DNA of 64,000 bases from Ancylobacter defluvii (lineage in GTDB: Bacteria > Pseudomonadota > Alphaproteobacteria > Rhizobiales > Xanthobacteraceae): the NCBI RefSeq assembly GCF_018390605.1, contig NZ_JAHBGD010000019.1:135031-199030 (forward strand). Direction: 5' to 3'. Below the pieces are notes generated by a model, which saw only the letters and a list, made by a program, of their open reading frames with translations, ran no database searches and was not told the DNA's origin. Position 1 is the stretch's first letter. Each line of letters starts with the position of its first letter. Below, piece after piece: positions 1-64,000 of this stretch. Position numbers and translations under genes: made by a program.

Positions 1-51
1 CGTGCGCGCAGGGAGCCGGCGGAGCGAGCGTAGGACAAGGAAGCGCAGCCC

Positions 52-2076
<2,025 letters not shown>

Positions 2077-2081
2077 GACCG

Positions 2082-4031
2082 ATGGCCGAGCTCGACCCCG
2101 TGACCTTCGAGGTCCTCAAGAACTCCTTCATCACCAGCGTCGACCAGATGGGCGAGCAGATCCTGCGGACCTGCTACTCCTTCGTGATCTACAATCATGA
2201 CTTCTCCAGCGCGCTGCACGACGCCAATGGCGAATGCGCCGCCCAGGGCAATGCCGATATCGCCGTGCATGTCGGCACGCTGCACTTCACCTGCAAGGAA
2301 GTGATGCGCCACTTCGAGGGCGACATGCATGAGGGCGACGTCTACGCCATCAACGACCCCTATGCCGGCGGCACGCATTTCTCCGATGTGCGGCTGATCC
2401 GGCCGGTATTCGCCGACGGCAAGATCATCGCCTTCGCCCAGTCCAACGGTCACTGGTCGGATGTCGGCGGCTCGGTGCCCGGCTCCTTCGACGTCTCGGC
2501 CAAGGAAATGTTCAAGGAAGGCCTGCGCATCACCCCGGTGCGGTTGTTCGACAAGGGCCGGTTCTGCAAGGACGTCGCCCACCTCATCGCCTCCAACACC
2601 CGCGATCCGGCCTCGATCATCGGCGACATCCAGGCGCAGGCGCAGGCGACAGCGGTGTGCGAGCGCGAGATGCACCGTCTCGTCGGCAAATATGGCCGCG
2701 AGACGGTGGAGACCGGCCTTTCCGCCGTGCAGGACTATGTCGAGCGCTCGGCGCGCCAGCGCATCGCCGCGCTGCCGGACGGCGAATGGGAGACGGTGGA
2801 CTTCATCGACCGCGACCCGGCCGGCGGCGAGGGCATGATCCCGATCCGCATCAAGCTCACCATCAAGGGCGACAAGGCGATCTATGATTTCACCGGCTCG
2901 CATCCGGTGATCGGCTCGATCTACAATTCCGCCTTCGGCACCACCTTCTCGGCGGTGGCGGCGGGGATGAAGACCTTCTTCCCCGACCTGCCGCTGAATT
3001 CCGGCTTCTACCGCTGCTTCGAGATCATCGTTCCCGAGGGCTCGATCGTCGATGCCCAATGGCCGATCGCCGTCACCGGCTTCCTGATGCCGTTCGAGAA
3101 GATCATGAACGCCATCTACGAGATGTGGTCGAAGCTGATGCCGGAGCGGGCGCTCGCCTGCGCCTTCAATCTCGAATACCTGCTCACCGGCGGCCGCGAC
3201 GCCCGCACCCCGGACAAGCCGATCTTCATGTTCTACGACTGGCTGCCCGGCGGCTGGGGCGGGCGCAACGGCAAGGACGGCGCCAACGTCACCACCGCCT
3301 GCTTCGGCACCGGCATGATGGCGCAGCCGGTCGAGGGCCAGGAGCGCGCCAACCCGATCCTCACCACCGAATGCGAGATCCTGCGCGATAGCCCCGGCCC
3401 CGGCAAATGGCGCGGCGGCGCCGGGGTGGTGAAGACCTCGGTGATGCTGCAAGCCGAGAAGACCGTCATCTCCTACATCTGCGACCGCGAGCGTGCGGTG
3501 GTGTGGGGCATAGAGGGCGGCCTGCCCTCCATGCCGCACGGCCTCACCCTCAAGCGCGCCGGCGCCGACGAGGAGGAACGGCTCGGCTCGATCTTCTCCG
3601 ACGTGCCCATAGGCGAAGGCGACGTGTTCTCCCGCCCCACCGCCGGCGGCGGCGGCTTCGGCGACCCGCTGGAGCGCGACCCCGCCCGGGTGCTGGAGGA
3701 TGTGAAGGACGACTATGTCTCGGTCGAACGCGCCGCCAAGGATTACGGCGTCGTCGTCGAGACCATCGATGCCGAGCTCTGCGACTATGTGGTCGATGCC
3801 CCCGCCACGGCGGCCCTGCGCCAGGCCATCCGCGCCCGCCGCGTCACGGAGGCCCGCCTCGATCCGGCACTGGTCGCCGCGCGCTACCAGGCCGGCGAGA
3901 TCGATGCCTTCGACGCCATCCGCCAGCATGCGGTGATCCTCGACTGGGGCACCGGCGAATTGCTGCCGGAATCCACCCGCCAGTTCCGCGAGGTGTTCGA
4001 GCGGCGCTCGGTCGCCAACTGGGCCGGCTGA
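2082..4031 (+). CDS. hyuB: Hydantoinase/oxoprolinase subunit B (HyuB-like)
   Basis: This is the partner of HyuA; the two normally form a cytosolic complex that hydrolyses cyclic amides. It starts with the usual family opening (MAELDPVTFEVLKNSF) and contains the conserved segments NDPYAGGTHFSDV and GGGGFGDPLERDP near the C-terminus. At 649 aa it is somewhat longer than many HyuB proteins, with an extra acidic/alanine-rich C-terminal stretch after the GGGGFGDP motif. The frame is open upstream inside hyuA, but the ATG at 2082 lies 5 nt after the hyuA stop and gives the family N-terminus, so it was chosen. The tight spacing implies co-translation and complex formation. Confidence 0.93.
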   Translation: MAELDPVTFEVLKNSFITSVDQMGEQILRTCYSFVIYNHDFSSALHDANGECAAQGNADIAVHVGTLHFTCKEVMRHFEGDMHEGDVYAINDPYAGGTHFSDVRLIRPVFADGKIIAFAQSNGHWSDVGGSVPGSFDVSAKEMFKEGLRITPVRLFDKGRFCKDVAHLIASNTRDPASIIGDIQAQAQATAVCEREMHRLVGKYGRETVETGLSAVQDYVERSARQRIAALPDGEWETVDFIDRDPAGGEGMIPIRIKLTIKGDKAIYDFTGSHPVIGSIYNSAFGTTFSAVAAGMKTFFPDLPLNSGFYRCFEIIVPEGSIVDAQWPIAVTGFLMPFEKIMNAIYEMWSKLMPERALACAFNLEYLLTGGRDARTPDKPIFMFYDWLPGGWGGRNGKDGANVTTACFGTGMMAQPVEGQERANPILTTECEILRDSPGPGKWRGGAGVVKTSVMLQAEKTVISYICDRERAVVWGIEGGLPSMPHGLTLKRAGADEEERLGSIFSDVPIGEGDVFSRPTAGGGGFGDPLERDPARVLEDVKDDYVSVERAAKDYGVVVETIDAELCDYVVDAPATAALRQAIRARRVTEARLDPALVAARYQAGEIDAFDAIRQHAVILDWGTGELLPESTRQFREVFERRSVANWAG

Positions 4032-4040
4032 GCCCCCGCC

Positions 4041-4059
4041 CCGCCGCCTCGCGCGGCGG
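4041..4059. terminator. GC-rich hairpin between hyuB and binding-protein gene
   Basis: Seven-base perfect arms (4041-4047 and 4053-4059, CCGCCGC/GCGGCGG) around a 5-nt loop lie just after the hyuB stop. There is no T-run, so it is more likely an mRNA processing or stabilising stem that sets apart the binding-protein message than a full terminator. Confidence 0.3.
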
Positions 4060-4161
4060 CCGACTTCTTCGCCGCCTCCGCGGCGCTACGCAGTGCGTTC
4101 GGAAGAGGAGGCGGGCCGGCGCCCGTCCCCTCCCGCCAAAACCAACCAGAGGAAGAAAGCC

Positions 4162-5271
4162 ATGTCGACATCCGCGCGCCCGGCCCGCAGCCGTGCCGTC
4201 TCCCGCATCAGGCACCGCGCCCTTGCCGGCGCCGCCCTCATCGGCTTCGCCGCCGCCTCGCTCTCCCCCGCGGCGGCGGAGACGAAGTGGTTCCCGATGA
4301 AGATCTACGACAGCTCCTCGGGCACGCCGACGCCGGCGGAATACACCCCGCTCGCCAAGGCCGAGAAGCCCTACAACATCTGCGTGCTGTTCCCGCACAT
4401 GAAGGACAGCTTCTGGGTCGCCGTCGCCTATGGCATCGCCACCCAGGCCGCGACCTCCAACGTCAACATGAATCTCTACGAGGCCGGCGGCTACGAGAAC
4501 TTGCCCAAGCAGCTCTCGCAGTTCGACGACTGCATGGCGGCCAAGGCCGATGCCATCATCGTCGGCGCCATCTCCGGCGCCGGCCTGATGAAGAAGTTCG
4601 AGGAGGCCAAGGCCAAGGGCATCCCGGTGGTCGGCGTCACCAATCCGCTGCCGCCCAACGCGCTGCCGGCCGCCAACTATGTCGACTTCGTCGCCATGGG
4701 CGAGGTGACCGGCGAGGGCCTGCTGGCGCAGTCGAAGCCGGATGAGGAGCTCAACATCGTCACCTTCCCCGGCCCGGCGGGCTCGGGCTGGGCGGAATCC
4801 TTCAACGAGGGCTTCAAGAAGGCGGTGGCCAAGAACCCCAAGGCCAAGATCCTCGGCGAGAAGTTCGGCGATTCCGGCGTCGCGGTGCAGCTGCAGCTGA
4901 TCCAGGACGCGTTGCAGGCCTATCCGTCGATGAACGTGATCTGGGGCAGCGCGCCCACCGCCGAGGCCGCCATCGGCGCCGTCGCCGAGGCCGGCCGCAC
5001 CGACATCAAGGTGATCTCCTCCTATGAGAACCAGGCGATGCTCGACGCGCTGAACCGCGGCGACATCCTCGCCTTCGCCACCCAGTACCCGGTCGGCGAG
5101 GGCGCCATCGCCATCGACCAGGCGATCCGGCTGATCGAGAAGAAACCGGTGACCGCGCTGGTGCAGCCGGTGGCGGCGGTGATCGACAAGACCACGGTGC
5201 CGAAGCTGCAGATGGACCTCGTGCTCGCCCCGGCGAGCTGGAGCCCGGTCTACTCCGTCAAGGCGAAGTAG
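4162..5271 (+). CDS. TorT-like periplasmic substrate-binding protein of ABC importer
   Basis: The 369-aa precursor begins with an Arg-rich signal peptide ending near ...LSPAAA (about residue 36). The mature part is a periplasmic-binding-protein type I fold resembling TorT: it has the paired signatures YNICVLFPHMKDSFWVAVAYG and EAGGYENLPKQLSQFDDC, both recognisable in TorT. Here there is no TMAO sensor kinase nearby; instead the gene precedes a ribose-type ABC ATPase and two permeases, so it is probably the solute receptor of that importer. ATG 4162 was chosen because it follows a purine-rich AGAGGAAGAAAG site and yields a proper signal peptide; the frame is open further upstream. The ligand is unknown but probably the substrate of the hydantoinase/Mo-hydroxylase pathway. 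Confidence 0.85.
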   Translation: MSTSARPARSRAVSRIRHRALAGAALIGFAAASLSPAAAETKWFPMKIYDSSSGTPTPAEYTPLAKAEKPYNICVLFPHMKDSFWVAVAYGIATQAATSNVNMNLYEAGGYENLPKQLSQFDDCMAAKADAIIVGAISGAGLMKKFEEAKAKGIPVVGVTNPLPPNALPAANYVDFVAMGEVTGEGLLAQSKPDEELNIVTFPGPAGSGWAESFNEGFKKAVAKNPKAKILGEKFGDSGVAVQLQLIQDALQAYPSMNVIWGSAPTAEAAIGAVAEAGRTDIKVISSYENQAMLDALNRGDILAFATQYPVGEGAIAIDQAIRLIEKKPVTALVQPVAAVIDKTTVPKLQMDLVLAPASWSPVYSVKAK

Positions 5272-5390
5272 GACCCCCACGGGCGACAGCGCCGCGTCGA
5301 GGCTCCGTGCGTGCCCCCGCGCACGGAGCCTCGCGTGGCCCGGGAACGGCATTGGCTCCGCGATGCGGGTGAGGGCTCGCGCTCCTCTTA

Positions 5391-5570
5391 CTCTCCCTCT
5401 CCCCGCCCGAACTCGGCTATTGCCGAGTTCGGTTCCGGCAAGGACGAAGCCGGAAACATCCGGCTTCGGCGGAGAGGTGGCCCGCGCAACGGGTCGGTGA
5501 GGGGAGACGACACTGGGAAGCCAGGAAGGCCCCTCTCCCCACCCCTCTCCCCGACGGGGGGAGGGAGAAG
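5391..5570. repeat. Dispersed palindromic intergenic repeat, long copy
   Basis: This element occupies much of the gene-free stretch 5272-5668. It has CTCTCCC-rich outer ends that are inversely related, and a core around 5473-5505 that recurs in reverse orientation at 26584-26700. Compared with that copy it carries an extra block of about 58 nt holding two perfect 9-bp hairpins (5409-5417 with 5422-5430; 5446-5454 with 5459-5467). The rest of 5272-5668 shows no gene; the ribosome site of the next gene is at about 5656-5664. Such mosaic palindromic elements are common between genes in Hyphomicrobiales. Confidence 0.8.
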
Positions 5571-5668
5571 ATGCCGCGCAGAGGGCAAGGCCATGCTCGG
5601 CACGGCCCGGCACGCCGGACGATGGAAGTGGCATGCCCCCTGCTACGGAGCAGGCCGAAGGAGAACGG

Positions 5669-7219
5669 ATGAACACCAGCGCAGAGATCCAGCAGGCAGC
5701 GCCCGGCGCCGCGCCGCTGCTGGAGCTGAAGGGCATATCGAAACGCTTCACCGGCGTGCGCGCCCTCGATCACGTCGATCTCGACGTCCGGGCGGGCGAG
5801 CTGCATGTGCTGTTCGGCGAGAACGGCGCCGGCAAGTCGACGCTGATCAACGTCATCTCCGGCACCTTCCCGCCGGACGAGGGCAGCTTCCGCTTCGATG
5901 GCGAGGAGATCCGCCACCTCTCGCCGCAGCGGGCGCGCGCCATCGGCATCAGCCCGGTGTTCCAGGAATTCTCGCTGGTGCCGAGCCTGACGGTGGAGGA
6001 GAACCTGTTCCTCGGCCGTGAAATCTCCGCCGGCGGCGTGCTGCGCGCCGGGGCGATGCGCAAAAAGGCCCGCGCACTCATCGACGAGCTTGGCTTCGAC
6101 CTTGATCCGGGCCGGCGCGTCGACGACCTCTCGCGCGCCCACCAGCAGATGGCGGAGATCGCCAAGGCTCTGCTCGGCAAGGTGCGCCTGCTCATCCTCG
6201 ACGAGCCGACCGCCTCGCTCACCGAGCGCGAGACCGGCCGGCTGTTCGAATTGATCGCCAAGCTGAAGGCGCAGGGCGTCGGCCTCATCTATGTCTCGCA
6301 CCGCATGCGCGAGATCCGCGCGCTGGCCGACCGGGTGACGGTGCTGCGCGACGGCCGCCATATCCGCACCCTCGACGCCGCCCGCGTCACCGATGGCGAG
6401 CTGGTCGAGCTGATGACCGGAAGGCGCATCGACGTGCTGTTCCCCGCCATCCCGCACGCCCCCGCCGAGGTGGCGGTCGATGTCGAAGGCCTCACCCTTG
6501 CCGATGGCTCGGTGAAGGACGTGAATTTCCACGCCCGCGCCGGCGAGATCACCGGCATTGCCGGTCTGGTCGGCTGCGGCAAGTCGGAGCTGGTGCGGGC
6601 GATCTACGGGCTGGAGCCGGTCGTCGCCGGCACGGTGCGCATAAACGGCACGCCCTATGACGCGCCGGCCCCGCGCGCCAGCCTCAAGCGCGGCGTCGCC
6701 TATTTCCCCGCCAACCGCGTGGCGGAGGGGCTCGCTTTGTCGCGTCCCATCCGCGAGAATGCCTCGATGACGGCGCTGGACCTGCCCGCCGTCGCCCGCT
6801 TCGGCCTGTTGCGGCAGGGCAGCGAGCGCAGCCTGGTCGGCGCGGCGATGGAGCGGCTGAAGCTGCGCCCGCCCAATATCGAGCGGCCGGCCGGCGCGCT
6901 CTCCGGCGGCAACCGCCAGAAGGTGATGCTCGGCCGGGCGCTGACCCGCGACCTGTCGGTCTTCCTGTTCGACGAACCGAGCGTCGGCATCGATGTCGGC
7001 GCCAAGCTCGAGGTCTATGAATTCATGAAGCAGTTGGTGGAGGCGGGGGCGGCGGTGATCGTGGTGTCCTCGGAACTGCCGGAGGTGCTGGCGCTCTCCA
7101 ACCGCCTCTATGTCATGCATCACGGCCGCATCGCCGCCGAGCTGGCCGGGCCGGAAAAGACCGAGCAGAACGTGCTGGCCTCCTTCTTCAAGGAACATCT
7201 GGCGACGGAGGCGGCATGA
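5669..7219 (+). CDS. Ribose/galactose-type ABC importer ATPase (two nucleotide-binding domains)
   Basis: The 516-aa protein has two ABC domains like RbsA/MglA. Domain 1 has Walker A GENGAGKST and Walker B LLILDEPTASLT, with a signature region SRAHQQMAEIAKAL. Domain 2 has a divergent P-loop (GLVGCGKSEL), signature LSGGNRQKVMLGRAL and Walker B FLFDEPSVGID. Degenerate second domains are normal in this family. It energises uptake together with the permeases at 7216 and 8246 and the binding protein at 4162. ATG 5669 follows a GGAGAAC ribosome site; the frame extends 12 codons further without support. It overlaps the next gene by 4 nt (ATGA), indicating translational coupling. Confidence 0.93.
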   Translation: MNTSAEIQQAAPGAAPLLELKGISKRFTGVRALDHVDLDVRAGELHVLFGENGAGKSTLINVISGTFPPDEGSFRFDGEEIRHLSPQRARAIGISPVFQEFSLVPSLTVEENLFLGREISAGGVLRAGAMRKKARALIDELGFDLDPGRRVDDLSRAHQQMAEIAKALLGKVRLLILDEPTASLTERETGRLFELIAKLKAQGVGLIYVSHRMREIRALADRVTVLRDGRHIRTLDAARVTDGELVELMTGRRIDVLFPAIPHAPAEVAVDVEGLTLADGSVKDVNFHARAGEITGIAGLVGCGKSELVRAIYGLEPVVAGTVRINGTPYDAPAPRASLKRGVAYFPANRVAEGLALSRPIRENASMTALDLPAVARFGLLRQGSERSLVGAAMERLKLRPPNIERPAGALSGGNRQKVMLGRALTRDLSVFLFDEPSVGIDVGAKLEVYEFMKQLVEAGAAVIVVSSELPEVLALSNRLYVMHHGRIAAELAGPEKTEQNVLASFFKEHLATEAA

Positions 7220-8253
7220 ACGCGCACGCTTCCTCCACCAATGCCGCCTCTCTCGCCGCCCGCCCCGGCATCACCGCCTCCGGCCGCAGCCTTCTCGGCC
7301 GCATCGGCTTCCTGCCGGCGCTGCTGATCCTGGTGGTGGTCGGCATGTCGGCGGTCGATCCGCAATTCTACGGGCCGATCAATATCCTCAACATCCTGCG
7401 CAACGCCTCCTTCCTCACCATCGTCGCCTGCGGGCAGGCCCTGGTGATCATCGCCGGCGGCTTCGACCTGTCGGTCGGCGCGGTGGTAGCGCTGGCCAGC
7501 GTGGTGACGGCCAAGACCATGGGCATGCTCGCCGCCGCCTTCCCCGGCAATGACGCCCTCGTCATTGCCGGCGGTGTCGCCGCCGGGCTCGGCAGCGGCG
7601 CGGCGGTGGGGCTGGTCAACGGGCTGTGCGTCGCCCGGCTGAAGGTCTCCGGCTTCGTCGTCACCCTCGGCACCATGTCGGCGACCGCCGGGGTGGCGCT
7701 GATGATCACCTCCGGCATCCCGGTCTACGGCATGCCGCAGAGCTTCGTGCGCGAATTCGGCCGGGCCCAGTTCTTCGGCCTGCCCACCGCGATCTATGTG
7801 GCGCTCATCGTGCTGCTGGTGATGGTGTTCGTGCAGCGGCGCACCTTGTTCGGCCGCTATGTCTACGCCATCGGCGGCAATGCCGATGCCGCCATCGTCT
7901 CCGGCGTCGGCATCCGCCGGCATCTGGTCGGCACCTATGTGCTGTCCGGCGTGCTCGCCGCGCTCGCCGGCATCCTGCTTACCGCCCAGGTCGGCTCCGG
8001 CCAGGCCAGTTTCGGTGGCGATCGCATGATGCTGCAATCCATCGCCGCCGCCGTCATCGGCGGGGTCAGCCTGCGCGGCGGCGTCGGGCGGGTGGAGATC
8101 GTCGCGGTCAGCGCGCTGTTCCTCACCATTCTCGGCAACGCCCTCAACCTGCTCCACATCGATTCGCGTCTGCAGCCGGTGTTCCTTGGCGTCATCATGG
8201 TGGCGGCGGTGGCGCTGGACGAACTCGGCCGGCGGAGGAAAGCCCGTGTCTGA
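7216..8253 (+). CDS. ABC importer permease, RbsC family (first)
   Basis: The 345-aa very hydrophobic protein has eight to ten predicted membrane segments and the family motif GGFDLSVGAVVALASV, typical of RbsC-type permeases (BPD_transp_2). A late conserved stretch, AAAVIGGVSLRGGVG, is also visible. It starts on the ATGA shared with the ATPase stop and its own end overlaps the second permease by 8 nt. The two permeases are paralogous, and a heterodimeric membrane channel is likely. The N-terminal 35 residues are hydrophilic and cytosolic. Confidence 0.92.
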   Translation: MNAHASSTNAASLAARPGITASGRSLLGRIGFLPALLILVVVGMSAVDPQFYGPINILNILRNASFLTIVACGQALVIIAGGFDLSVGAVVALASVVTAKTMGMLAAAFPGNDALVIAGGVAAGLGSGAAVGLVNGLCVARLKVSGFVVTLGTMSATAGVALMITSGIPVYGMPQSFVREFGRAQFFGLPTAIYVALIVLLVMVFVQRRTLFGRYVYAIGGNADAAIVSGVGIRRHLVGTYVLSGVLAALAGILLTAQVGSGQASFGGDRMMLQSIAAAVIGGVSLRGGVGRVEIVAVSALFLTILGNALNLLHIDSRLQPVFLGVIMVAAVALDELGRRRKARV

Positions 8254-9250
8254 CGTCTCCCCCTCTCTGCCCTCGCCCGCCGATCGCCGCTCCGCCCTGT
8301 CGGCCCTGCTGTGGCAGGCGGCGCTGCCCATCGCCCTCATCATGTTGCTGCTCGGCTTCGCGGCGGTGGATTCCGCCGTGCTCACGCCGGGCAACCTGGT
8401 CAACATCGCCCAGCAGGCGAGCTATCTCGCCTTGTTCGCCATGGCGCAGACGGTGGTGATCCTCACCCGCGGCTTCGACCTCGCCTTGGGGCCGACGGTG
8501 TCGATGGTCAGCGTCGGCGCGGCGCTGGCCATGGCGGCCGGGGTCGCCGGCGGGCAGGAGCCCGGCACCGTTCTGCTGATGGGGCTGGCGGCCGGCTTCG
8601 CCCTCGGCGCCGCCTGCGGCGTGTTCAATGGCGTCGTCGTCGCCTATCTCGGGGTCAGCCCCTTCGTGGCGACGCTGGGCAGCTACAACATCGCCATCGG
8701 CGTCGCCACCACCATCTCCGCCGGCCGGCCGGTGCAGGGGGTGCCGGACCTGTTCTCGCAGTTGCTCTATGGCGGCAGCCTGTTCGGCGTGCCGGCGGCG
8801 ATCGTCATCGCGGTGCTGGTCGGCATCGGGCTGCATCTGCTGCTCACCCGCACCGTCTATGGCCGTTCGCTCTACGTCATCGGCACCAATCCCCGCGCCG
8901 CCGCGGTAGCGGGACTGCCGGTGAAGCGGCTGCTGGTCGCCACCTATATGCTGTGCTCCAGCCTCGCCGCGCTCGGGGCGCTGATGATGACGGCGCGCAC
9001 TGGCTCCGGCGAGCCCAATCTCGGCGGCTCGCTGTCGCTGCAGGCCATCGCCGCGGCGGTGGTCGGCGGGACCAGCCTCGCCGGCGGGCGCGGCGGGGTC
9101 GGCACCGCGGTGGTCGGCGCGCTGTTCGTCACCATCCTGTCGAACGGCATGAACCTCGCCCGCATTGACGGCTATGTGCAGATGGTGGTGCTCGGCGCCA
9201 TCGTCATCGCCGGCGTCGTGCTCGACCGGCTGCGGCTGGAGCGGCGCTGA
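8246..9250 (+). CDS. ABC importer permease, RbsC family (second)
   Basis: This second RbsC-type permease (334 aa) has the motif TRGFDLALGPTVSMVSV and the late AAAVVGGTSLAGGRGG block, matching the first permease. The start is GTG 8246, with a strong GGCGGAGGAAAG ribosome site inside the end of the previous gene; the open frame extends 20 codons further upstream but without a better site. Overlap with the preceding gene indicates coupling. It completes an importer made of one binding protein, one double ATPase and two different permeases. Confidence 0.9.
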   Translation: MSDVSPSLPSPADRRSALSALLWQAALPIALIMLLLGFAAVDSAVLTPGNLVNIAQQASYLALFAMAQTVVILTRGFDLALGPTVSMVSVGAALAMAAGVAGGQEPGTVLLMGLAAGFALGAACGVFNGVVVAYLGVSPFVATLGSYNIAIGVATTISAGRPVQGVPDLFSQLLYGGSLFGVPAAIVIAVLVGIGLHLLLTRTVYGRSLYVIGTNPRAAAVAGLPVKRLLVATYMLCSSLAALGALMMTARTGSGEPNLGGSLSLQAIAAAVVGGTSLAGGRGGVGTAVVGALFVTILSNGMNLARIDGYVQMVVLGAIVIAGVVLDRLRLERR

Positions 9251-9344
9251 TGCGGGATATCGGCCGCATCGGACGGATCGTTCCCACCATACACCTCACC
9301 GTACTGACCGGACACGCCCGGCGACGACCCTGGGAGGTACCTCG

Positions 9345-10196
9345 ATGACGCCATCGCCGCACCCCTCGCTCTATGTCGCCCCCTCCCTCGATACCGCTCT
9401 CGACGCCCTCGCCGAGCGCGGTGCCGAGGGGGCGCCCTTCGCCGGCGGCACCTGGATCATGCGGGCGCCGATCCGCCACGAACGCCTGCGGCCCGCTTAT
9501 GTCGGGCTCGGGCGCATCCCGGAACTGACCCGGATCGAGGTCGGGGACAGCCATGTCTCCATCGGCGCCGGCGTCACCCATGCCCGCCTCGCCGAGGCCC
9601 TCGCCGACGCGCCGGACCTGCAGGTGCTCGCCGAGGCGGCCGGCCGCTCCGCCAATCCCGCCGTGCGCCGCGCCGCCACCCTCGGCGGCAATCTGTGCAC
9701 CTCGGGCTTCGCCGCGGCCGACCTTGTCCCGGCGCTGCTCTGCCTCGACGCCGAGGTCGAGATCCGCTCGCGCGAGGGGACGGAGCGCCTGGCGCTGAAA
9801 GAATTTCTATCGATCCGCCAATCGCTTCACCCAAGCCTTCTATTGACGCGCATCCTCGTCCCGCGCTCGCCCGCCCGCAGCGCCCATGCCCGGCTCCCAC
9901 TGCGCAAGGCGGGCGATTACCCGACCGCCATCGTCAGCCTGGCGGTGACATCCGACGACGACGGACGGGTCGCGCAGGCCCGCATCGCCGTCGGCTCGGT
10001 GGAGGCGGTGGCGCGTCGCTGGACCCGCCTCGAGGCGGCGCTCGCCGGCGCACCGCTCGACGCCGGGACCGCGCATCGCCTCGCCACCGAGCTTGCCGGC
10101 GAGTTCACCGGCCGCGACGGGGTGGAGGCACCGGGCTGGTACCGGGTCTCTGTGCTGCCGGCGCTGGTCCGCCGCGCCGTCGCCGCGCTTCACTGA
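9345..10196 (+). CDS. Molybdenum hydroxylase FAD-binding subunit (CoxM/XdhB-type)
   Basis: The 283-aa protein is the flavin subunit of a heterotrimeric xanthine-dehydrogenase-family enzyme; it passes electrons from the 2Fe-2S subunit to FAD. Two FAD-binding signatures are visible: AGGTWIMRAP near residue 32, in place of the more usual AGGTDL, and the AATLGGNLCTS block near residue 108. A GGGAGGT ribosome site precedes ATG 9345. It is followed 18 nt later by the iron-sulfur subunit and then the molybdopterin subunit, in the M-S-L order of cox-type operons. The substrate is unknown. Confidence 0.9.
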   Translation: MTPSPHPSLYVAPSLDTALDALAERGAEGAPFAGGTWIMRAPIRHERLRPAYVGLGRIPELTRIEVGDSHVSIGAGVTHARLAEALADAPDLQVLAEAAGRSANPAVRRAATLGGNLCTSGFAAADLVPALLCLDAEVEIRSREGTERLALKEFLSIRQSLHPSLLLTRILVPRSPARSAHARLPLRKAGDYPTAIVSLAVTSDDDGRVAQARIAVGSVEAVARRWTRLEAALAGAPLDAGTAHRLATELAGEFTGRDGVEAPGWYRVSVLPALVRRAVAALH

Positions 10197-10214
10197 TCCG
10201 GACAGGAGATCCCC

Positions 10215-10670
10215 ATGCCGATCGACATGACGGTCAACGGCGAATCCAGGCGCTCCATCGCCGACCCGATGACGCCGCTGGTCGACGTGCTGCGCGAGGA
10301 GTTTCACCTCACCGGCGCCAAGCCAGTATGCCGTGAGGGTTTTTGCGGCGCCTGCACCGTGCAGCTGGACGGTGAGCCGGTGGTTTCCTGCCTCACCCCA
10401 GCGGGACTGGCAGCGGGATGCGAGATCCGCACCATTGAGGGGTTGTCGGCCGGCGGGCGGCTCAATCCGGTTCAGGCGAAGCTCGCGGAGCATGATGCCG
10501 TGCAGTGCGGCATGTGCTTTCCCGGCATGGTGGTCACCTTGACGCATTTCCTCGCCCACACGCCGCGCCCGAGCCGTGACGAGGTACGCGCCGCCCTCAC
10601 CGGCAATGCCTGCCGCTGCACCGGCTATGAACGCATCGTCGCCGCCGCGCTCGACGCCGCCGGCGCATGA
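10215..10670 (+). CDS. Molybdenum hydroxylase 2Fe-2S subunit (CoxS-type)
   Basis: The 151-aa protein carries two [2Fe-2S] clusters. The plant-ferredoxin-type site uses C39, C44, C47 and C59 (CREGFCGACT...VVSC), and the second, helical-domain site uses C98, C101, C133 and C135 (QCGMC...NACRCTGY). All eight ligands are present and the length is standard. There is an AGGAG ribosome site before ATG 10215. It transfers electrons from the molybdenum centre to the FAD subunit encoded upstream. Confidence 0.96.
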   Translation: MPIDMTVNGESRRSIADPMTPLVDVLREEFHLTGAKPVCREGFCGACTVQLDGEPVVSCLTPAGLAAGCEIRTIEGLSAGGRLNPVQAKLAEHDAVQCGMCFPGMVVTLTHFLAHTPRPSRDEVRAALTGNACRCTGYERIVAAALDAAGA

Positions 10671-10681
10671 AGGAGGCCGCG

Positions 10682-13042
10682 ATGACCGTCGATGCCGTCA
10701 TGGAATTCCGCCGCCGCGACGCCGGCGACAAGCTCACCGGCCGCACGCGCTACACCATCGACCGCGCCCATGCCGGCATGCTGCATGCCGCTGTGCTGCG
10801 TGCGCAGGTGCCGTCGGGACGCATCGTGCGCCTCGACGTGACGAAAGCCGCCGCCCTTCCCGGCGTGCGTGCCGTGGCGACGGCCACCGATGCTCCCGGA
10901 CGCGTCGGCATCGGCATCGCCGATCATTCGCTCTTCGCCGAGGACGTGGTGCGCTACATCGGCGAACCGCTCGCCGCCATTGCCGCCGACACGCTCGAAC
11001 AGGCGACGGCGGCGCTCGAGGCGATCGAGGTCGAGATCGCGCCGCTGCCGGCCGCTTTCACCATGGAGGAGGCGCTGGCGCCCGACGCTCCGCTGCTGCA
11101 CGCGGAATGGCAAGATTACGAGGTCTTGCTTGAGGGCGGTGCACGCGCCGGCAACGTCGCCTGGGAGGCGACGGTGGTCCGGGGCGATGTCGATGCCGCC
11201 TTCGCCCGGCCGGATGTCACCGTGGTCGAGAGCTCGTTCCGTGTCGGGCGGCAGAACCACATGGCGTTCGAGCCGCGGGCTGCGGTAGCGAACTACGACG
11301 AAGGTCGCTTCCATATCGAAACCTCGACCCAGGTGCCCTGGACAGTGCGCAATGCCACGGCACGCTTTCTCGGCATTCCTGCCTCGCAGGTGCGGGTGAC
11401 GGTGCCTCCCGTCGGCGGCGCCTTCGGGCTCAAATTCGACATCGCCATCGAGCCCTTCGCCGCACTGCTGGCGAAGATGAGCGGGCGGTCGGTGCGGCTG
11501 GTCAATTCCCGCGAGGAGGAGATGCTCACCTGCCTGTTCCGCGAGAATGCCGAGATCCGCATCCGCTCGGCGGTGACGCCGGCGGGCGAGATCGCCGGGC
11601 GCGAGGCGGTGGTACTGATGGATTGCGGTGCCTATGGCGGCGAGCAGATCTTCCTCACCACCATGACGGCCCACACGCTTGGCGGCAATTACAAGCTCGG
11701 CGCGACCCGCCTCGCTTCCCGTGCCATCTACACCAACACCGCTCCGAACGGTGCCTTCCGTGCCTGCAACGGCGTCTACAATACCTTCGCGCTGGAACGG
11801 CACACCGACGAGATCGCCGCCGCCATCGGCATGGACCCACTGGAGTTCCGCCGGCGCAACGTGCTCGGAGACGGCGATTACGGTGCGACCGGCCAGGTGT
11901 TCGACGGCGACGTCCTGCGCCCGATGCTGGATCGCATGGAAGCGCTCCGCGCCGCCGCACCCTCGCGCGATCCGCAGGACGGACGCCTTTACGGGCGCGC
12001 GACGACGGTCGGCACCTGGTTCGTCTTCGTCGGCCCCTCGGCGGCGACAGTGAACATGAATGCCGACGGCAGCGCCACGCTGGTCACTTCGGGCGTGGAG
12101 ATCGGCTCCGGCTCGATGATGCAGAGCCTGCCGCAGATCGTCGCCGCGACGCTCGGCATCCGGCCGGAGGATGTGATCGTGCGCCAGGCCGATACCGACG
12201 CGGCCGGTTACGATGTCGGCGTCGGCGGTGGCCGGCAGACCGTCTCGCTCGGCGCCGCCAGCCTCCAGGCGGCGCAGGAGGTGCGCGGCAAGCTGCTGGC
12301 GGCCGCCGCACAGATGCTCGACGCCGCCCCCGACGATCTCGTCATGCAGGGTGGGCGGATCGAGATTGCCGGCCCCAACGGAGCCGGTTTCACCATCGCC
12401 GAGGTGGCCGCGCGCGCGCAGGCGCTGACCGGCCCGGTCGCTGGCACCGGTGCCTTTACCCGCAAGGGCGTGCCGGCCATGCCCGGCTGCACCGCCGGGC
12501 ATTTCATCGATGCCATCGACATTCCGATCTTCGCCGTCCACGACTGCGAGGTCGCCGTCGACCCCGACACCGGCCATGTCGAGGTGCTGAGCTATCGCGT
12601 GGTCCAGGATGTGGGGCGGGCGCTGAACCGAAGCGCCATCGGCGGCCAGATCCAGGGCGGCGTGGTGCAGGGGCTCGGCTATGCGCTGCACGAGGAAGTA
12701 TCGATCGACGCGCAGGGCCGGATTTGCCAGAGCGGTTTCGAGACCTATCGCGTGCCGCTCGCCTCGGACGTCGTCCCGGTCGAGGTCGAGCTGTTCGAAG
12801 GCGCCCCGTCACTCGGGCCGCTCGGCACCAAGGGAGCCGGTGAGGTCCCCATTCTCAATGTAGGGGCGAGCGTCGCCTGCGCCGTGGCGAATGCGACCGG
12901 CGCCCGCGTTCAGGAGCTGCCGCTGACCCCGCCGCGCGTGCTCGCCATGCTGCTGGGCCGACAGCGTGAGCTCGCCTTTCCTCATATTAGGCCGGCATGG
13001 GACGACAATCTGGTGCGCCCGCACGGCGCGGAAGCGAACTGA
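10682..13042 (+). CDS. Molybdenum hydroxylase large (molybdopterin-binding) subunit
   Basis: The 786-aa catalytic subunit belongs to the xanthine dehydrogenase/aldehyde oxidase large-subunit family, which hydroxylates aromatic heterocycles or aldehydes using water-derived oxygen. An N-terminal a/b-hammerhead (about residues 15-125) precedes the Mo-cofactor domains. Visible motifs are PPVGGAFGLKFD, NGAFRACNGVYNTFALERHT and, near the C-terminus, KGAGEVPILN with the conserved catalytic Glu. It lacks the AYRCSFR loop of form-I CO dehydrogenase, so it is not a CO oxidiser. ATG 10682 was preferred to one 15 nt upstream because the AAGGAGG site lies directly before it. Together with the hydantoinase genes it suggests hydroxylation before ring opening. 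Confidence 0.93.
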   Translation: MTVDAVMEFRRRDAGDKLTGRTRYTIDRAHAGMLHAAVLRAQVPSGRIVRLDVTKAAALPGVRAVATATDAPGRVGIGIADHSLFAEDVVRYIGEPLAAIAADTLEQATAALEAIEVEIAPLPAAFTMEEALAPDAPLLHAEWQDYEVLLEGGARAGNVAWEATVVRGDVDAAFARPDVTVVESSFRVGRQNHMAFEPRAAVANYDEGRFHIETSTQVPWTVRNATARFLGIPASQVRVTVPPVGGAFGLKFDIAIEPFAALLAKMSGRSVRLVNSREEEMLTCLFRENAEIRIRSAVTPAGEIAGREAVVLMDCGAYGGEQIFLTTMTAHTLGGNYKLGATRLASRAIYTNTAPNGAFRACNGVYNTFALERHTDEIAAAIGMDPLEFRRRNVLGDGDYGATGQVFDGDVLRPMLDRMEALRAAAPSRDPQDGRLYGRATTVGTWFVFVGPSAATVNMNADGSATLVTSGVEIGSGSMMQSLPQIVAATLGIRPEDVIVRQADTDAAGYDVGVGGGRQTVSLGAASLQAAQEVRGKLLAAAAQMLDAAPDDLVMQGGRIEIAGPNGAGFTIAEVAARAQALTGPVAGTGAFTRKGVPAMPGCTAGHFIDAIDIPIFAVHDCEVAVDPDTGHVEVLSYRVVQDVGRALNRSAIGGQIQGGVVQGLGYALHEEVSIDAQGRICQSGFETYRVPLASDVVPVEVELFEGAPSLGPLGTKGAGEVPILNVGASVACAVANATGARVQELPLTPPRVLAMLLGRQRELAFPHIRPAWDDNLVRPHGAEAN

Positions 13043-13257
13043 ACCCAACCCCTCCGCGTCCCTCACGGCCGCCGGCCCGCCGATCGTCGATGCCAGATCG
13101 TTGACAACGTTAAGAAAGCTTGCGGAACCGAAGCATGGGTTGATAGGCTCCGGCCGTCCCCGGAGGCCGTGCACCGTCGGCCTGCCTCCTTCATGCTCCT
13201 GGAGATCGCTCCCCGTGGCTGCCAACCGCGGGGCGGCGCTTTTCTGCAAGGTCATCC

Positions 13258-14547
13258 ATGATTGAAGTCCTGCTGCTGCTGATCGGTGCCCGGGTCATTC
13301 GTACCAAATGGTGGATCATCGGCCTTATCGGACTGGCATGGCTGACGATGGGCGGCCTCATCCTCATCAACGCGCTCAGCGACGATAAGCGCATTCCGCC
13401 GGTCTGGTTCACCGTGCCGCTGCTGCTCGATGCCGGCGCCTCGCTGATCGCCGGCTTTACCGGCACCGGCACCCGACGCGCCCTGCGCTTCAGCAAGGCC
13501 GGCATCCTGGTCGCCATCTCCCTGCTCATCATTCTCCGCCCCTGGGGAAGCGACATGCTGGTCGGCTTCCTCGTCGGCACTTTCCTGGTCGCCGATGCGA
13601 GCTTCCGGGCGGCGAGCGCCTGGGTGGTACGGTTCCCGCGCTGGCGGGGCTCGCTCGTCGCCGCCGGCATCGAGTTCTTGCTGGGTCTCTGGTCTTTCCT
13701 TCCCTGGCCGACGGGCTGGCAGGGCGAGGTGGGCGAGGATGTCGGCACGCTGATGATCGTCACGGCCTACGGCCTGCTCGTCACGGCGCGACGACTCCGC
13801 CGGTTGCCGGAAAACATGCCGATCGCCCGTATCCTCAGCGACGGCTGGCCGCGCGGCGGCACCGCGGCTCGCGCTCCGGGACAACTGCCTGGCGATCCTG
13901 CCTATGGCACCGTCACCGTGCATGTCTGGACGCCGACCGGCAATCTTGTCGGGCTTGGCCATGGCATCGCCCGCTATGTGGCGGCGCTGGACGAGCATGG
14001 CGTCGTCTCCACCGGCCACGCGGCGCTGGAGGCAGGACCGGACATCTATATCAGCCATTATCCGGCGGTAGAGATCGACCGCGACGGCTCGCAGTTTACC
14101 CGCATCCTGCGCGCCACCCGGGAAAACGACGTGCCCGGCAAGTTCCAGCCCAGCTATACTTATGAAAGCGCCGAATGGTGTCCTTCGAGCTGGCGGGTCG
14201 AACTCGCCGGCCTCGACGTCGAGGCGCTGCGTGCCTTTTGGGCGAATTATCGCCAGGAAACCACTTACAACCTGACCAACCGCAACTGCTCCAGTTCGGT
14301 GGCCAAGGCGCTCGACGCCGCCGTCGAAGGCCTTTTCGCCGAAGAGGTGCGCTCGCCCTGGTTCCTCACGCGGCTTTTGATGCTACCGGAGTTCTGGGCG
14401 GCCGGCGTTATCAGGCGCCGTGCCGAGCTGATGGCCTGGACGCCGGGCCTGGTGCTGGATTATGCGCGAGCCTTGTCTGCCATCATCGAGCTGCCGGAGC
14501 GCATGGGTCGGGGAATTCGGCGCGCCGAGGCTCAGCAAGCTGCTTAG
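13258..14547 (+). CDS. Membrane protein: HdeD/DUF308-like domain fused to papain-fold-like domain
   Basis: The 429-aa protein has about six transmembrane helices in residues 1-185, laid out like HdeD/DUF308 proteins (hairpins with WWIIGLIGLAWLTMGG and similar). The soluble C-terminal part, residues about 215-420, contains a His in STGHAALEAGPD (H254), a segment YNLTNRNCSSSVAKAL with C344, and a nearby Asn. His before Cys with an N-x-NCS-type motif recalls circularly permuted NlpC/P60, LRAT or PPPDE-like cysteine hydrolases. This is inference from motifs. It stands alone, 215 nt after the Mo-hydroxylase operon, with a 54-nt gap to the MFS gene. Confidence 0.7.
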   Translation: MIEVLLLLIGARVIRTKWWIIGLIGLAWLTMGGLILINALSDDKRIPPVWFTVPLLLDAGASLIAGFTGTGTRRALRFSKAGILVAISLLIILRPWGSDMLVGFLVGTFLVADASFRAASAWVVRFPRWRGSLVAAGIEFLLGLWSFLPWPTGWQGEVGEDVGTLMIVTAYGLLVTARRLRRLPENMPIARILSDGWPRGGTAARAPGQLPGDPAYGTVTVHVWTPTGNLVGLGHGIARYVAALDEHGVVSTGHAALEAGPDIYISHYPAVEIDRDGSQFTRILRATRENDVPGKFQPSYTYESAEWCPSSWRVELAGLDVEALRAFWANYRQETTYNLTNRNCSSSVAKALDAAVEGLFAEEVRSPWFLTRLLMLPEFWAAGVIRRRAELMAWTPGLVLDYARALSAIIELPERMGRGIRRAEAQQAA

Positions 14548-14601
14548 GGGACCCGGACCATCGCCGCACGCGGCCACGGTTCGGAGGGGGAGATTTTCGA
14601 C

Positions 14602-15771
14602 ATGCAGCCGGACGCCGGAAGCACCATCCTGGCACGTATCGCCATCATCGCCACGGCAACGATTTTCGGACTCACCTACAGCCTGAGCGCTGCGCTGATC
14701 GCGCTCGATCTCGCCGAAAGAGGCCTAAGCGAAACACTCATCGGCGCCAATGCCGCCATGCATGCGATCGGCGTGCTGATCATGGCCTTTCTACTGCCGC
14801 GCCTGACGGCATTTTTCGGCCTGCGGCGCTCGGTCATCGGCTCGCTGCTGCTGGCCGCACTGCTGCTATGCCTGTTCCCCGCCATGCCGTTGGTCTGGCT
14901 GTGGTTCCCGCTGCGCATCCTGCTCGGCGCCGCCTCCGAGGTGCTGTTCGTGCTGTCGGAGACGTGGCTGAACGCTCTGAGTTCGGAATCCTCGCGCGCC
15001 CGCACCATGGGGGCCTATACCGCAGCCATGTCGGTCGGCTTCGCCCTCGGCCCGCTGATCCTGTCCATTGCCGGCTCCGAGGGCTTCCTGCCCTATGGAA
15101 TCGGTGCCGGCCTCGCTGCTTGCGCGGCGGCGTTCGTGATATCGCCGGCCATTGCGGCTCCCGTGATCGAGCAGCCGCATCACAGCAATCCATTCCGCTA
15201 CATCCGCCTCGCGCCGGTCGCCATGGCGGCCACGGCGCTGAACGCGGCGGTCGAGACCGCCGGGCTCACCTTCCTGACGCTCTATGCGATGTCGGTCGGC
15301 TGGCAGGAGGCGCAGGCGACGCAGCTCATGACCTGCATGATGTTCGGCGCCATCGTGCTGCAGCTGCCGATCGGCTGGCTGGGCGACAAGATGGACCGCC
15401 AGTCGCTCATCATCGGCCTCGCCGTGCTCTCCGCCATCGGTGCGGCGGCATGGCCGTGGGCGCTCGAGGCCCAATGGGCGATCTATCCGCTGCTGTTCGT
15501 CTGGGGCGGCCTGTTCGTCGGCATCTACACCATGATGCTGACCATCGTCGGCAGCCGCTTCTCCGGCAGCGACATTGTCGGCATCTATGCCGGTATGGGA
15601 CTGTTCTGGGGCGTCGGCGCCCTGATCGGGCCGACCATGGCCGGCGTCGCCATGCAGGCGACGACGCATGGATTGGTGGCCTTCGTGGCGCTGGCCTGCG
15701 CCCTGTTCGCCGTCGCCGCGCTGATGTTCCGCTCGCCGCCGGAAGCGACAACGCTGCGCACCGAGCCGTGA
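14602..15771 (+). CDS. MFS transporter
   Basis: The 389-aa hydrophobic protein has about twelve transmembrane segments. The loop between helices 2 and 3 has the sequence PRLTAFFGLRRSV in the place of the canonical MFS motif A, and the corresponding second-half loop reads GWLGDKMDRQSL, a good motif-A match. The overall pattern resembles the YcaD-type group of small MFS carriers. A GGAGGGGGAGA ribosome-site stretch precedes ATG 14602. It is 54 nt downstream of the HdeD-like gene and 45 nt upstream of the amidase gene on the same strand, so the three may be co-transcribed. Its substrate is unknown. Confidence 0.85.
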   Translation: MQPDAGSTILARIAIIATATIFGLTYSLSAALIALDLAERGLSETLIGANAAMHAIGVLIMAFLLPRLTAFFGLRRSVIGSLLLAALLLCLFPAMPLVWLWFPLRILLGAASEVLFVLSETWLNALSSESSRARTMGAYTAAMSVGFALGPLILSIAGSEGFLPYGIGAGLAACAAAFVISPAIAAPVIEQPHHSNPFRYIRLAPVAMAATALNAAVETAGLTFLTLYAMSVGWQEAQATQLMTCMMFGAIVLQLPIGWLGDKMDRQSLIIGLAVLSAIGAAAWPWALEAQWAIYPLLFVWGGLFVGIYTMMLTIVGSRFSGSDIVGIYAGMGLFWGVGALIGPTMAGVAMQATTHGLVAFVALACALFAVAALMFRSPPEATTLRTEP

Positions 15772-15816
15772 AGTTTCGCCATCCCATGACGAAACGCCGG
15801 GTACTGGAGTTCGATC

Positions 15817-17277
15817 GTGAATTTGAGTGATCTGTTCGAGAGCTGCGACGCCGTCGCGCTGGCCGATCTGGTACGCCGGCGGGAGATAACCCCCACCGAA
15901 CTTCTCGACGAGGCGCTGCGACGGGTCGGAGCACTCAACCCGCGGCTCAACGCCGTCGTGATGCAGCGGGAAGATGTCGCACGCCGCCTCATCGCCGAGG
16001 GGCTGCCCGACGGTCCGCTCAAGGGCGTGCCCTTCCTGCTGAAGGACCTCGGCGCCGAGGCGATCGACTTTCCGTCCAACAACGGCTCGCGGCTGTTCGC
16101 CAACACGCATTACGGCCAGGATTCGGCGATCTATGCCCGGCTGAAGATGGCCGGCCTCGTCACCTTCGGCCGGACCACCTCGCCGGAGGGCGGCGTCGGC
16201 CCGACCACCGAGGCCGCGGTCTATGGCGGGCCGACCCGCAACCCGTGGAACCCAGAACACACGCCCGGCGGCTCCTCCGGCGGGGCGGCGGCGGCGGTGG
16301 CCTCCGGCATGGTGCCGGTGGCGCACGGCTCGGACGGCGGCGGTTCGGTGCGCATCCCGGCCTCAAGCTGCGGCCTATTCGGCTTCAAGGCCACTCGCGC
16401 CCGCCTGCCCGACGGCCCCTATGTCGGCGAGGGCTGGGCCGGCATGGCGATCGACGGCTTCCTGACCCGCTCGGTGCGCGACACCGCCGTGCTGCTCGAC
16501 GCCACCCACGGCTCTGATCTCGGCGCGCCCTATGCGGCGCCACCGCTGGAGGCCTCGTTCGGCGCCGCGCTCGGCCGGCAGGACAAGCCGCTGCGCATCG
16601 CCTTCATCCCGACCAACCTCACCGGCGAGGCGATCCATCCCGAATGCCGTGCCGCGGTCGAGAAGGCGGCGCGGCTGCTGGAAGATCTCGGCCACCAGGT
16701 TGAGGAAGCTCGCCTCGATGCCGACACCTCCGGCATGATGGTCGCCTGGACCAAGGTGATCGCCTGCGGCACGGCACTGTCGGTCGAGAGCGCGGTGCGC
16801 CGGCGCGGCCGCCCGCTCGCCGAGGACGAGATCGAGAACGTCGCCCGCACCGCGATCGCCTATGCCCGCACGGTGAGCGGCGCCGACTATCTCGAGGCCG
16901 TCAACAAGGTGCACGCCTATGGCCGCGAGCTGGCCCGCTTCTTCCAGCGCTACGACCTGCTGCTGACAGCGACGCTGGCCGAGCCGCCGGCAAGGCTTGG
17001 TCGCTTCAACCATCTCGGCAAGGATTATGTCGATTACCGGATGGCTCCGGGGATGGTGTTCGCCTATTCGCCCTTCACCGCCGCCTTCAACGCCTCCGGC
17101 CAGCCGGCCGCCTCGCTGCCGCTGCATTGGACCGAGGACGGGCTGCCGGTCGGCGTCCATCTCGCCGCCGGCTTCGGGCGCGACGAATTGCTGCTCGGTG
17201 TCTGCGCCCGCATCGAGGATGCGGCGCCGTGGTTCCAGCGCCGCCCGCCGATCAGCTACGCCGCGCTGCGCTCATAG
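15817..17277 (+). CDS. Amidase-signature hydrolase
   Basis: The 486-aa enzyme is an amidase-signature (AS) family hydrolase acting on amides in the cytosol. The Ser-cisSer-Lys triad is complete: K76 in PFLLKDLG, S153 in PGGSSGGAA, and nucleophile S177 in [13 protein letters not shown]. The sequence [12 protein letters not shown] after the nucleophile resembles 6-aminohexanoate-cyclic-dimer hydrolase relatives more than GatA. The start is GTG. Its last 22 nt overlap tail-to-tail with the amidohydrolase gene on the other strand. Substrate cannot be predicted; an amide produced by the nearby ring-opening pathway is one possibility. Confidence 0.9.
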
Positions 17278-18923
17278 GTAATCTGGCCGCCACAGAGGGT
17301 GGCGGCCACCTTCATCGCGTCGATCTCGTCGGGCGCGGTCGTCTCGATGTCGCCGTCGAGTATGACCACATCCGCCACCGCACCCGGCCGGAGCACGCCC
17401 TTGTTCGCTTCGGCAAATTCGGTGAAGGCGCCGTCGCGGGTAAAGCCGGCAATCGAGTCGACGAGGCTCTGGCGCTCGTCCGGCGCGCCCTCGAATACCG
17501 GGCCGCGTGTCACCGCCGTGCGGATGCCCAGCAACGGATCGAGCGGCGCCACCGGCCAGTCGCTGGCGAAGACCAAGCGGGCGCCGGTATCACGGATAGT
17601 CTGCCAGGGATAGGCCAGCATCATCCGTTCGCGGCCGATCATGGAGAGGATCGGCTCCGGCGGATAATACCCCCCCGGCGCGTGGGTCGGCTGCATCGAG
17701 GCGATGACACCGAGCTCGGCGAAACGGCCAAGGTCGCGCGGCGCCAGCAACTCGATATGCTCGATGCGATGGCGGCTGTCGCGAGCGCCATTGGCGCGCC
17801 GCGCCGCCTCATAGCCGTTGAGAGTGCGGTTGACGGCCAGATCGCCAATGGCATGGACGGTGATCTGGAAGCCCAGGCGGTCGATCTCGGTGCAGATGGC
17901 GTCGAATTCGCCTTGCTCGAAATAGGAGGCGCCGCGCACGCCCGGCGAGCCGATATAGTCCTCGAACATATGAGCGGTGGTGGATTCCACCACGCCATCC
18001 ATGAAGATCTTCACGAAATCGGCCTTCAGCCGGTCGGAGTGCCAGCGCGACCGCATCTCCACCGCCTTTTCAAGCTCGGAGAGCGCCATCCCCGGCGTGA
18101 AGCGGAACGGCACCCGCCCGCGCACGATCAATTCGCCCGCCGCCTCGATCTCTCCCAGCAGTTCCAGCTGGTAGAAATTGCCGTCCATGTTGTGGAAGCT
18201 GGTGATGCCGAGCGAGGCGCAATAAGCGAGTCCTTGCTTGATGATTTCCTTGTCGACAGCGCGGTCGGCGGCGGTCGGCGGCGTCTTCGGCTCGTGACCG
18301 GCAAGGCCGAGCATTTCGCGCCCGCCGGTCGGCGTCAGCGCCGAGATCGGCGCCATGGCCTCGAACTCCCGCAACTCGCCGGTGGCAAGCCCGTCGGTAC
18401 CCATGACGATCTCGTTGCCGGGCGGCAAATCCCTGCCGTGGAGAATGCCGGCAGCCTCGAGCGCCTTGGTGTTCGCCCACATGGTGTGATGGTCGCTGGC
18501 GAACAAAGCGAGCGGCCGGTCCGGCAACACTCGGTCGAGCAATTGCCGCGTGATCGGCTGGTCGTCGCCGAACATGAAATAGGCCGCCTGCTCGGCAATC
18601 AGCACCTTGGACGCATCGGACCGGGCCCGTTCGCGAATCGCCGCCGCAATCTGCTCGAAGCCGGTGAAGCCGGCGAGCGACAGGCTGGCGAGTTGGGCTC
18701 CGCCGGTGAAGAGATGGATATGACTGTCGATGAAACCGGGCAGCACGCTGGCGCCGCCGGCGTCGATCCGTCGGGTCGTCGGGCCGGCCATCTCCGCCAC
18801 TTCGGCACGGGAGCCGACGGCGAGAATGCTGCCGCCCCTCAGGGCGATCGCCTCGGCGGAAGGCCGTGCAGGGTCCATGGTGAGGATGCGGGCGTTCTCG
18901 ATGATGACGTCGGCGCTCGGCAA
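17256..18923 (-). CDS. Amidohydrolase family protein (YtcJ/Amidohydro_3-like)
   Basis: The protein (555 aa from the chosen start) is a metal-dependent amidohydrolase with a TIM barrel. Metal and active-site motifs are visible: GFIDSHIHLFTGG, a Lys in FVKIFMDGVVES, VHAIGDLAVN, RIEHIELL and the late Asp in FASDWPVAP. The start is taken as TTG 18923: it follows GAGGAG by 6 nt and gives the typical family N-terminus (PSADVIIENARILTMDP). The frame stays open to 19022, and a GTG at 18962 is an alternative without a good ribosome site. It runs divergently from potA, with 152 nt between. Family members hydrolyse N-acyl or cyclic amide compounds; substrate unknown. Confidence 0.87.
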   Translation of the reverse strand: MPSADVIIENARILTMDPARPSAEAIALRGGSILAVGSRAEVAEMAGPTTRRIDAGGASVLPGFIDSHIHLFTGGAQLASLSLAGFTGFEQIAAAIRERARSDASKVLIAEQAAYFMFGDDQPITRQLLDRVLPDRPLALFASDHHTMWANTKALEAAGILHGRDLPPGNEIVMGTDGLATGELREFEAMAPISALTPTGGREMLGLAGHEPKTPPTAADRAVDKEIIKQGLAYCASLGITSFHNMDGNFYQLELLGEIEAAGELIVRGRVPFRFTPGMALSELEKAVEMRSRWHSDRLKADFVKIFMDGVVESTTAHMFEDYIGSPGVRGASYFEQGEFDAICTEIDRLGFQITVHAIGDLAVNRTLNGYEAARRANGARDSRHRIEHIELLAPRDLGRFAELGVIASMQPTHAPGGYYPPEPILSMIGRERMMLAYPWQTIRDTGARLVFASDWPVAPLDPLLGIRTAVTRGPVFEGAPDERQSLVDSIAGFTRDGAFTEFAEANKGVLRPGAVADVVILDGDIETTAPDEIDAMKVAATLCGGQITYERSAA

Positions 18924-19075
18924 GGGCTGCTCCTCAAATCGGCTGGCCAAAAATTTGATCACATTCTTAGCCGGCCTGCTTGCCCGCCGCCAAGCCGTCC
19001 CATAGGCTGGTTTCAACAACAACGGACTCGGGGATTATCCGGGGCCTCCAGAGAACGGCAATAACCAACGGGTGA

Positions 19076-20185
19076 ATGATGCCGGAGCCTGCCACGGCAC
19101 AGGACAAGCGCGTCGCAATAGAAGCCAAGAGTATCGTCAAGCAATTTGGGGAAGGGCCCAGCGCGCTACGCGCGCTCGACAATGTGTCGCTCGCCATACG
19201 CGAGAACGAGTTTTTCACCCTGCTCGGTCCCTCCGGCTGCGGCAAGACCACTCTTCTCCGGCTGATCGCCGGCTTCGAATATCCCTCCGAAGGCGCCATC
19301 CTGCTCGATGGCCAGGACATTGCTGGCCTGCCTCCCTTCAAGCGGCCGATCAATACCGTCTTCCAGAGCTACGCCCTGTTCCCTCACCTCACCGTGTGGG
19401 AGAACGTGGCCTTCGGCCTGCAGATGCGCGGCCGGCCGAAGGGCGAGATCGCGGCCCGCGTGGCCGAGATGCTTAAGCTCGTACACATGGAAGAACTCGC
19501 CCGGCGACGCACCGACCAGATCTCCGGCGGCCAGGCCCAGCGTGTCGCGCTTGCCCGGGCGCTGGCACCGGCGCCCAAGGTCCTGCTGCTGGACGAACCG
19601 CTCTCGGCGCTCGACTACAAGCTGCGCAAGGAGATGCAGATCGAGCTGAAGCGCCTGCAGCATGAGACCGGCATCACCTTCGTCTTCGTCACCCACGACC
19701 AGGAGGAAGCGCTCACCATGTCCGACCGCATCGCGGTCATGTCGAAGGGCAAGGTGCGGCAGATCGGCTCGCCCTGGGACATCTACGACAAGCCGGCCGA
19801 ACGCTTCGTCGCCGACTTCATCGGCGAAACCAACTTCCTCACCGCCGCCGTCACCGGCATCTCCAACGGTGTCGCCAACGTGCGGCTCAAGTCGGGTACC
19901 GACATCCTTGCCACCGTCGCCGAAGGCTTCCAGCCAAAGGGCGAAGCGACCATCGTGGTGCGGCCGGAGCATGCGCGGGCCGTGCCGCAGGGCGGCCAGC
20001 TCGCCGGCACGGTGGAGAACATCGTCTATTTCGGCACCGACACCCACATCCATGTGCGCCTCGGCGAAGACGATCTGTTTACCGTGCGACAGCAGAACAG
20101 CCGCGCTCAGTCCTGCGGCTTTGCGATCGGCGACCGGGTGGGCATCGAGATCGCGGCGGATGCCGCGCAAGTGCTGCGGGATTGA
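19076..20185 (+). CDS. potA: Polyamine-type ABC importer ATPase (PotA-like)
   Basis: The 369-aa ATPase has Walker [11 protein letters not shown]-loop [10 protein letters not shown], signature [15 protein letters not shown], Walker [12 protein letters not shown] and H-loop [10 protein letters not shown], followed by a C-terminal TOBE region (about residues 280-365). This is the standard PotA architecture and length. Two ATGs in tandem (19076, 19079) can serve as start; neither has a strong ribosome site. Two nucleotides separate it from the permease gene. It powers import by the PotB/C channel encoded downstream. Polyamine specificity is inferred from family; some members carry other cationic solutes. 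Confidence 0.93.
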
Positions 20186-20187
20186 CG

Positions 20188-21111
20188 ATGGCAACCGCGG
20201 CAGAGATCGCCAAGCGCGCCGAGCATGAAAGCATCCGCCGCCGCTGGCTGTTGTCGGCGCCGGCGCTCGTCATCGTCTTCATCGCCGCCATCGGACCGCT
20301 CTTCGTCATGCTCGCCTATTCCTTCATGGCGAAGGGCGACTATGGCGACGTGAAGTTCGGCCAATATTCGCTCGACGGCTGGTTCTCCGTGCTGTTCCAG
20401 CGCGACATGTTCGACGACACCATCACCCTGGCCGACGCGCACCTGTCGATCCTGTGGCGCTCGGTGAAGCTGTCGATCATCACCACGCTGGCAACCTTGG
20501 CGCTCGGCTTCCCGACCGCCTATTTCATCGCCACGCGGCCGCGCAGTTCCCGGGAAATCTGGGTGTTCCTCATCACCATCCCGTTCTGGACCAACCTGCT
20601 CATCCGCACCTTCGCCATGCAGCAGGTGATCCGTAACGAGGGCATCCTCAACACCGTGCTGCGGGCGCTCGGCATCATCGATCAGCCGCTGCAGATCATG
20701 TACACCGACTGGGCGATCCTGTTCGGCATGGTCTATGTCTATCTGCCGCTGATGGTGCTGCCGCTCTATGCCAGCATGGAAAAGCTCGATTTCCGGCTGA
20801 TCGAGGCCGGCTACGACCTCTACGCCAGCCGCTGGGCGGTGCTGCGGCGTATCATCATTCCGCTGGTCAAGCCCGGCATCGTCGCCGGCTCGATCCTGGT
20901 CTTCGTGCCCTCGCTCGGTGCCTATGTGATTCCGCGCGTCCTGGGCGGCGGCAAGAACCTGATGCTCGGCAACCTCATCGAGCTGCAGTTCGGCGCCGGC
21001 CGCAACTGGCCGCTCGGCGCCGCCATCTCCATCACCCTGATGGTGCTGGTGATGGTCGCCATGCTTTTCTATGTGCGCAACGCGTCGCGCTCGGGGGCGG
21101 GACATGGCTGA
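20188..21111 (+). CDS. potB: Polyamine-type ABC importer permease (PotB-like)
   Basis: The 307-aa inner-membrane permease has about six transmembrane helices and an EAA loop (EAGYDLYASRWAVLRRIIIP) that contacts the ATPase. The segment ATRPRSSREIWVFLITIPFW is typical of PotB-type proteins. ATG 20188 follows the potA stop by 2 nt; an in-frame TTG at 20182 is less likely. Its end overlaps the PotC-like gene by 8 nt. Confidence 0.92.
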   Translation: MATAAEIAKRAEHESIRRRWLLSAPALVIVFIAAIGPLFVMLAYSFMAKGDYGDVKFGQYSLDGWFSVLFQRDMFDDTITLADAHLSILWRSVKLSIITTLATLALGFPTAYFIATRPRSSREIWVFLITIPFWTNLLIRTFAMQQVIRNEGILNTVLRALGIIDQPLQIMYTDWAILFGMVYVYLPLMVLPLYASMEKLDFRLIEAGYDLYASRWAVLRRIIIPLVKPGIVAGSILVFVPSLGAYVIPRVLGGGKNLMLGNLIELQFGAGRNWPLGAAISITLMVLVMVAMLFYVRNASRSGAGHG

Positions 21112-21922
21112 AATCCGCGTAAACAAACCCCGCTTCGACATTCGCGCCCTGCCCGGCTTTGCCTTCCTCGCGCTGTTCACCTTCGCACTGCTGTATCTGC
21201 CGATCATCACGCTGGTGGCCTACGCCTTCAACGGCTCGGAGTCGCTGACCGCCTGGGGCGGCCTCTCCTTGCGCTGGTTCGCCGACGCCGCCGCCAATAC
21301 GGCGGTGCAGGATGCCGCCTGGCGCTCGCTCGTCATTGCGCTGAGCGCCGCCATCTTTGCCACGACCGCCGCGACCATGGCGGCGATCGCCACCACGCGC
21401 ACCGCCGCCTATCGCGGGCTCGGGGTCAAATATGCCTTCATCAACCTGCCGTTGATGGTGCCGGAGATAGTCACGGCGGTCGCGCTCCTCATCGTGTTCG
21501 CACGCGTCAAGGTATGGACCGGCTATTCCGGGCTCGGCTATCTGATCCTCGCCCATACCGCTTTCTGCATCCCCTTCGCCTACCTGCCGATTCGCGCACG
21601 GCTCGAAGGCATGGACAGCGCGCTCGAACGCGCCGCCGCCGATCTCTACGCGACGCCATGGAACGTGTTCCGCCGGGTGACGCTGCCGCTGCTGCGCCCG
21701 GGCATGATCGCCGGCTTCATGCTGGCCTTCGTCATCTCGCTCGACGACGTGGTCATCAGCGAGTTCGTGAAGTCCGGCGGGCAGGACACGCTGCCGACCT
21801 ACATGCTCGGCCAGCTCCGCCGCACGGTGACTCCCGAGGTCAACGCCATCGCCACCGCCTTCCTCGCCTTGTCGGTGCTGCTGGTGACAGTCTTCTTCTT
21901 CATTAACCGCAAGAAGACCTGA
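21104..21922 (+). CDS. potC: Polyamine-type ABC importer permease (PotC-like)
   Basis: The 272-aa permease has six transmembrane helices and the EAA loop RAAADLYATPWNVFRRVTLP followed by FVISLDDVVISEFVKSGG, characteristic of PotC. ATG 21104 lies within the end of potB (8-nt overlap), which yields the normal family N-terminus before the first helix; the frame is open 11 codons further upstream inside potB. It forms a heterodimeric channel with PotB. Confidence 0.92.
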   Translation: MAEIRVNKPRFDIRALPGFAFLALFTFALLYLPIITLVAYAFNGSESLTAWGGLSLRWFADAAANTAVQDAAWRSLVIALSAAIFATTAATMAAIATTRTAAYRGLGVKYAFINLPLMVPEIVTAVALLIVFARVKVWTGYSGLGYLILAHTAFCIPFAYLPIRARLEGMDSALERAAADLYATPWNVFRRVTLPLLRPGMIAGFMLAFVISLDDVVISEFVKSGGQDTLPTYMLGQLRRTVTPEVNAIATAFLALSVLLVTVFFFINRKKT

Positions 21923-21962
21923 CGAAACCAGGTCTAACGACAACCTGACGGAGACGGGAACC

Positions 21963-22997
21963 ATGAACTGGAAGATGACGGCCGCAGGCGCGATGCTCGC
22001 GATCCTCGGCTTTGCCGGCAGTGCCGCGGCCGAAGGCGCGCTCAACATCTACAATTGGGGCGATTACACCAGCCCCGAGATGATCAAGAAGTTCGAAGAC
22101 AAGTACAAAGTCAAAGTCACCGTCACCGACTACGATTCCAACGACACCGCGCTCGCCAAGGTGCGCGCCGGCGGCCACGGCTTCGACATCGTCGTGCCCT
22201 CGGCCAATTACGTGCCGATTTGGGTCAAGGAAGGCCTGCTGCTCGAGGCGCGGCCGGACCAGATGTCGAACTTCAAGAATGTCGACGAGCGCTGGGTGAA
22301 CGTGCCGTGGGATCCGGGCCGGCACTACACCACGCCCTGGCAGTGGGGCCTGACCGGCGTCGGCGTCAACAAGAAGGTCTATGGCGGCGACATCAACACC
22401 GCCAAGGTCATCCTTGACCCGCCGCCAGAACTGGCGGGCAAGATCAACGTCGCCCCTGAGATGAACGACGTCTTGTTTCTCACCATCAAATATCTCGGCG
22501 GAAACTGGTGCACCGCCGACAAGGAATTGTTGAAGAAGGTGCGCGACACCCTTGTCGCGGCCAAGTCTAAATGGCTGGCGATGGACTATTCCGTCACCGA
22601 GAAGCTGCCATCTGGCGACTATGCCGGCGTCTATTACTGGAACGGCGCGGTGATGCGCGCGCGGATGAAGAATCCCGACATCGCCTTCGGCTATCCGAAG
22701 GAGGGCTTTCCCTTCTTCATGGACAGCGTGGCGATCCTCAAGGACGCCAAGAATGTCGAGAACGCCAAGCTGTTCATGAACTTCATCATGGAGCCGGAAA
22801 ACGCGGCACTGATCTCGTCCTTTGCCAAATATGCCAATGGAATCAAGGGCTCGGCCGAGTTCATGCCCGCCGAGATGAAGAGCGCGCCCGAACTGGTGGT
22901 GCCGGCTGAGTTCGAGAAGGCCGGTGAGTTCCTCACCGCCTGCCCGCCGGAAGTCAGCGAGCTTTATACCCGCATCTGGACCGACGTGAACAAGTGA
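21963..22997 (+). CDS. potD: Polyamine-type periplasmic binding protein (PotD/PotF-like)
   Basis: The 344-aa precursor has a signal peptide with likely cleavage after GSAAA (about residue 23). The mature N-terminus LNIYNWGDYTSPEMIKKFE is the hallmark of PotD/PotF proteins, and FDIVVPSANYVPIWVKEGLL forms part of the ligand site in that family. A GACGGAGACGGGAA ribosome site precedes ATG 21963. It is the last gene of the pot-type operon and is followed by a strong hairpin at 23006-23032. The ligand could be putrescine, spermidine or a related amine. Confidence 0.93.
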   Translation: MNWKMTAAGAMLAILGFAGSAAAEGALNIYNWGDYTSPEMIKKFEDKYKVKVTVTDYDSNDTALAKVRAGGHGFDIVVPSANYVPIWVKEGLLLEARPDQMSNFKNVDERWVNVPWDPGRHYTTPWQWGLTGVGVNKKVYGGDINTAKVILDPPPELAGKINVAPEMNDVLFLTIKYLGGNWCTADKELLKKVRDTLVAAKSKWLAMDYSVTEKLPSGDYAGVYYWNGAVMRARMKNPDIAFGYPKEGFPFFMDSVAILKDAKNVENAKLFMNFIMEPENAALISSFAKYANGIKGSAEFMPAEMKSAPELVVPAEFEKAGEFLTACPPEVSELYTRIWTDVNK

Positions 22998-23005
22998 CCT
23001 GACGC

Positions 23006-23032
23006 GAGAGGCCGGGCAATGCCCGGCCTCTC
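23006..23032. terminator. Strong hairpin terminator between convergent operons
   Basis: A perfect 12-bp stem (23006-23017 with 23021-23032, GAGAGGCCGGGC and its complement) closes a 3-nt loop. It lies 9 nt after the potD-like stop and 24 nt from the stop of the convergent TPR gene, so it can act on both strands. Only short T/A tracts follow. Confidence 0.8.
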
Positions 23033-23056
23033 TTCCACAGGTGATCCGCGCCCCGC

Positions 23057-23602
23057 CTATTCCTTGCCGCCCGCCTCCGCATAAGCCTTGCGCAGCGTGT
23101 CGAGCTCGGGGCAGCCAGTGCGGCAAAAGATTCTGAGGGTGACGAGGTTCTCCCGCGCCTTGTCGAGCCTGCCGATGGCAAGAAACAATTCCCCTTGATA
23201 TTCAATGGCCTGACGGTGGGTCGGGTCGAAATACAGCGCCTCGCGGTACCAGCGGTCCGCCTCGTCGTAGCGCTTGAGGTTGCGCAGGCTGTAGCCGAGC
23301 AGGTTGAACACATCGGCATGGCGCACCCGGGTCGCGAGATCGCCCAATTCGGACGCCGCCTTCTCATAGTCCCCCGAATAGATCAGTGCGCGGATGGGCG
23401 CGAGGTCCGGGAGGGCGTCGGAAGGCGGGGTATCGACAGCCCCCGCCGCGCTGGCCGCCCCCACCACCAGCGCCAGCACCGCACCTCGGACGAGCCTGCG
23501 CCAGCCTCGGCCGCCAGTAGGGTGAGGTGTACGATGAGACCGAAACCGGACTAGCGCTGTCCGATCAGGCCGAAACGCCCATGGCATGGCCGACCCGCTC
23601 AT
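23057..23602 (-). CDS. Exported TPR-repeat protein
   Basis: The 181-aa protein has a basic N-terminal region, a hydrophobic stretch LVRGAVLALVVGAASAAGA (a signal peptide or membrane anchor, about residues 36-55) and then two or three tetratricopeptide repeats; DVFNLLGYSLRNLKRYDEA followed by DRWYREALYFDP is a clear TPR. A short Cys-containing tail (FCRTGCPELDTL) follows. The ATG at 23602 overlaps the stop of the ABC ATPase gene by 4 nt, so it could be translationally coupled to the sulfonate-type operon; an ATG five codons in is an alternative. The first 35 residues are unusual and the start is uncertain. Its role is unknown. Confidence 0.7.
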   Translation of the reverse strand: MSGSAMPWAFRPDRTALVRFRSHRTPHPTGGRGWRRLVRGAVLALVVGAASAAGAVDTPPSDALPDLAPIRALIYSGDYEKAASELGDLATRVRHADVFNLLGYSLRNLKRYDEADRWYREALYFDPTHRQAIEYQGELFLAIGRLDKARENLVTLRIFCRTGCPELDTLRKAYAEAGGKE

Positions 23603-24375
23603 GCCGCCGCCACGTGCACGGCGTAGTCGCCCATCTCGCGCAGGATATCCCGCTTGATCGCCGCGAAGGCGGCGCTGCCGCGGTCGCGTTGATGCGGCAG
23701 GTCGACGGTGATCTCCCTGACGATGCGGCCGGGATTGGCGGTCATCACCAGCACCCGGTCGCTGAGATAGATCGCCTCGTCGACGTCGTGGGTCACCAGG
23801 ATCATGGTGGTCTTCTCGATCCGCCAGATGCTGAGCAGTTCCTCCTGCAGCCGCAGCCGCGTCAGCGCGTCCAGCGCCCCGAGCGGCTCGTCGAGCAGCA
23901 GGATCTCCGGCCGGCCGACCAGGCCGCGGGCGATGGCGGCGCGCTGCGCCATGCCGCCGGAGAGCTGGTAGGGATAGACCTTCTCGAAGCCGCGCAGCCC
24001 CACCAGCGCGATGTGCTCGGCGATGGTGCGCTTCTTCTCCTCGCCGCTCAGGCCGGCATTCTCCAGACTGAGGCCGATATTCTGCTCCAGCGTCAGCCAG
24101 GGAAGCAGGCGGTGGTCCTGAAAGACGATGCCGCGATCGAGGCTGGTTCCCCGGATCGGTTCTCCATGCAGGCGGATGGTGCCGGAATAGTCGTCGTCGA
24201 GCCCGACCACCAGCCGCAGGATGGTCGACTTGCCGCAGCCGCTCGGCCCGACGATGGACACGAACTCGCCGTCGGCGACATCGATGTTGATGTGGTCGAG
24301 GATCTTCAGCGGACGGCCGTCGACGTCGTAATGCTTCTCGACGTCGTGGATTTCGAGATTGCCGCGTGCGGTCAT
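23599..24375 (-). CDS. Sulfonate/nitrate-type ABC importer ATPase (SsuB/TauB-like)
   Basis: The 258-aa ATPase has Walker A GPSGCGKST, Q-loop VFQDHRLLPWLTLEQN, signature LSGGMAQRAAIARGL, Walker B LLLDEPLGALD and H-loop LVTHDVDEAIYLSDRV, typical of SsuB/TauB/NrtD. The frame is open far upstream, but ATG 24375 shares an ATGA with the stop of the preceding gene and gives the family N-terminus, so it was chosen. It serves the permease at 26723 and the binding protein at 27644. Unusually, two binding-protein-like genes lie between it and the permease gene. Confidence 0.93.
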   Translation of the reverse strand: MTARGNLEIHDVEKHYDVDGRPLKILDHINIDVADGEFVSIVGPSGCGKSTILRLVVGLDDDYSGTIRLHGEPIRGTSLDRGIVFQDHRLLPWLTLEQNIGLSLENAGLSGEEKKRTIAEHIALVGLRGFEKVYPYQLSGGMAQRAAIARGLVGRPEILLLDEPLGALDALTRLRLQEELLSIWRIEKTTMILVTHDVDEAIYLSDRVLVMTANPGRIVREITVDLPHQRDRGSAAFAAIKRDILREMGDYAVHVAAA

Positions 24376-25451
24376 GAGGGAAGAGACTCCAGCGCTTCGT
24401 CGAGATAGGAGGCGTCGGCCCAGTCGCGGCTGTCGAAATCGCGGCTGATGTAGCCGTGCTCGACCAGGAAGCGCTTCTGCAGGTCGATGCCGGCGAGCTT
24501 GCGCGGCGTCAGCGCCGGCAGGAAATCGGTGCCGGCGATGGCGGCGGCGGTGTCGGCAACGCTCGGGTGATAGGTGACGCGGTGAAGGATCGCCGCGCCG
24601 GCCTCGCGATTGCCGTCGAGCCAGCGCGCCGCCCGCACCGTGGCGCGCAGGAAGGCGACGACGATGTCGCGGTTCGCCCTGGCGAAGTCGGTGTTCACGG
24701 TCAGCGCATAGGGGCTGTTGGAAACCTGCAGCGCCCAGTCGGGATGGCGGGAGAAATCCTCCACCTGCTTGAACCCGCCGGTCCGTTCCAGCCCCAGCGC
24801 GCGGCCGTGGCTGGCGAAGATGGCATCGATCTCGCCGGCTTCCAGCGCCCGCGCCTCGGGCGTGAAGACGAGATCGCCGCGCCGCTTCGCCCATAATTCG
24901 GACGGACGCGATGCCTCGCCGAAGCCGCGGTCGTCATTGGCGATATCGACGATCTCCACATCGGCGCGGGACAGGCCGGCGAGCGCCAGCGCTTTCAGGA
25001 TGCCCTGCTCGGAGGTCGCCCGCCACCAGTCGATCCTGGCGGGATTGGCGCTCCGCGACAGCCCGAAGCGCCGGCCCTTCAGCGCCGCAACGCTGCGGGC
25101 GGCATCGTCGGCCCGCACCACGATGGTGCCGCCGTGCTGCGTTTCGGTGAGGCCGATCAGCGTGGTATCGACATTGTCGGCCTTGGCCCAGATCGAGGGG
25201 ATGTTGCCGCCGTCGCGGAACAGATGCGCGAAGCGGTGGCTGAAATGCGGGAGGTAGCCCTGCTCCACCGGGAGCGAGCGCAGATAGGACAGCGACGCGC
25301 CGATCTTGCGCAGCTCTTCCTCGATCCAGCCGAACTCCTGCGCCACATTGGACGCCACGAAAGTCGGGCAGATGGTGTACCAGGCTTCGCGGGCGCCGAC
25401 CTTGACGGGGGCGGGCGCGGAAGCCGAAGGGCGTTCGAGAATATCGATCAT
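24372..25451 (-). CDS. DszB-like/SsuA-fold protein without signal peptide (paralog 2)
   Basis: The 359-aa protein has the NMT1/SsuA-type periplasmic-binding fold but no signal peptide, so it should be cytosolic. It resembles the desulfinase DszB: YTICP near the N-terminus, then FRDGGNIPSIW and LIGLT, parallel to SNCP, RFGGEIPP and LLGIT in DszB. C28, H69 and R79 correspond to the known DszB active residues C27, H60 and R70, with the His-x9-Arg spacing identical and an 8-residue insertion between Cys and His. It is a clear paralog of the upstream gene. ATG 25451 follows GACGGAG; ATG 25469, which overlaps the previous stop, is an alternative. It could be a sulfinate desulfinase or a cytosolic ligand-binding protein. 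Confidence 0.72.
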   Translation of the reverse strand: MIDILERPSASAPAPVKVGAREAWYTICPTFVASNVAQEFGWIEEELRKIGASLSYLRSLPVEQGYLPHFSHRFAHLFRDGGNIPSIWAKADNVDTTLIGLTETQHGGTIVVRADDAARSVAALKGRRFGLSRSANPARIDWWRATSEQGILKALALAGLSRADVEIVDIANDDRGFGEASRPSELWAKRRGDLVFTPEARALEAGEIDAIFASHGRALGLERTGGFKQVEDFSRHPDWALQVSNSPYALTVNTDFARANRDIVVAFLRATVRAARWLDGNREAGAAILHRVTYHPSVADTAAAIAGTDFLPALTPRKLAGIDLQKRFLVEHGYISRDFDSRDWADASYLDEALESLPS

Positions 25452-25468
25452 GATCTCCGTCCCCCGCA

Positions 25469-26554
25469 TCAGCCGCGCCGCAGCGACGTGAGGGCTTCTT
25501 CCAGATAGGAAGAATCCGCCCATTCGTTCACGTCGACATCATTGGCGATGTAGCCATGCGCACGCAGGAAATCGGTCTCGATGCGCAGCCCGGCAAGGTT
25601 CTGCTTCGACAGGTTCGGCACCAGATCGAAGTCGCGCAACGCGCGGGCGATGGCGTCGCGGTCGGCATAGATGGTGGTGCGGTAGAAGATGTCCGCCGCC
25701 GCCTCCGGATGGGCGTTGATCCAGCGGCCGGCACGGATGGCGGCGCGCAGCCAGGCCACCACGATGTCGCGATTGGCCTCGGCGAACTCGCGGCTCACCG
25801 TGAGGGTGCGCGGGGCATTGGCGATGCGCAGCGTCCAGTCCGGGTAGCGATCAAGATCCTCGATCACCCGGAAGCGGCCGGTCTGGGTGAGGCGGATGTC
25901 GACGCCGATGGAGTAATCGTAGATGGCGTCGATGGTGCCGGCGTCCAGCGCCCTCGCCTCCAGCATCAGCTCGTCCTGCCTGGTGGCGCGGCGCTGCGCC
26001 CAGATGCCGGCCGGGGTATCGGCGAGGCTTTCGGTGTGAGCGTCGGCGTCCTCGATATCGACGATCTCCACATCCTTGGCGGAGAGTCCGTGCAGGGCCA
26101 ATGCGGCGAGGATGCCGTGCTCGCCGGTGGCGCGGCGATGGTCGATCTTCTCGTTGCGCTGGCTCTTATAGAGGCCGAAGCGGCGACCCTTGAGATCGGC
26201 GACGCGGTGGATGTCGGAATCGGTACGCACCAGCACCTTGCCGGCCGGTTGCGCCTGGGTGAGGCCGAGCAGCACGGTGGGGCGCAGATCGGCCTTCGAC
26301 CAGATCGCCGGGCTGTTGCCGCCATCGCGCAGCAGCCGGTCGGAATCGTGGCTGTAATGCGCCGGCCAGGCGACGTCGGAGAGCGCCGAGCGCAGATAGG
26401 TCGGCTTCGCCCCGACGCGGGCCAGCTCATCATGGATCCAGCCGAGTTCCAGCGCCACGTTGGACGCCACCAGAACCGGGCAGATGGTGTAGATCAGCTC
26501 GCGCAGCAGCGGTTGCGCATGGGCTGCGATGGAACGGTCGACGGCGATGGTCAT
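25469..26554 (-). CDS. DszB-like/SsuA-fold protein without signal peptide (paralog 1)
   Basis: The 361-aa protein is the tandem paralog of the next gene; both share TICP-x2-VASNVA near the start and W-A-D-x-SYL-x-EAL at the end. It has no signal peptide or membrane segment. The putative catalytic set matches DszB (2-hydroxybiphenyl-2-sulfinate desulfinase): C25 in YTICPVL, H66 in AHYSHD and R76 in LLRDGGNSPAIW, again with ten residues between His and Arg. In most databases such proteins would be called ABC substrate-binding proteins. Position between the importer permease and ATPase genes, plus a DszA-family monooxygenase upstream, supports a role in C-S bond cleavage. Activity is inferred only. 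Confidence 0.72.
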   Translation of the reverse strand: MTIAVDRSIAAHAQPLLRELIYTICPVLVASNVALELGWIHDELARVGAKPTYLRSALSDVAWPAHYSHDSDRLLRDGGNSPAIWSKADLRPTVLLGLTQAQPAGKVLVRTDSDIHRVADLKGRRFGLYKSQRNEKIDHRRATGEHGILAALALHGLSAKDVEIVDIEDADAHTESLADTPAGIWAQRRATRQDELMLEARALDAGTIDAIYDYSIGVDIRLTQTGRFRVIEDLDRYPDWTLRIANAPRTLTVSREFAEANRDIVVAWLRAAIRAGRWINAHPEAAADIFYRTTIYADRDAIARALRDFDLVPNLSKQNLAGLRIETDFLRAHGYIANDVDVNEWADSSYLEEALTSLRRG

Positions 26555-26583
26555 GGCGGGGATCCTTTGCCGGATGTTGGGGG

Positions 26584-26700
26584 ACTCCCTCTCCGCGACG
26601 GGGAGAGGGCTGGGGTGAGGGGTCTTCGACGCTTCCCGAGCGCGTCTCCCCTCACCGACCCGCTGCGCGGGGCACCTCTCCCCAATGGGGAGAGGGAAAG
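26584..26700. repeat. Dispersed palindromic intergenic repeat, short copy
   Basis: This is an inverted copy of the element at 5391-5570. The shared core reads CCCCTCACCGACCCG here (26649-26663), and its reverse complement is at 5487-5501. Both ends form CTCTCC/GGAGAG arms. It lacks the two-hairpin internal block of the other copy. It separates the DszB-like paralog genes from the upstream permease gene of the same operon, so it may fold in the mRNA. Confidence 0.8.
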
Positions 26701-26722
26701 ACAGCAGGTGCTGCTCGGCTCC

Positions 26723-27565
26723 TCAGCCCTCGAAGCCCTGCTTCCAGCGCAGCACGAAGCGTTGCAGCAGCAGCATCAGCCGATCGATGGCGAAGCCGAC
26801 GACGCCGATGATGACCATGCAGACGATCAGCTGGTCGGTCATCAAGAGGTTCTGGGCGCGGAAGATCAGGTAGCCGAGGCCCTCCTGCCCGCTCAGGCCT
26901 TCGGCGGTGACCACCAGCGCCCAGGCGACGCCGGCGGCGTAGCGCAGGCTGACCATGATGCTGGGCACCGCGCTCGGGATCACCACGCGGCGGATCAGTT
27001 GCGAGCGGGTGAGGGTGAGCACCTTGGCGAGCTCGATATGGCTCTTCTCGACATTGCGGATGCCCTGCAGCGTGTTGAGGAACACCGGGAAGAACACCGA
27101 CTTGCCGATGACGAGGATCTGCGCCGGGGCGCCGAGGCCGAGCCACAGCACGATGAGCGGCAGCCAGGCGACGCCGGGAATGTGGCGGATGCTGTCGAAG
27201 GTGGGACCGAAGAAGCGCTCGACGTTCGACGACAGCCCCGCCGCCACGCCGAGTACCACCGCGGCGATGGAGCCGTAGACGAAGGCCTGGCTGACGATGT
27301 TGATCGAGCGCAGGAAGTCCTGATGCAGCGACTGGCGCGTCACCATGGCGACGAAGGCTTCCACCGTCGCCAGCGGCGAGGGCAGGAACACCGCCGGCAC
27401 CCAGGCGAGCCAGGAGGCCAGCGACCAGGCGATCAGAAGCCCTATCGGCAGGATGATGCCGATAAAGCGGCGGCCGGCGGGACGGCGCGCCGCGCGGGCC
27501 GAAGACGGGGTCTGCGCACCCGTATAGGGGCGGACGCCGAAAGTGGAGGTGGTTGCGTCGGTCAT
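26723..27565 (-). CDS. Sulfonate-type ABC importer permease (SsuC-like)
   Basis: The 280-aa protein has about six membrane segments starting with FIGIILPIGLLIAWSLASWL and an EAA-type loop, ELAKVLTLTRSQLIRRVVIP, which docks on the ATPase. The segment PGVAWLPLIVLWLGLGAPAQ is typical of SsuC/TauC/NrtB permeases. It lies 78 nt downstream of the binding-protein gene and 169 nt upstream of the first DszB-like gene, that gap being filled by a dispersed repeat. The solute is probably an organosulfur anion, by family and context. Confidence 0.92.
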   Translation of the reverse strand: MTDATTSTFGVRPYTGAQTPSSARAARRPAGRRFIGIILPIGLLIAWSLASWLAWVPAVFLPSPLATVEAFVAMVTRQSLHQDFLRSINIVSQAFVYGSIAAVVLGVAAGLSSNVERFFGPTFDSIRHIPGVAWLPLIVLWLGLGAPAQILVIGKSVFFPVFLNTLQGIRNVEKSHIELAKVLTLTRSQLIRRVVIPSAVPSIMVSLRYAAGVAWALVVTAEGLSGQEGLGYLIFRAQNLLMTDQLIVCMVIIGVVGFAIDRLMLLLQRFVLRWKQGFEG

Positions 27566-27643
27566 GATGATGCCGGCTCGCCTTTGGCGGCCGCCACGCC
27601 GCGGACGGTGGAACCGCCCCGGCGTGGCGTGGTCCGCTCCGCG

Positions 27644-28810
27644 TCAGTAGATGGAATATTCGCCGCCCTTGAAGAACTTGCCGTCGACGAAGGTGGCGAT
27701 GTCCTGCTGGCTCAGCTTGCGGTCGGTGAAGACGTCGTCGCCATGGGCGATGTACCAGTCCTGGAACTCGCTGATGGCGTGGCGGACATTGTCGGCCGAG
27801 GTGTCGCCGGCGATGAACTCGTAGCCCGACGGGTCGACGATCTGGAACTTGGCGATGTTGACCGGCACGCGGGTGCCCTTGGAGATGATCGCCGCCGCCT
27901 CGTCGACATTGTCCTGGATCCACGCCGTGGCGCGGCGATAGGAGATCAGGAAGGCCTTCACCGCCTCGGGATACTGCTCGGCGAAATCGCGCATGGCGAA
28001 GAACGAGACGCGGCCGGCGCCATTCTCATAGACGCCCTTCTCCACCGTGCGGCCGACGATCTTCACCTTGCCGGAGAGATAGAGCGCGGCGCCGGAATTG
28101 TTGCCGATATGGGTGGCGAGCCCGTCCACGGCGCCGGAGAGCAACGCCGCATTGCGGGCGCCGTTGTTCTCCACCCCCTCATAGCGGATCTTGCCGGCCT
28201 TCAGGCGGGTGTCGAGCGGCAGGCCGGCAGCCTCGAAGGATTCGAACACCGAGGTGTAGGAGCAGCCGATGCGGTTGGAGCCGTAGACCTTGCCCTCCAT
28301 GTCGGCGATGGAGTTGATCTCGTTATTGTCGGCGCGGGCGAGCAGCGGCGTGCGGTACTTGTTCGACGCTTCCGACACCCAGACCACCACGGCATCGAGG
28401 CCGTTGGCCCGGTGCGCGGTAGCGGGATAGAGCATGCGCTGGGCGATGGCGATGGAACCGCGGTTGAGGCCGGCGGATTCGGCGCCCGACAGCTCGGCGG
28501 CGCCGGAGGCGATGAGATTGACCTCCTTGACGCCGATCTTGTCGAATTCCTCCTTGAAGATGCCCTTCTCCTGCGCCACCACCGACCAGGGATTGAGCTG
28601 GAGGTTGACGAAGGTCAGCGGCTCGGCGGCGCTCGCCAGCGGCGCGGAGACCGCGAGCGCGGCGGCGACCAGCGCCGCCTTGCCGAGGCAGGCCCCGAGG
28701 AATTTGCCGCGCAAGATTCTGGATGAGACCCTGGGCGAAATCTTGCTCGAAACCTTGCTCGAAACCTTGCCGAAGCCGCGCCCAGCGGCCGAACCCAACC
28801 TTTTTTCCAC
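27644..28810 (-). CDS. Sulfonate-type periplasmic binding protein (SsuA-like)
   Basis: The 388-aa precursor belongs to the NMT1/SsuA family. It has an unusually long basic N-terminus (about 35 residues with SSK-type repeats) before the hydrophobic signal core ending ...VSAPLASAAEP near residue 62. The mature domain begins LTFVNLQLNPWSVVAQEKG. GTG 28810 was kept because GGAGACGGAC lies just upstream; a start further in would shorten the odd leader, but no better start with a ribosome site was seen. It is the first gene of the importer operon and probably captures the substrate of the flavin monooxygenase encoded in the same region. Confidence 0.87.
   Translation of the reverse strand: MEKRLGSAAGRGFGKVSSKVSSKISPRVSSRILRGKFLGACLGKAALVAAALAVSAPLASAAEPLTFVNLQLNPWSVVAQEKGIFKEEFDKIGVKEVNLIASGAAELSGAESAGLNRGSIAIAQRMLYPATAHRANGLDAVVVWVSEASNKYRTPLLARADNNEINSIADMEGKVYGSNRIGCSYTSVFESFEAAGLPLDTRLKAGKIRYEGVENNGARNAALLSGAVDGLATHIGNNSGAALYLSGKVKIVGRTVEKGVYENGAGRVSFFAMRDFAEQYPEAVKAFLISYRRATAWIQDNVDEAAAIISKGTRVPVNIAKFQIVDPSGYEFIAGDTSADNVRHAISEFQDWYIAHGDDVFTDRKLSQQDIATFVDGKFFKGGEYSIY
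28745..28768. repeat. Two 12-bp tandem copies in the leader of the SsuA-like gene
   Basis: GCTCGAAACCTT occurs twice in direct tandem. On the coding (minus) strand it gives the VSSK-VSSK residues of the leader, a likely replication-slippage product that lengthened the signal-peptide n-region by multiples of four codons. Confidence 0.8.
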
Positions 28811-28824
28811 GTCCGTCTCCGTAT

Positions 28825-28860
28825 TTAAACGTCGCCTGAAAGATGATCACGTGACGTTAA
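28825..28860. promoter_or_regulatory. Inverted repeat upstream of the importer operon (possible operator)
   Basis: TTAAACGTC at 28825-28833 faces GACGTTAA at 28853-28860, with 19 nt between, in the 183-nt gap between the Lrp-type gene and the SsuA-like gene. Arms are near-perfect (one base missing). It is 15 nt upstream of the GTG start and could be an operator for the adjacent Lrp-family regulator or another sulfur regulator. The flanking stretch 28905-28945 is AT-rich and could hold the promoter. Confidence 0.4.
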
Positions 28861-28993
28861 GCAGAACGGTCAGAAACGGAAACAGATCTTCATCCAATGA
28901 ATCCGTCAGATGGAGAAATTTATACTCAATAAATGGCCCAGTAAGGATTCAGCATCCGATCGCATGCCGTAGAGTTGCGGCATCGACGGGGGG

Positions 28994-29443
28994 TCAGAAC
29001 GGCAGGACGGTTCGCGACGAAAGCACCTCCATCGAGAAGCGCGACGTGACGTTCTTGGGCGAGGCGCCCTCGATCAGGCGATTGTAGAAATCGTCATAGG
29101 CCTGCATGTCGGGCACGACGACGCGCAGCAGGTAATCGATGTCGCCGGCCATGCGGTAGGAATCCATCACCTCCGGCATCGATTGCACGAGGCGGCGGAA
29201 ATTGGCCGCCCATTCGCGGGTGTGGTTGATCGCCTCCACCGCCACGAAGGCGGTGAGGCCGAGCCCGACCTTGCGCGAATCCACCAGCGCCACCCGGCCC
29301 TTGATGATGCCTTCCGCCTCCATCTTGCGGATGCGGTTCCAGCACGGCGTCTGCGACAGGTTCACCAGCCGAGCGATCTCGGCAATGGGCTTCGAGGCGT
29401 CGGCCTGCAGGATGCGCAGGATATTGTGGTCGATCTTGTCCAT
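28994..29443 (-). CDS. Lrp/AsnC-family transcriptional regulator
   Basis: The 149-aa protein has the Lrp architecture: an N-terminal winged helix-turn-helix (MDKIDHNILRILQADA; LVNLSQTPCWNRIRKMEAEG at residues about 26-45) and a C-terminal ligand-sensing RAM domain with SYRMAGDIDYLLRVVVPD. Length is standard. The ribosome site AAGGAGG is strong. It lies between the reductase gene and the importer operon on the same strand, so it is a likely local regulator responding to a sulfur amino acid or pathway compound; the effector is not known. Confidence 0.92.
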   Translation of the reverse strand: MDKIDHNILRILQADASKPIAEIARLVNLSQTPCWNRIRKMEAEGIIKGRVALVDSRKVGLGLTAFVAVEAINHTREWAANFRRLVQSMPEVMDSYRMAGDIDYLLRVVVPDMQAYDDFYNRLIEGASPKNVTSRFSMEVLSSRTVLPF

Positions 29444-29456
29444 TCCCCTCCTTCCC

Positions 29457-29476
29457 GCCGCCCCCGGCGGGGCGGC
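29457..29476 (-). terminator. GC hairpin between reductase and Lrp genes
   Basis: Perfect 8-bp arms (29457-29464 with 29469-29476, GCCGCCCC/GGGGCGGC) with a 4-nt loop follow the nitroreductase stop and precede the Lrp ribosome site. There is no T-tract after it on the minus strand. It may terminate or attenuate the 33143-29483 transcript, giving Lrp lower expression. Confidence 0.45.
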
Positions 29477-29482
29477 TTGTCG

Positions 29483-30340
29483 TCACTTGAACGGGAAACC
29501 CAGCGCCTCGAGCTGGCGGCGCAGCACGTGCCGCCCCTTCAGCGAGGCGACGGCGTGCAGCCTCTGCAGCGCCAGCCGCGTCCAGGGCGTGGCGTCGAGC
29601 CCCTGCTCGGCGCGGAACGCCAAAGCGTGCCGGTCGGCGCGGGCCAGCGCCTCATCCTCGCCGACGGTCGAATAGACGTCGCGGTGCAGGATGCCCGGCT
29701 GCGGAATGCGCGGCTTGACGTCGGTCGCCACCGCCGGGTCCGGCCGGCCAATGGCGAGACCGACCACGGCATAGGCGCGCGGCGGCAGCTTGAGCACATG
29801 CGCCACCGCGGCGGCATCGTTGCGCAGCGCGCCGATATAGACCGCGCCGAGCCCGAGCGACTGGGCCGCCACCAGCGTATTCTGCGCCGCGAAGGCGGCA
29901 TCGAGCGAGGCGATGAGGAAGCTCTCGGTATAGTCGAGCCCGTCGCTGGTGAGGCCCTCGCGCTCGGCGAGGCGCTGCACGCGGGAGAGATCGGCGACGA
30001 AGACGAAGAACAGCCCGGCGGTCTCGATATGCTTCTGGTTGCCGGCGATGGCGGCAAGCTGCGCCCGCAGCGCCGGGTCCTCGACGGAGACGATGCTCAG
30101 GGCCTGCACATTGGAGGAGCTCGGCGCCGACTGCGCCGCCGCCACCAGCACCTCCCGCGTGCCCTCGGCGAGCGGCTCGGGCGAGAAGGCGCGCACCGAA
30201 CGGTGGTTCAGCAGCACGGAAAGCGTCTCGCTCCAGGGCAGCCCGGCAGCGGCGGCCGGCTCGCGATAGCGCTTCTGCAGCGCCTCGGGCGCCACGGCCT
30301 CGGCGTCACGGAAATGCTCGGCAGGAGTGATCTCGTTCAT
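29483..30340 (-). CDS. Nitroreductase-family oxidoreductase (NfsA-like, possible flavin reductase)
   Basis: The 285-aa protein is an FMN-dependent, NAD(P)H-oxidising nitroreductase-fold enzyme. Visible motifs are the FMN-contacting NHRSVRAFSPEPL and QSAPSSSNVQALSIV, and GLGAVYIGALRND, all typical of the NfsA/FRP subgroup, many of which act as flavin reductases. ATG 30340 was chosen because it gives the family N-terminus; the open frame continues upstream as a shadow of the neighbour. A plausible job is to supply reduced FMN to the flavin monooxygenase encoded at 31797. It is 23 nt downstream of the FAD/NAD(P)-binding gene. Confidence 0.87.
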   Translation of the reverse strand: MNEITPAEHFRDAEAVAPEALQKRYREPAAAAGLPWSETLSVLLNHRSVRAFSPEPLAEGTREVLVAAAQSAPSSSNVQALSIVSVEDPALRAQLAAIAGNQKHIETAGLFFVFVADLSRVQRLAEREGLTSDGLDYTESFLIASLDAAFAAQNTLVAAQSLGLGAVYIGALRNDAAAVAHVLKLPPRAYAVVGLAIGRPDPAVATDVKPRIPQPGILHRDVYSTVGEDEALARADRHALAFRAEQGLDATPWTRLALQRLHAVASLKGRHVLRRQLEALGFPFK

Positions 30341-30363
30341 GGTCTTGTCTCCGAATGGGATTT

Positions 30364-31787
30364 TCAGGCCACCTGCCGGGCCGCCGCCTCGGCCCGGTGG
30401 GCGAGGAGGACGGCCAGCCGGGTGGCCTGGTCGATCTGCTCCTTGAGCGAGCTTGCCTCGAACAGCTCGCCGCGCAAGGGATGGCCGACCGCGAACAGCG
30501 TGTCGGAGATGCGTCCCTCGCTGTCGACGAGCGCCAGCGTCGCCGGATCCGCCCGCACGCCGACGCCCACGGGGTGCGGCACGGCATGGCCCCGGCGCAA
30601 CAAGTTGCGCACCAGCGGGTCGTCGATGCGGGTCCAGTCGAACTCGAAGCCGAGGCTGCTCACCACCCGATCGGCGTCGAGGTGAAGCGGCGCGCCGCCG
30701 CCCTTGGGACGCAGGACGGCGCGCAGACCGGCGCGCAGACCGGCGTCGCCCGGCTCGATCCCGGTGACGGTGCCGGCCAGATGGCGCAGCCGGCCCTCGG
30801 CCTGCGCCCGGGCGAAGAACGCGTAGGAGGACGGCGCGCCCCGGTGCATGGCGAGGTTCCAATAGGGCAGCAGGCGGCGAGCCAGCCGGGTCCGCTCGCG
30901 ATTGGCGAGCCCGGCCCAGATCGCCGCCGCATGCTGGCGGAACAGCGGCGGCAGGCTCTGCCAGTCGCCCCCGCCGCCGCCACGGCCCGGCGCTCGCACC
31001 GGATCCAGCGCAGCACCGAGCGCGCATCGCGCGGCAGCTCGCCCGCCTGCGGCGTGCCGGGCCATGGCGCGACCTCGCGGCGCGGCGCCACCAGCAGCCC
31101 CCGGCGGGAGACCACGGTGTAGCGGCCGCGAAAGCCGCGCTTCTCCAGGCTCACCACCGCATCCAGCATCGACAGGCCGGAGCCGAGCAGCAGGACATCG
31201 GCGGCGGCCTCGACACCCGCGAAGGCATCGGCGGCGAAGATGTCGCTGACATAGGCCGGATGGCCGAGAAGCCCGACGGCGAGCGCTGGCTCGCGGCGGT
31301 GCAGCCCGGTGGCCAGCACCACCCGCCCGGCGGCAAGCGCGGCGCCGGAGGCCAGCGTGAGCGTGTGGCCGTCGACATCGACCACCCGGTCGCGGCGATG
31401 GGTGAAGCGTACCCGTCCGCCCGCCCTCCTCACCGCTTCCGCCAGTTCGCGTTCGAGATAGGCGCCGTAAAGCGCACGCGGCGGCGATGCCTGGGCGATG
31501 TCGCCAGCCGGCGGCGCCCAGCGCCCGGCTTCGGCCTCGGCGCTCAGCCAGTCGAGGAAATGCCGTTCCGGCTGGTTCTCGTGCAGGGCGAAGCCGCCGG
31601 CAAGGCCGTTGACGACGTGATCGGGCTCGCTCGTGGCATAGGCGATGCCGCGGCCGAGCCGAGCCGCCGGCTCGACCACCGTCAGGTCGAGCCGGCCGGT
31701 GCTGGAGGCGATGAGGCGCAGCGCGGTCACCGCGCCGGCGAAGCCGCCGCCGACGATGGCGATGCTGTGGGGATCCGGGAGCGTCAT
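30364..31787 (-). pseudogene. FAD/NAD(P)-binding oxidoreductase gene with frameshift
   Basis: The N-terminal part, read from ATG 31787, has the FAD-binding SIAIVGGGFAGAVTALRL, the family block VVNGLAGGFALHENQPE and a second dinucleotide site VLLLGSGLSMLDAVVSL. Near the C5 run at 30968-30972 (G5 on the coding strand) the reading frame changes: adding one G there joins ...RWIRCERRAVAAA to GDWQSLPPLFRQHAAAIW and continues through LLPYWNLAMHRGAPSSYAF to a stop at 30364. The joined product would be about 474 aa, normal for this HI0933/FAD-NAD(P)-binding group. Either the gene is broken or the assembly dropped one base in a homopolymer. It sits between the flavin monooxygenase (9 nt) and nitroreductase genes. 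Confidence 0.85.
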
Positions 31788-31796
31788 AGCGGCCGT

Positions 31797-33143
31797 TCAG
31801 GCGCTGGCGCGCAGATGATCGCCGGCGAAGCGGCTGTCGGGACGCGGCAGGCCGTAATGGTCGCGCAGGGTGCGGCCGCGATATTCGGTGCGGAACAGAC
31901 TGCGCCGGCGCAGCAGCGGCACCACTTCGTCGGCGAACGCGTCGAACCCGCCGGTCAGCCAGGGCGGCATGATGTTGAAGCCGTCCGCCGCGCCGTTCTC
32001 GAACCATTGCTGGATCTCATCGGCGATGCGCTCCGGCGTGCCGGCGAGAACGAAGTGGCCGCGCCCTCCGGCGAGGCGGTTGATCAGCTGGCGGATGGTC
32101 GGGTTCTCGCGGTCGAGAATGCCGACGATGAGCTGGAAGCGGCTCGCCGCGCCGATGGTGCCGTCGATATCGAGCAGATGGCGCGGGAACGGGCCGTCGA
32201 GATCGTAGCCCGACAGGTCGATGCCGGTCATGCGCAGCAGCTGGTGCAGCGAATATTCCGGCTGGATCAGCTCGTTGAACTCGTCCTCCAGCGCCTTCGC
32301 CTCCGCCTCGGTCGAGCCGATGAAGGGGCTGAGGCCGGGCAGCACCTTGATGTGCTCGGGACGGCGGCCGAGCGCGCTCGCGCGCGCCTTGATGTCGGCA
32401 TAGAAGGCCTGCGCGCTGCCGAGCGTCTGGTGCGCGGTGAAGATCGCCTCGGCATAGTGGGCGGCGAAGGAGCGGCCATCCTCGGAAGAGCCGGCCTGGA
32501 CATAGACCGGGCGTCCCTGCGGCGTGCGCGGCGCGTTGAGCGCGCCCTTCACCCGGAAATGCTTGCCGACATGCTCGATGGGGTGGATGCGGGCGGTGTC
32601 GGCGAACAGTCCGCTCGCCTGGTCGGCGACCACGGCCTCGTCCTCCCAGCTGTCCCACAGCTTGGTGACCACCTCGACGAATTCCCGGCTCCGCTCATAG
32701 CGCTCGGCATGCACCGGATGCTCTGCGAGGCCGAAATTCTGCGAAGCGGCGGCCTGCGAGGTGGTGACGATGTTCCAGCCGGCGCGGCCGCCGCTCAGAT
32801 GATCCAGCGAGGCGAACAGCCGGGCGAGGTTGTAGGGCTCGTTATAGGTGGTGGAGGCGGTGGCGATCAGCCCGATATGGCTGGTCACCGCGCCGATGGC
32901 GGCCAGCCAGGTGATGGGCTCGACCCGGTAGCGGGCGGCGTAGCGGATATTGTCGGCGAGCACCGGGCCATCGGCGAAGAACAGCGAATCGATGGTGGCG
33001 GCCTCGGCGCGTTTGGCGAGGTCCTGGTAATAGGCGATGTCGTTGAGCCGGCTGATGTCCGTGCCCTTGTAGCGCCAGGCGGCCTCGTGATGGCCGCCGG
33101 GATAGACGAAGAAGTTAAGCGACAATTGGCGGCGCTGGCTCAT
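31797..33143 (-). CDS. Flavin-dependent monooxygenase, DszA/NtaA/SnaA family
   Basis: The 448-aa protein is an LLM (luciferase-like) two-component monooxygenase that uses reduced FMN and oxygen. Diagnostic blocks are LSLNFFVYPGGHHEAAWR at the N-terminus, IDSLFFADGPV, LDHLSGGRAGWNIVTTSQ, and GRPVYVQAGSSEDGRSFAA. These are typical of NtaA, SnaA, DszA and related enzymes that split C-N or C-S bonds. In this cluster, with two DszB-like proteins, a sulfonate-type importer and a reductase, an organosulfur substrate is the most likely. It is the first gene of the minus-strand unit; an AT-rich promoter-like stretch lies upstream. Confidence 0.9.
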   Translation of the reverse strand: MSQRRQLSLNFFVYPGGHHEAAWRYKGTDISRLNDIAYYQDLAKRAEAATIDSLFFADGPVLADNIRYAARYRVEPITWLAAIGAVTSHIGLIATASTTYNEPYNLARLFASLDHLSGGRAGWNIVTTSQAAASQNFGLAEHPVHAERYERSREFVEVVTKLWDSWEDEAVVADQASGLFADTARIHPIEHVGKHFRVKGALNAPRTPQGRPVYVQAGSSEDGRSFAAHYAEAIFTAHQTLGSAQAFYADIKARASALGRRPEHIKVLPGLSPFIGSTEAEAKALEDEFNELIQPEYSLHQLLRMTGIDLSGYDLDGPFPRHLLDIDGTIGAASRFQLIVGILDRENPTIRQLINRLAGGRGHFVLAGTPERIADEIQQWFENGAADGFNIMPPWLTGGFDAFADEVVPLLRRRSLFRTEYRGRTLRDHYGLPRPDSRFAGDHLRASA

Positions 33144-33204
33144 GGCACTTCACCCTGTGAGACGATTGGCGGCCCCCGAGGGCGCGTGTCGACATAGCTC
33201 GCCA

Positions 33205-33246
33205 TCGGGCGCCGCCATTGTCAATATATTCTATCAATTTTATCTA
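33205..33246 (-). promoter_or_regulatory. AT-rich promoter-like stretch upstream of the monooxygenase gene
   Basis: The interval 33219-33246 is strikingly AT-rich against a GC-rich background and contains, on the minus strand, TTGACA (complement of 33219-33224) about 75 nt upstream of the monooxygenase start. No convincing -10 box was found at standard spacing; it might instead be the 3' flank of the di-haem peroxidase gene that ends at 33247. Confidence 0.35.
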
Positions 33247-34335
33247 CTATAGCGCACGCAAAAAGGCGACGAGGGCGGCGCGCTCGGTCGCGTCGAGGTC
33301 GCGCGGGCGCAGCAGCGTGTCGCGACGGGCCGCCTCGGCGTGGAGCGGATGTCGGGCTTCCGCCTCGTTGCGCACCCAGACTTCGCCGCCGCCACGGGCA
33401 TAGAGGTTCACCACGCCTTCGAGGCTGGGGAACAGGCCGTTATGCATATAGGGCGCGGTGCGGCCGACATGGCGCAGGCTGGGGGTGCGGAAGCGGCCGG
33501 CATCCTGCACCTCGCCGGTGAGGCGGAAGCGGCCGAGATCCTCGCGCGGCTCACCGAAGGCCGACAGGCCGAGATTATGCGCGCCGCCATCGGCGAGCGT
33601 GGGGCCGGAATGGCAATTGGCGCAGCCGGCCTTGGTGCGGAACAGATGCAGGCCGCGGATCTCCTCGTCGCCGAGGCTGCCATAGTCACCGCCGAGGAAA
33701 GCCTCGAAGCGGGTCGGCGCGTCGAGGCCGCCGAGATAGGCGGCGAGCGCGGCGCCGAGACGGCCGGCGTCGATCGCGCCCTCGCCAAAGGTGGCGGCGA
33801 CGAGCGGGCGATACTCCGCCAGCCCGGCCACCCGGACCGCGACGACGGCGGCATCGGCATTGGCCATCTCGTCGCGCTGCGTCAGCGGGCGCAGCGACTG
33901 GGCGGCGAGCGAGCGCTCCATCCCCTCCCAGCCGAAGCCCGCATAGCGGGCGACGCCGAGCAGCGAGGGGGCATCGCGCGGAGGGGCGGCGGTGGCCGCC
34001 GGCCACAACGGGCGCGGATCGGCGAAGCTATGGGAGGGATCGTGGCAGCTCGCGCAGCTCATCGCCCCGGAGGCGGAGAGCCGCGGATCGCCGAACAGCG
34101 TCGCGCCGAGCCGGGCGAGCGCCGGATCTGGCGGCGGCAGCGGCGCCGGCACGCCGAAGGCGACGAAATTGGCGCCCGGCTCCAGCTCGGGGGCCGGCCA
34201 TTGCGCCGGCGGGCGGGCATAGAGCGCACGCAGCGACGCGGCTTCAGGAACATCCGCGCTGCGGCTGCCTGCCATGGCGGCGCCGGCGAGCCCGAGCAGC
34301 AGCGCGGCCGCCCGTGCCCGGCAGAGCCGCCTCAC
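33247..34335 (-). CDS. Di-haem cytochrome c peroxidase/MauG-family protein
   Basis: The 362-aa exported protein has a signal peptide (RAAALLLGLAGAAMAG) and two haem-binding CxxCH motifs, CASCH near residue 95 and CANCH near residue 240. APYMHNGLFPSLEGVVNLY near residue 310 is a conserved block of the bacterial di-haem peroxidase/MauG family. It reduces peroxide or oxidises a partner protein in the periplasm. The ATG overlaps the stop of the Sco gene by 4 nt (coupled). The third member of the unit is a solute-binding protein. Confidence 0.9.
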   Translation of the reverse strand: MRRLCRARAAALLLGLAGAAMAGSRSADVPEAASLRALYARPPAQWPAPELEPGANFVAFGVPAPLPPPDPALARLGATLFGDPRLSASGAMSCASCHDPSHSFADPRPLWPAATAAPPRDAPSLLGVARYAGFGWEGMERSLAAQSLRPLTQRDEMANADAAVVAVRVAGLAEYRPLVAATFGEGAIDAGRLGAALAAYLGGLDAPTRFEAFLGGDYGSLGDEEIRGLHLFRTKAGCANCHSGPTLADGGAHNLGLSAFGEPREDLGRFRLTGEVQDAGRFRTPSLRHVGRTAPYMHNGLFPSLEGVVNLYARGGGEVWVRNEAEARHPLHAEAARRDTLLRPRDLDATERAALVAFLRAL

Positions 34336-34937
34336 GAGGTGCCGAGCAACCGCCGCAGCCGCGCCAGCTGCGCCTCGTGCGGGGCGCGATAGTCGATGGC
34401 GTCGGCGATCCGGCCCTGGGCATCGACCAGGAACAGCACGGCGGTGTGCTCCATGGTGTAGCCGCCATCCGGCTGCGGCACCCGGCGATAGGTCGCCTTG
34501 AAGGATGCGGCCGCCGCCGTCGTCTCCGCCTCGCTACCATGGAGGCCGGTGATGCGTGGATCGAAGGCGCCGAGATAGGCGGCAAGCTGCTCCGGATTAT
34601 CGCGCGCCGGATCGACGGTGACGAACAGCACCCTCAGCCGATCCGCCTCCGGCCCAAGCTCAGCCAGCACCTGCGACAGCTCGTAGAGCGCGGTCGGGCA
34701 AACCTCCGGGCAGGAGGTGAAGCCGAAGAACAGCACATAGGGCCGGCCGCGCAGCGCGCTCTCGTCGAGACGCTTGCCGTCATGAGTGGTCAAGGTGAAG
34801 CGCGAGGGCGCCTCTTGCGCCTCGCCGGGAGAGGCGAGCGCCAGGAACAGGGCAAGGAGCGGGAGCAGCGCCTTGATCAGTGACAGTCCGGCGCGTCCTG
34901 CTCCAGATAGACCTCCAGCGCGACATTCGTCGCCCAT
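34332..34937 (-). CDS. Sco1/SenC-family copper/redox protein
   Basis: The protein (201 aa from the chosen ATG) is a thioredoxin-fold Sco protein. It has a membrane anchor or signal segment KALLPLLALFLALASPGEA, the copper-binding CxxxC in FFGFTSCPEVCPTAL, FVTVDPARDNPEQL and the third ligand His in YTMEHTAVLFLVD. Sco proteins deliver copper to cytochrome oxidase or act as thiol reductases. Start choice is difficult: ATG 34937 overlaps the upstream gene by 61 nt and gives a long n-region; no ATG, GTG or TTG lies closer to the hydrophobic core. It is coupled to the di-haem peroxidase gene. Confidence 0.85.
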   Translation of the reverse strand: MGDECRAGGLSGAGRAGLSLIKALLPLLALFLALASPGEAQEAPSRFTLTTHDGKRLDESALRGRPYVLFFGFTSCPEVCPTALYELSQVLAELGPEADRLRVLFVTVDPARDNPEQLAAYLGAFDPRITGLHGSEAETTAAAASFKATYRRVPQPDGGYTMEHTAVLFLVDAQGRIADAIDYRAPHEAQLARLRRLLGTS

Positions 34938-35701
34938 TCGCCGGTCTTCCGATCCCAGAAGCGGGAATCGGCGAGCGCGGCCAGCGTCGAGCGCAGCGCC
35001 TCGGCCGGCGGCGCCTGGCTGCCCGGCCGGGTGCCGTCGGCCGGCAGCGCCACGACCAGCGGTGTAGAATCGCGCGCTGGCAGGGTGGCAGAAAATTTCT
35101 TCCATTCGGCTTCTCCAAACAGACGACGCAGCACCACCTCGTCATGGATGGCGGCGTCGCATTCGCCGGTGCGCACCTGCATCAAGGCGAGCGCCGGCAC
35201 CGGCTGGACAACTTCCTGCCCGCCGACGGCGCGCACCAGGCGGCGGGCGCGATCATTGGAGGCGACCACGCACACCTTGCGGCCGGCGAGCCCCTCCCAG
35301 GAACGGATATCGGTATCGGTGCGCATCGCCACCGACAGGCCGGACTGGTAGCCGCTGGGCAGCAGCTCGACGCCCGAGGGAAGCGCCCCGTCCTGCGGCG
35401 CCACGGCGAGGTCGATGCGGCCGGCGGCGAGCGCTTCCGCCGCCTGGTCGCCAATGTCGACCAGCTCGACCTTGCGGCCGAGGCGGCGGCCGATCTCGGC
35501 GGCGAGTTCCAGATCGAAGCCGTCCTGCGTGTAGAGCCGCGCCGCCGGCACGTCGGCCTTGGGCGGCACATGGGCGACGCCGATCCGCAGCGGCGCCGGC
35601 GCTGCCGACCCGGCCACCGCACTCGCCGCCAGCAGCATGAGCGCCGCAGCCCAACCCGCCAGGCGCTGGTGCTGCAGACATTTTCCGACCGTCGCCTTCA
35701 C
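34877..35701 (-). CDS. Family-3 extracellular solute-binding protein
   Basis: The 274-aa precursor has a signal peptide (GWAAALMLLAASAVAGSAA) and the bacterial family-3 binding-protein fold, with YTQDGFDLELAAEIGRRLGR, a signature region of amino-acid and XoxJ/MxaJ-like receptors, and RIDLAVAP. No permease or ATPase of an amino-acid importer lies nearby; instead it heads a unit with Sco and di-haem peroxidase genes, reminiscent of binding-protein-like proteins that accompany periplasmic quinoprotein or cytochrome systems. GTG 35701 was chosen for its GGAGGAG site 5 nt upstream; the frame is open further upstream without support. Confidence 0.82.
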   Translation of the reverse strand: MKATVGKCLQHQRLAGWAAALMLLAASAVAGSAAPAPLRIGVAHVPPKADVPAARLYTQDGFDLELAAEIGRRLGRKVELVDIGDQAAEALAAGRIDLAVAPQDGALPSGVELLPSGYQSGLSVAMRTDTDIRSWEGLAGRKVCVVASNDRARRLVRAVGGQEVVQPVPALALMQVRTGECDAAIHDEVVLRRLFGEAEWKKFSATLPARDSTPLVVALPADGTRPGSQAPPAEALRSTLAALADSRFWDRKTGEWATNVALEVYLEQDAPDCH

Positions 35702-35909
35702 CCGCTCCTCCGCTGCGTTGGTGTCGCCACCAGCCTGCCCCGGCGCCGGGAGAAAAATCGTCTCTCTCCCCGCGCCCATTCGGCGGGCTGATCCAAATCC
35801 GGACGCAAGGACCGAAAACGCCTCCGCTTTTCCGCTCCTAGGCTGATCGTTGCCTTCCTCGCCCTGCGCGAGGGAGGCGAACGCCACCTCGATCAGCCCG
35901 GAGACCGCC

Positions 35910-37547
35910 ATGACCGTCCATGCCACCACCGCCGCCTTCGCCGCTGCGGGCGATGCCCCCGTGTCCGCGATTTCCGCCGAGGAGCTGCGCGCTGCGGTGC
36001 TCGGCCCGGAGGAAGTCGCGGTGGTCGACGTGCGCGAAGGCGGGCGCTTCGAGGCCGGGCACGTCTCGGTGGCGGTGCCGCTGCCGCTGAGCGAGATCGA
36101 GCTGAAGGTGGAAGCGCTGCTGCCGCGCCGGTCGATCCGGCTGGTCGTCACCGATGACGATGGCGGCGAGATCGGCGAGCGCGCCGCCCGCCGGCTGGCG
36201 CAGATCGGCTATTCCAATGTCCGACTGCTGGCAGGCGGGCTCGCGGGCTGGCAGGCCGCCGGATTCGAGCTGATCACCGGGCAATATTCGCTCAGCAAGG
36301 CGCTCGGCGAGTTCGTCGAGCGGCGCTACCACACGCCGCGGATTTCCGCGACCGAGCTGCGGCAGCGGATCGAGGATGGCGGGGTGGTGGTGCTGGACAC
36401 GCGGCCGATCGAGGAATTTCACCACATCAGCATTCCCGGCGGCGTGGCGGCTCCCGGCGTCGAACTGCTCTACCGCATCTTCGACGCCGTTCCATCTCCC
36501 GATACCCCGGTGGTGATCAATTGCGCCGGCCGCACGCGCGCCATCATCGGCGCGCAGGCGCTGCTGAATGCCGGCTTCCCCAACCCGGTGGTCTCGCTGG
36601 AGAACGGCACCGCCGCCTGGCTCCTCGCCGGGCTGGAGCCGGCAAAGGGCGCCGACACCCGGCTGCCGCCGCCCAGCCCCGAGGGGCTCGAACGGGCGAA
36701 GCAGGCCGCCGCACGGGTAGCGGAGCGCTTCGGCGTGCGGCGCATCGATGCCGACGAACTGGCGGCGCTGCGTGCCGAGGCCGGCAGCCATACGCTGCAT
36801 CTGTTCGACATCCGCACGCCGGAAGAATACGCCGCCGGCCATCTGCCCGGCGCGACCTCCGCCCCCGGCGGGCAGCTGGTGCAGACCACCGACAGCTTCG
36901 TCGGCACCCGCGATGGCCGGATCGTGCTCGTCGACGACGCCGACGGGGTGCGGGCGACGCTGACCGCCTCCTGGCTGATCCAGCTCGGCTTCGAGCACGT
37001 CTTCGTCCATGCCGCGCCGGCCGCAGCGCTGACGGAAGCCGGCGTTGCGGCGCCCCGCATCGCCGGCGGCGAGCCGGTGGTCGCCGGGGTGTCGCCGCAG
37101 CAGGCCGACGCGCTGATCCAGGACGGCGCGGTGGTGCTCGATGTCGAGCCGGCCCCACCCTATTTCCGTCCCCGCCGCTATGTGCCGGGCTCCTTCATCG
37201 CCCGCCGCTCGACGCTGGCCAGCGGCGTCGCCCAGGTACCCGGCACCGGAGCGATCATCCTGACCTCGGCCGACGGGCGGCTCGCCGCTCTGGCCGCCTC
37301 GGAGCTGGAGAAGCGGACGGCGCGCCGCGTGGTGGCGCTCGACGGCGGCACCGATGCCTGGGTCGCCGCCGGCCTGCGGCACCGGACCGGCCTCGACCAG
37401 CCGGCGCTGCTGGCGGAGGAGGCGCTGGCGCCGGCGCCGACGCTGGAGGAACGGCGGGTGTCGCTCGACGCCTATGTGCGCTGGGGCGACGTCATCACCG
37501 ATCAGCTGCAACGCGACGGACTGGTGCGCTTCCGCGCCTTCGGCTGA
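35910..37547 (+). CDS. Four-domain rhodanese-like sulfurtransferase
   Basis: The 545-aa cytosolic protein has four consecutive rhodanese-homology domains at about residues 15-125, 140-250, 280-385 and 395-505. Only domain 2 has the catalytic cysteine (C205 in VINCAGRTRA); the equivalent loops of domains 1, 3 and 4 read VTDDDGG, LVDDADGV and LTSADGR. This pattern resembles multi-domain thiosulfate sulfurtransferases in which extra domains are structural. ATG 35910 follows a CCGGAGACC site; upstream open frame is not supported. It is divergent from the binding-protein/Sco/peroxidase unit, with 208 nt between. It may handle sulfane sulfur or cyanide; the nearby organosulfur cluster makes a link to sulfur metabolism plausible. 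Confidence 0.9.
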   Translation: MTVHATTAAFAAAGDAPVSAISAEELRAAVLGPEEVAVVDVREGGRFEAGHVSVAVPLPLSEIELKVEALLPRRSIRLVVTDDDGGEIGERAARRLAQIGYSNVRLLAGGLAGWQAAGFELITGQYSLSKALGEFVERRYHTPRISATELRQRIEDGGVVVLDTRPIEEFHHISIPGGVAAPGVELLYRIFDAVPSPDTPVVINCAGRTRAIIGAQALLNAGFPNPVVSLENGTAAWLLAGLEPAKGADTRLPPPSPEGLERAKQAAARVAERFGVRRIDADELAALRAEAGSHTLHLFDIRTPEEYAAGHLPGATSAPGGQLVQTTDSFVGTRDGRIVLVDDADGVRATLTASWLIQLGFEHVFVHAAPAAALTEAGVAAPRIAGGEPVVAGVSPQQADALIQDGAVVLDVEPAPPYFRPRRYVPGSFIARRSTLASGVAQVPGTGAIILTSADGRLAALAASELEKRTARRVVALDGGTDAWVAAGLRHRTGLDQPALLAEEALAPAPTLEERRVSLDAYVRWGDVITDQLQRDGLVRFRAFG

Positions 37548-37593
37548 ATCCTGCCGCCGGGCGGCGATTCCGCAAACTCTCCCGGAACACCGG

Positions 37594-37618
37594 CGCGATC
37601 CTCACGTTGAGGATCGCG
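37594..37618. terminator. Perfect hairpin between rhodanese and ku genes
   Basis: CGCGATCCTCA and its exact complement flank a 3-nt loop (11-bp stem), 46 nt after the rhodanese stop and 23 nt before the ku start. There is no T-run, so it may be a weak terminator or an operator of the ku-ligD unit. Confidence 0.55.
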
Positions 37619-37641
37619 AGGACCGTGCAGGAGAGCCGCCT

Positions 37642-38532
37642 ATGGCGCCCCGGGCTGTGTGGAAGGGCTATCTGCGGATCGGCGAGCTCAGCTTTCCGGT
37701 CGCGCTCTACACGGCGGTGTCGACCGCCGAGCGGGTGAGCTTCCACGGCTTCAACCGCAAGACCGGCAACCGCCTGCGCCGTATCTTCGTCGATCGCGAC
37801 ACCGGCAAGGAGGTCGCGCGCGACGACCAGGTGAAGGGCTACGAGGTCGAGCCCGACAGCTATGTGGTGTTCGAGCCGGAGGAGATCGCCGCCACGGTGC
37901 CCGAGGGCGACAAGGCGCTGGCGGTGAACGCCTTCATTGCCTGCGCCGAGATCGACGACCTCTATTCCGACCGTCCCTATTATCTCGCCCCTGCCGGCCC
38001 GGAGGCGGCGGAGGGCTATGGCCTGCTGCGCGAGACGCTGAAGCGCCGCAACGTCGCGGCGCTGGCCGGCGCGGTGCTGTTCCGGCGGGTCCGCACCGTG
38101 CTGGTCCGCGCCCATGAGGACGGGTTGACCGCGACGCTGCTGAATTTCGACTATGAGGTGCGCGCCGCCGCCGAGGCCTTCGCCGACATCGCGCCGGTCC
38201 GCATCGACAAGGAGATGCTCGACCTCGCCCGGCACATCATCGCCACCAAGCAGGGACGCTTCGACCCCGCCGGCTTCGACGACCGCTACGAGGCGGCGGT
38301 GGTGGAGCTGGTGCAGGCCAAGGCGGCCGGGCGCACGGTGAAGCCGCCCAAGGCGAGGAAGCCGGAGAAGGTGGTGAGCCTGATGGAGGCGTTGCGCCGC
38401 AGCGCCGGCATGGAGGCGGCCTCCGAGGCGGCCTCCGAACCCGCGGCCAAACCGGGCAAGCGCGCCGCGCCGCGCGCGCCCGCCGCCCGCGCCAAGGCGA
38501 GCGGCGGCCCACCGCGCAGGAAAGCGAGCTAG
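37642..38532 (+). CDS. ku: Bacterial Ku DNA end-binding protein (first copy)
   Basis: The 296-aa protein is a homodimeric Ku that binds double-strand DNA ends and recruits LigD in non-homologous end joining. The family opening VWKGYLRIGELSFPVALYTAV, residues contacting DNA around FHGFNRKTGNRLRRIFVD, and RDDQVKGYEVEPDSYVVFE are visible. After the core, residues about 250-296 form a Lys/Ala/Pro-rich basic tail of the type that helps DNA binding. A GCAGGAGAG site precedes ATG 37642. ligD begins 7 nt after its stop, so the two are probably translated from one mRNA. Confidence 0.95.
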   Translation: MAPRAVWKGYLRIGELSFPVALYTAVSTAERVSFHGFNRKTGNRLRRIFVDRDTGKEVARDDQVKGYEVEPDSYVVFEPEEIAATVPEGDKALAVNAFIACAEIDDLYSDRPYYLAPAGPEAAEGYGLLRETLKRRNVAALAGAVLFRRVRTVLVRAHEDGLTATLLNFDYEVRAAAEAFADIAPVRIDKEMLDLARHIIATKQGRFDPAGFDDRYEAAVVELVQAKAAGRTVKPPKARKPEKVVSLMEALRRSAGMEAASEAASEPAAKPGKRAAPRAPAARAKASGGPPRRKAS

Positions 38533-38539
38533 GCGCGCC

Positions 38540-41134
38540 ATGGCCCTCGACACCTATCGCCGCAAGCGCAATTTCGACGCCACCCCCGAGCCGCGCGGGC
38601 GCGCCGCGCGCCGCACCGGCCACAGCTACCTCATCCAGAAGCACGCCGCCCGCCGGCTGCATTACGACCTCCGACTCGAACTCGACGGCGTGCTGAAGAG
38701 CTGGGCGGTGACGCGCGGACCGAGCCTCGTGCCCGGCGACAAACGCCTCGCGGTGGAGGTGGAGGACCACCCGCTCGACTATGGCAGCTTCGAGGGCACC
38801 ATTCCTAAGGGCGAATATGGCGGCGGCACCGTGCTGTTGTGGGACACCGGCACATGGGAGCCGGTCGGCGACCCGCATAAGGGGCTGAAGAAGGGCCACC
38901 TCGAATTCAGCATCGACGGCGAGAAGCTGCACGGGCACTGGCACCTGGTGCGCATGCCGCGCAAAACCGGCGAGAGCCGGGACAACTGGCTGCTGATCAA
39001 GGGCGAGGACGAAGCCGCCCGCGATGCCGGAGCGCCGGACATTCTCGAGGAACGCCCGGAATCGGTGAAGACCGGCCGCGACCTCGACGCCATCGCCGGG
39101 GAGATGCCGGGCTGGTCGTCCAGGACGGGGCGGCTGAAGCCCGATCCGCCGGCCGCGCCCGCCCAGCCGGCGCCGAAGGACGGGGCCAAGACGGCGGGAA
39201 ATGCGGCGGTGGGTAAGACGGCAACGAGCCGGACGGGGCGGAAAAGCGCCGCCGCTGTACCGTTGCCCGACTTCGTGGCGCCGGCGCTGGCGACGCTGGT
39301 GGCCAAGGCGCCGGGCGGCGCGGGCTGGGTGCACGAGATCAAGTTCGACGGCTACCGGCTCGAGGCGCGGATCGACCACGGCGAGGTCCGGCTGCTGACC
39401 CGCAGCGGGCTCGACTGGACCGGGCGCTTCGGGCCGGAGCTGGTGACCGCTCTGGCGCGATTGCCGGCGGAGACGGCGCTGATCGACGGCGAGGTGGTGG
39501 TGGAGACCGGATCGGGCGCCTCCAGCTTTTCGGCGCTGCAGCAGGACCTCTCGGAGGGGCGCAGCGACCGGATGCGCTTCTACGCGTTCGACCTCCTGCA
39601 TCTCGACGGGCGCGACCTCACCGCCGAGACGCTGATCGTGCGCAAGGTGGCGTTGCAGGAACTGCTCGCCAAGGCCGGCGACGACGGATCCCTGCCGCTG
39701 CGCTTCAACGAGCATTTCGAGGAAGACGGCGCCACCATGCTGCGCCATGCCTGCCGGCTGAGCCTCGAAGGACTGGTCTCCAAGCGCCGCGACGGCCGCT
39801 ACCGTTCCGGCCGCTCCAAGGACTGGCTGAAATCGAAATGCGCCGAGCGGCAGGAATTCGTCATCGGCGGCTATGTGCGGTCCTCCGTCTCCGCCCATGC
39901 CATCGGCTCGCTGGTGCTCGGCGTGTTCGAGGATGGCCGGCTGCGCCATGTCGGGCGGGTCGGCACCGGCTATTCCGCCCGCATGGCCGAGGAACTGTTC
40001 CGCCTCCTGCAGCCGCTGATCCGCGACGACAGCGCCTTCGCCGAGCGGCTGTCGGCCCAGGAAAAGCGGGGCGTGGTGTTCGTCGAGCCGTCGCTGGTGG
40101 CGGAGGTGGAGTTCCGCGGCTGGACCGGCGAGCAGCATCTGCGCCATGCTTCCTATCGCGGGCTGCGCGACGACAAGCCGGCCGCCGAGGTGGTGCGGGA
40201 ACAGGCCGGCACGGGAAGCGAGCCGATGGGAGGCAAGCCAATGGCCGACAGGCCGATGCCGGCGTCCACGGTGACGCTCACCCACCCCGACCGGCTGTAC
40301 TGGCCGGAAGACGGCGTCACCAAACAGGGGCTGGCGGATTACTACGCGCAGATCTGGCGCTTCATCGCCCCCTTCGTGGTGGCGCGGCCGCTGGCGCTGC
40401 TGCGCTGCCCGGACGGCATCACGGAGGCCTGCTTCTTCCAGAAGCACGCCTGGCGCGGCATCAACAAGGCGATCCGCCAGGTACCCGACCCCAAGGACAA
40501 GGGCGGCGAGCCCCTGCTCAGCATCCGCGACCTCGACGGACTGATCGCGCTGGTGCAGGCCGGCACGCTGGAGATCCACCCCTGGGGGGCGCCGCTCGGC
40601 GGGCTGGAGAAGCCGGACATGCTGATCTTCGACCTCGATCCCGGCGACGGGGTGGGGTGGGCGCAGATGGTTGCCGCCGCGCGGGCGGTGCGCGACAGGC
40701 TGGAAGCCGACGGGCTGACGGCGCTGGTGAAGACTTCCGGCGGCAAGGGGCTGCATGTGGTGACGCCGCTGGCGCCCAAGGCAGGCTGGCCGGCGGCCAA
40801 GGCCTATGCCAAGACGCTCGCCGATGCGATGGCGGCGGAACAGCCGGAGGACTTCGTTTCGGTGGCGACCAAGGCCAAACGCAACGGGCGGATCTTCATC
40901 GACTATCTGCGCAATGCGCGCGGGGCCACCGCCGTCGCGCCCTACTCCTCCCGCGCCCGGCCGGGGGCGGCGGTCTCGATGCCGGTCGCCTGGGAGGAGC
41001 TCGACCGGCTCGCCGGCGCCGCGCAGTTCACCATCGCGAACGGCCCGGCGCGGCTTGCCGAGCGCTCCGCCGATCCGTGGGAGGATTTTCGCGTCGCGGC
41101 CGTGCCGTTGCCGGCAAGCAAGCGGAAGCCCTGA
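38540..41134 (+). CDS. ligD: Multifunctional ATP-dependent DNA ligase LigD (PE-LIG-POL order)
   Basis: The 864-aa protein performs end processing, gap filling and sealing in NHEJ. Domains in order: 3'-phosphoesterase at about 20-175 (HAARRLHYDLRLELDGVLKSW); ATP-dependent ligase at about 240-545 with adenylated Lys268 in HEIKFDGYRLEAR and SLEGLVSKRRDGRY; primase-polymerase at about 575-855 with LTHPDRLYWPEDGVTKQGL and the metal-binding FDLDPGDGVGW. The order PE-LIG-POL is frequent in proteobacteria and differs from POL-PE-LIG of mycobacteria. A flexible Ala/Thr/Pro-rich linker (about residues 195-240) joins the first two domains. It ends 24 nt before the convergent second ku. Confidence 0.96.
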   Translation: MALDTYRRKRNFDATPEPRGRAARRTGHSYLIQKHAARRLHYDLRLELDGVLKSWAVTRGPSLVPGDKRLAVEVEDHPLDYGSFEGTIPKGEYGGGTVLLWDTGTWEPVGDPHKGLKKGHLEFSIDGEKLHGHWHLVRMPRKTGESRDNWLLIKGEDEAARDAGAPDILEERPESVKTGRDLDAIAGEMPGWSSRTGRLKPDPPAAPAQPAPKDGAKTAGNAAVGKTATSRTGRKSAAAVPLPDFVAPALATLVAKAPGGAGWVHEIKFDGYRLEARIDHGEVRLLTRSGLDWTGRFGPELVTALARLPAETALIDGEVVVETGSGASSFSALQQDLSEGRSDRMRFYAFDLLHLDGRDLTAETLIVRKVALQELLAKAGDDGSLPLRFNEHFEEDGATMLRHACRLSLEGLVSKRRDGRYRSGRSKDWLKSKCAERQEFVIGGYVRSSVSAHAIGSLVLGVFEDGRLRHVGRVGTGYSARMAEELFRLLQPLIRDDSAFAERLSAQEKRGVVFVEPSLVAEVEFRGWTGEQHLRHASYRGLRDDKPAAEVVREQAGTGSEPMGGKPMADRPMPASTVTLTHPDRLYWPEDGVTKQGLADYYAQIWRFIAPFVVARPLALLRCPDGITEACFFQKHAWRGINKAIRQVPDPKDKGGEPLLSIRDLDGLIALVQAGTLEIHPWGAPLGGLEKPDMLIFDLDPGDGVGWAQMVAAARAVRDRLEADGLTALVKTSGGKGLHVVTPLAPKAGWPAAKAYAKTLADAMAAEQPEDFVSVATKAKRNGRIFIDYLRNARGATAVAPYSSRARPGAAVSMPVAWEELDRLAGAAQFTIANGPARLAERSADPWEDFRVAAVPLPASKRKP

Positions 41135-41158
41135 CACCGTCCGACGACGACCGACGGG

Positions 41159-41971
41159 CTAGCTGCGCCGCGTCGCCTTTTCGGCGGCGAGGCTGCGCTT
41201 CAGCGCCTCGGTGATGCTGACGACATTGCCTCCACTCGCCTCCGGCGCCGGTTCGGAAGCCTTCTTCGCCGCCGCCGGACGCTTGCGCTTGCGGGCATTG
41301 ATCAGCTTGCGCAGATTTTCCTGCACCGGGTCGCGCAGCATCGCGGGGTCCCATGCGCGCGTGCGGGCCGCCACCAGTTCGCCGATCAGCTTCAGCGCCG
41401 CGGCGTCCGGCTTGCCGGAGGGGGCCGCACCGAAATAGTCGGCGGCCGGGCGCACCTCGTCGCCATAATGCAGCGTCCACAGCACGATGCCGCGCTCGCG
41501 CGGCTCCAGCAGCACTGCCCGCTCCCGGCGATACAGCACCAGCCGGGCGATGCCGTTCATCTTCGACGCCGCCATCGCCTCGCGGATCACCGAGAAGGCC
41601 TCGGCGCCGACCTTGTCGGCCGGGGTGAGGAAATGCGGCTTGTCGTACCAGATCGAGGCGACCGATTCCGCCGGCACGAACATGTCGATGTCGATGGTGC
41701 GGGTGCTCTCCAGCGCCACCGCGTCGAGCTCGTCCTCCTCCATCAGCACGGTGCGGCCGGGCTCGAGCTCGTAGCCCTTCACCTCGTCCTCCTCGCGCAC
41801 CGCCCGCCCGGTCTCGGCATCGACGGCCCGCGCCTCGACGCGATTGCCGGTGGCGCGGTTGAGGGTGTGGAAGCGGATCTTCTCGCCCTCGCTCGTCGCC
41901 GGCGCCATGGTGACGGCGCAGGTAACCAGCGACAGCTTGAGATAACCTTTCCAGAAATTTTGCCGAGCCAT
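41159..41971 (-). CDS. ku: Bacterial Ku DNA end-binding protein (second copy)
   Basis: The 270-aa Ku paralog has the family opening ARQNFWKGYLKLSLVTCAV, FHTLNRATGNRVEARAVD and REEDEVKGYELEPGRTVLM. Its C-terminal tail is short and basic (NARKRKRPAAAKKAS...), shorter than that of the first copy. ATG 41971 was preferred to an in-frame TTG at 41986 because of a GAGGCAGG site and the family N-terminus. It is convergent with ligD and lies 11 nt after a small membrane-protein gene on the same strand. Two Ku copies can form separate homodimers or a heterodimer, as in rhizobia with several ku genes. Confidence 0.94.
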   Translation of the reverse strand: MARQNFWKGYLKLSLVTCAVTMAPATSEGEKIRFHTLNRATGNRVEARAVDAETGRAVREEDEVKGYELEPGRTVLMEEDELDAVALESTRTIDIDMFVPAESVASIWYDKPHFLTPADKVGAEAFSVIREAMAASKMNGIARLVLYRRERAVLLEPRERGIVLWTLHYGDEVRPAADYFGAAPSGKPDAAALKLIGELVAARTRAWDPAMLRDPVQENLRKLINARKRKRPAAAKKASEPAPEASGGNVVSITEALKRSLAAEKATRRS

Positions 41972-41982
41972 CGCGGCCTGCC

Positions 41983-42267
41983 TCAATTGATCCAGGCGAC
42001 GACGAGGCCGCCGAGCACGATAATCGCGGCCAGCCAGAGGAGCACGCGGACGACCAGCGGCAGCGGCGTGTCGGCGCCGCGAGGAGCGTAGTGAACGCTC
42101 GGGGGCGCGGGAGTGAGGTCCAGCTTATAGCCCGCCGCCTCGTCGGCACCGGGCGGCACGGCAGGGCGCTTAGGTGACGGCACGCTGCTGCCGCCGCGAC
42201 CGCGCTGGATATCCTCCCGCGGGCGGTCGGCATGGAAAAGCGAGATGTTCGACAGGGGATTCGTCAT
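41983..42267 (-). CDS. Small tail-anchored membrane protein upstream of second ku
   Basis: The 94-aa protein has a hydrophilic Pro/Arg-rich N-terminal part and a single C-terminal transmembrane helix (VVRVLLWLAAIIVLGGLVVA) ending three residues before the C-terminus. ATG 42267 has a very good AAGGAGG site 9-10 nt upstream. The frame stays open further upstream but without ribosome site. It lies just before the second ku gene and probably shares its mRNA. I do not recognise a family; a role linked to DNA repair or stress is possible only by position. Confidence 0.75.
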   Translation of the reverse strand: MTNPLSNISLFHADRPREDIQRGRGGSSVPSPKRPAVPPGADEAAGYKLDLTPAPPSVHYAPRGADTPLPLVVRVLLWLAAIIVLGGLVVAWIN

Positions 42268-42353
42268 GGGATCGGCCTCCTTCGATCCATACCGGTTAAC
42301 GGCCCGGCGCGGATCGCGTTCCATGGCGCCGACGACCGGAGCGGGCGATGCCC

Positions 42354-42384
42354 GCCACTCTGGAAGACGCCTGCCACTCTGGAA
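42354..42384. repeat. 12-bp direct repeat at 19-bp spacing (candidate operator)
   Basis: GCCACTCTGGAA occurs at 42354-42365 and again at 42373-42384, start-to-start 19 bp, close to two helical turns. It lies upstream of the small membrane-protein/ku unit, 87 nt from its ATG. The rest of the gene-free stretch 42268-42644 holds only this, an inverted repeat at 42506-42542 and the ribosome sites. Confidence 0.5.
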
Positions 42385-42505
42385 CATGGGCGTTACCGCC
42401 GTCTTCCGGAACCGCCGCTTTTGCGAGCGCGCACGGCACGCTTGCAGCCCGGGCCCGGCATCGCCCCGCATGCGGACCGACGGAAAGCGCCGGTGCCTCC
42501 GGTAA

Positions 42506-42542
42506 CATGAATGCGAGGTCATGATCTGGATACGCATTCATG
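42506..42542. promoter_or_regulatory. Perfect 10-bp inverted repeat with 17-bp spacer
   Basis: CATGAATGCG (42506-42515) and its exact complement CGCATTCATG (42533-42542) flank a 17-nt spacer that itself contains TCATGA. It is in the divergent region between the small membrane-protein/ku unit and the gene at 42645. It is either a regulator-binding dyad or an RNA hairpin. Confidence 0.5.
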
Positions 42543-42644
42543 AGTGGCAGATATAGGTCCATGCCATCTGGACCGACTAATGACCCAGCGGCACTTCCTC
42601 TATGATCCCGGTCAACGGATCAGGATCAGGACGGAATACCGCTC

Positions 42645-42977
42645 ATGCATACCGAAAATTTGACGATCGATCGGATCGAACTCAGCCCGCCGCGTCCTGT
42701 AAAGGCGCGCGCCGCCACGGTGGATCTCGGCGCGCGCTTCGTGGCCTGCCTGGCGATAGGGCTGCTGCTCTCCGGCGTCGCCTCGATCTCGCAGGCGATC
42801 TGCTCCTACAACCAGATGGTCGTCTCGGCGGCGGCCGCCACGGAGGCGTCGCCTGCTACGCCGATGGTGATGGCGGCCGGCCCGGCACATCCGGCCCTTC
42901 AAGTGTCGGGCGACCTGTCCGAACCGCCCTGCGACGATGCCGCCCGCATCGCGCCGGCACGGATCGCCTCGCTCTGA
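42645..42977 (+). CDS. Small hypothetical membrane protein
   Basis: The 110-aa predicted protein has one hydrophobic segment (ARFVACLAIGLLLSGVASIS, about residues 30-50), then an Ala/Pro-rich, probably periplasmic tail with two Cys. Ribosome-site support is weak (CAGGACGG is 11 nt upstream). The first 28 residues are charged and cytosolic. No family is recognised. Alternative frames over the same stretch look like shadows, and the hydrophobic segment plus third-position GC favour this frame, but it may not be expressed. Confidence 0.5.
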   Translation: MHTENLTIDRIELSPPRPVKARAATVDLGARFVACLAIGLLLSGVASISQAICSYNQMVVSAAAATEASPATPMVMAAGPAHPALQVSGDLSEPPCDDAARIAPARIASL

Positions 42978-43043
42978 CCCTCGGCTCCCGCCGGGCTTTC
43001 CGCCGAGCGGATGCCTGATCCACGGCGGGATAGCGGGAGGCGG

Positions 43044-43814
43044 CTAGAGCCGCGCCAGCGTCATGCCGAGCTTGCCGTCGGCATATTTCTCCAGCGCGGC
43101 GATGGCGCCGTCATTGGCGCCGCCGTCGTTGAAATCGCGGAACAGCGAGGCGCCCTCATTGGTGTCCGGCAGGCTCGCCAGCCGGTAGTCGGGATGCACC
43201 ACATAGACCGGCACGCCATTGACCGCGCTGTGCCACTTGAACCAGAGATCGTCCGCCGTCGGGGCGGCCTTCATCGCGGTGATCATGTCGAGCACCGCGG
43301 GATGGAAGAAGGACGGGTGATAGAGCACGCCGTCCTTGCCGGTCGGCAGCAGGAACACGCTCGGATTGTCGGTGATGGTCTGGCTGGTCCAGTAGCGATA
43401 GGGCAGGAAGCCGCCATCGCCCTTCACCATGCGGTGGCCGCGAAACGCCACGATGCAGCGGTGCCGGCGATAATAGTGCACCAGCGTCGACAGCCAGTGC
43501 GCCGGATAGATGGTGTCGTCGTCGGCGGTGGCGATCAGCGCTTCCTGCGCCAGCGGATCGGCGAGGATGGGCAGCAGCTTGCGGTACGGCCCGGAATTGG
43601 GCACCCGAAACCATCTCAGCCGCCCGTCCGCCGCCAGCTCGCGGCAGGCCGGCGGGATGTCCTCGATGCCCTCGTCCAAGAGATAGGGATCGCGCGAGGT
43701 GAAGACGCGGATCTCGAAATCCGGGTAATCCTGCTGGAGCAGGCTCGCCAGCGTCAGATGCAGCTTGTCCTGGCGGGCCCGGATCGAGGTGAGCCCAATG
43801 ATGACCTTTTCCAT
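43044..43814 (-). CDS. Glycosyltransferase-like protein (GT-A fold)
   Basis: The 256-aa protein has the opening EKVIIGLTSIRARQDKLHLT, TLASLLQQDYPDFEIRVF and a metal/nucleotide-sugar motif ATADDDTIYPAHWL, as in small GT2-like enzymes that handle capsule or glycan sugars. WTSQTITDNPSVFLLPTG and DDLWFKWHSAVNG recall glycosyltransferases of the DUF/GT2-like group in polysaccharide loci. ATG 43814 follows GGAGTGAGAAC. It lies 56 nt downstream of the giant glycosyltransferase on the same strand and is likely part of the same transcript. Confidence 0.78.
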   Translation of the reverse strand: MEKVIIGLTSIRARQDKLHLTLASLLQQDYPDFEIRVFTSRDPYLLDEGIEDIPPACRELAADGRLRWFRVPNSGPYRKLLPILADPLAQEALIATADDDTIYPAHWLSTLVHYYRRHRCIVAFRGHRMVKGDGGFLPYRYWTSQTITDNPSVFLLPTGKDGVLYHPSFFHPAVLDMITAMKAAPTADDLWFKWHSAVNGVPVYVVHPDYRLASLPDTNEGASLFRDFNDGGANDGAIAALEKYADGKLGMTLARL

Positions 43815-43870
43815 GTTCTCACTCCGAGCCGAGGCATGCTGAACGGGAAGGCGAAGCCGAGCGCCGCCGT

Positions 43871-46800
43871 TCACGACAGCAGGTTTTCCGCCCGCAGCGG
43901 CCAGGGAATCGGCACGCCGTCCGGCGTCGGGTCGACGCGGCGGCCGGCGAGAACCGGCACCCGGACGCGCCGCGCGAAGGCATCGCGGAACAAAGCGAGA
44001 TAGCCCGGCAATGTGCGGTGGACCGCGTTGGACAGGCTGGCGGGCGTGGCGAAGCAGAAGGTGAGCGGGCACTCGACATGCGCATGCGCATGCGCGCCAT
44101 AGGCCGCCTCCAGGCGTTCACGGAACTCGACGTCGCCGCGCGAGCGCACCGGGGCGAAGCCGCCGATCACCCCGAACACCTCGCGGCGGAACATCGAGGT
44201 CATGGTGCCGTCGCCGAGCAGCTCGAGCGTGTGCTCGAACTGCAGGCGGGCCAGCCGGTCGATGCGCAGATGCGCGGTGGTGCACAGTTTGAGGATCGGC
44301 GAGCGCGCCAGCGTGCCGACCTGCACCTCCAGCCGCTGCGGATGCGCGTAGTCGTCGCCGTCGTGAATGGCGACGAAATCGCCGCTGGCGATCTCAAGCG
44401 CCCGGTTGCGGGCGACATAGGGGCCGGAATTGCGCGGCAGCCGCAGGAACACGATGCGCGGATCGCGGGTCGCCAGTTCCTCGATCGCCGCCGCCGGCAC
44501 CTGATCGCTGGCGTCGTCGACGAGGATGATCTCGATGTTCCGGTAGGTCTGGCGCGTCAGCGAATCGAGGGCGGGGGCGAGCAGCGCCAGATCGGGATTG
44601 TAGACGCTGACGATGACGCTGATCCGGCCGTGATCGCTGGTCGCCGCCGGCGGCAGCGGCCGGGCGGAAAAGCCCTCGAACAGTTCGCCGATGGTCTCGC
44701 CGGCGAAGGGCAGCGGCGCCACGCCGTAGTCCAGCCCCCAGCGCGCCAGGGCCCGCTCCAGCGGCTTCATGTTGCGATGATAGCTGGCGGCGACGATGCC
44801 GTTGGCGTCGTTAGTCGATTCCAGGCTTTCAATGCCGGCGCCGTCGAAATGGCGGATGGCGACCCGGTCGTCGAGCAGCACGGCAAGCGCCAGCATCTGC
44901 TCCGCCGGCGCGCCGCTCGGGTAGCGCACCGCCCCGGCGGCGATGCCCAGCCGGGTGATCTCATAGGTGTAGGTGCGCAGCTGCGCCAGCAGCTGGCCGG
45001 TATCGCGGCGCTCGGCGAAATGCAGGTTGAGCAGCCGGGTGAAGCGCGCCGCGTCGCCGGCGAGCAGCGCCGCGATCAGCCGATCCGGCAGCGGCGCCGT
45101 GAAGCGCACCGCCGCGTCCTCCTCGTCGCGATGCGCCAGCACCGGCTGATCGGCATCGGCGCTCGCCAGCGCCGCGCCGATGATCGCCCCGACCTCGGCA
45201 TCGCCGAGGAGGTCCCGATGGGTCGAACGCTCGATCATGCCGACCAGCAGCGCCATGGTGCGTGCCGAGGCATAGCGCCCGCAGGCGGCAACCAGCCGGG
45301 CCACCGACCGATCGTGCGGTTGCAGCAGGATCTCCGCGGCGCTCGCCATCAGCACCGCCGTAAGATCGGCCGGCGGCAACGCCATCGCCGCCGCCTCGAA
45401 CAGCGGCAGCACCAGATCCGGCGAGCGCGCCGCCAGCGTCGCGACATGCAGCCCGAGCGCCCGGCCGGCGACCTCCTGCAAGCCAACCACCTTGCAGCAA
45501 TCGAGCAGGCCGAGGATCGCCTCGTCGTCGAGGCAGAGCAGTTCCGCCGGCCGGGCGAGGCCGTCGCGCAGGTAATTTTCTACCGCCGCCACATGGCCGC
45601 GACGGGCGCAGCCCTGCAAGCGGGCGAACATATCGGCCGTCTGCGCGATGCCCGTGCCCGCTTCGGGACCAAGCCCGAGCGCGTTGATGAGGGCGACGTC
45701 GGCCGCAGGACCGGGCGGCTGGAACATGCCGACGGATTCGGCCGCCCCGGCCCAGTTCTCCAGCACATGGGCGGCAAAGCCCATTTCCCGCGCGGTCACC
45801 GACTGCGCGAAGTGCCGTAATAGCGGCTTGGCGGCGGCGTCATTGACCAGCGCCAGCGCCGGATCGCCCTCGCCGACCAGATGGAAGGGATGCGTGGTGG
45901 CCATCACGATGCCGGCCGCGTCGTCCGCGGCGAAGCGCTGCGCCGTCTCGATCAGGTCCGACAGCCGGTAGCAGCCGCGCGCGCGCAGCCCGAGGAAGCC
46001 GCTCAGCACCGCCGAATTGGCGGAGAGCGTGAACTCCCCGAGGGCGGGATTGTAGCGCAGCGCGCTGGTCACCACCGAGCGCTCGCCGGCCATGAGGAAC
46101 TCGCGCCGGCAGCGCCGGACATAATCGGCCGGGTAGTCGAAGGCGCGCGTCATGAAGATGACCGGCGTCGCGGCCGGCAGGCCGGCGTCGAGCAGTTCGG
46201 CCCAGGCGGCACTGTCCGGCGCGGCGATGACCCGGGCACCGGGCGGCAGCGCCAGCTCGGCATCCGGGCCGAGGTCGTGGATGACGACGCAGCTCGGATC
46301 GGCATAGGCCGTCGCCACCGTGGTCTCGGTGCCGATGAGGAACTCCGGCCCGCTCCAGGACGCCGCCAGCGCCGGGACCGCGTCCACCAACGCCTCGGCA
46401 GCGGCAGCCGCGTCGGCGCAGATCCGCACCGCCCCGTCGGGCTCGCGCGGCAGGTTGCCCGTCGACACCACGTCCGCCGTTTCGCCGGAAAACCGCATGA
46501 CGGCGCCGATGCCCGGCCCCCTGGCGGCGAGCAGGCGCGGCCAATAGCCGAGCGCCGGCACCGGCAGGTGGCGCGGCTCGCGCAGCACCACGAAGCAGCG
46601 GCACCCCTTCGCCGACTGCGCGATGAAACCGGCGAGCGCGGCGGAATCCTGCGCCGGCGCCTCGGCGGCCGGGATTACCCGGCAGCCGAGCCCGGCCAGG
46701 GCGACGAGATGCGCACGCTCGTCCGCATCGACATCGCCGCGCGGCACCACGATGGCGATGTCGCCATAGGCCGGACCGCCTTCATCGCCGGGCGGGAGCT

Positions 46801-49108
46801 GTTCCAGCGTCATCCACAGCGCCACGGCGTCGAAGGCCGAGGCCGCCGCGACCGGCTTCGCCGGCACGGAAGCGGCCAGCAGCGGAGCATAGGCGGCCGG
46901 CAGGTCGCCGCGGCCGGCGAGATCGGTCTCGTCGGCCTTCGTCTCGACCGCCCGCAGCCGCCAGGCATCCAGCAGCGCGACGACGAAGGAACGCGAGGCG
47001 CCCTCGCTCCACTCGGCGAGGAAGGCCTCATAGTCGTACCAGCGGGTGCGCAGCACGAAATCCAGCGCCAGGAAGCGGTGCAGGGCGGCGCGGCCGCCGC
47101 CGCGGGCGATCGAGCGGGCGACGAGATAGGCTTCGGTGACGCGACCGGCGACGACGAGGCTGTCGATCTCGCTGACGCGGCCGACGGTGACTCGGATGCT
47201 GGCGAGGTCCACCACCTGCGGCCGATCGGGCACCAGCGCGCCGCCGCCGACCACCCGCGCCTCCACCAGCGCTAGCGAGGCCTTGCGCAGGTTGAGGCTC
47301 GACAGATCGAAGCGGAAGCCGACCGGCAGCTCGAACTTGAACTGCGCCTCGCGCGGCTGCACCGGCTGGCTGGCAAAGCCGCGCAGCACCGGCGAGCCGT
47401 CGATCAGCAGCTCGATCTCCAGAGGATCGGCGGGATTGGCGAGGTCCACCGCCCAGCCCTCGACGATGGCCGGCGGCGTGAACCGCCAGACGCCGGCGAA
47501 GTCCGGACGGGCGGTATCGCCTTCCGCCGCCGCGCCGCCGCGAGCGAGATCGCTCAGGCGCTGGCGCACGCGCGGGCTGAGCAGCGGCAGCGCATCGGCC
47601 GGCACCCGGCCGGGCGAACCCTGCGCCGGGGACGCCGTCTCGGCGACGCCGGGGGCGCCGGCGAGCGGCACCGCATGCGCGCCGATGCGCAGATGGGTCA
47701 GCCGGGAGAGCGCCTTGGCGGCATCGAGCTTGCCGAGGCGGGCGCGAGCGGTGAAGGGGCTGTCGTCGACCGTGAGCTCAAGGCTGTGACGCGGCGTCTG
47801 GTCCTCGAGCAGTTCCACCTTCACCCGCGGCGGGATCGGCGCGCCCGATGTCAGCACCAGCACGGTGTCGCCATTGGCGCCCGGCTCGAGGCGTGCGACG
47901 AGGCTGTCGCGGACCGGATGCCGGCCATCGAGCGCCAGCGTCAGCCCGCGCACCAGATTGGCGATCTCGATCCGCGACGTCAGCCAGGAATCGGCGGTCG
48001 CGGTGGACGGCAGGCTGAACTCGAACCGCCCGCGCGGCTCGCCGCCGGGACGGGTGGCGACGGCCTGCACCTCCGCGCCGTCGATGACCAGGCTGAGTTC
48101 CACCGGCAGGTCGGGTGCCGAAGTCTCCACCGCCCAGCCGGAGAGCTTGCCCTCGGCCGCCGGCCGCACCTCGCCCAGCAGGCTCGGCGCATCGACCTTG
48201 GCGAGCTTGAGTTTTTTGCTGCCGAGCGCCACCCGCTCGCCTGCCAGCACATAGACGGCAAACCGGTGCTCGGCATCGTCGAAGATGCCGGCCGGCAGCG
48301 CATTGAAGCGGAAGCCGACATTGCGCCGCGCATCGAGCTGCACCGGCTGGTCGGCCTCCTGCCGGTCGACCAGTATGCCGTCGATCTCCAGCTCGACGAC
48401 CAACGGGCGCCCCATATCCGTCACCCAGCCGACGACGCCGGAGGCGCCGAACTCGGCGACCTCGCCATAGCAGGGCCGGCCCTTGACCATGAAGCGGGCC
48501 TTGTCGGTGCGCAGCCAGCCATCATGGATGAGGCGGCCCGACTTGCTCTCCTTGAGCGTCAGACGATGGGTCTCGCCGTCCCAGAATTCGAGCGGCAGGC
48601 CGGTGTGGAAGCCCACGCGCAGCGCGGTGCCGACCTGGCCTTCCACATCCTTGCGCACGACGTCGCAGGCGACGTCCTTTGCCGGTTTATGGTCGACGAA
48701 CATCTGCAGGATCAGCGACTGGGCGAGATCCTCGGAATCATAGGCCCAGCCGGTGACGCGCTCGGCGGTGAAGGTGGTGATTCGCGCCCGCAGGCGCCCG
48801 TCGCGCTCGCCGACATTCAGGGCGAACTGGCCGCGCGGCACGATGGAGCCGTCAATGGCGGCCGCCACCTCGACATCGTGCTGTCCGGGAGGAATGGACG
48901 GCGGCGGAACGAAGACGAAGCCGTGATTGCCGTGACCGCCGAAACCCTTGGCAAGATCGGGACGGTGGACGTTGGCGGGAATTTCGAATTCATAGCCAGC
49001 GATCGAAATACGAACGATCAGCGTTGTTTCCGGTGAATCAGTATCGAGCAGCCAGCCCCAGATTTCACCTGTGGGCCGGACGCCGTTGACATCACCCTTA
49101 ATCAGCAT
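43871..49108 (-). CDS. Giant glycosyltransferase with N-terminal GW-module repeats
   Basis: The 1745-aa protein ends with a GT2 domain (about residues 1490-1745: ISVIVSVYNPDLALLAPAL, NIEIILVDDASD, DFVAIHDGDDYAHPQRLE). Its first ~650 residues hold five related modules of about 100 aa, each with a GW plus acidic residue, followed by a beta-rich ELxIDG-type strand: GWLLD (18), GWAYD (120), GWVTD (227), GWAVE (324) and GWAVD (551). The middle (about 680-1480) is alpha-helical and not recognised. No signal peptide or membrane span is seen, so the enzyme is probably cytosolic and acts on a capsular chain. ATG 49108 follows GAGGAG by 6 nt; an in-frame TTG two codons upstream is unlikely. Confidence 0.85.
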   Translation of the reverse strand: MLIKGDVNGVRPTGEIWGWLLDTDSPETTLIVRISIAGYEFEIPANVHRPDLAKGFGGHGNHGFVFVPPPSIPPGQHDVEVAAAIDGSIVPRGQFALNVGERDGRLRARITTFTAERVTGWAYDSEDLAQSLILQMFVDHKPAKDVACDVVRKDVEGQVGTALRVGFHTGLPLEFWDGETHRLTLKESKSGRLIHDGWLRTDKARFMVKGRPCYGEVAEFGASGVVGWVTDMGRPLVVELEIDGILVDRQEADQPVQLDARRNVGFRFNALPAGIFDDAEHRFAVYVLAGERVALGSKKLKLAKVDAPSLLGEVRPAAEGKLSGWAVETSAPDLPVELSLVIDGAEVQAVATRPGGEPRGRFEFSLPSTATADSWLTSRIEIANLVRGLTLALDGRHPVRDSLVARLEPGANGDTVLVLTSGAPIPPRVKVELLEDQTPRHSLELTVDDSPFTARARLGKLDAAKALSRLTHLRIGAHAVPLAGAPGVAETASPAQGSPGRVPADALPLLSPRVRQRLSDLARGGAAAEGDTARPDFAGVWRFTPPAIVEGWAVDLANPADPLEIELLIDGSPVLRGFASQPVQPREAQFKFELPVGFRFDLSSLNLRKASLALVEARVVGGGALVPDRPQVVDLASIRVTVGRVSEIDSLVVAGRVTEAYLVARSIARGGGRAALHRFLALDFVLRTRWYDYEAFLAEWSEGASRSFVVALLDAWRLRAVETKADETDLAGRGDLPAAYAPLLAASVPAKPVAAASAFDAVALWMTLEQLPPGDEGGPAYGDIAIVVPRGDVDADERAHLVALAGLGCRVIPAAEAPAQDSAALAGFIAQSAKGCRCFVVLREPRHLPVPALGYWPRLLAARGPGIGAVMRFSGETADVVSTGNLPREPDGAVRICADAAAAAEALVDAVPALAASWSGPEFLIGTETTVATAYADPSCVVIHDLGPDAELALPPGARVIAAPDSAAWAELLDAGLPAATPVIFMTRAFDYPADYVRRCRREFLMAGERSVVTSALRYNPALGEFTLSANSAVLSGFLGLRARGCYRLSDLIETAQRFAADDAAGIVMATTHPFHLVGEGDPALALVNDAAAKPLLRHFAQSVTAREMGFAAHVLENWAGAAESVGMFQPPGPAADVALINALGLGPEAGTGIAQTADMFARLQGCARRGHVAAVENYLRDGLARPAELLCLDDEAILGLLDCCKVVGLQEVAGRALGLHVATLAARSPDLVLPLFEAAAMALPPADLTAVLMASAAEILLQPHDRSVARLVAACGRYASARTMALLVGMIERSTHRDLLGDAEVGAIIGAALASADADQPVLAHRDEEDAAVRFTAPLPDRLIAALLAGDAARFTRLLNLHFAERRDTGQLLAQLRTYTYEITRLGIAAGAVRYPSGAPAEQMLALAVLLDDRVAIRHFDGAGIESLESTNDANGIVAASYHRNMKPLERALARWGLDYGVAPLPFAGETIGELFEGFSARPLPPAATSDHGRISVIVSVYNPDLALLAPALDSLTRQTYRNIEIILVDDASDQVPAAAIEELATRDPRIVFLRLPRNSGPYVARNRALEIASGDFVAIHDGDDYAHPQRLEVQVGTLARSPILKLCTTAHLRIDRLARLQFEHTLELLGDGTMTSMFRREVFGVIGGFAPVRSRGDVEFRERLEAAYGAHAHAHVECPLTFCFATPASLSNAVHRTLPGYLALFRDAFARRVRVPVLAGRRVDPTPDGVPIPWPLRAENLLS

Positions 49109-49456
49109 GAACAACTCCTCACAAGCCGCTGCCAGCTATAGCAACAGCCGGCGGCAGAACCAAGCAGCCGGAGCGCTTGTCCCCGCGGAGGCAGGATCGT
49201 CGGTTTCCAGCCCACCGTTCGCGGGCCTCGGCACCCCCGGCCCCGAGCCCCACAGGGTCGCCCCAAGCCGGGCCCGGCTTGCAGGATGCCTCGCCGGTCT
49301 CTAAACATCGGCGTCATCCCACAGCTGGCCCTTGGTGATTTGCGAACGTCCTTTTCCGTTCCCGCTCCGTCGCGTTCCGGCAAGGCGAGCGAGGGAATTC
49401 CGACCCGCCGACCCCATTGACCGCGACGTGAGCTTTCCCCGTTTCTGGTGCGTGCC
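49109..49456. other. Divergent intergenic region with palindrome
   Basis: This 348-nt gap separates two divergent capsule genes. It contains the perfect 18-bp palindrome CAAGCCGGGCCCGGCTTG (49264-49281) and the ribosome site of the giant glycosyltransferase gene. No further gene or promoter could be supported; the stretch is GC-rich throughout. Confidence 0.6.
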
Positions 49457-50473
49457 ATGAGAACAATTCTGCACGTGGGAACCCACAAGACCGGGACCAC
49501 CTCCATCCAGCAGTTCGGCAACCGCAGGGCGCAGCAATTGCGCGAGGTCGGGCTGTGGTACCCCGGCTATGACCTGATCGGCCTGAAGCGGCACCCCGCC
49601 CATCACGATTTTTCCCATGCGGTGGCCGGCACGCTGTCGACCCTCAGCTTCGAACAGGCCAACGACTTCATCGCTGCCATCGCGCAGGGCGCCGGCGACG
49701 CCAGCCACGTCCTGCTCAGCGCCGAGCCGATCTATCGCCACCTCATTCCCACCAAGACCAAGAACAGCGCGGAATACTGGGCCGCCCGCGACGCCTATAT
49801 CGCCCGGCTCGCGGAAGTGACCGCGCCGTTGCAGCCGGAGATCCTGATCGTGCTGCGGCGGCAGGACGATTTTTCCCGCTCGCTGTATCAGGAGAACGTC
49901 AAGGCCCGGCACATGAAGCAGGACTTCCGTAGCTTCCTGAAGACCCGGCTGCCCAATTTCCAGTATCTCGAACAGATCAATCTGTTCAAAAAGTACTTTA
50001 AAATTGTCGATATTGCTATTTTCGAGGATCTGGCCGAAAATGGGGAATTGATACGCGATTTCTTCCGCCACATTGGTATCGAAATAGGCAAGATTGACAA
50101 GATAGCGGAATTCAACGAAAGCCTCCCTATTGAGCTTGTGGAATTCAAGAGGCAGCTCAACATGACCGGGCTGTCGAAGCAGCAATTGGCTTCGATTTCA
50201 CGTGTCCTGTTGGATGTTGGGCAAAATACCGACGAGTTTCTGCGGCGCTCGGATCTGGACTGGATTCCCGCCTCGGAGATGACGGCGTTCATGGATCGTT
50301 TTGCGGAGGCGAATGCGCAGATTTTTGCCATGATGAAGAACCCACCCAAGCGCGATACGCTCTTCCCTCCCGGGCGCCCGCGTTCGGAGGTTTTCGGGGA
50401 ACTCTCCATGGAGCGCTTCAAGGCTATCAATGCGCTGGTATTGCAGCGGGTACTGGCGGGGAGCGCGGTTTAG
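49457..50473 (+). CDS. Sulfotransferase-like protein of the capsule locus
   Basis: The 338-aa protein starts with a 5'-phosphosulfate-binding-loop type motif, ILHVGTHKTGTTSIQQF, as in PAPS-dependent sulfotransferase-fold proteins. RRQDDFSRSLYQEN at about residue 138 is a plausible 3'-phosphate-binding block (R-x3-D-x-S pattern). It may sulfate the capsular sugar or lipid. Positions 49980-50210 are far more AT-rich than the surroundings, while flanks are normal. ATG 49457 was chosen over an in-frame GTG at 49448 as it gives the expected N-terminus; neither has a good ribosome site. It stands between the divergent giant glycosyltransferase and the PKS. Confidence 0.72.
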   Translation: MRTILHVGTHKTGTTSIQQFGNRRAQQLREVGLWYPGYDLIGLKRHPAHHDFSHAVAGTLSTLSFEQANDFIAAIAQGAGDASHVLLSAEPIYRHLIPTKTKNSAEYWAARDAYIARLAEVTAPLQPEILIVLRRQDDFSRSLYQENVKARHMKQDFRSFLKTRLPNFQYLEQINLFKKYFKIVDIAIFEDLAENGELIRDFFRHIGIEIGKIDKIAEFNESLPIELVEFKRQLNMTGLSKQQLASISRVLLDVGQNTDEFLRRSDLDWIPASEMTAFMDRFAEANAQIFAMMKNPPKRDTLFPPGRPRSEVFGELSMERFKAINALVLQRVLAGSAV

Positions 50474-50764
50474 ACCTCCCGGTATTTGAGCACTAAAGAT
50501 TGAGCCGAAGATATTTGCGGGCTCGCGAGGGACGAACACAGGCTGGACGGACGGCACGGATCTTGATTGTCGACCCGGCAGACAGACCCGGCGGTTCGGG
50601 CCGCGGGAGACTGGTGCGCCGCCGTCGATGTAATATGTTCTCAACGGGGCGTGGGTATGCGGTTTGAAATTGCAGGGGCGAGCTGCTTGGTGGCGGGGAG
50701 GGAGTCGGAAACGTTCTGCCGCAGCGAAGCGTCCGTTGTTCGGTACTAGAGAGTGAGCGGCTGG

Positions 50765-53700
50765 ATGGCTCGTGGCGTCAATCGATCTCGGCCCGAAGTG
50801 GCAGTCCTCGGATATGCCTGCAGGCTTCCGGGCGCGCAGTCGCCGGAAGAGTTCTGGAATGTCCTGGTCAAGGGCGAGTGCACCGTTTCCGACAAGCCGG
50901 TCGGACGCTGGGATGTCGATCGCTTCCTGCATCCCGGCCCCGCTCCAGGCTATAGCTATACTTTCGCCGGCGGCTATCTCGACGACCCCCTCGGCTTCGA
51001 CGCCGGCGTGTTCGGCGTCTCCCCGCGTGAGGCGGCGCAGATCGACCCGCAGCAGCGCCTGCTGCTCGAAGTGGTGTGGGAAGCGCTGGAGAGCGCCGGC
51101 ATGGTGCCCTCCCGCCTGAGCGGCAAGGGCATCGGCGTCTATGTCGGCGCCTCCAATGTCGACTACCAGACGCATACCTCCGTCGACCTCGCGGCGATCC
51201 AGAGCCATTTCATCGCCGGCAACTCGCTGTCGATCATCGCCAACCGGGTTTCCTACGCCTTCGACTGGTCCGGCCCGAGCATGACCATCGACGCGGCATG
51301 CGCCTCGTCCTTTGTGGCGCTGCATCAGGCACTCCGGGCGCTGCGCGACGACGAGATCGACCTCGCCGTGGTGGCGGGCGCCAACCTGCTGCTCTCGCCG
51401 GCGCCGTTCATCGGCTTTTCCGCCGCGCGCATGCTCTCGCCGACCGGCCGCTGCCGGCCGTTTTCCGCCCAGGGCGACGGCTATGTCCGCTCCGAGGGCT
51501 TCGCCGCCATCGTGCTGCGCCGCCTCACCGATGCGCGGGCCAATGGCGAGGCGGTGCGCTCGGTCATCGTCGCCTCGGGCATCAACTCCGACGGCCGCAC
51601 CGTCGGCATCTCGCTGCCGTCGGCGGCCGGCCAGCGCCAGCTGCTCGATTCGGTCTATGACACGCTCGACCATTCCGTCGACCGCCTCGCCTTCGTCGAG
51701 GCGCACGGGACCGGTACCCCGGTGGGCGACCCCATCGAGGCCGGCGCGATCGGCGCCAGCATCGCCAAGAAGCGCTCGGCGCCGCTGCCGATCGGCTCGG
51801 CGAAATCGAATTTCGGCCATCTCGAGCCCGTCTCCGGCCTTGTCGGCCTGCTGAAGGCGTCGATGGCGCTGCAGCACCGCTGGCTGCCCAAGACGGTGTT
51901 CCTCGACGAGCTCAATCCCAATATCGACTTCGCCGCGCTCAACCTGGCGCCGACCAGCGAGCCGCTGGCGCTCGCGCCCGGCGACGAGCCGCTGCTGGCC
52001 GGCGTGTGCAATTTCGGCTTCGGCGGCACCAATGCCCATATCGTGCTGCGCGGGCCCACCCTCGACGAAGCGGCGGGCGCCACCCCGGCCAAGGCGACCG
52101 GGACCGGAGTGCCGGCCGCGACGGCGACACAGCTGCTGATGATCTCGGCGCAGAGCCCCGACGCCCTGTCCGCCTTGGCGCTGCGCTATGCCGATGCCGT
52201 GGAGCGCGAGGCGACGCCGCTGCCGCTTCTGGCCAATGCGGCGGCGCATCGCCGCGAAGCCATGGAGCACCGGCTGGCGATACCGCTCGGCGCCACCGCC
52301 GACGTGGCGCGCGCCCTGCGGGAAGCCGGCGACGGCACGGCCCCCTCGCTCGGTGCCAAAGGCAGCGTGGTGAAGAGCAGCGCGGTGAAGGGCAGCGATC
52401 TGCGCGCCGATGGCAAGATCGCTTTCGTCTTCTCCGGCAATGGCTGCCAATGGGCCGGCATGGGCCGCCGCGCCTATGCGCTGAATCCCGCCTTCCGCGC
52501 GCAGATCGACCGCATCGACGCTCTCTTCGCGCCGCTCGCCGGCTGGTCGATCGCCGCGCGGCTCGACGACGCCGATCTCGCGGCGAGGCTGAAGGAAACC
52601 TCGACGGCGCAGCCGCTGCTGTTCGCCATCCAATCGGCGATGGTGACGGCGCTGGGCGCGACCGGCGTCGCCCCGCACATGGTGCTCGGCCACAGCGTCG
52701 GCGAAGTGGCGGCCGCCTGGGCCGCCGGTGCGCTCGGCCTCGAGGAGGCGGTGCGGCTGATCCATCTGCGCAGCCTGCACCAGGAGCGCATCAAGGGACA
52801 GGGCCGCATGGCGGTCGCGGCGACCGGCGCCGCCGAGGTGCAGGCTTTCCTCGACCGTCACGGGCTGGATCGGGTCGCCATCGCGGCGGTGAACGGGCCG
52901 GCCTCGGTGACGCTCAGCGGCCCGGCCGAGGACATCAAGACGGCGCAGCAGCGGATGCGGCAGGAACGCATCCCTGTCATCCTGATGGATCTCGACTACC
53001 CGTTCCATTCGGCGCTGCTCGATCCGCTCGAAGCCGAGATGATCGAAGATCTCGGCGAGCTGCACGCGCGCACCGGCGACCTGCCGTTCCTCTCGACCGT
53101 CACGGGCGACGTGATGGACGGCACCGCCTGCGATGCCGCCTATTGGTGGCGCAACATCCGCCAGCCGGTGCTGTTCTCCGCCGCGGTGGAGCGGGCCGCC
53201 GAGCTCGGCGCCTCGATCTTCCTCGAAGTCTCGCCGCGCCCGATCCTCACCGGCGCCATCTCCGAGACGCTGAAGGCGCTGGACAGGCCGGGCGAGGCGA
53301 TCGCCGGCCTCACCGACGACGACGGCAGGAACTGGGGCGATGCCGACCCGATCTGGGAGATCACCGCGCGGCTGGTCACCCGCGGGGCGGATGTCGACCA
53401 GACGGCGATCTTCGGCACGGAGGCCGCCAATACCGTCGACCTGCCGCTCTATCCCTGGCAGCGCTCGCGCCACGCTTTGCCGCAGACCTCCGAGCGGCTG
53501 AAGTTCTTCGGCGCCAACTTCACCCTCGGCCAGCGCCGGCATCCGCTGATCGGCTCGCGGGTGACCGAAGGCGCCAATGAGTGGCGCCAGGCGCTCGACA
53601 TCAAGATGCTGCCCTATCTCGCCGACCATGTGGTCGACGGCACGCCGCTGATGGCCGCGGCCTGCTATCTGGAGATGATCCTCGCCGTCGGCCGCGACAT

Positions 53701-56700
53701 CCATGGCGCGGTGCCGCTGGCGGTGCGCGACCTCGACATCGAACGGCCGATGAGCCTGCCGCCCGAGGGAATGCGCGAAATCTCGATGCGCTACACGCCG
53801 GAGAACGGCGTTGTGGAGATCTGGAGCCGCCGGCGCCTCAGCTCCGACGACTGGGTGCGCCACGCGCATGGCCAGGTGCTGGCCTTCACCGGTACGCCGG
53901 GACTGCCGCCGGAAGGCCCCGGCCCCGACCGCCGCCCGGTCTCCGGTCCGCTCGAGGTCTACAGCGCCACCCGCGCCGCGCGGCTGGACTACGGCCCGAG
54001 CTTCCAGCGCGTCATCCGCCTCGACCGCGATGCCGATGCCCAGATCGTCGAGATGAACGCGGCGGAAACGCCGCTCGGCGCCTTCGCGGCCGAGCACGTG
54101 CTCGACCCGACCGGTTTCGACGCCAGCCTGCACGGGCTGCTGCTGTCCCGCGCGGCCACCGCCGAGGGCGAGGTGCGCTGCGACCTGCCGGTGCGGCTGC
54201 GCTCCGTCACGGTGCTGAAGCCGCACAGCCCGATCCGCAAGGCGATCGTGCGGCGCACCGTGGAGACCAGCACATCCACCACCGTCGACATCGCGCTTTA
54301 CGCACCGGACGGTGAGATCGTCGCGCTGCTGGAAGGCGTGTATCTGCGCGCCGTGGTGCTGTCGCGCCGCAGCGCCGACCAGCGCGTGCTGCGGCTCGAC
54401 GAGGTGATGAGCCTGGCCCATGCCGCGCCGCCGGTGCTCGACCTCGCCCATGCCGCACCCGTCCTCGACGCCGCGGCGTCGGAGGCGGCAGCGCCGGATG
54501 CCTGGCTGCTGCTGCAGGCGTTCACCCTGTCGCTGGCGCGGCGCTGGCTGGAACGCGAAGGCACCGCACCGCACGGGGTGGCGGAGCTGACCGCCTCGCC
54601 GGTCGCCCAGCGCGTCGCCGCGCTGGTGGAGCAGTTCGAGGCCCGCGACGGCCGGCTCGAGCTGCCGGAGCCGGAAGTCATCCTCGCCGCCATGGTCGAG
54701 GGCATGCCCGCCGCCCAGGCCGAGATCATCCTCGCCTCGCACGCGCTGGCGCATCTCGACACCGCCTGCCGCACCGGCGAGGCCGCCGCGCTCACCACCT
54801 CGCAAAAGGAGCAGGTGAAAGCCGAGCTCGCCATCTTCACCGCCGGTCGCGAGCGGCTCGCCGCGACGCTGGCCGCCGCGGTGAAAGCCAGCGCGCCGGC
54901 GCCGCTGCCGGTGCTGTGGGCGCAGCCCTGGGATCTCGGCCTCTGGCGCATGCTGGTTCCCTATCTGCGCGACGACGCCATCCTGCTGTCGCTGGCGACC
55001 GACAAGCGCGAGGCCTTCGATGCCTTCCTCGCCCATCACGGCCGCGGCCTGACGCTCGGCCATGTCGATCTGACGGAGCCGCCGGCCGGTGCCGGCCGCT
55101 TCGACCTGCTGATCGGCGGCGACGCCGGCGCGACCCGCGCGGCGGCCCGGCGGGTGAAGCCCGGTGGGCTGGTGGCGCAGCTGGCGCCGAAGCCGGATCC
55201 GGTGGCGGAGCTGCTGCTGTCGCTCGCCGGCCTGTCGGACGAAATCGGGGCAGGTGAACGCAATGCCGGCGAACGCAATGCCGGCGAACGCGGCGCGCCG
55301 TTCCATATCGGGCTGCTGCGCGACCAGTTCCGCTTCGAGGATGCGCTGCCGGAATGGAGCGACAGCTTCACCCGCCTCGCGGTCGGCCGCATCGCGCCCA
55401 AGGAGACGGAGCCGGTCGCCCCGGTGTCGATCATCGTTCATGGCGCCGCCGGCGCGGCGGCGCAGGCGATCCTCCACGAACTGGCCGATCTTGCCGAGGT
55501 AAGCGTGGCCGGTGACCGGCTCGACGACGCCGACATCGAGAACGCCACCGATCTCCTGCACTTCATCGACACCAACCTTGGCGCCGCCCAGGCGAGCGAG
55601 ACGCTGAAGCAGCGGCTGCTCGGCCTGGTGGCCAGCCTCGGCGCGGTGGCGACCAGGACGGAGCGTCTGCGCTACTGGCTGGCGCTGGCGGTCACCGCCG
55701 GCGATGGCACGCACCCCGCCGGCGAGCCGCTGGCGACGGCGCATGCGCTGCGGGCTTTCGCCCGCGTCGCCCGCAACGAATTCCCGATGATCGACATCCG
55801 CGTCGTCGAGTTCGATGCGCAGGTGGCGCCGGCGACGGTGGCGCTCGATCTGGCCGCCACGCTGCTGCAGAATTCGCCGGAAACCGAACTGCGCATCGCC
55901 GGCACCGGTGTCTTCGTGCCGCGGGCCCGGCGCGGCGCCCGCCAGCGCATCCAGCCGGTGTCGGACACCGCGCGGGCGGTGCTGCGGCCGAAGAACGCGC
56001 TGTCGACGCAGGACATCGCCTGGAGCATCGAGCCGCGGCCGGCCCCGGCCGGCGACGCCGTCGAGATCGAGGTCGCCTATACCGGCCTCAATTTCCGCGA
56101 CGTGATGGTGGCCTTCGGCATCCTCGACGAGGACCTGCTCTCGGGCGGGCTGACGCGCGCGGCCTTCGGCTTCGAATGCTCGGGCACGGTGACGCGCATC
56201 GGCCCGGACTGCCGCGCCTTTGCGCCCGGCGACCGGGTAATGGCCTTCACCTCGGGCGCCTTCGCCTCGCATGTCGTCGCCGCGCCGGCGCATGTGCAGA
56301 AGGTGCCGGACGGCCTGTCGCTGGAGGAGGCCGCCACCATCCCGGTCGCCTTCGCCACCGCCTGGTATGCGCTGGAGGAGGCCGGACGGCTCCGGGCCGG
56401 CGACCGCGTGCTGATCCACGGCGCCGTCGGCGCGGTCGGCATGGCGGCGATCCAGATCGCCCGCCGGCGCGGCGCCACCGTCTACGCCACCGCCGGCACC
56501 CCGGCGCGCCGGGCGCTCGCCTGCGCGCTCGGAGCCGAGCAGGCCTTCGATTCCCGCTCGCTCGACTTCGTCGACGCGCTGCTCCAGATCGGCGGCGTCG
56601 ACGTGGTGCTGAATTCGCTGTCGGGCGAGGCGATGCGCGAGGGCGTACGGGTGCTGCGCCCGTTCGGCCGCTTCCTCGAACTCGGCAAGCGCGACTACCT

Positions 56701-58204
56701 CAACAACACCACGCTGCAGCTGCGGCCGTTCGTGCACAATCTGAGCTATTTCGGCATCGATCTCGACGAGTTGCTGAAGCACGACACCGCCAGCGTCGGC
56801 CGCATCATGGGCGCGCTCGGCGAGCATCTGGCCGACGGCTCGCTGCGGCCGCTGCCCTATCGGCGGTTCCGCGCCGACGATGTGGCGGATGCGCTGCACC
56901 TGATGCGCAGCGCCGAGCATCTCGGCAAGCTGATCGTACGGCCGGCGCGCATGGGGGCGGTGGATCCCGGCGTGTTCCGCGCCGCGCCCGACGGCGTGCA
57001 TCTGGTGGTCGGCGGCACGGCGGGCTTCGGCCTCGCCACCGCCTTCTGGCTCGCCGATCGCGGCGCGACGCAGGTCGCGGTCGCCTCGCGGCGCGGGGTC
57101 ATCGATCCGGCCTTCGCCGACAGGGTCGCCAGCTATGCGGCGCGCGGTGTGACCTTCACGCCGTTCCCGCTCGATGTGACCGATGCTTCGGCGGTGACGG
57201 CGCTGGTCGGCGAACTCAAGGCGCGCTTCGGCACGCTCAACGGGGTGATCCACACCGCCCTCGTGCTCGAGGACGGCATGCTGTCGAGCCTCACCCCGGC
57301 CAGCCTCGACACCGTGCTGAAGCCCAAGGTCGACGGCGTGCTGGCGCTGGACCGCGCGACGCGCGGCGCGCCGCTGGATTATTTCGTCGTCTATTCCTCG
57401 GCGACGACGCTGATCGGCAGCCCCGGCCAGGGTGCCTATGTCGCCGCCAATGCCTTCCTCGAAGGCGTGGCGCGCCGGCGCCGGCAGGAAGGCCTGCCGG
57501 CCATCGCCATCGGCTGGGGCGCGATCTCCGACACCGGCGTGATCGCCCGCGACGCCGAACTGGCCGAGCGGCTGCGGCGCACCACCGGCGTCAACGGCAT
57601 CACCTCGGCCGACGGCCTCGCCCAGCTCGGCCGGCTGCTCGCCGACCAGGACAAGCTCGGCGCGGTGCATTTCTTCGCCGATATCGGCCATTCGATGGTG
57701 GCGGAAAAGCTCGCCATCCTCACCTCGCCGACCTTTGCCGGCCTGCTGGGCGGGGAGAGCCGCGACTTCGAGGAGGGTGAGACCGACTTCGCCAGCCGGC
57801 TCGCCGGCAAGTCGGAGGCGGAGGCCAAGCAGATCCTCGGCGAGGCCATCGGCCGGGAAATCGCCAAGATATTGCGGCTGGCGCCGGAGGCGGTCGACGC
57901 CAAGCGTCCCTTGGGCGAGATGGGCATGGATTCGCTGATGGCGCTGGAGCTGCGGCTGGCGCTGGAGCAGAGCTGCGGCATCGAGATGCCGATCATCTCG
58001 ATCAGCGACCGGACGGTCGAGGACATCGTCGCGCAGGCGCTGCCGCTGCTCCAGGGCGACGGACGGGACGCGGCCGAGACCCCTTCGGAGGCCGATGCCA
58101 TCGCGGCCGCCAAGCTGGAATCCTTCAGCCTGGCGCCGAGCGAGACCGAGAGCACCGCGGCGGCCATCGCCCAGCTCGACTATAGCGGAGAACGTCTGAC
58201 ATGA
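50765..58204 (+). CDS. rkpA: RkpA-like multidomain type I fatty-acid/polyketide synthase
   Basis: The 2479-aa synthase has KS (about 12-430; C179 in DAACASSF, VEAHGTGTPVGDP, KSNFGHLEPVSG), AT (about 545-860; GHSVGEVAAAW, S644), DH (about 925-1210; LADHVVDGTPL, H955), a degenerate methyltransferase-like segment (about 1370-1480, RRVKPGGLVAQLAP), ER (about 1755-2060; VLIHGAVGAVGMAAIQIA), KR (about 2075-2330; VVGGTAGFGLATAF) and ACP (S2390 in LGEMGMDSLMAL). There is no thioesterase. Order and size match RkpA of the Sinorhizobium rkp-1 capsule region. Full reduction would give a fatty-acyl chain. ATG 50765 was taken as start (GTG 50753 also possible). Its stop overlaps rkpG by 4 nt. The 291-nt gap upstream shows no gene. 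Confidence 0.9.
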   Translation: MARGVNRSRPEVAVLGYACRLPGAQSPEEFWNVLVKGECTVSDKPVGRWDVDRFLHPGPAPGYSYTFAGGYLDDPLGFDAGVFGVSPREAAQIDPQQRLLLEVVWEALESAGMVPSRLSGKGIGVYVGASNVDYQTHTSVDLAAIQSHFIAGNSLSIIANRVSYAFDWSGPSMTIDAACASSFVALHQALRALRDDEIDLAVVAGANLLLSPAPFIGFSAARMLSPTGRCRPFSAQGDGYVRSEGFAAIVLRRLTDARANGEAVRSVIVASGINSDGRTVGISLPSAAGQRQLLDSVYDTLDHSVDRLAFVEAHGTGTPVGDPIEAGAIGASIAKKRSAPLPIGSAKSNFGHLEPVSGLVGLLKASMALQHRWLPKTVFLDELNPNIDFAALNLAPTSEPLALAPGDEPLLAGVCNFGFGGTNAHIVLRGPTLDEAAGATPAKATGTGVPAATATQLLMISAQSPDALSALALRYADAVEREATPLPLLANAAAHRREAMEHRLAIPLGATADVARALREAGDGTAPSLGAKGSVVKSSAVKGSDLRADGKIAFVFSGNGCQWAGMGRRAYALNPAFRAQIDRIDALFAPLAGWSIAARLDDADLAARLKETSTAQPLLFAIQSAMVTALGATGVAPHMVLGHSVGEVAAAWAAGALGLEEAVRLIHLRSLHQERIKGQGRMAVAATGAAEVQAFLDRHGLDRVAIAAVNGPASVTLSGPAEDIKTAQQRMRQERIPVILMDLDYPFHSALLDPLEAEMIEDLGELHARTGDLPFLSTVTGDVMDGTACDAAYWWRNIRQPVLFSAAVERAAELGASIFLEVSPRPILTGAISETLKALDRPGEAIAGLTDDDGRNWGDADPIWEITARLVTRGADVDQTAIFGTEAANTVDLPLYPWQRSRHALPQTSERLKFFGANFTLGQRRHPLIGSRVTEGANEWRQALDIKMLPYLADHVVDGTPLMAAACYLEMILAVGRDIHGAVPLAVRDLDIERPMSLPPEGMREISMRYTPENGVVEIWSRRRLSSDDWVRHAHGQVLAFTGTPGLPPEGPGPDRRPVSGPLEVYSATRAARLDYGPSFQRVIRLDRDADAQIVEMNAAETPLGAFAAEHVLDPTGFDASLHGLLLSRAATAEGEVRCDLPVRLRSVTVLKPHSPIRKAIVRRTVETSTSTTVDIALYAPDGEIVALLEGVYLRAVVLSRRSADQRVLRLDEVMSLAHAAPPVLDLAHAAPVLDAAASEAAAPDAWLLLQAFTLSLARRWLEREGTAPHGVAELTASPVAQRVAALVEQFEARDGRLELPEPEVILAAMVEGMPAAQAEIILASHALAHLDTACRTGEAAALTTSQKEQVKAELAIFTAGRERLAATLAAAVKASAPAPLPVLWAQPWDLGLWRMLVPYLRDDAILLSLATDKREAFDAFLAHHGRGLTLGHVDLTEPPAGAGRFDLLIGGDAGATRAAARRVKPGGLVAQLAPKPDPVAELLLSLAGLSDEIGAGERNAGERNAGERGAPFHIGLLRDQFRFEDALPEWSDSFTRLAVGRIAPKETEPVAPVSIIVHGAAGAAAQAILHELADLAEVSVAGDRLDDADIENATDLLHFIDTNLGAAQASETLKQRLLGLVASLGAVATRTERLRYWLALAVTAGDGTHPAGEPLATAHALRAFARVARNEFPMIDIRVVEFDAQVAPATVALDLAATLLQNSPETELRIAGTGVFVPRARRGARQRIQPVSDTARAVLRPKNALSTQDIAWSIEPRPAPAGDAVEIEVAYTGLNFRDVMVAFGILDEDLLSGGLTRAAFGFECSGTVTRIGPDCRAFAPGDRVMAFTSGAFASHVVAAPAHVQKVPDGLSLEEAATIPVAFATAWYALEEAGRLRAGDRVLIHGAVGAVGMAAIQIARRRGATVYATAGTPARRALACALGAEQAFDSRSLDFVDALLQIGGVDVVLNSLSGEAMREGVRVLRPFGRFLELGKRDYLNNTTLQLRPFVHNLSYFGIDLDELLKHDTASVGRIMGALGEHLADGSLRPLPYRRFRADDVADALHLMRSAEHLGKLIVRPARMGAVDPGVFRAAPDGVHLVVGGTAGFGLATAFWLADRGATQVAVASRRGVIDPAFADRVASYAARGVTFTPFPLDVTDASAVTALVGELKARFGTLNGVIHTALVLEDGMLSSLTPASLDTVLKPKVDGVLALDRATRGAPLDYFVVYSSATTLIGSPGQGAYVAANAFLEGVARRRRQEGLPAIAIGWGAISDTGVIARDAELAERLRRTTGVNGITSADGLAQLGRLLADQDKLGAVHFFADIGHSMVAEKLAILTSPTFAGLLGGESRDFEEGETDFASRLAGKSEAEAKQILGEAIGREIAKILRLAPEAVDAKRPLGEMGMDSLMALELRLALEQSCGIEMPIISISDRTVEDIVAQALPLLQGDGRDAAETPSEADAIAAAKLESFSLAPSETESTAAAIAQLDYSGERLT
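55261..55290. repeat. Two 15-bp tandem copies inside rkpA
   Basis: CAATGCCGGCGAACG occurs twice in tandem and in frame, encoding repeated NAGER residues in the linker after the degenerate methyltransferase-like segment. It looks like an in-frame slippage expansion in a non-catalytic linker. Confidence 0.8.
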
Positions 58205-59586
58205 CGGGGCGGGACACGCCGGACCGGCTGTCGCAGGGACAGGTCGGTGCCCTCATCGCGCAGATGCGCTCGGTCAAGGCGGCGGACGCGCCCGGTGCCC
58301 AGCCCCAGCTGCCCAAGGCCAAGGGCTTCACCCAGCTCGCCGCCTATCAGGCCATGGCGCAGCAGAAGGCGGTAAGCGCGACGCTGGGACTGACGAGCCC
58401 CTATTACCGCCAGCACGAGACCAAGGCCGGCCGTTTCACCCAGCTCGACGGTCGCAAGGTCCTCAACTTCACCTCCTACGACTATATCGGCCTGAACGGC
58501 CATCCGGAGATCTCCCGCGCCGCCGTGGAGGCCATCGAGAGCTTCGGCACCTCGGTGTCGGGTAGCCGCATCACCTCCGGCGAGCGGCCGGTGCATGCGG
58601 CACTGGAGCGCTCCCTCGCCGCGCTCTACGAGGCCGAGGATGCGGTGGTGTTCGTGAGCGGGCATGCCACGGCGGTGTCGGCCATCGCCGCGCTGCTGGG
58701 GCCGAACGACCTGCTGCTGCACGACGCCTGGATCCACAATTGCATCGTGGTGGGGGGACGGCTGTCGGGCGCGGCGCGGCGCAGCTTCGCCCATAACGAC
58801 CTCAATGAGCTCGAAGCCATGCTCGCCGCCGAGCGCGGGCGCTTCGACAATGTGATGATCGTCACCGAGGGCCTGTTCTCCATGGACGGCGACGGCCCCG
58901 ATCTGGCGGCGCTGGTCGCGCTCAAGGAGCGCTACGGCTGCTGGCTGATGGTGGACGACGCGCACGGCCTCGGCGTGCTCGGCGCCACCGGGCGCGGCAT
59001 CGCCGAGCATTGCGGCGTAGACCCCAAGCACATCGACATCTGGATGGGCACGCTGTCGAAATCGCTGGCGAGCTGCGGCGGCTATGTCGCCGGCTCCGGG
59101 CCGCTGGTCGACCTGCTGAAATTCGGCGCGCCGGGGCTGGTCTACAGCGTCGGCATGCCGGCGGCCACCGCCGCCGCCGCCAATGCCGCCCTGGCGGTGA
59201 TGCTGCGCGAGCCGGAAAGGCTGAGCCGGCTCAAGGATAACGGCCATGCCATGATCGCCCGCCTCGCCGCGCACGGCCTCGACCATGGGCTGGCCTGGGG
59301 CTACGGCATCGTGCCGGTGATCATCGGCGACGCGCTGCAGACCATCCTGCTGGCGGAGCGCCTGCTGGAGCGCGGCGTCTACGCCTTCCCGGTGCTGCCG
59401 CCCGGCGTGCCGAACCACTCGGCCCGGCTGCGCTTCTTCGTCTCCAGCGAGCACACCGCCGAGGACATCGAATACGCCGTCACCACGCTGGTGGAAGAAA
59501 AGCGTGCGCTTGCCGAAGCCGGCCTGTCGATTGCAAATCTTTCGCAATTGCTGGCCCAGCGAAACGGTGCGACGCGCACGCGCTAG
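58201..59586 (+). CDS. rkpG: RkpG-like alpha-oxoamine synthase
   Basis: The 461-aa protein is a PLP-dependent alpha-oxoamine synthase (KBL/BioF/SPT family), which joins an acyl thioester to an amino acid with loss of CO2. Motifs: NFTSYDYIGLNGHPE, SGSRITSGERPVH, TEGLFSMDGDGPDL, VDDAHGLGVLG and the PLP lysine K287 in GTLSKSLASCGGYV. The first ~55 residues are an extra N-terminal stretch compared with BioF. ATG 58201 overlaps the rkpA stop (ATGA), so it is co-translated with the PKS. It could release the PKS acyl chain as an amino-ketone, making a sphingoid-like base; this is inference from the fused logic of RkpA-RkpG and from absence of a thioesterase. Confidence 0.92.
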   Translation: MTGRDTPDRLSQGQVGALIAQMRSVKAADAPGAQPQLPKAKGFTQLAAYQAMAQQKAVSATLGLTSPYYRQHETKAGRFTQLDGRKVLNFTSYDYIGLNGHPEISRAAVEAIESFGTSVSGSRITSGERPVHAALERSLAALYEAEDAVVFVSGHATAVSAIAALLGPNDLLLHDAWIHNCIVVGGRLSGAARRSFAHNDLNELEAMLAAERGRFDNVMIVTEGLFSMDGDGPDLAALVALKERYGCWLMVDDAHGLGVLGATGRGIAEHCGVDPKHIDIWMGTLSKSLASCGGYVAGSGPLVDLLKFGAPGLVYSVGMPAATAAAANAALAVMLREPERLSRLKDNGHAMIARLAAHGLDHGLAWGYGIVPVIIGDALQTILLAERLLERGVYAFPVLPPGVPNHSARLRFFVSSEHTAEDIEYAVTTLVEEKRALAEAGLSIANLSQLLAQRNGATRTR

Positions 59587-59588
59587 GA

Positions 59589-60995
59589 ATGTCCCGCATG
59601 TCCGGTCCGGTGAGGACGCTCCTCTTCCTGCAGGGGCCACCGTCGCATTTCTGGCGTGAACTGGCGGCCTCGTTCGAGGCCGCCGGCCATCGCGTCATCA
59701 AGGTCAATTTCTCGACCGCCGAGCGGCTGTATTGGGGGCGGCGCAACGCCCTCTCCTATCGCGGCCGTCTGGAGGACTGGGGCGACTGGCTCGCCGAACG
59801 GATCCGCCGCGAGGGCGTGACCGACGTGGTGTATTACGGCGACCAGCAGCCTTATCACCGCATCGCGGCGCATGTCGCTTCGGGGCTCGGCGCCACGCCC
59901 TACGTCATCGAGTTCGGCTATCTGCGGCCGGCCTGGATCACGCTGGAGCGCGGCGGCATGGGCGGCTGGTCGCATTTTCCCAACGACCCGGCCAGCATCC
60001 GCGCCATCGCCGCGCAGGTGGACAACGTGCCGGAAGAACGCGTCTTCCCCTATTCCTTCGCGCAGGAAGCCTTCAACGAGGTCTTCTATCACCTCGTGAA
60101 TTACTTCTATTTCTACTTTTTCCCGCGCTATCGGGCCGACCGTTTCTACAATCCGGTGCTGGAATATGCGAGCGCGCCGCTGCGCTGGTTCCGGCAATGG
60201 CGGCGCAGCCGGAAATATAGCGCCGCGCTGGCCGCCTCGATGGCCAAACCCTTCGTGCTGATTCCGCTGCAGCTGCAGAACGACTACCAGATCCGCTACA
60301 ACTCGCCCTATTCCGACCAGCGGCAGATGCTGCGGGAGGTGTTCGCCTCGTTTGCCCGGCATGCGCCGCCCGACCTCGGCATCGTGGTGAAGCAGCATCC
60401 GCTGGATGTCGGCCTCATCGACTGGTGCCCCGAAGTGATGAAGCTGGCGCGCGAGGCCGGCATCGCCGACCGGGTGACGGCGATCGACGGCGGCGTGCTG
60501 TCGGAGATGCTGGAGCGCGCCGAATCGGTCGTCGTGATCAATTCGACGGTGGGGCTGCATGCGCTGCGCATCGGCCGCCCGACCAAGGTGATGGGCGTGG
60601 CGCTCTACGACATCGAGGGACTGACCTCGGACGCGCCGCTCGACCGGTTCTGGAGCGATCCCGGCCGGGTGGACATGGAACTGCTCGACGCCCTGGTGCG
60701 CGGCCTCGCCGGCACCATCCAGCTGCCCGGCTCGTTCTACAATCCGGAAGGCAGCGCCCATGCCCGTGCAATCATCGTCGAGCGGATATTGACGGGAACC
60801 GTCAATGGCGCGGGCGCCTTCGTCGATCCGCCGCCGCGCCTCGTCGCCACGCATGCCGCCAATGCGCACCGCCGCGAGCGGCTCAGGCAGCACGAACTGA
60901 AGCGCGGCCGGATCAAAAGCGGCCGGCTCGGCGACAAACGGATCGCGGCAGGCGCTACATCATCATCTGACGATAGCGCTCGATCGCCTCGTTGA
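59589..60995 (+). CDS. kpsS: KpsS/RkpJ-like capsule polysaccharide protein (Kdo-linker transferase type)
   Basis: The 468-aa protein resembles KpsS/LipB/RkpJ, which add Kdo to the lipid end of group 2 capsules. Recognisable blocks are LLFLQGPPSHFWRELAASF, VIEFGYLRPAWITLERGG, the VVKQHPLD (KxHP) motif near residue 270, and VVVINSTVGLHALRIGRPT. The last ~65 residues are basic and low-complexity. Starts at 59589 or 59598 are both possible; AGGA at 59585 sits better for the latter. It begins 2 nt after the rkpG stop, and its end overlaps the convergent kpsT by 41 nt. Confidence 0.87.
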   Translation: MSRMSGPVRTLLFLQGPPSHFWRELAASFEAAGHRVIKVNFSTAERLYWGRRNALSYRGRLEDWGDWLAERIRREGVTDVVYYGDQQPYHRIAAHVASGLGATPYVIEFGYLRPAWITLERGGMGGWSHFPNDPASIRAIAAQVDNVPEERVFPYSFAQEAFNEVFYHLVNYFYFYFFPRYRADRFYNPVLEYASAPLRWFRQWRRSRKYSAALAASMAKPFVLIPLQLQNDYQIRYNSPYSDQRQMLREVFASFARHAPPDLGIVVKQHPLDVGLIDWCPEVMKLAREAGIADRVTAIDGGVLSEMLERAESVVVINSTVGLHALRIGRPTKVMGVALYDIEGLTSDAPLDRFWSDPGRVDMELLDALVRGLAGTIQLPGSFYNPEGSAHARAIIVERILTGTVNGAGAFVDPPPRLVATHAANAHRRERLRQHELKRGRIKSGRLGDKRIAAGATSSSDDSARSPR

Positions 60996-61608
60996 GGTCA
61001 TCGAAGATCAGCAGCTTGCCGTTCGCCAGGATCATCCCTGTGTCGCAGTATTCCTTGATGGTCGACACCGAGTGCGACACCATGATCAAGCCCGAACGCG
61101 CCCGACGCTCGGCAAACGCGGCCGCGCAACGCTGCTGGAAGCGGGCGTCGCCGACGGCGGTGGTCTCATCCACCAGATAGACGTCGAACTCGACCGCCAT
61201 GGAGACGGCGAAGGCCAGCCGCGAGCTCATGCCTGACGAATAGGTGCCCACCGGCGCATCGATATCCGGCCCGAGCTCGGCGAAATCATAGACGAAATCG
61301 AGGGTCTGCTTGATGTTCGCGCCATAGACCCGCGCCAGGAAGATCGCGTTCTCCCGGCCGGTCATCTTCGGATGGAAGCTGCCGGAGAAGCCGAGCGGCC
61401 AGGAAATCCGGGTGTTGCGCCAGATGCGGCCCTTATTGGGCTCCTCCGCACCGGCAACCAGGCGCAGAAAGGTCGACTTGCCGGCGCCGTTCTGGCCAAG
61501 CAGGCCATAACTGCGGCTTGGATTGAAGGCGACGGACACATCGTCCAGCACCATCTTCTTGCGGAAATTGACCATGTAGTATTTGGTCACGTGATCAACA
61601 ATGACCAT
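60955..61608 (-). CDS. kpsT: Capsule export ABC ATPase (KpsT-like)
   Basis: The 217-aa ATPase drives export of capsular polysaccharide through the inner membrane. It has Walker A GLLGQNGAGKST, the unusual signature YSSGMSSRLAFAVSMA and Walker B DVYLVDETTAVGD, all typical of KpsT/BexA. It is preceded by kpsE with 12 nt between. No kpsM permease gene is found next to it; downstream is the convergent kpsS. The permease must be elsewhere in the genome. Confidence 0.94.
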   Translation of the reverse strand: MVIVDHVTKYYMVNFRKKMVLDDVSVAFNPSRSYGLLGQNGAGKSTFLRLVAGAEEPNKGRIWRNTRISWPLGFSGSFHPKMTGRENAIFLARVYGANIKQTLDFVYDFAELGPDIDAPVGTYSSGMSSRLAFAVSMAVEFDVYLVDETTAVGDARFQQRCAAAFAERRARSGLIMVSHSVSTIKEYCDTGMILANGKLLIFDDLNEAIERYRQMMM

Positions 61609-61620
61609 GGTTATCCATCC

Positions 61621-62904
61621 TCATTTGCTGCCACTCAATTGTTGCCTGAAGCGGATGAGGGCCGTGCCGCCGCCCCACAGGCAGATCAGCGCCAGAATGC
61701 CGAGCAGGATGTTGCGCGTGCGCTTCGGCCCCGAAGGCTCATCCGCCAGGCTCGGCTGGACAAAGGTATTCAGATAGAGTTGTTGACGCTCGCTATTGAT
61801 GCGCGCGCGCTCGAAATTGGACGCGGCTAGCGTGTACATGCGTTCCGCCAGCGTCCGGTTGAGCTCGATCTCCTCGAAGCGGGTGATGACGCTGGAGATG
61901 GTGTTCTTCCCCTGTCCGGCCGGCGAGGTGAGCTGCCGCTCCAGAATGTCGATCTGCTCCTGGGTCGCCTCTTCGCGCCATTTCAGCAGCTGAAGCTGCG
62001 GCGCATTGGCGTTCAACGTGCGGGAGCCGGTCGAGATTTCCTGGCGAAGCTTAAGCTGCTCGGCCTTGAGGGTGGCGATCAGCCCCTGGATGCCCTCGGC
62101 GGCGGTCGTGGGGTCCAGCATGCCGACATCGTTGCGCCAGTCCTTCAGCGCCGAGCGCGCCTCGCGCAGCCGCTCCTCCGCCCGCGCGACCTCGTGCTCG
62201 CTCGCAGAGATCAGATCGCGCCGGGCGCGTTCGCCCAGCTGGTTGACCAGCTGCTCGCTGAGATCGACCACCGCACGGGTGATGGTGACCGCGTCCTCCG
62301 GCGAGAACGCGTTGACCCGCACGGTGATGATGCCCGACGGCATCTCGACCGACGTCGTCACCTGGCGGCGCCAATAGCTTACCGTCTCCTCGATCGGCGC
62401 CCCGACCTGGAGCCGGCTGAACCAGTCCACATCCGATTTGTTGAACAGCGTGGAGAGCTGGATCTTCTGCTCGAGCGCTTCGACGATGGCCCGGCTCTTC
62501 AGATATTCGACGACGATGGTCGAATCCTGGAACTGGGTGACGGAAGGCAGGCCGGTGAGCGCCGTCACCGTATCGAGGGAGGTGGTATCGCCCGCCCGCA
62601 CGGCGAAACGTGCCTCCGAGTAGTACTGGCTCGAGGCGATGAAGAGATAATAGATGGTCAGCAGAATGGACGGCGCGACGACGCAGAGCAGAAAACTCGT
62701 GCGCGTCACAATCTGCAGCGGCGCCGCGAGCCAGGGCATGCGACGCACGAACAGCGCCGCCTTGCGCTGCCCGGCCGCCATGTTGCGCACGCGGGACTGA
62801 CGGGCAGCCCGCCGCAGATCGTCCGACAACCTAGAGCTGAAAGCCAGGAGTTCGTTACGACGAGTCGTGTCAGTCATGGGATGCGAGGCTGACTCGACAC
62901 TCAT
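61621..62904 (-). CDS. kpsE: Capsule export inner-membrane protein (KpsE/polysaccharide co-polymerase)
   Basis: The 427-aa protein has one N-terminal membrane helix (FLLCVVAPSILLTIYYLFI, about residues 72-90) and one near the C-terminus (NILLGILALICLWGGGTAL), with a long periplasmic part between, including coiled-coil-like EHEVARAEERLREARSALKD. This is the KpsE/BexC/CtrB arrangement that connects the ABC exporter to the outer-membrane channel. The last residues return to the cytosol (RFRQQLSGSK). ATG 62904 and an ATG nine codons later both lack strong ribosome sites. It is the first gene of a kpsE-kpsT unit. Confidence 0.9.
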   Translation of the reverse strand: MSVESASHPMTDTTRRNELLAFSSRLSDDLRRAARQSRVRNMAAGQRKAALFVRRMPWLAAPLQIVTRTSFLLCVVAPSILLTIYYLFIASSQYYSEARFAVRAGDTTSLDTVTALTGLPSVTQFQDSTIVVEYLKSRAIVEALEQKIQLSTLFNKSDVDWFSRLQVGAPIEETVSYWRRQVTTSVEMPSGIITVRVNAFSPEDAVTITRAVVDLSEQLVNQLGERARRDLISASEHEVARAEERLREARSALKDWRNDVGMLDPTTAAEGIQGLIATLKAEQLKLRQEISTGSRTLNANAPQLQLLKWREEATQEQIDILERQLTSPAGQGKNTISSVITRFEEIELNRTLAERMYTLAASNFERARINSERQQLYLNTFVQPSLADEPSGPKRTRNILLGILALICLWGGGTALIRFRQQLSGSK

Positions 62905-63158
62905 GTGAATTCAGGGCTTTCTGCCAGAGGGGGGTAAAAAGTGACCCACATAGATCTAAACAATATTGTCGAATACATCATAATATGTGACTAGCCGATG
63001 TGCCATTTACGAAAGGCGCGGCGGCGGAAGAACAGCTACCGATGCACTTTACTCCAAATTGGGCGCCAGATAAAAGCTGAACGCAAGGGCCCGTCGTCAA
63101 GGTGGGTCCCGCCGTTGATCGACAGGAGCATGGCGAGCAGGTGGGGAGCGGGTTCCGT
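62905..63158. promoter_or_regulatory. AT-rich divergent promoter region
   Basis: The gap between kpsE (minus) and the gene entering the right edge (plus) contains a very AT-rich block at 62936-63000, with TTGTCGAATAC and CATAATATG patterns that could serve as promoter elements on either strand. No specific boxes can be assigned with certainty. From 63001 on it becomes GC-rich again and shows no supported gene before 63159. Confidence 0.45.
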
Positions 63159-64000
63159 ATGCTGTCTGGCCAATCCGCCGCTAAGGGGCCGCCCGTTGGT
63201 CAGGGCATAAAATCCCAACTCGCCATCGGCAATCTCGAGGCGTTCTCCGCCTTCGGGGTCGGCGGCTGGGTGATCGCCAAAAATCCGTCGATGGGCCCGC
63301 TGTCGGTGCATGTCGTCACCCCCCGGAGCTTCGACATCGGCACGCCGACGCTGCCGCGCCCCGATGTGGTGATGGGTGGCTATGATACGCTGCATTGCGG
63401 CTTCAACTTCCCGCTGACGAACTGGCTCGGTCTCGGCATTCAGCCGGACGATACTGACGAAACCGTGACGCTGCTGGTGATGCAGGGCGGCACGCCCTGC
63501 TACCGGGCCAACTTCAAGATGGCGCCTGCCAGCTTGCTGGTGCCGCAGTTCCGCTTCAACGTGGAAACCTTCGCCAGGACCCATATCTCCGGATGGATCG
63601 CCTCCTCGGATCCCAGCCCGCTGGCGGCGGTGCTGGTCAACGAACACGGCGAGGAGCACCGCTTCGTCCCGGCGATGGAGCGGGCCGATCTCGATGCCGG
63701 CGCGCGCGCCTTCTGGGAAGCGCTGCCGCTGCGCTTCCTGCTGCGCCAGAGCCGGCTGCAACTGTTCGCCGAGCAGAGGGGACGGCGCGTCCTCATCACC
63801 GAACTGCGCCCGCCAAACGTCGTGACCTTTCTCGAGGAGCTGGACGCCGAGCTATTGCGCGTCGGGCCCCGCCCCGACTTCCTCAGGGGCTGGGCGGTCA
63901 ATCTGCTGAACCCGGCGCGCCGGCCGAAAGTGGTGCTGAGCTCGGGCACGGCCGAGATCTGGTCCGCCCATGCGACGCTGTACCGCCGCGACCTCATGGC
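63159..64000 (+). CDS. Partial protein with GW modules (right-edge truncated)
   Basis: The reading frame runs from ATG 63159 to the window end (280 codons plus) without a stop. It contains three modules like those of the giant glycosyltransferase: GVGGWVIAKNPSMGPLSVHV (GW at 36), THISGWIASSDPSPLAAVL (145) and LRGWAVNLLNPARRP (244), spaced 109 and 99 residues apart. GGGGAGCGGG lies upstream as possible ribosome site; an in-frame GTG at 63141 is an alternative. By analogy it may continue into a glycosyltransferase domain beyond the window. No signal peptide is seen. Confidence 0.75.
   Translation, partial: MLSGQSAAKGPPVGQGIKSQLAIGNLEAFSAFGVGGWVIAKNPSMGPLSVHVVTPRSFDIGTPTLPRPDVVMGGYDTLHCGFNFPLTNWLGLGIQPDDTDETVTLLVMQGGTPCYRANFKMAPASLLVPQFRFNVETFARTHISGWIASSDPSPLAAVLVNEHGEEHRFVPAMERADLDAGARAFWEALPLRFLLRQSRLQLFAEQRGRRVLITELRPPNVVTFLEELDAELLRVGPRPDFLRGWAVNLLNPARRPKVVLSSGTAEIWSAHATLYRRDLM

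Follow-up and report, generated by a model that had tools for sequence, protein, structure and literature searches.

Why should an operon for a sulfonate-type ABC importer encode, besides the importer's own exported binding protein, two further binding-protein homologs with no apparent means of leaving the cytoplasm? The question arises in the 64,000-nucleotide stretch of Ancylobacter defluvii DNA analyzed here (the window), where protein A (361 amino acids, 25469..26554) and protein B (359 amino acids, 24372..25451) are encoded in tandem on the reverse strand, as are all the operon genes of the window described below. Sequence, profile and predicted fold all mark both as DszB-like. The length of B presumes a start at an ATG preceded by GGAG; its listed open reading frame begins at 25523, within A. 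The two proteins are 50% identical, dN/dS is 0.08–0.24 for A and B copies alike, and purifying selection acts on both.

Motifs and predicted location

A and B each contain a single cysteine, located within the motif YTICP and followed by H-x9-R-x-G-G. In A these residues are C25 (codon 26480–26482), H66 (26357–26359) and R76 (26327–26329), and in B they are C28 (25368–25370), H69 (25245–25247) and R79 (25215–25217). The Cys-to-His distance is 41 in both proteins and the His-to-Arg spacing 10, with DGGNSP in A and DGGNIP in B following the arginine, so that the earlier note's description of YTICP, H-x9-R, DGGN(I/S)P and the 41-residue distance held on re-reading. Both proteins display every feature of a DszB-like cytosolic Cys protein, namely no signal peptide, a YTxCP strand, H-x2-H and R-x-G-G.

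The same note had described A and B as signal-less, and the in-frame codons upstream of their starts (56 for A and 29 for B), judged by eye, contain no long hydrophobic stretch; a cytosolic location is supported for both on this reading of the sequence. By a simple rule, a hydrophobic N-terminus was found in 1 of 124 DszB-like ORFs, a Cys-less and over-extended one, versus 42 of 81 binding-protein ORFs; the latter count is low, since a good number of these ORFs look too long at the start or misframed and others truly have no signal, and the script placed two of the DszB-like rows (L014 and L042) on a wrong motif. A haphazard absence of the triad among homologs with signal peptides had been named in the earlier note as a pattern that would speak against its reading, and the opposite was found: the Cys/His/Arg triad is present in 116 of the 124 DszB-like ORFs and missing from all five homologs in the same genus that carry a signal peptide. 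Signal-less NMT1 proteins without the triad also occur, in actinobacterial operons.

Relation to DszB and to exported binding proteins

The best solved relative by sequence is DszB (E = 2.4e-10 for A and 6e-6 for B), with the solved SsuA and TauA structures ranking below it for both proteins. A family profile matches DszB over its full length (4.1e-48) and SsuA over about 100 residues (6.2e-10). The predicted models have pLDDT values of 91.7 (A) and 93.3 (B), and in Foldseek searches DszB chains take the top three places for each, with E values between 1.3e-20 and 1.5e-18 (A) and between 4.1e-18 and 1.2e-17 (B), followed by SsuA (3uif) at 8.9e-16 and 9.6e-16, respectively. Sequence, profile and predicted fold agree that DszB is the nearest solved relative of A and B, as expected from the DszB-like fold first proposed for them. 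Fold also brings in Thi5 (4esx, E = 3.2e-13 for A), and A and B could on that ground be taken for Thi5/NMT1-like pyrimidine synthases. DszB ranks much higher, however; the Thi5 active site is a Cys-rich motif, as opposed to the one cysteine each of A and B, and no thiamine gene lies among the operon genes scanned, all of which makes this identity extremely improbable.

Identity of A and B to DszB is 20–24%. The DszB residues Y24, C27, P28, H60, R70, G72, G73 and P76 are aligned and identical in both, S25 is replaced by Thr and Y63 by His in both, and at F61 A has Tyr and B has Phe. This alignment bears out the proposal of a DszB-like catalytic core in respect of C27, H60, R70, G72 and G73. In the same alignment none of the DszB pocket residues Q65, E74, W155, F203 and L226 (the last of which we take to be a pocket residue) is kept in A or B, and the segment that bears W155 is missing from both. 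The biphenyl pocket is thus not conserved, and therefore A and B are not DszB orthologs and the aryl specificity of DszB is not transferable to them. In one study of DszB, C27 is the proton donor, H60 and S25 form a dyad, and F61, W155 and F203 are named as biphenyl-binding residues (PMC6100217).

The position of the exported binding proteins is less clear-cut. Five of them from the same genus (L015–L019) outscore DszB in pairwise comparison, at 52–55 versus 41.6 bits against A and 52–61 versus 28.0 bits against B, a result that slightly lowers our confidence in the desulfinase reading proposed below. With the profile of the family alignment (A2), A scores 392 bits, B 395 and other members more than 280, and this score separates DszB (163) poorly from exported binding proteins (144–148). 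L015–L019 match mostly profile positions 193–352, in the C-terminal lobe and outside the catalytic N-terminal part, while DszB aligns throughout; the match shows what would be a small step between a binder and the putative enzyme. Pfam NMT1 matches A and B, and the NCBIfam SsuA_fam model gives them 70.9 and 67.9 bits, under a cut-off of 163.5 that the operon's own binding protein (70.3) also fails; for an annotated DszB, the sole NCBIfam match is the SsuA model, below cut-off. Such sub-threshold and NMT1 matches, and the pairwise closeness of L015–L019, are what one would see if A and B were exported in the usual way as SsuA/TauA-type binding proteins, their start codons or signals having gone unnoticed. 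Against this stand the upstream in-frame codons without a hydrophobic segment, the signal-bearing binding protein that the operon already has, and the absence of the triad from the five exported relatives, and we consider it very unlikely.

Conservation of the triad among homologs

The invariant Cys, His, Arg, Gly and Gly of alignment A2 were rejected as evidence for the triad because they are circular: the rows were chosen for the triad (8 of 124 ORFs without it were dropped, leaving 116), and many of them had been retrieved with a search pattern that itself includes the Cys. Two other sets were used, which overlap in part. The first comprises 26 full-length homologs, counted by place, found by whole-protein or profile searches; A and B are left out, as are three Ancylobacter pairs that are nearly identical (of the 28 rows, two represent a single gene that was read twice). 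His and R-x-G-G are present in 26/26 and Cys in 22/26, with Ser in the other 4; five exported binding proteins that lack the motif and one fragment also came out of these searches. In the second set, 42 unique DszB-like ORFs from fetched loci that were not retrieved by the Cys pattern, Cys is kept in 38, His in 37 and R-x-G-G in all 42. Exactly one cysteine occurs in 100 of the 116 ORFs chosen for the triad. The exceptions to the motif are cytosolic paralogs in other genomes in which Ser or Arg replaces the Cys, or the His is replaced, and given these surviving Cys-less or His-less paralogs the scaffold may have other uses.

Operon context and proposed function

The operon, whose composition is conserved in relatives, contains an NtaA/DmoA/DszA-family FMN-dependent monooxygenase without cysteine (31797..33143; TIGR03860, 568.5 bits versus a cut-off of 279.7), an FAD/NAD(P)-binding protein gene (30364..31787; PF13454), an NADPH nitro/flavin reductase (29483..30346; NfrA/FRP-like, also without cysteine) that is a candidate supplier of FMNH2, and a 149-residue Lrp/AsnC-family regulator (28994..29443). 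These are accompanied by the importer's substrate-binding protein (27644..28810), which to judge by its sequence carries a signal peptide at the N-terminus and which lacks the Cys/His/Arg motif, an SsuC/TauC-like permease (26723..27565; Pfam BPD_transp_1), A and B, an ATPase of the nitrate/taurine/sulfonate type (23599..24375; Pfam ABC_tran), and a TPR-repeat protein (23057..23602) found at the operon end in relatives also. The NCBIfam models SaoP, SsuC and TauC for the permease and SaoA, NtrCD, TauB and SsuB for the ATPase all fall below cut-off. A promoter and terminator scan gave 0 promoter-like sites and 1 terminator-like site, not above shuffled sequences. Cys plus Met amount to 0.28–0.55 per 100 residues in A, B, the monooxygenase and the reductase versus 1.85–4.36 in 8 hand-picked controls from the window; the importer genes are less sulfur-poor (1.29–2.14).

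We infer an enzymatic role for A and B, a sulfinate as substrate, and an order of steps. The ABC importer would bring an organosulfur compound into the cell, where the flavin monooxygenase, using FMNH2 from the flavin reductase, would oxidize it to a sulfinate. A and/or B would then desulfinate this product, a single catalytic Cys aided by His, Thr and Arg breaking the C–S bond to release sulfite, and so complete a pathway for scavenging sulfur that the operon would encode. A and B are, on this account, probably cytosolic Cys-dependent desulfinases that free sulfite from an imported, oxidized organosulfur compound, and the importer's possession of a separate, signal-bearing binding protein speaks for this reading, as does the sulfur-poor composition. 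Against it, no acyl-CoA-dehydrogenase-type counterpart of DszC, which oxidizes the sulfur in the dsz system, was found among the operon genes scanned. The FAD gene might stand in for it, yet here its frame changes near 30967, with unbroken matches in four related genomes.

A and B are encoded between the permease and the ATPase in this operon, as also at locus L026, a placement that would suit a non-catalytic role in which they bind a ligand in the cytosol and regulate the importer, comparable to the SBP-like regulatory domain of NrtC/CmpC. Their lack of a signal peptide and the nearness of exported binding proteins in sequence fit such a role as well, and the fold matches include a regulatory domain of CmpABCD (9uak; E = 1.2e-10 for A and 4.5e-9 for B). 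DszB is far higher among solved structures, however. A sensor of ligands would not obviously require a single, almost invariably retained Cys together with His and Arg, and at 41 of the 80 scan loci neither the permease nor the ATPase references of the sulfonate type find a match within 5 kb. We therefore judge a regulatory role unlikely.

Distribution and neighbors of the wider family

A scan found 420 related loci. The plasmid matches comprise 92 records; among the 60 listed, 25 carry a label, which in 24 cases is ABC binding protein, the annotation that the earlier note had foreseen. The note's suggestion that the duplication gives two substrate ranges is a conjecture; one Ancylobacter genome carries A alone. 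A Rhizobium member used as query against 397 genomes of the order matched 3, the window's own included. In 80 scan loci, which are not independent and 8 of which have flanks under 5 kb, luciferase-type monooxygenase matches lie within 5 kb in 52, versus roughly 4% expected, an estimate from 18 such genes in the 5.28 Mb of the window's own genome. At 15 of the 80 loci there is no monooxygenase, acyl-CoA-dehydrogenase-like, sulfonate-ABC or binding-protein reference within 5 kb.

Neighbors within the clade include 2-hydroxyacyl-CoA-dehydratase/double-cubane-like genes and corrinoid and MtaA/CmuA-like methyltransferase genes. These neighbors, the pocket unlike that of DszB, and a monooxygenase that among solved structures matches YtnJ/MoxC best (3.2e-101) and DszA less well (1.5e-94) would suit Cys-dependent enzymes whose substrate is not a sulfinate but, for instance, another oxidized sulfur or phosphorus compound. 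The kept residues are nevertheless the sulfinate-handling ones of DszB, and a sulfur context of rhodanese, SulP and Ssu-like ABC genes recurs in the clade; a non-sulfinate substrate seems fairly unlikely. It is also conceivable, if rather doubtful, that A and B belong to a small desulfinase clade whose sulfinates are supplied in two distinct ways: in Ancylobacter by a flavin monooxygenase, and in Rhizobium and Verrucomicrobia by ATP-driven reductases of the double-cubane-like type or by corrinoid methyltransferases. Were this true, the clade would offer an oxygen-independent route to a non-aromatic sulfinate.

In a wide quick tree A and B are sister copies (SH-aLRT 85), a pairing that a careful tree leaves unresolved. 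Approximately unbiased (AU) tests do not reject grouping with L026_9950, L027_8712 and L116 for A (p = 0.405) or B (p = 0.322), and therefore one and two duplications are not distinguishable; some ORFs carry two locus numbers (L013/L031 and L014/L042). DszB plus the family split from four binding proteins at an SH-aLRT of only 83, on long branches, and with such branches it is uncertain in what order DszB, the actinobacterial clade and the A/B clade diverged.

Significance and comparison with known systems

DszB catalyzes the sulfite-releasing step of fuel biodesulfurization and is described in PMC12168087 as slow and product-inhibited. If our preferred reading of A and B as desulfinases is correct, a large and mostly mislabelled family with the DszB catalytic core and a different pocket would supply new candidate desulfinases, and many genes would shift from "transport" to "sulfur metabolism". 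DszB homologs with R-X-G-G and an "SsuA/DszB" protein are already in print. A non-plasmid IGTS8 protein with the latter label is apparently one of the proteins raised in dibenzothiophene culture (PMC8557817), and two other papers, which do not bear on the A/B subfamily, describe a sulfolane degrader without dszB (PMC6395730) and a Gordonia without a DszB analog (PMC11852219). The A/B subfamily was not found in the portions consulted of the open-access literature, a scope outside which most subscription journals lie.

SsuA, TauA and related exported proteins share with A and B the two-lobed NMT1 fold and a sulfonate-transport context, but have a signal peptide and lack the Cys/His/Arg motif. 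The cytosolic regulatory domains of NrtC/CmpC are, like A and B, signal-less, SBP-like and tied to an ABC transporter, with a fold match much weaker than that of DszB. By profile score the wider A/B family takes in the BdsA-type desulfinase of Gordonia terrae C-6 as well as proteins of the related actinobacterial "SsuA/DszB" operons, and their operons, like the A/B locus, combine sulfonate-type ABC genes with flavin monooxygenases; the proteins form a separate clade and occur with a different monooxygenase set. A Gordonia operon with a wider-family member has the bdsABC gene order, and cloned bdsABC genes convert benzothiophene to o-hydroxystyrene (PMC3868597), an experiment on the whole operon that is equated with the Gordonia locus by gene order and not by BdsA sequence. 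DszB shares the single Cys and the His-Arg spacing of A and B, whereas its Cys-His distance is 33 rather than 41, through two 4-residue gaps. Both systems include a DszA-family monooxygenase in the operon; DszB acts alongside a DszC that is missing from the Ancylobacter operon genes scanned, while A and B, unlike DszB, are two tandem copies within an ABC-transporter operon.

Proteins A and B and their relation to DszB

Protein A (25469-26554, minus strand) and protein B (24372-25451, minus strand) are 50% identical. The listed reading frame of B extends backward into A, and its start was set at the ATG at 25451 because GGAG stands upstream, making this the most likely start. The earlier note had described both proteins as lacking a signal peptide and as sharing YTICP with a His/Arg motif. 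The first claim held when the upstream in-frame sequence of each gene was read, no signal peptide being found there, and the second was confirmed, with Y22, T23, I24, C25, P26, H66, H69, R76, G78, and G79 in A and the same pattern three residues later in B. Each protein has a single cysteine, which lies within the motif. Between the permease gene and A is a G+C-rich, repeat-like sequence (26580-26700) with short inverted stretches (CTCTCCCC/GGGGAGAG).

Among solved structures, the desulfinase DszB ranked first by sequence, profile, and predicted fold, followed by SsuA-type proteins. In DszB, as described in PMC6100217, the substrate receives the proton of C27, H60 forms a dyad with S25, R70 sits in an R-X-G-G motif conserved among DszB homologs, and substrate binding turns the H60 loop into a helix. 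In the profile alignment A and B keep DszB Y24, C27, P28, H60, R70, G72, G73, and P76, have His for Y63, and do not keep N26, Q65, E74, F203, L226, or the W155 segment. The DszB-like active site proposed earlier is supported by alignment of the catalytic core; S25 is Thr. The motif His falls within a predicted helix in both models (A 64-68, B 62-71). A and B also differ from one another at pocket-aligned positions (Tyr/Phe at F61, Ser/Phe at Q65, Ile/His at L226), differences that would be compatible with different substrates.

We moderately favor Cys-dependent desulfinases as the best reading of A and B because of the catalytic core, single cysteine, cytosolic location, sulfur-poor composition, and operon; the proteins would work in the manner of DszB. 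This reading is weakened by 5 exported proteins with twin-arginine-like signal sequences (L015-L019), because they outscore DszB pairwise against both A (51.6-55.3 versus 41.6 bits) and B (52.4-61.0 versus 28.0 bits), so that DszB is not the nearest to A/B among all fetched sequences. These proteins carry RIGSTAP in place of YTICP and lack residues aligned with the triad His and Arg. Against the family profile, built from an alignment of DszB-like ORFs, they score slightly below DszB (143.6-148.3 versus 163.1 bits), matching positions 72-163 and 193-352, while the DszB match runs from 14 to 346 with the catalytic part within it. Their C-terminal lobe is nearer to A and B than DszB is, and they may be present-day relatives of the protein from which the cytosolic enzymes arose.

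Conservation of the triad

A scan of 84,980 species yielded 420 related loci, and locus-level counts rest on the 80 listed. Because the scan pattern contains the Cys and the alignment rows were additionally chosen by triad, neither is evidence of triad conservation. The 26 full-length homologs retrieved by whole protein or profile all keep His and R-x-G-G, and 22 keep Cys, the other 4 being second copies with Ser. An overlapping set of 42 unique DszB-like ORFs from fetched loci, not themselves retrieved by pattern, has R-x-G-G in 42, Cys in 38, and His in 37. Cys occurs with H-x9-R-x-G-G in 116/124 DszB-like ORFs (80 of the 124 from the Cys-pattern scan), and exactly 1 Cys in 100 of these 116 triad-chosen ORFs. 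Model-covering DszB-like ORFs scored above 280 bits against the family profile, versus at most 148 for exported binding proteins. By a simple hydrophobicity rule, 1/124 DszB-like ORFs (an over-extended one lacking the Cys) had a hydrophobic N-terminus versus 42/81 binding-protein ORFs, the latter figure being low since many look over-extended or misframed and some are truly signal-less; two DszB-like rows (L014, L042) were anchored on the wrong motif in this comparison.

In 4 genomes (L119-L122, L125-L128) a YTRCP DszB-like gene adjoins a YTHSP second copy. In the YTHSP copies Ser replaces the catalytic Cys while His and R-x-G-G are kept; judged by their sequences, they are natural Cys-to-Ser variants. 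With dN/dS of 0.09-0.24 for A (5 genomes) and 0.08-0.17 for B (4 genomes), both are under purifying selection. The trees would accommodate one origin or separate origins for the A/B and Verrucomicrobial pairs.

Operon and sulfur economy

The 5.28 Mb genome encodes, in a same-strand run, a DszA/NtaA-family monooxygenase, FAD/NAD(P)-binding protein, flavin reductase, Lrp/AsnC regulator, signal-bearing binding protein, permease, A, B, ATPase, and TPR protein. Directly upstream are genes for a di-haem cytochrome c peroxidase (MauG family) and SCO1/SenC (33247-35105, minus strand). The FAD/NAD(P)-binding gene (30364-31787, minus strand) changes reading frame near 30967; since its match is unbroken in L023 and L025 and a single ORF in L024 and L130, the break is a frameshift or assembly error.

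Compared without the regulator, the operon set is present in 4 further genomes of the genus (L023, L024, L025, L130), with gaps: the surveys did not flag the permease and adjoining ATPase in L023 or the permease in L024, and L130 (G023) has A alone, with no B and 60 bases between A and the ATPase gene. The top 3 named scan loci were Ancylobacter (91-92% identity in A), and a second search likewise placed these loci in the window's genus. Of the 30 genomes listed there as the window's own or as belonging to its genus, 5 have A-like genes and 5 others only the weak matches L015-L019.

Per 100 residues, Cys and Met together number 0.55 in A, 0.28 in B, 0.45 in the monooxygenase, and 0.35 in the reductase; 8 control proteins chosen from the window have 1.85-4.36, the importer genes 1.29-2.14, and the TPR protein 1.66. 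Low Cys and Met content is remarked on for DszA, DszB, and DszC in PMC8557817. Near the operon, a multi-rhodanese-domain protein (35850-37547, plus strand; 0.53) is matched in L024 and L025, with a similar protein in L131.

Relatives and known systems

The A/B clade comprises 12 rows in the tree (SH-aLRT 100). A Rhizobium member (L003) lies amid annotated 2-hydroxyacyl-CoA dehydratases, activases, rhodaneses, and SulP. Spartobacteria L026 encodes, in this order, a binding protein, permease, two DszB-like proteins, and ATPase; further along, an activase is fused to a dehydratase and another dehydratase-like gene follows, the double-cubane model scoring below cut-off; these dehydratase/double-cubane-like and activase genes beside A/B relatives span L003:5436-10864 and L026:14554-17863. 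Verrucomicrobial L027 has, at 15202-17971 and near its DszB-like genes, a corrinoid protein gene and two UROD/MtaA-like methyltransferase genes, the second recognized by sequence reading alone and the MtaA/CmuA model below cut-off. L132 has a SulP match and a pyridine-nucleotide-disulfide oxidoreductase carrying a rhodanese domain.

Across the 80 listed loci (72 with both 5-kb flanks complete), phmmer against reference proteins (E 1e-5) found, within 5 kb, monooxygenase-type matches at 52 loci, matches to a sulfonate-type permease or ATPase at 39, to related binding proteins at 40, and to DszC-like proteins at 7; 15 had none of these references within that distance.

In Gordonia L068, genes for a binding protein, permease, ATPase, and DszB-like protein precede those for two luciferase-type monooxygenases, an aldolase-like protein, and a binding protein. 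This is the order tabulated around bdsABC in PMC3868597, the loci being equated by gene order alone; there, cloned bdsABC converted benzothiophene to o-hydroxystyrene in E. coli extracts, which is operon-level evidence. Such bds-like actinobacterial operons also contain NMT1-type proteins with a signal-less start (L068:14203-15129; equivalents in L043, L051, L090), whose alignment does not cover the Cys/His/Arg motif. In IGTS8, a non-plasmid 'SsuA/DszB' flanked by Ssu-type genes was apparently raised in dibenzothiophene culture (PMC8557817). Clusters on two rhizobial plasmids, S. meliloti pSymA and one from Ensifer (L004:5726-13192, L006:5697-13134), combine a pair of DszB-like genes with a gene of the acyl-CoA-dehydrogenase family and one for an NtaA/DmoA monooxygenase, and resemble a 4S-type operon.

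A and B share the catalytic core of DszB but are not DszB, because its pocket is not conserved in them and the operon genes scanned include a DszA-family monooxygenase but no DszC. The proposed chemistry is not new; judged by the open-access papers searched, the subfamily and its transporter-linked operon are.
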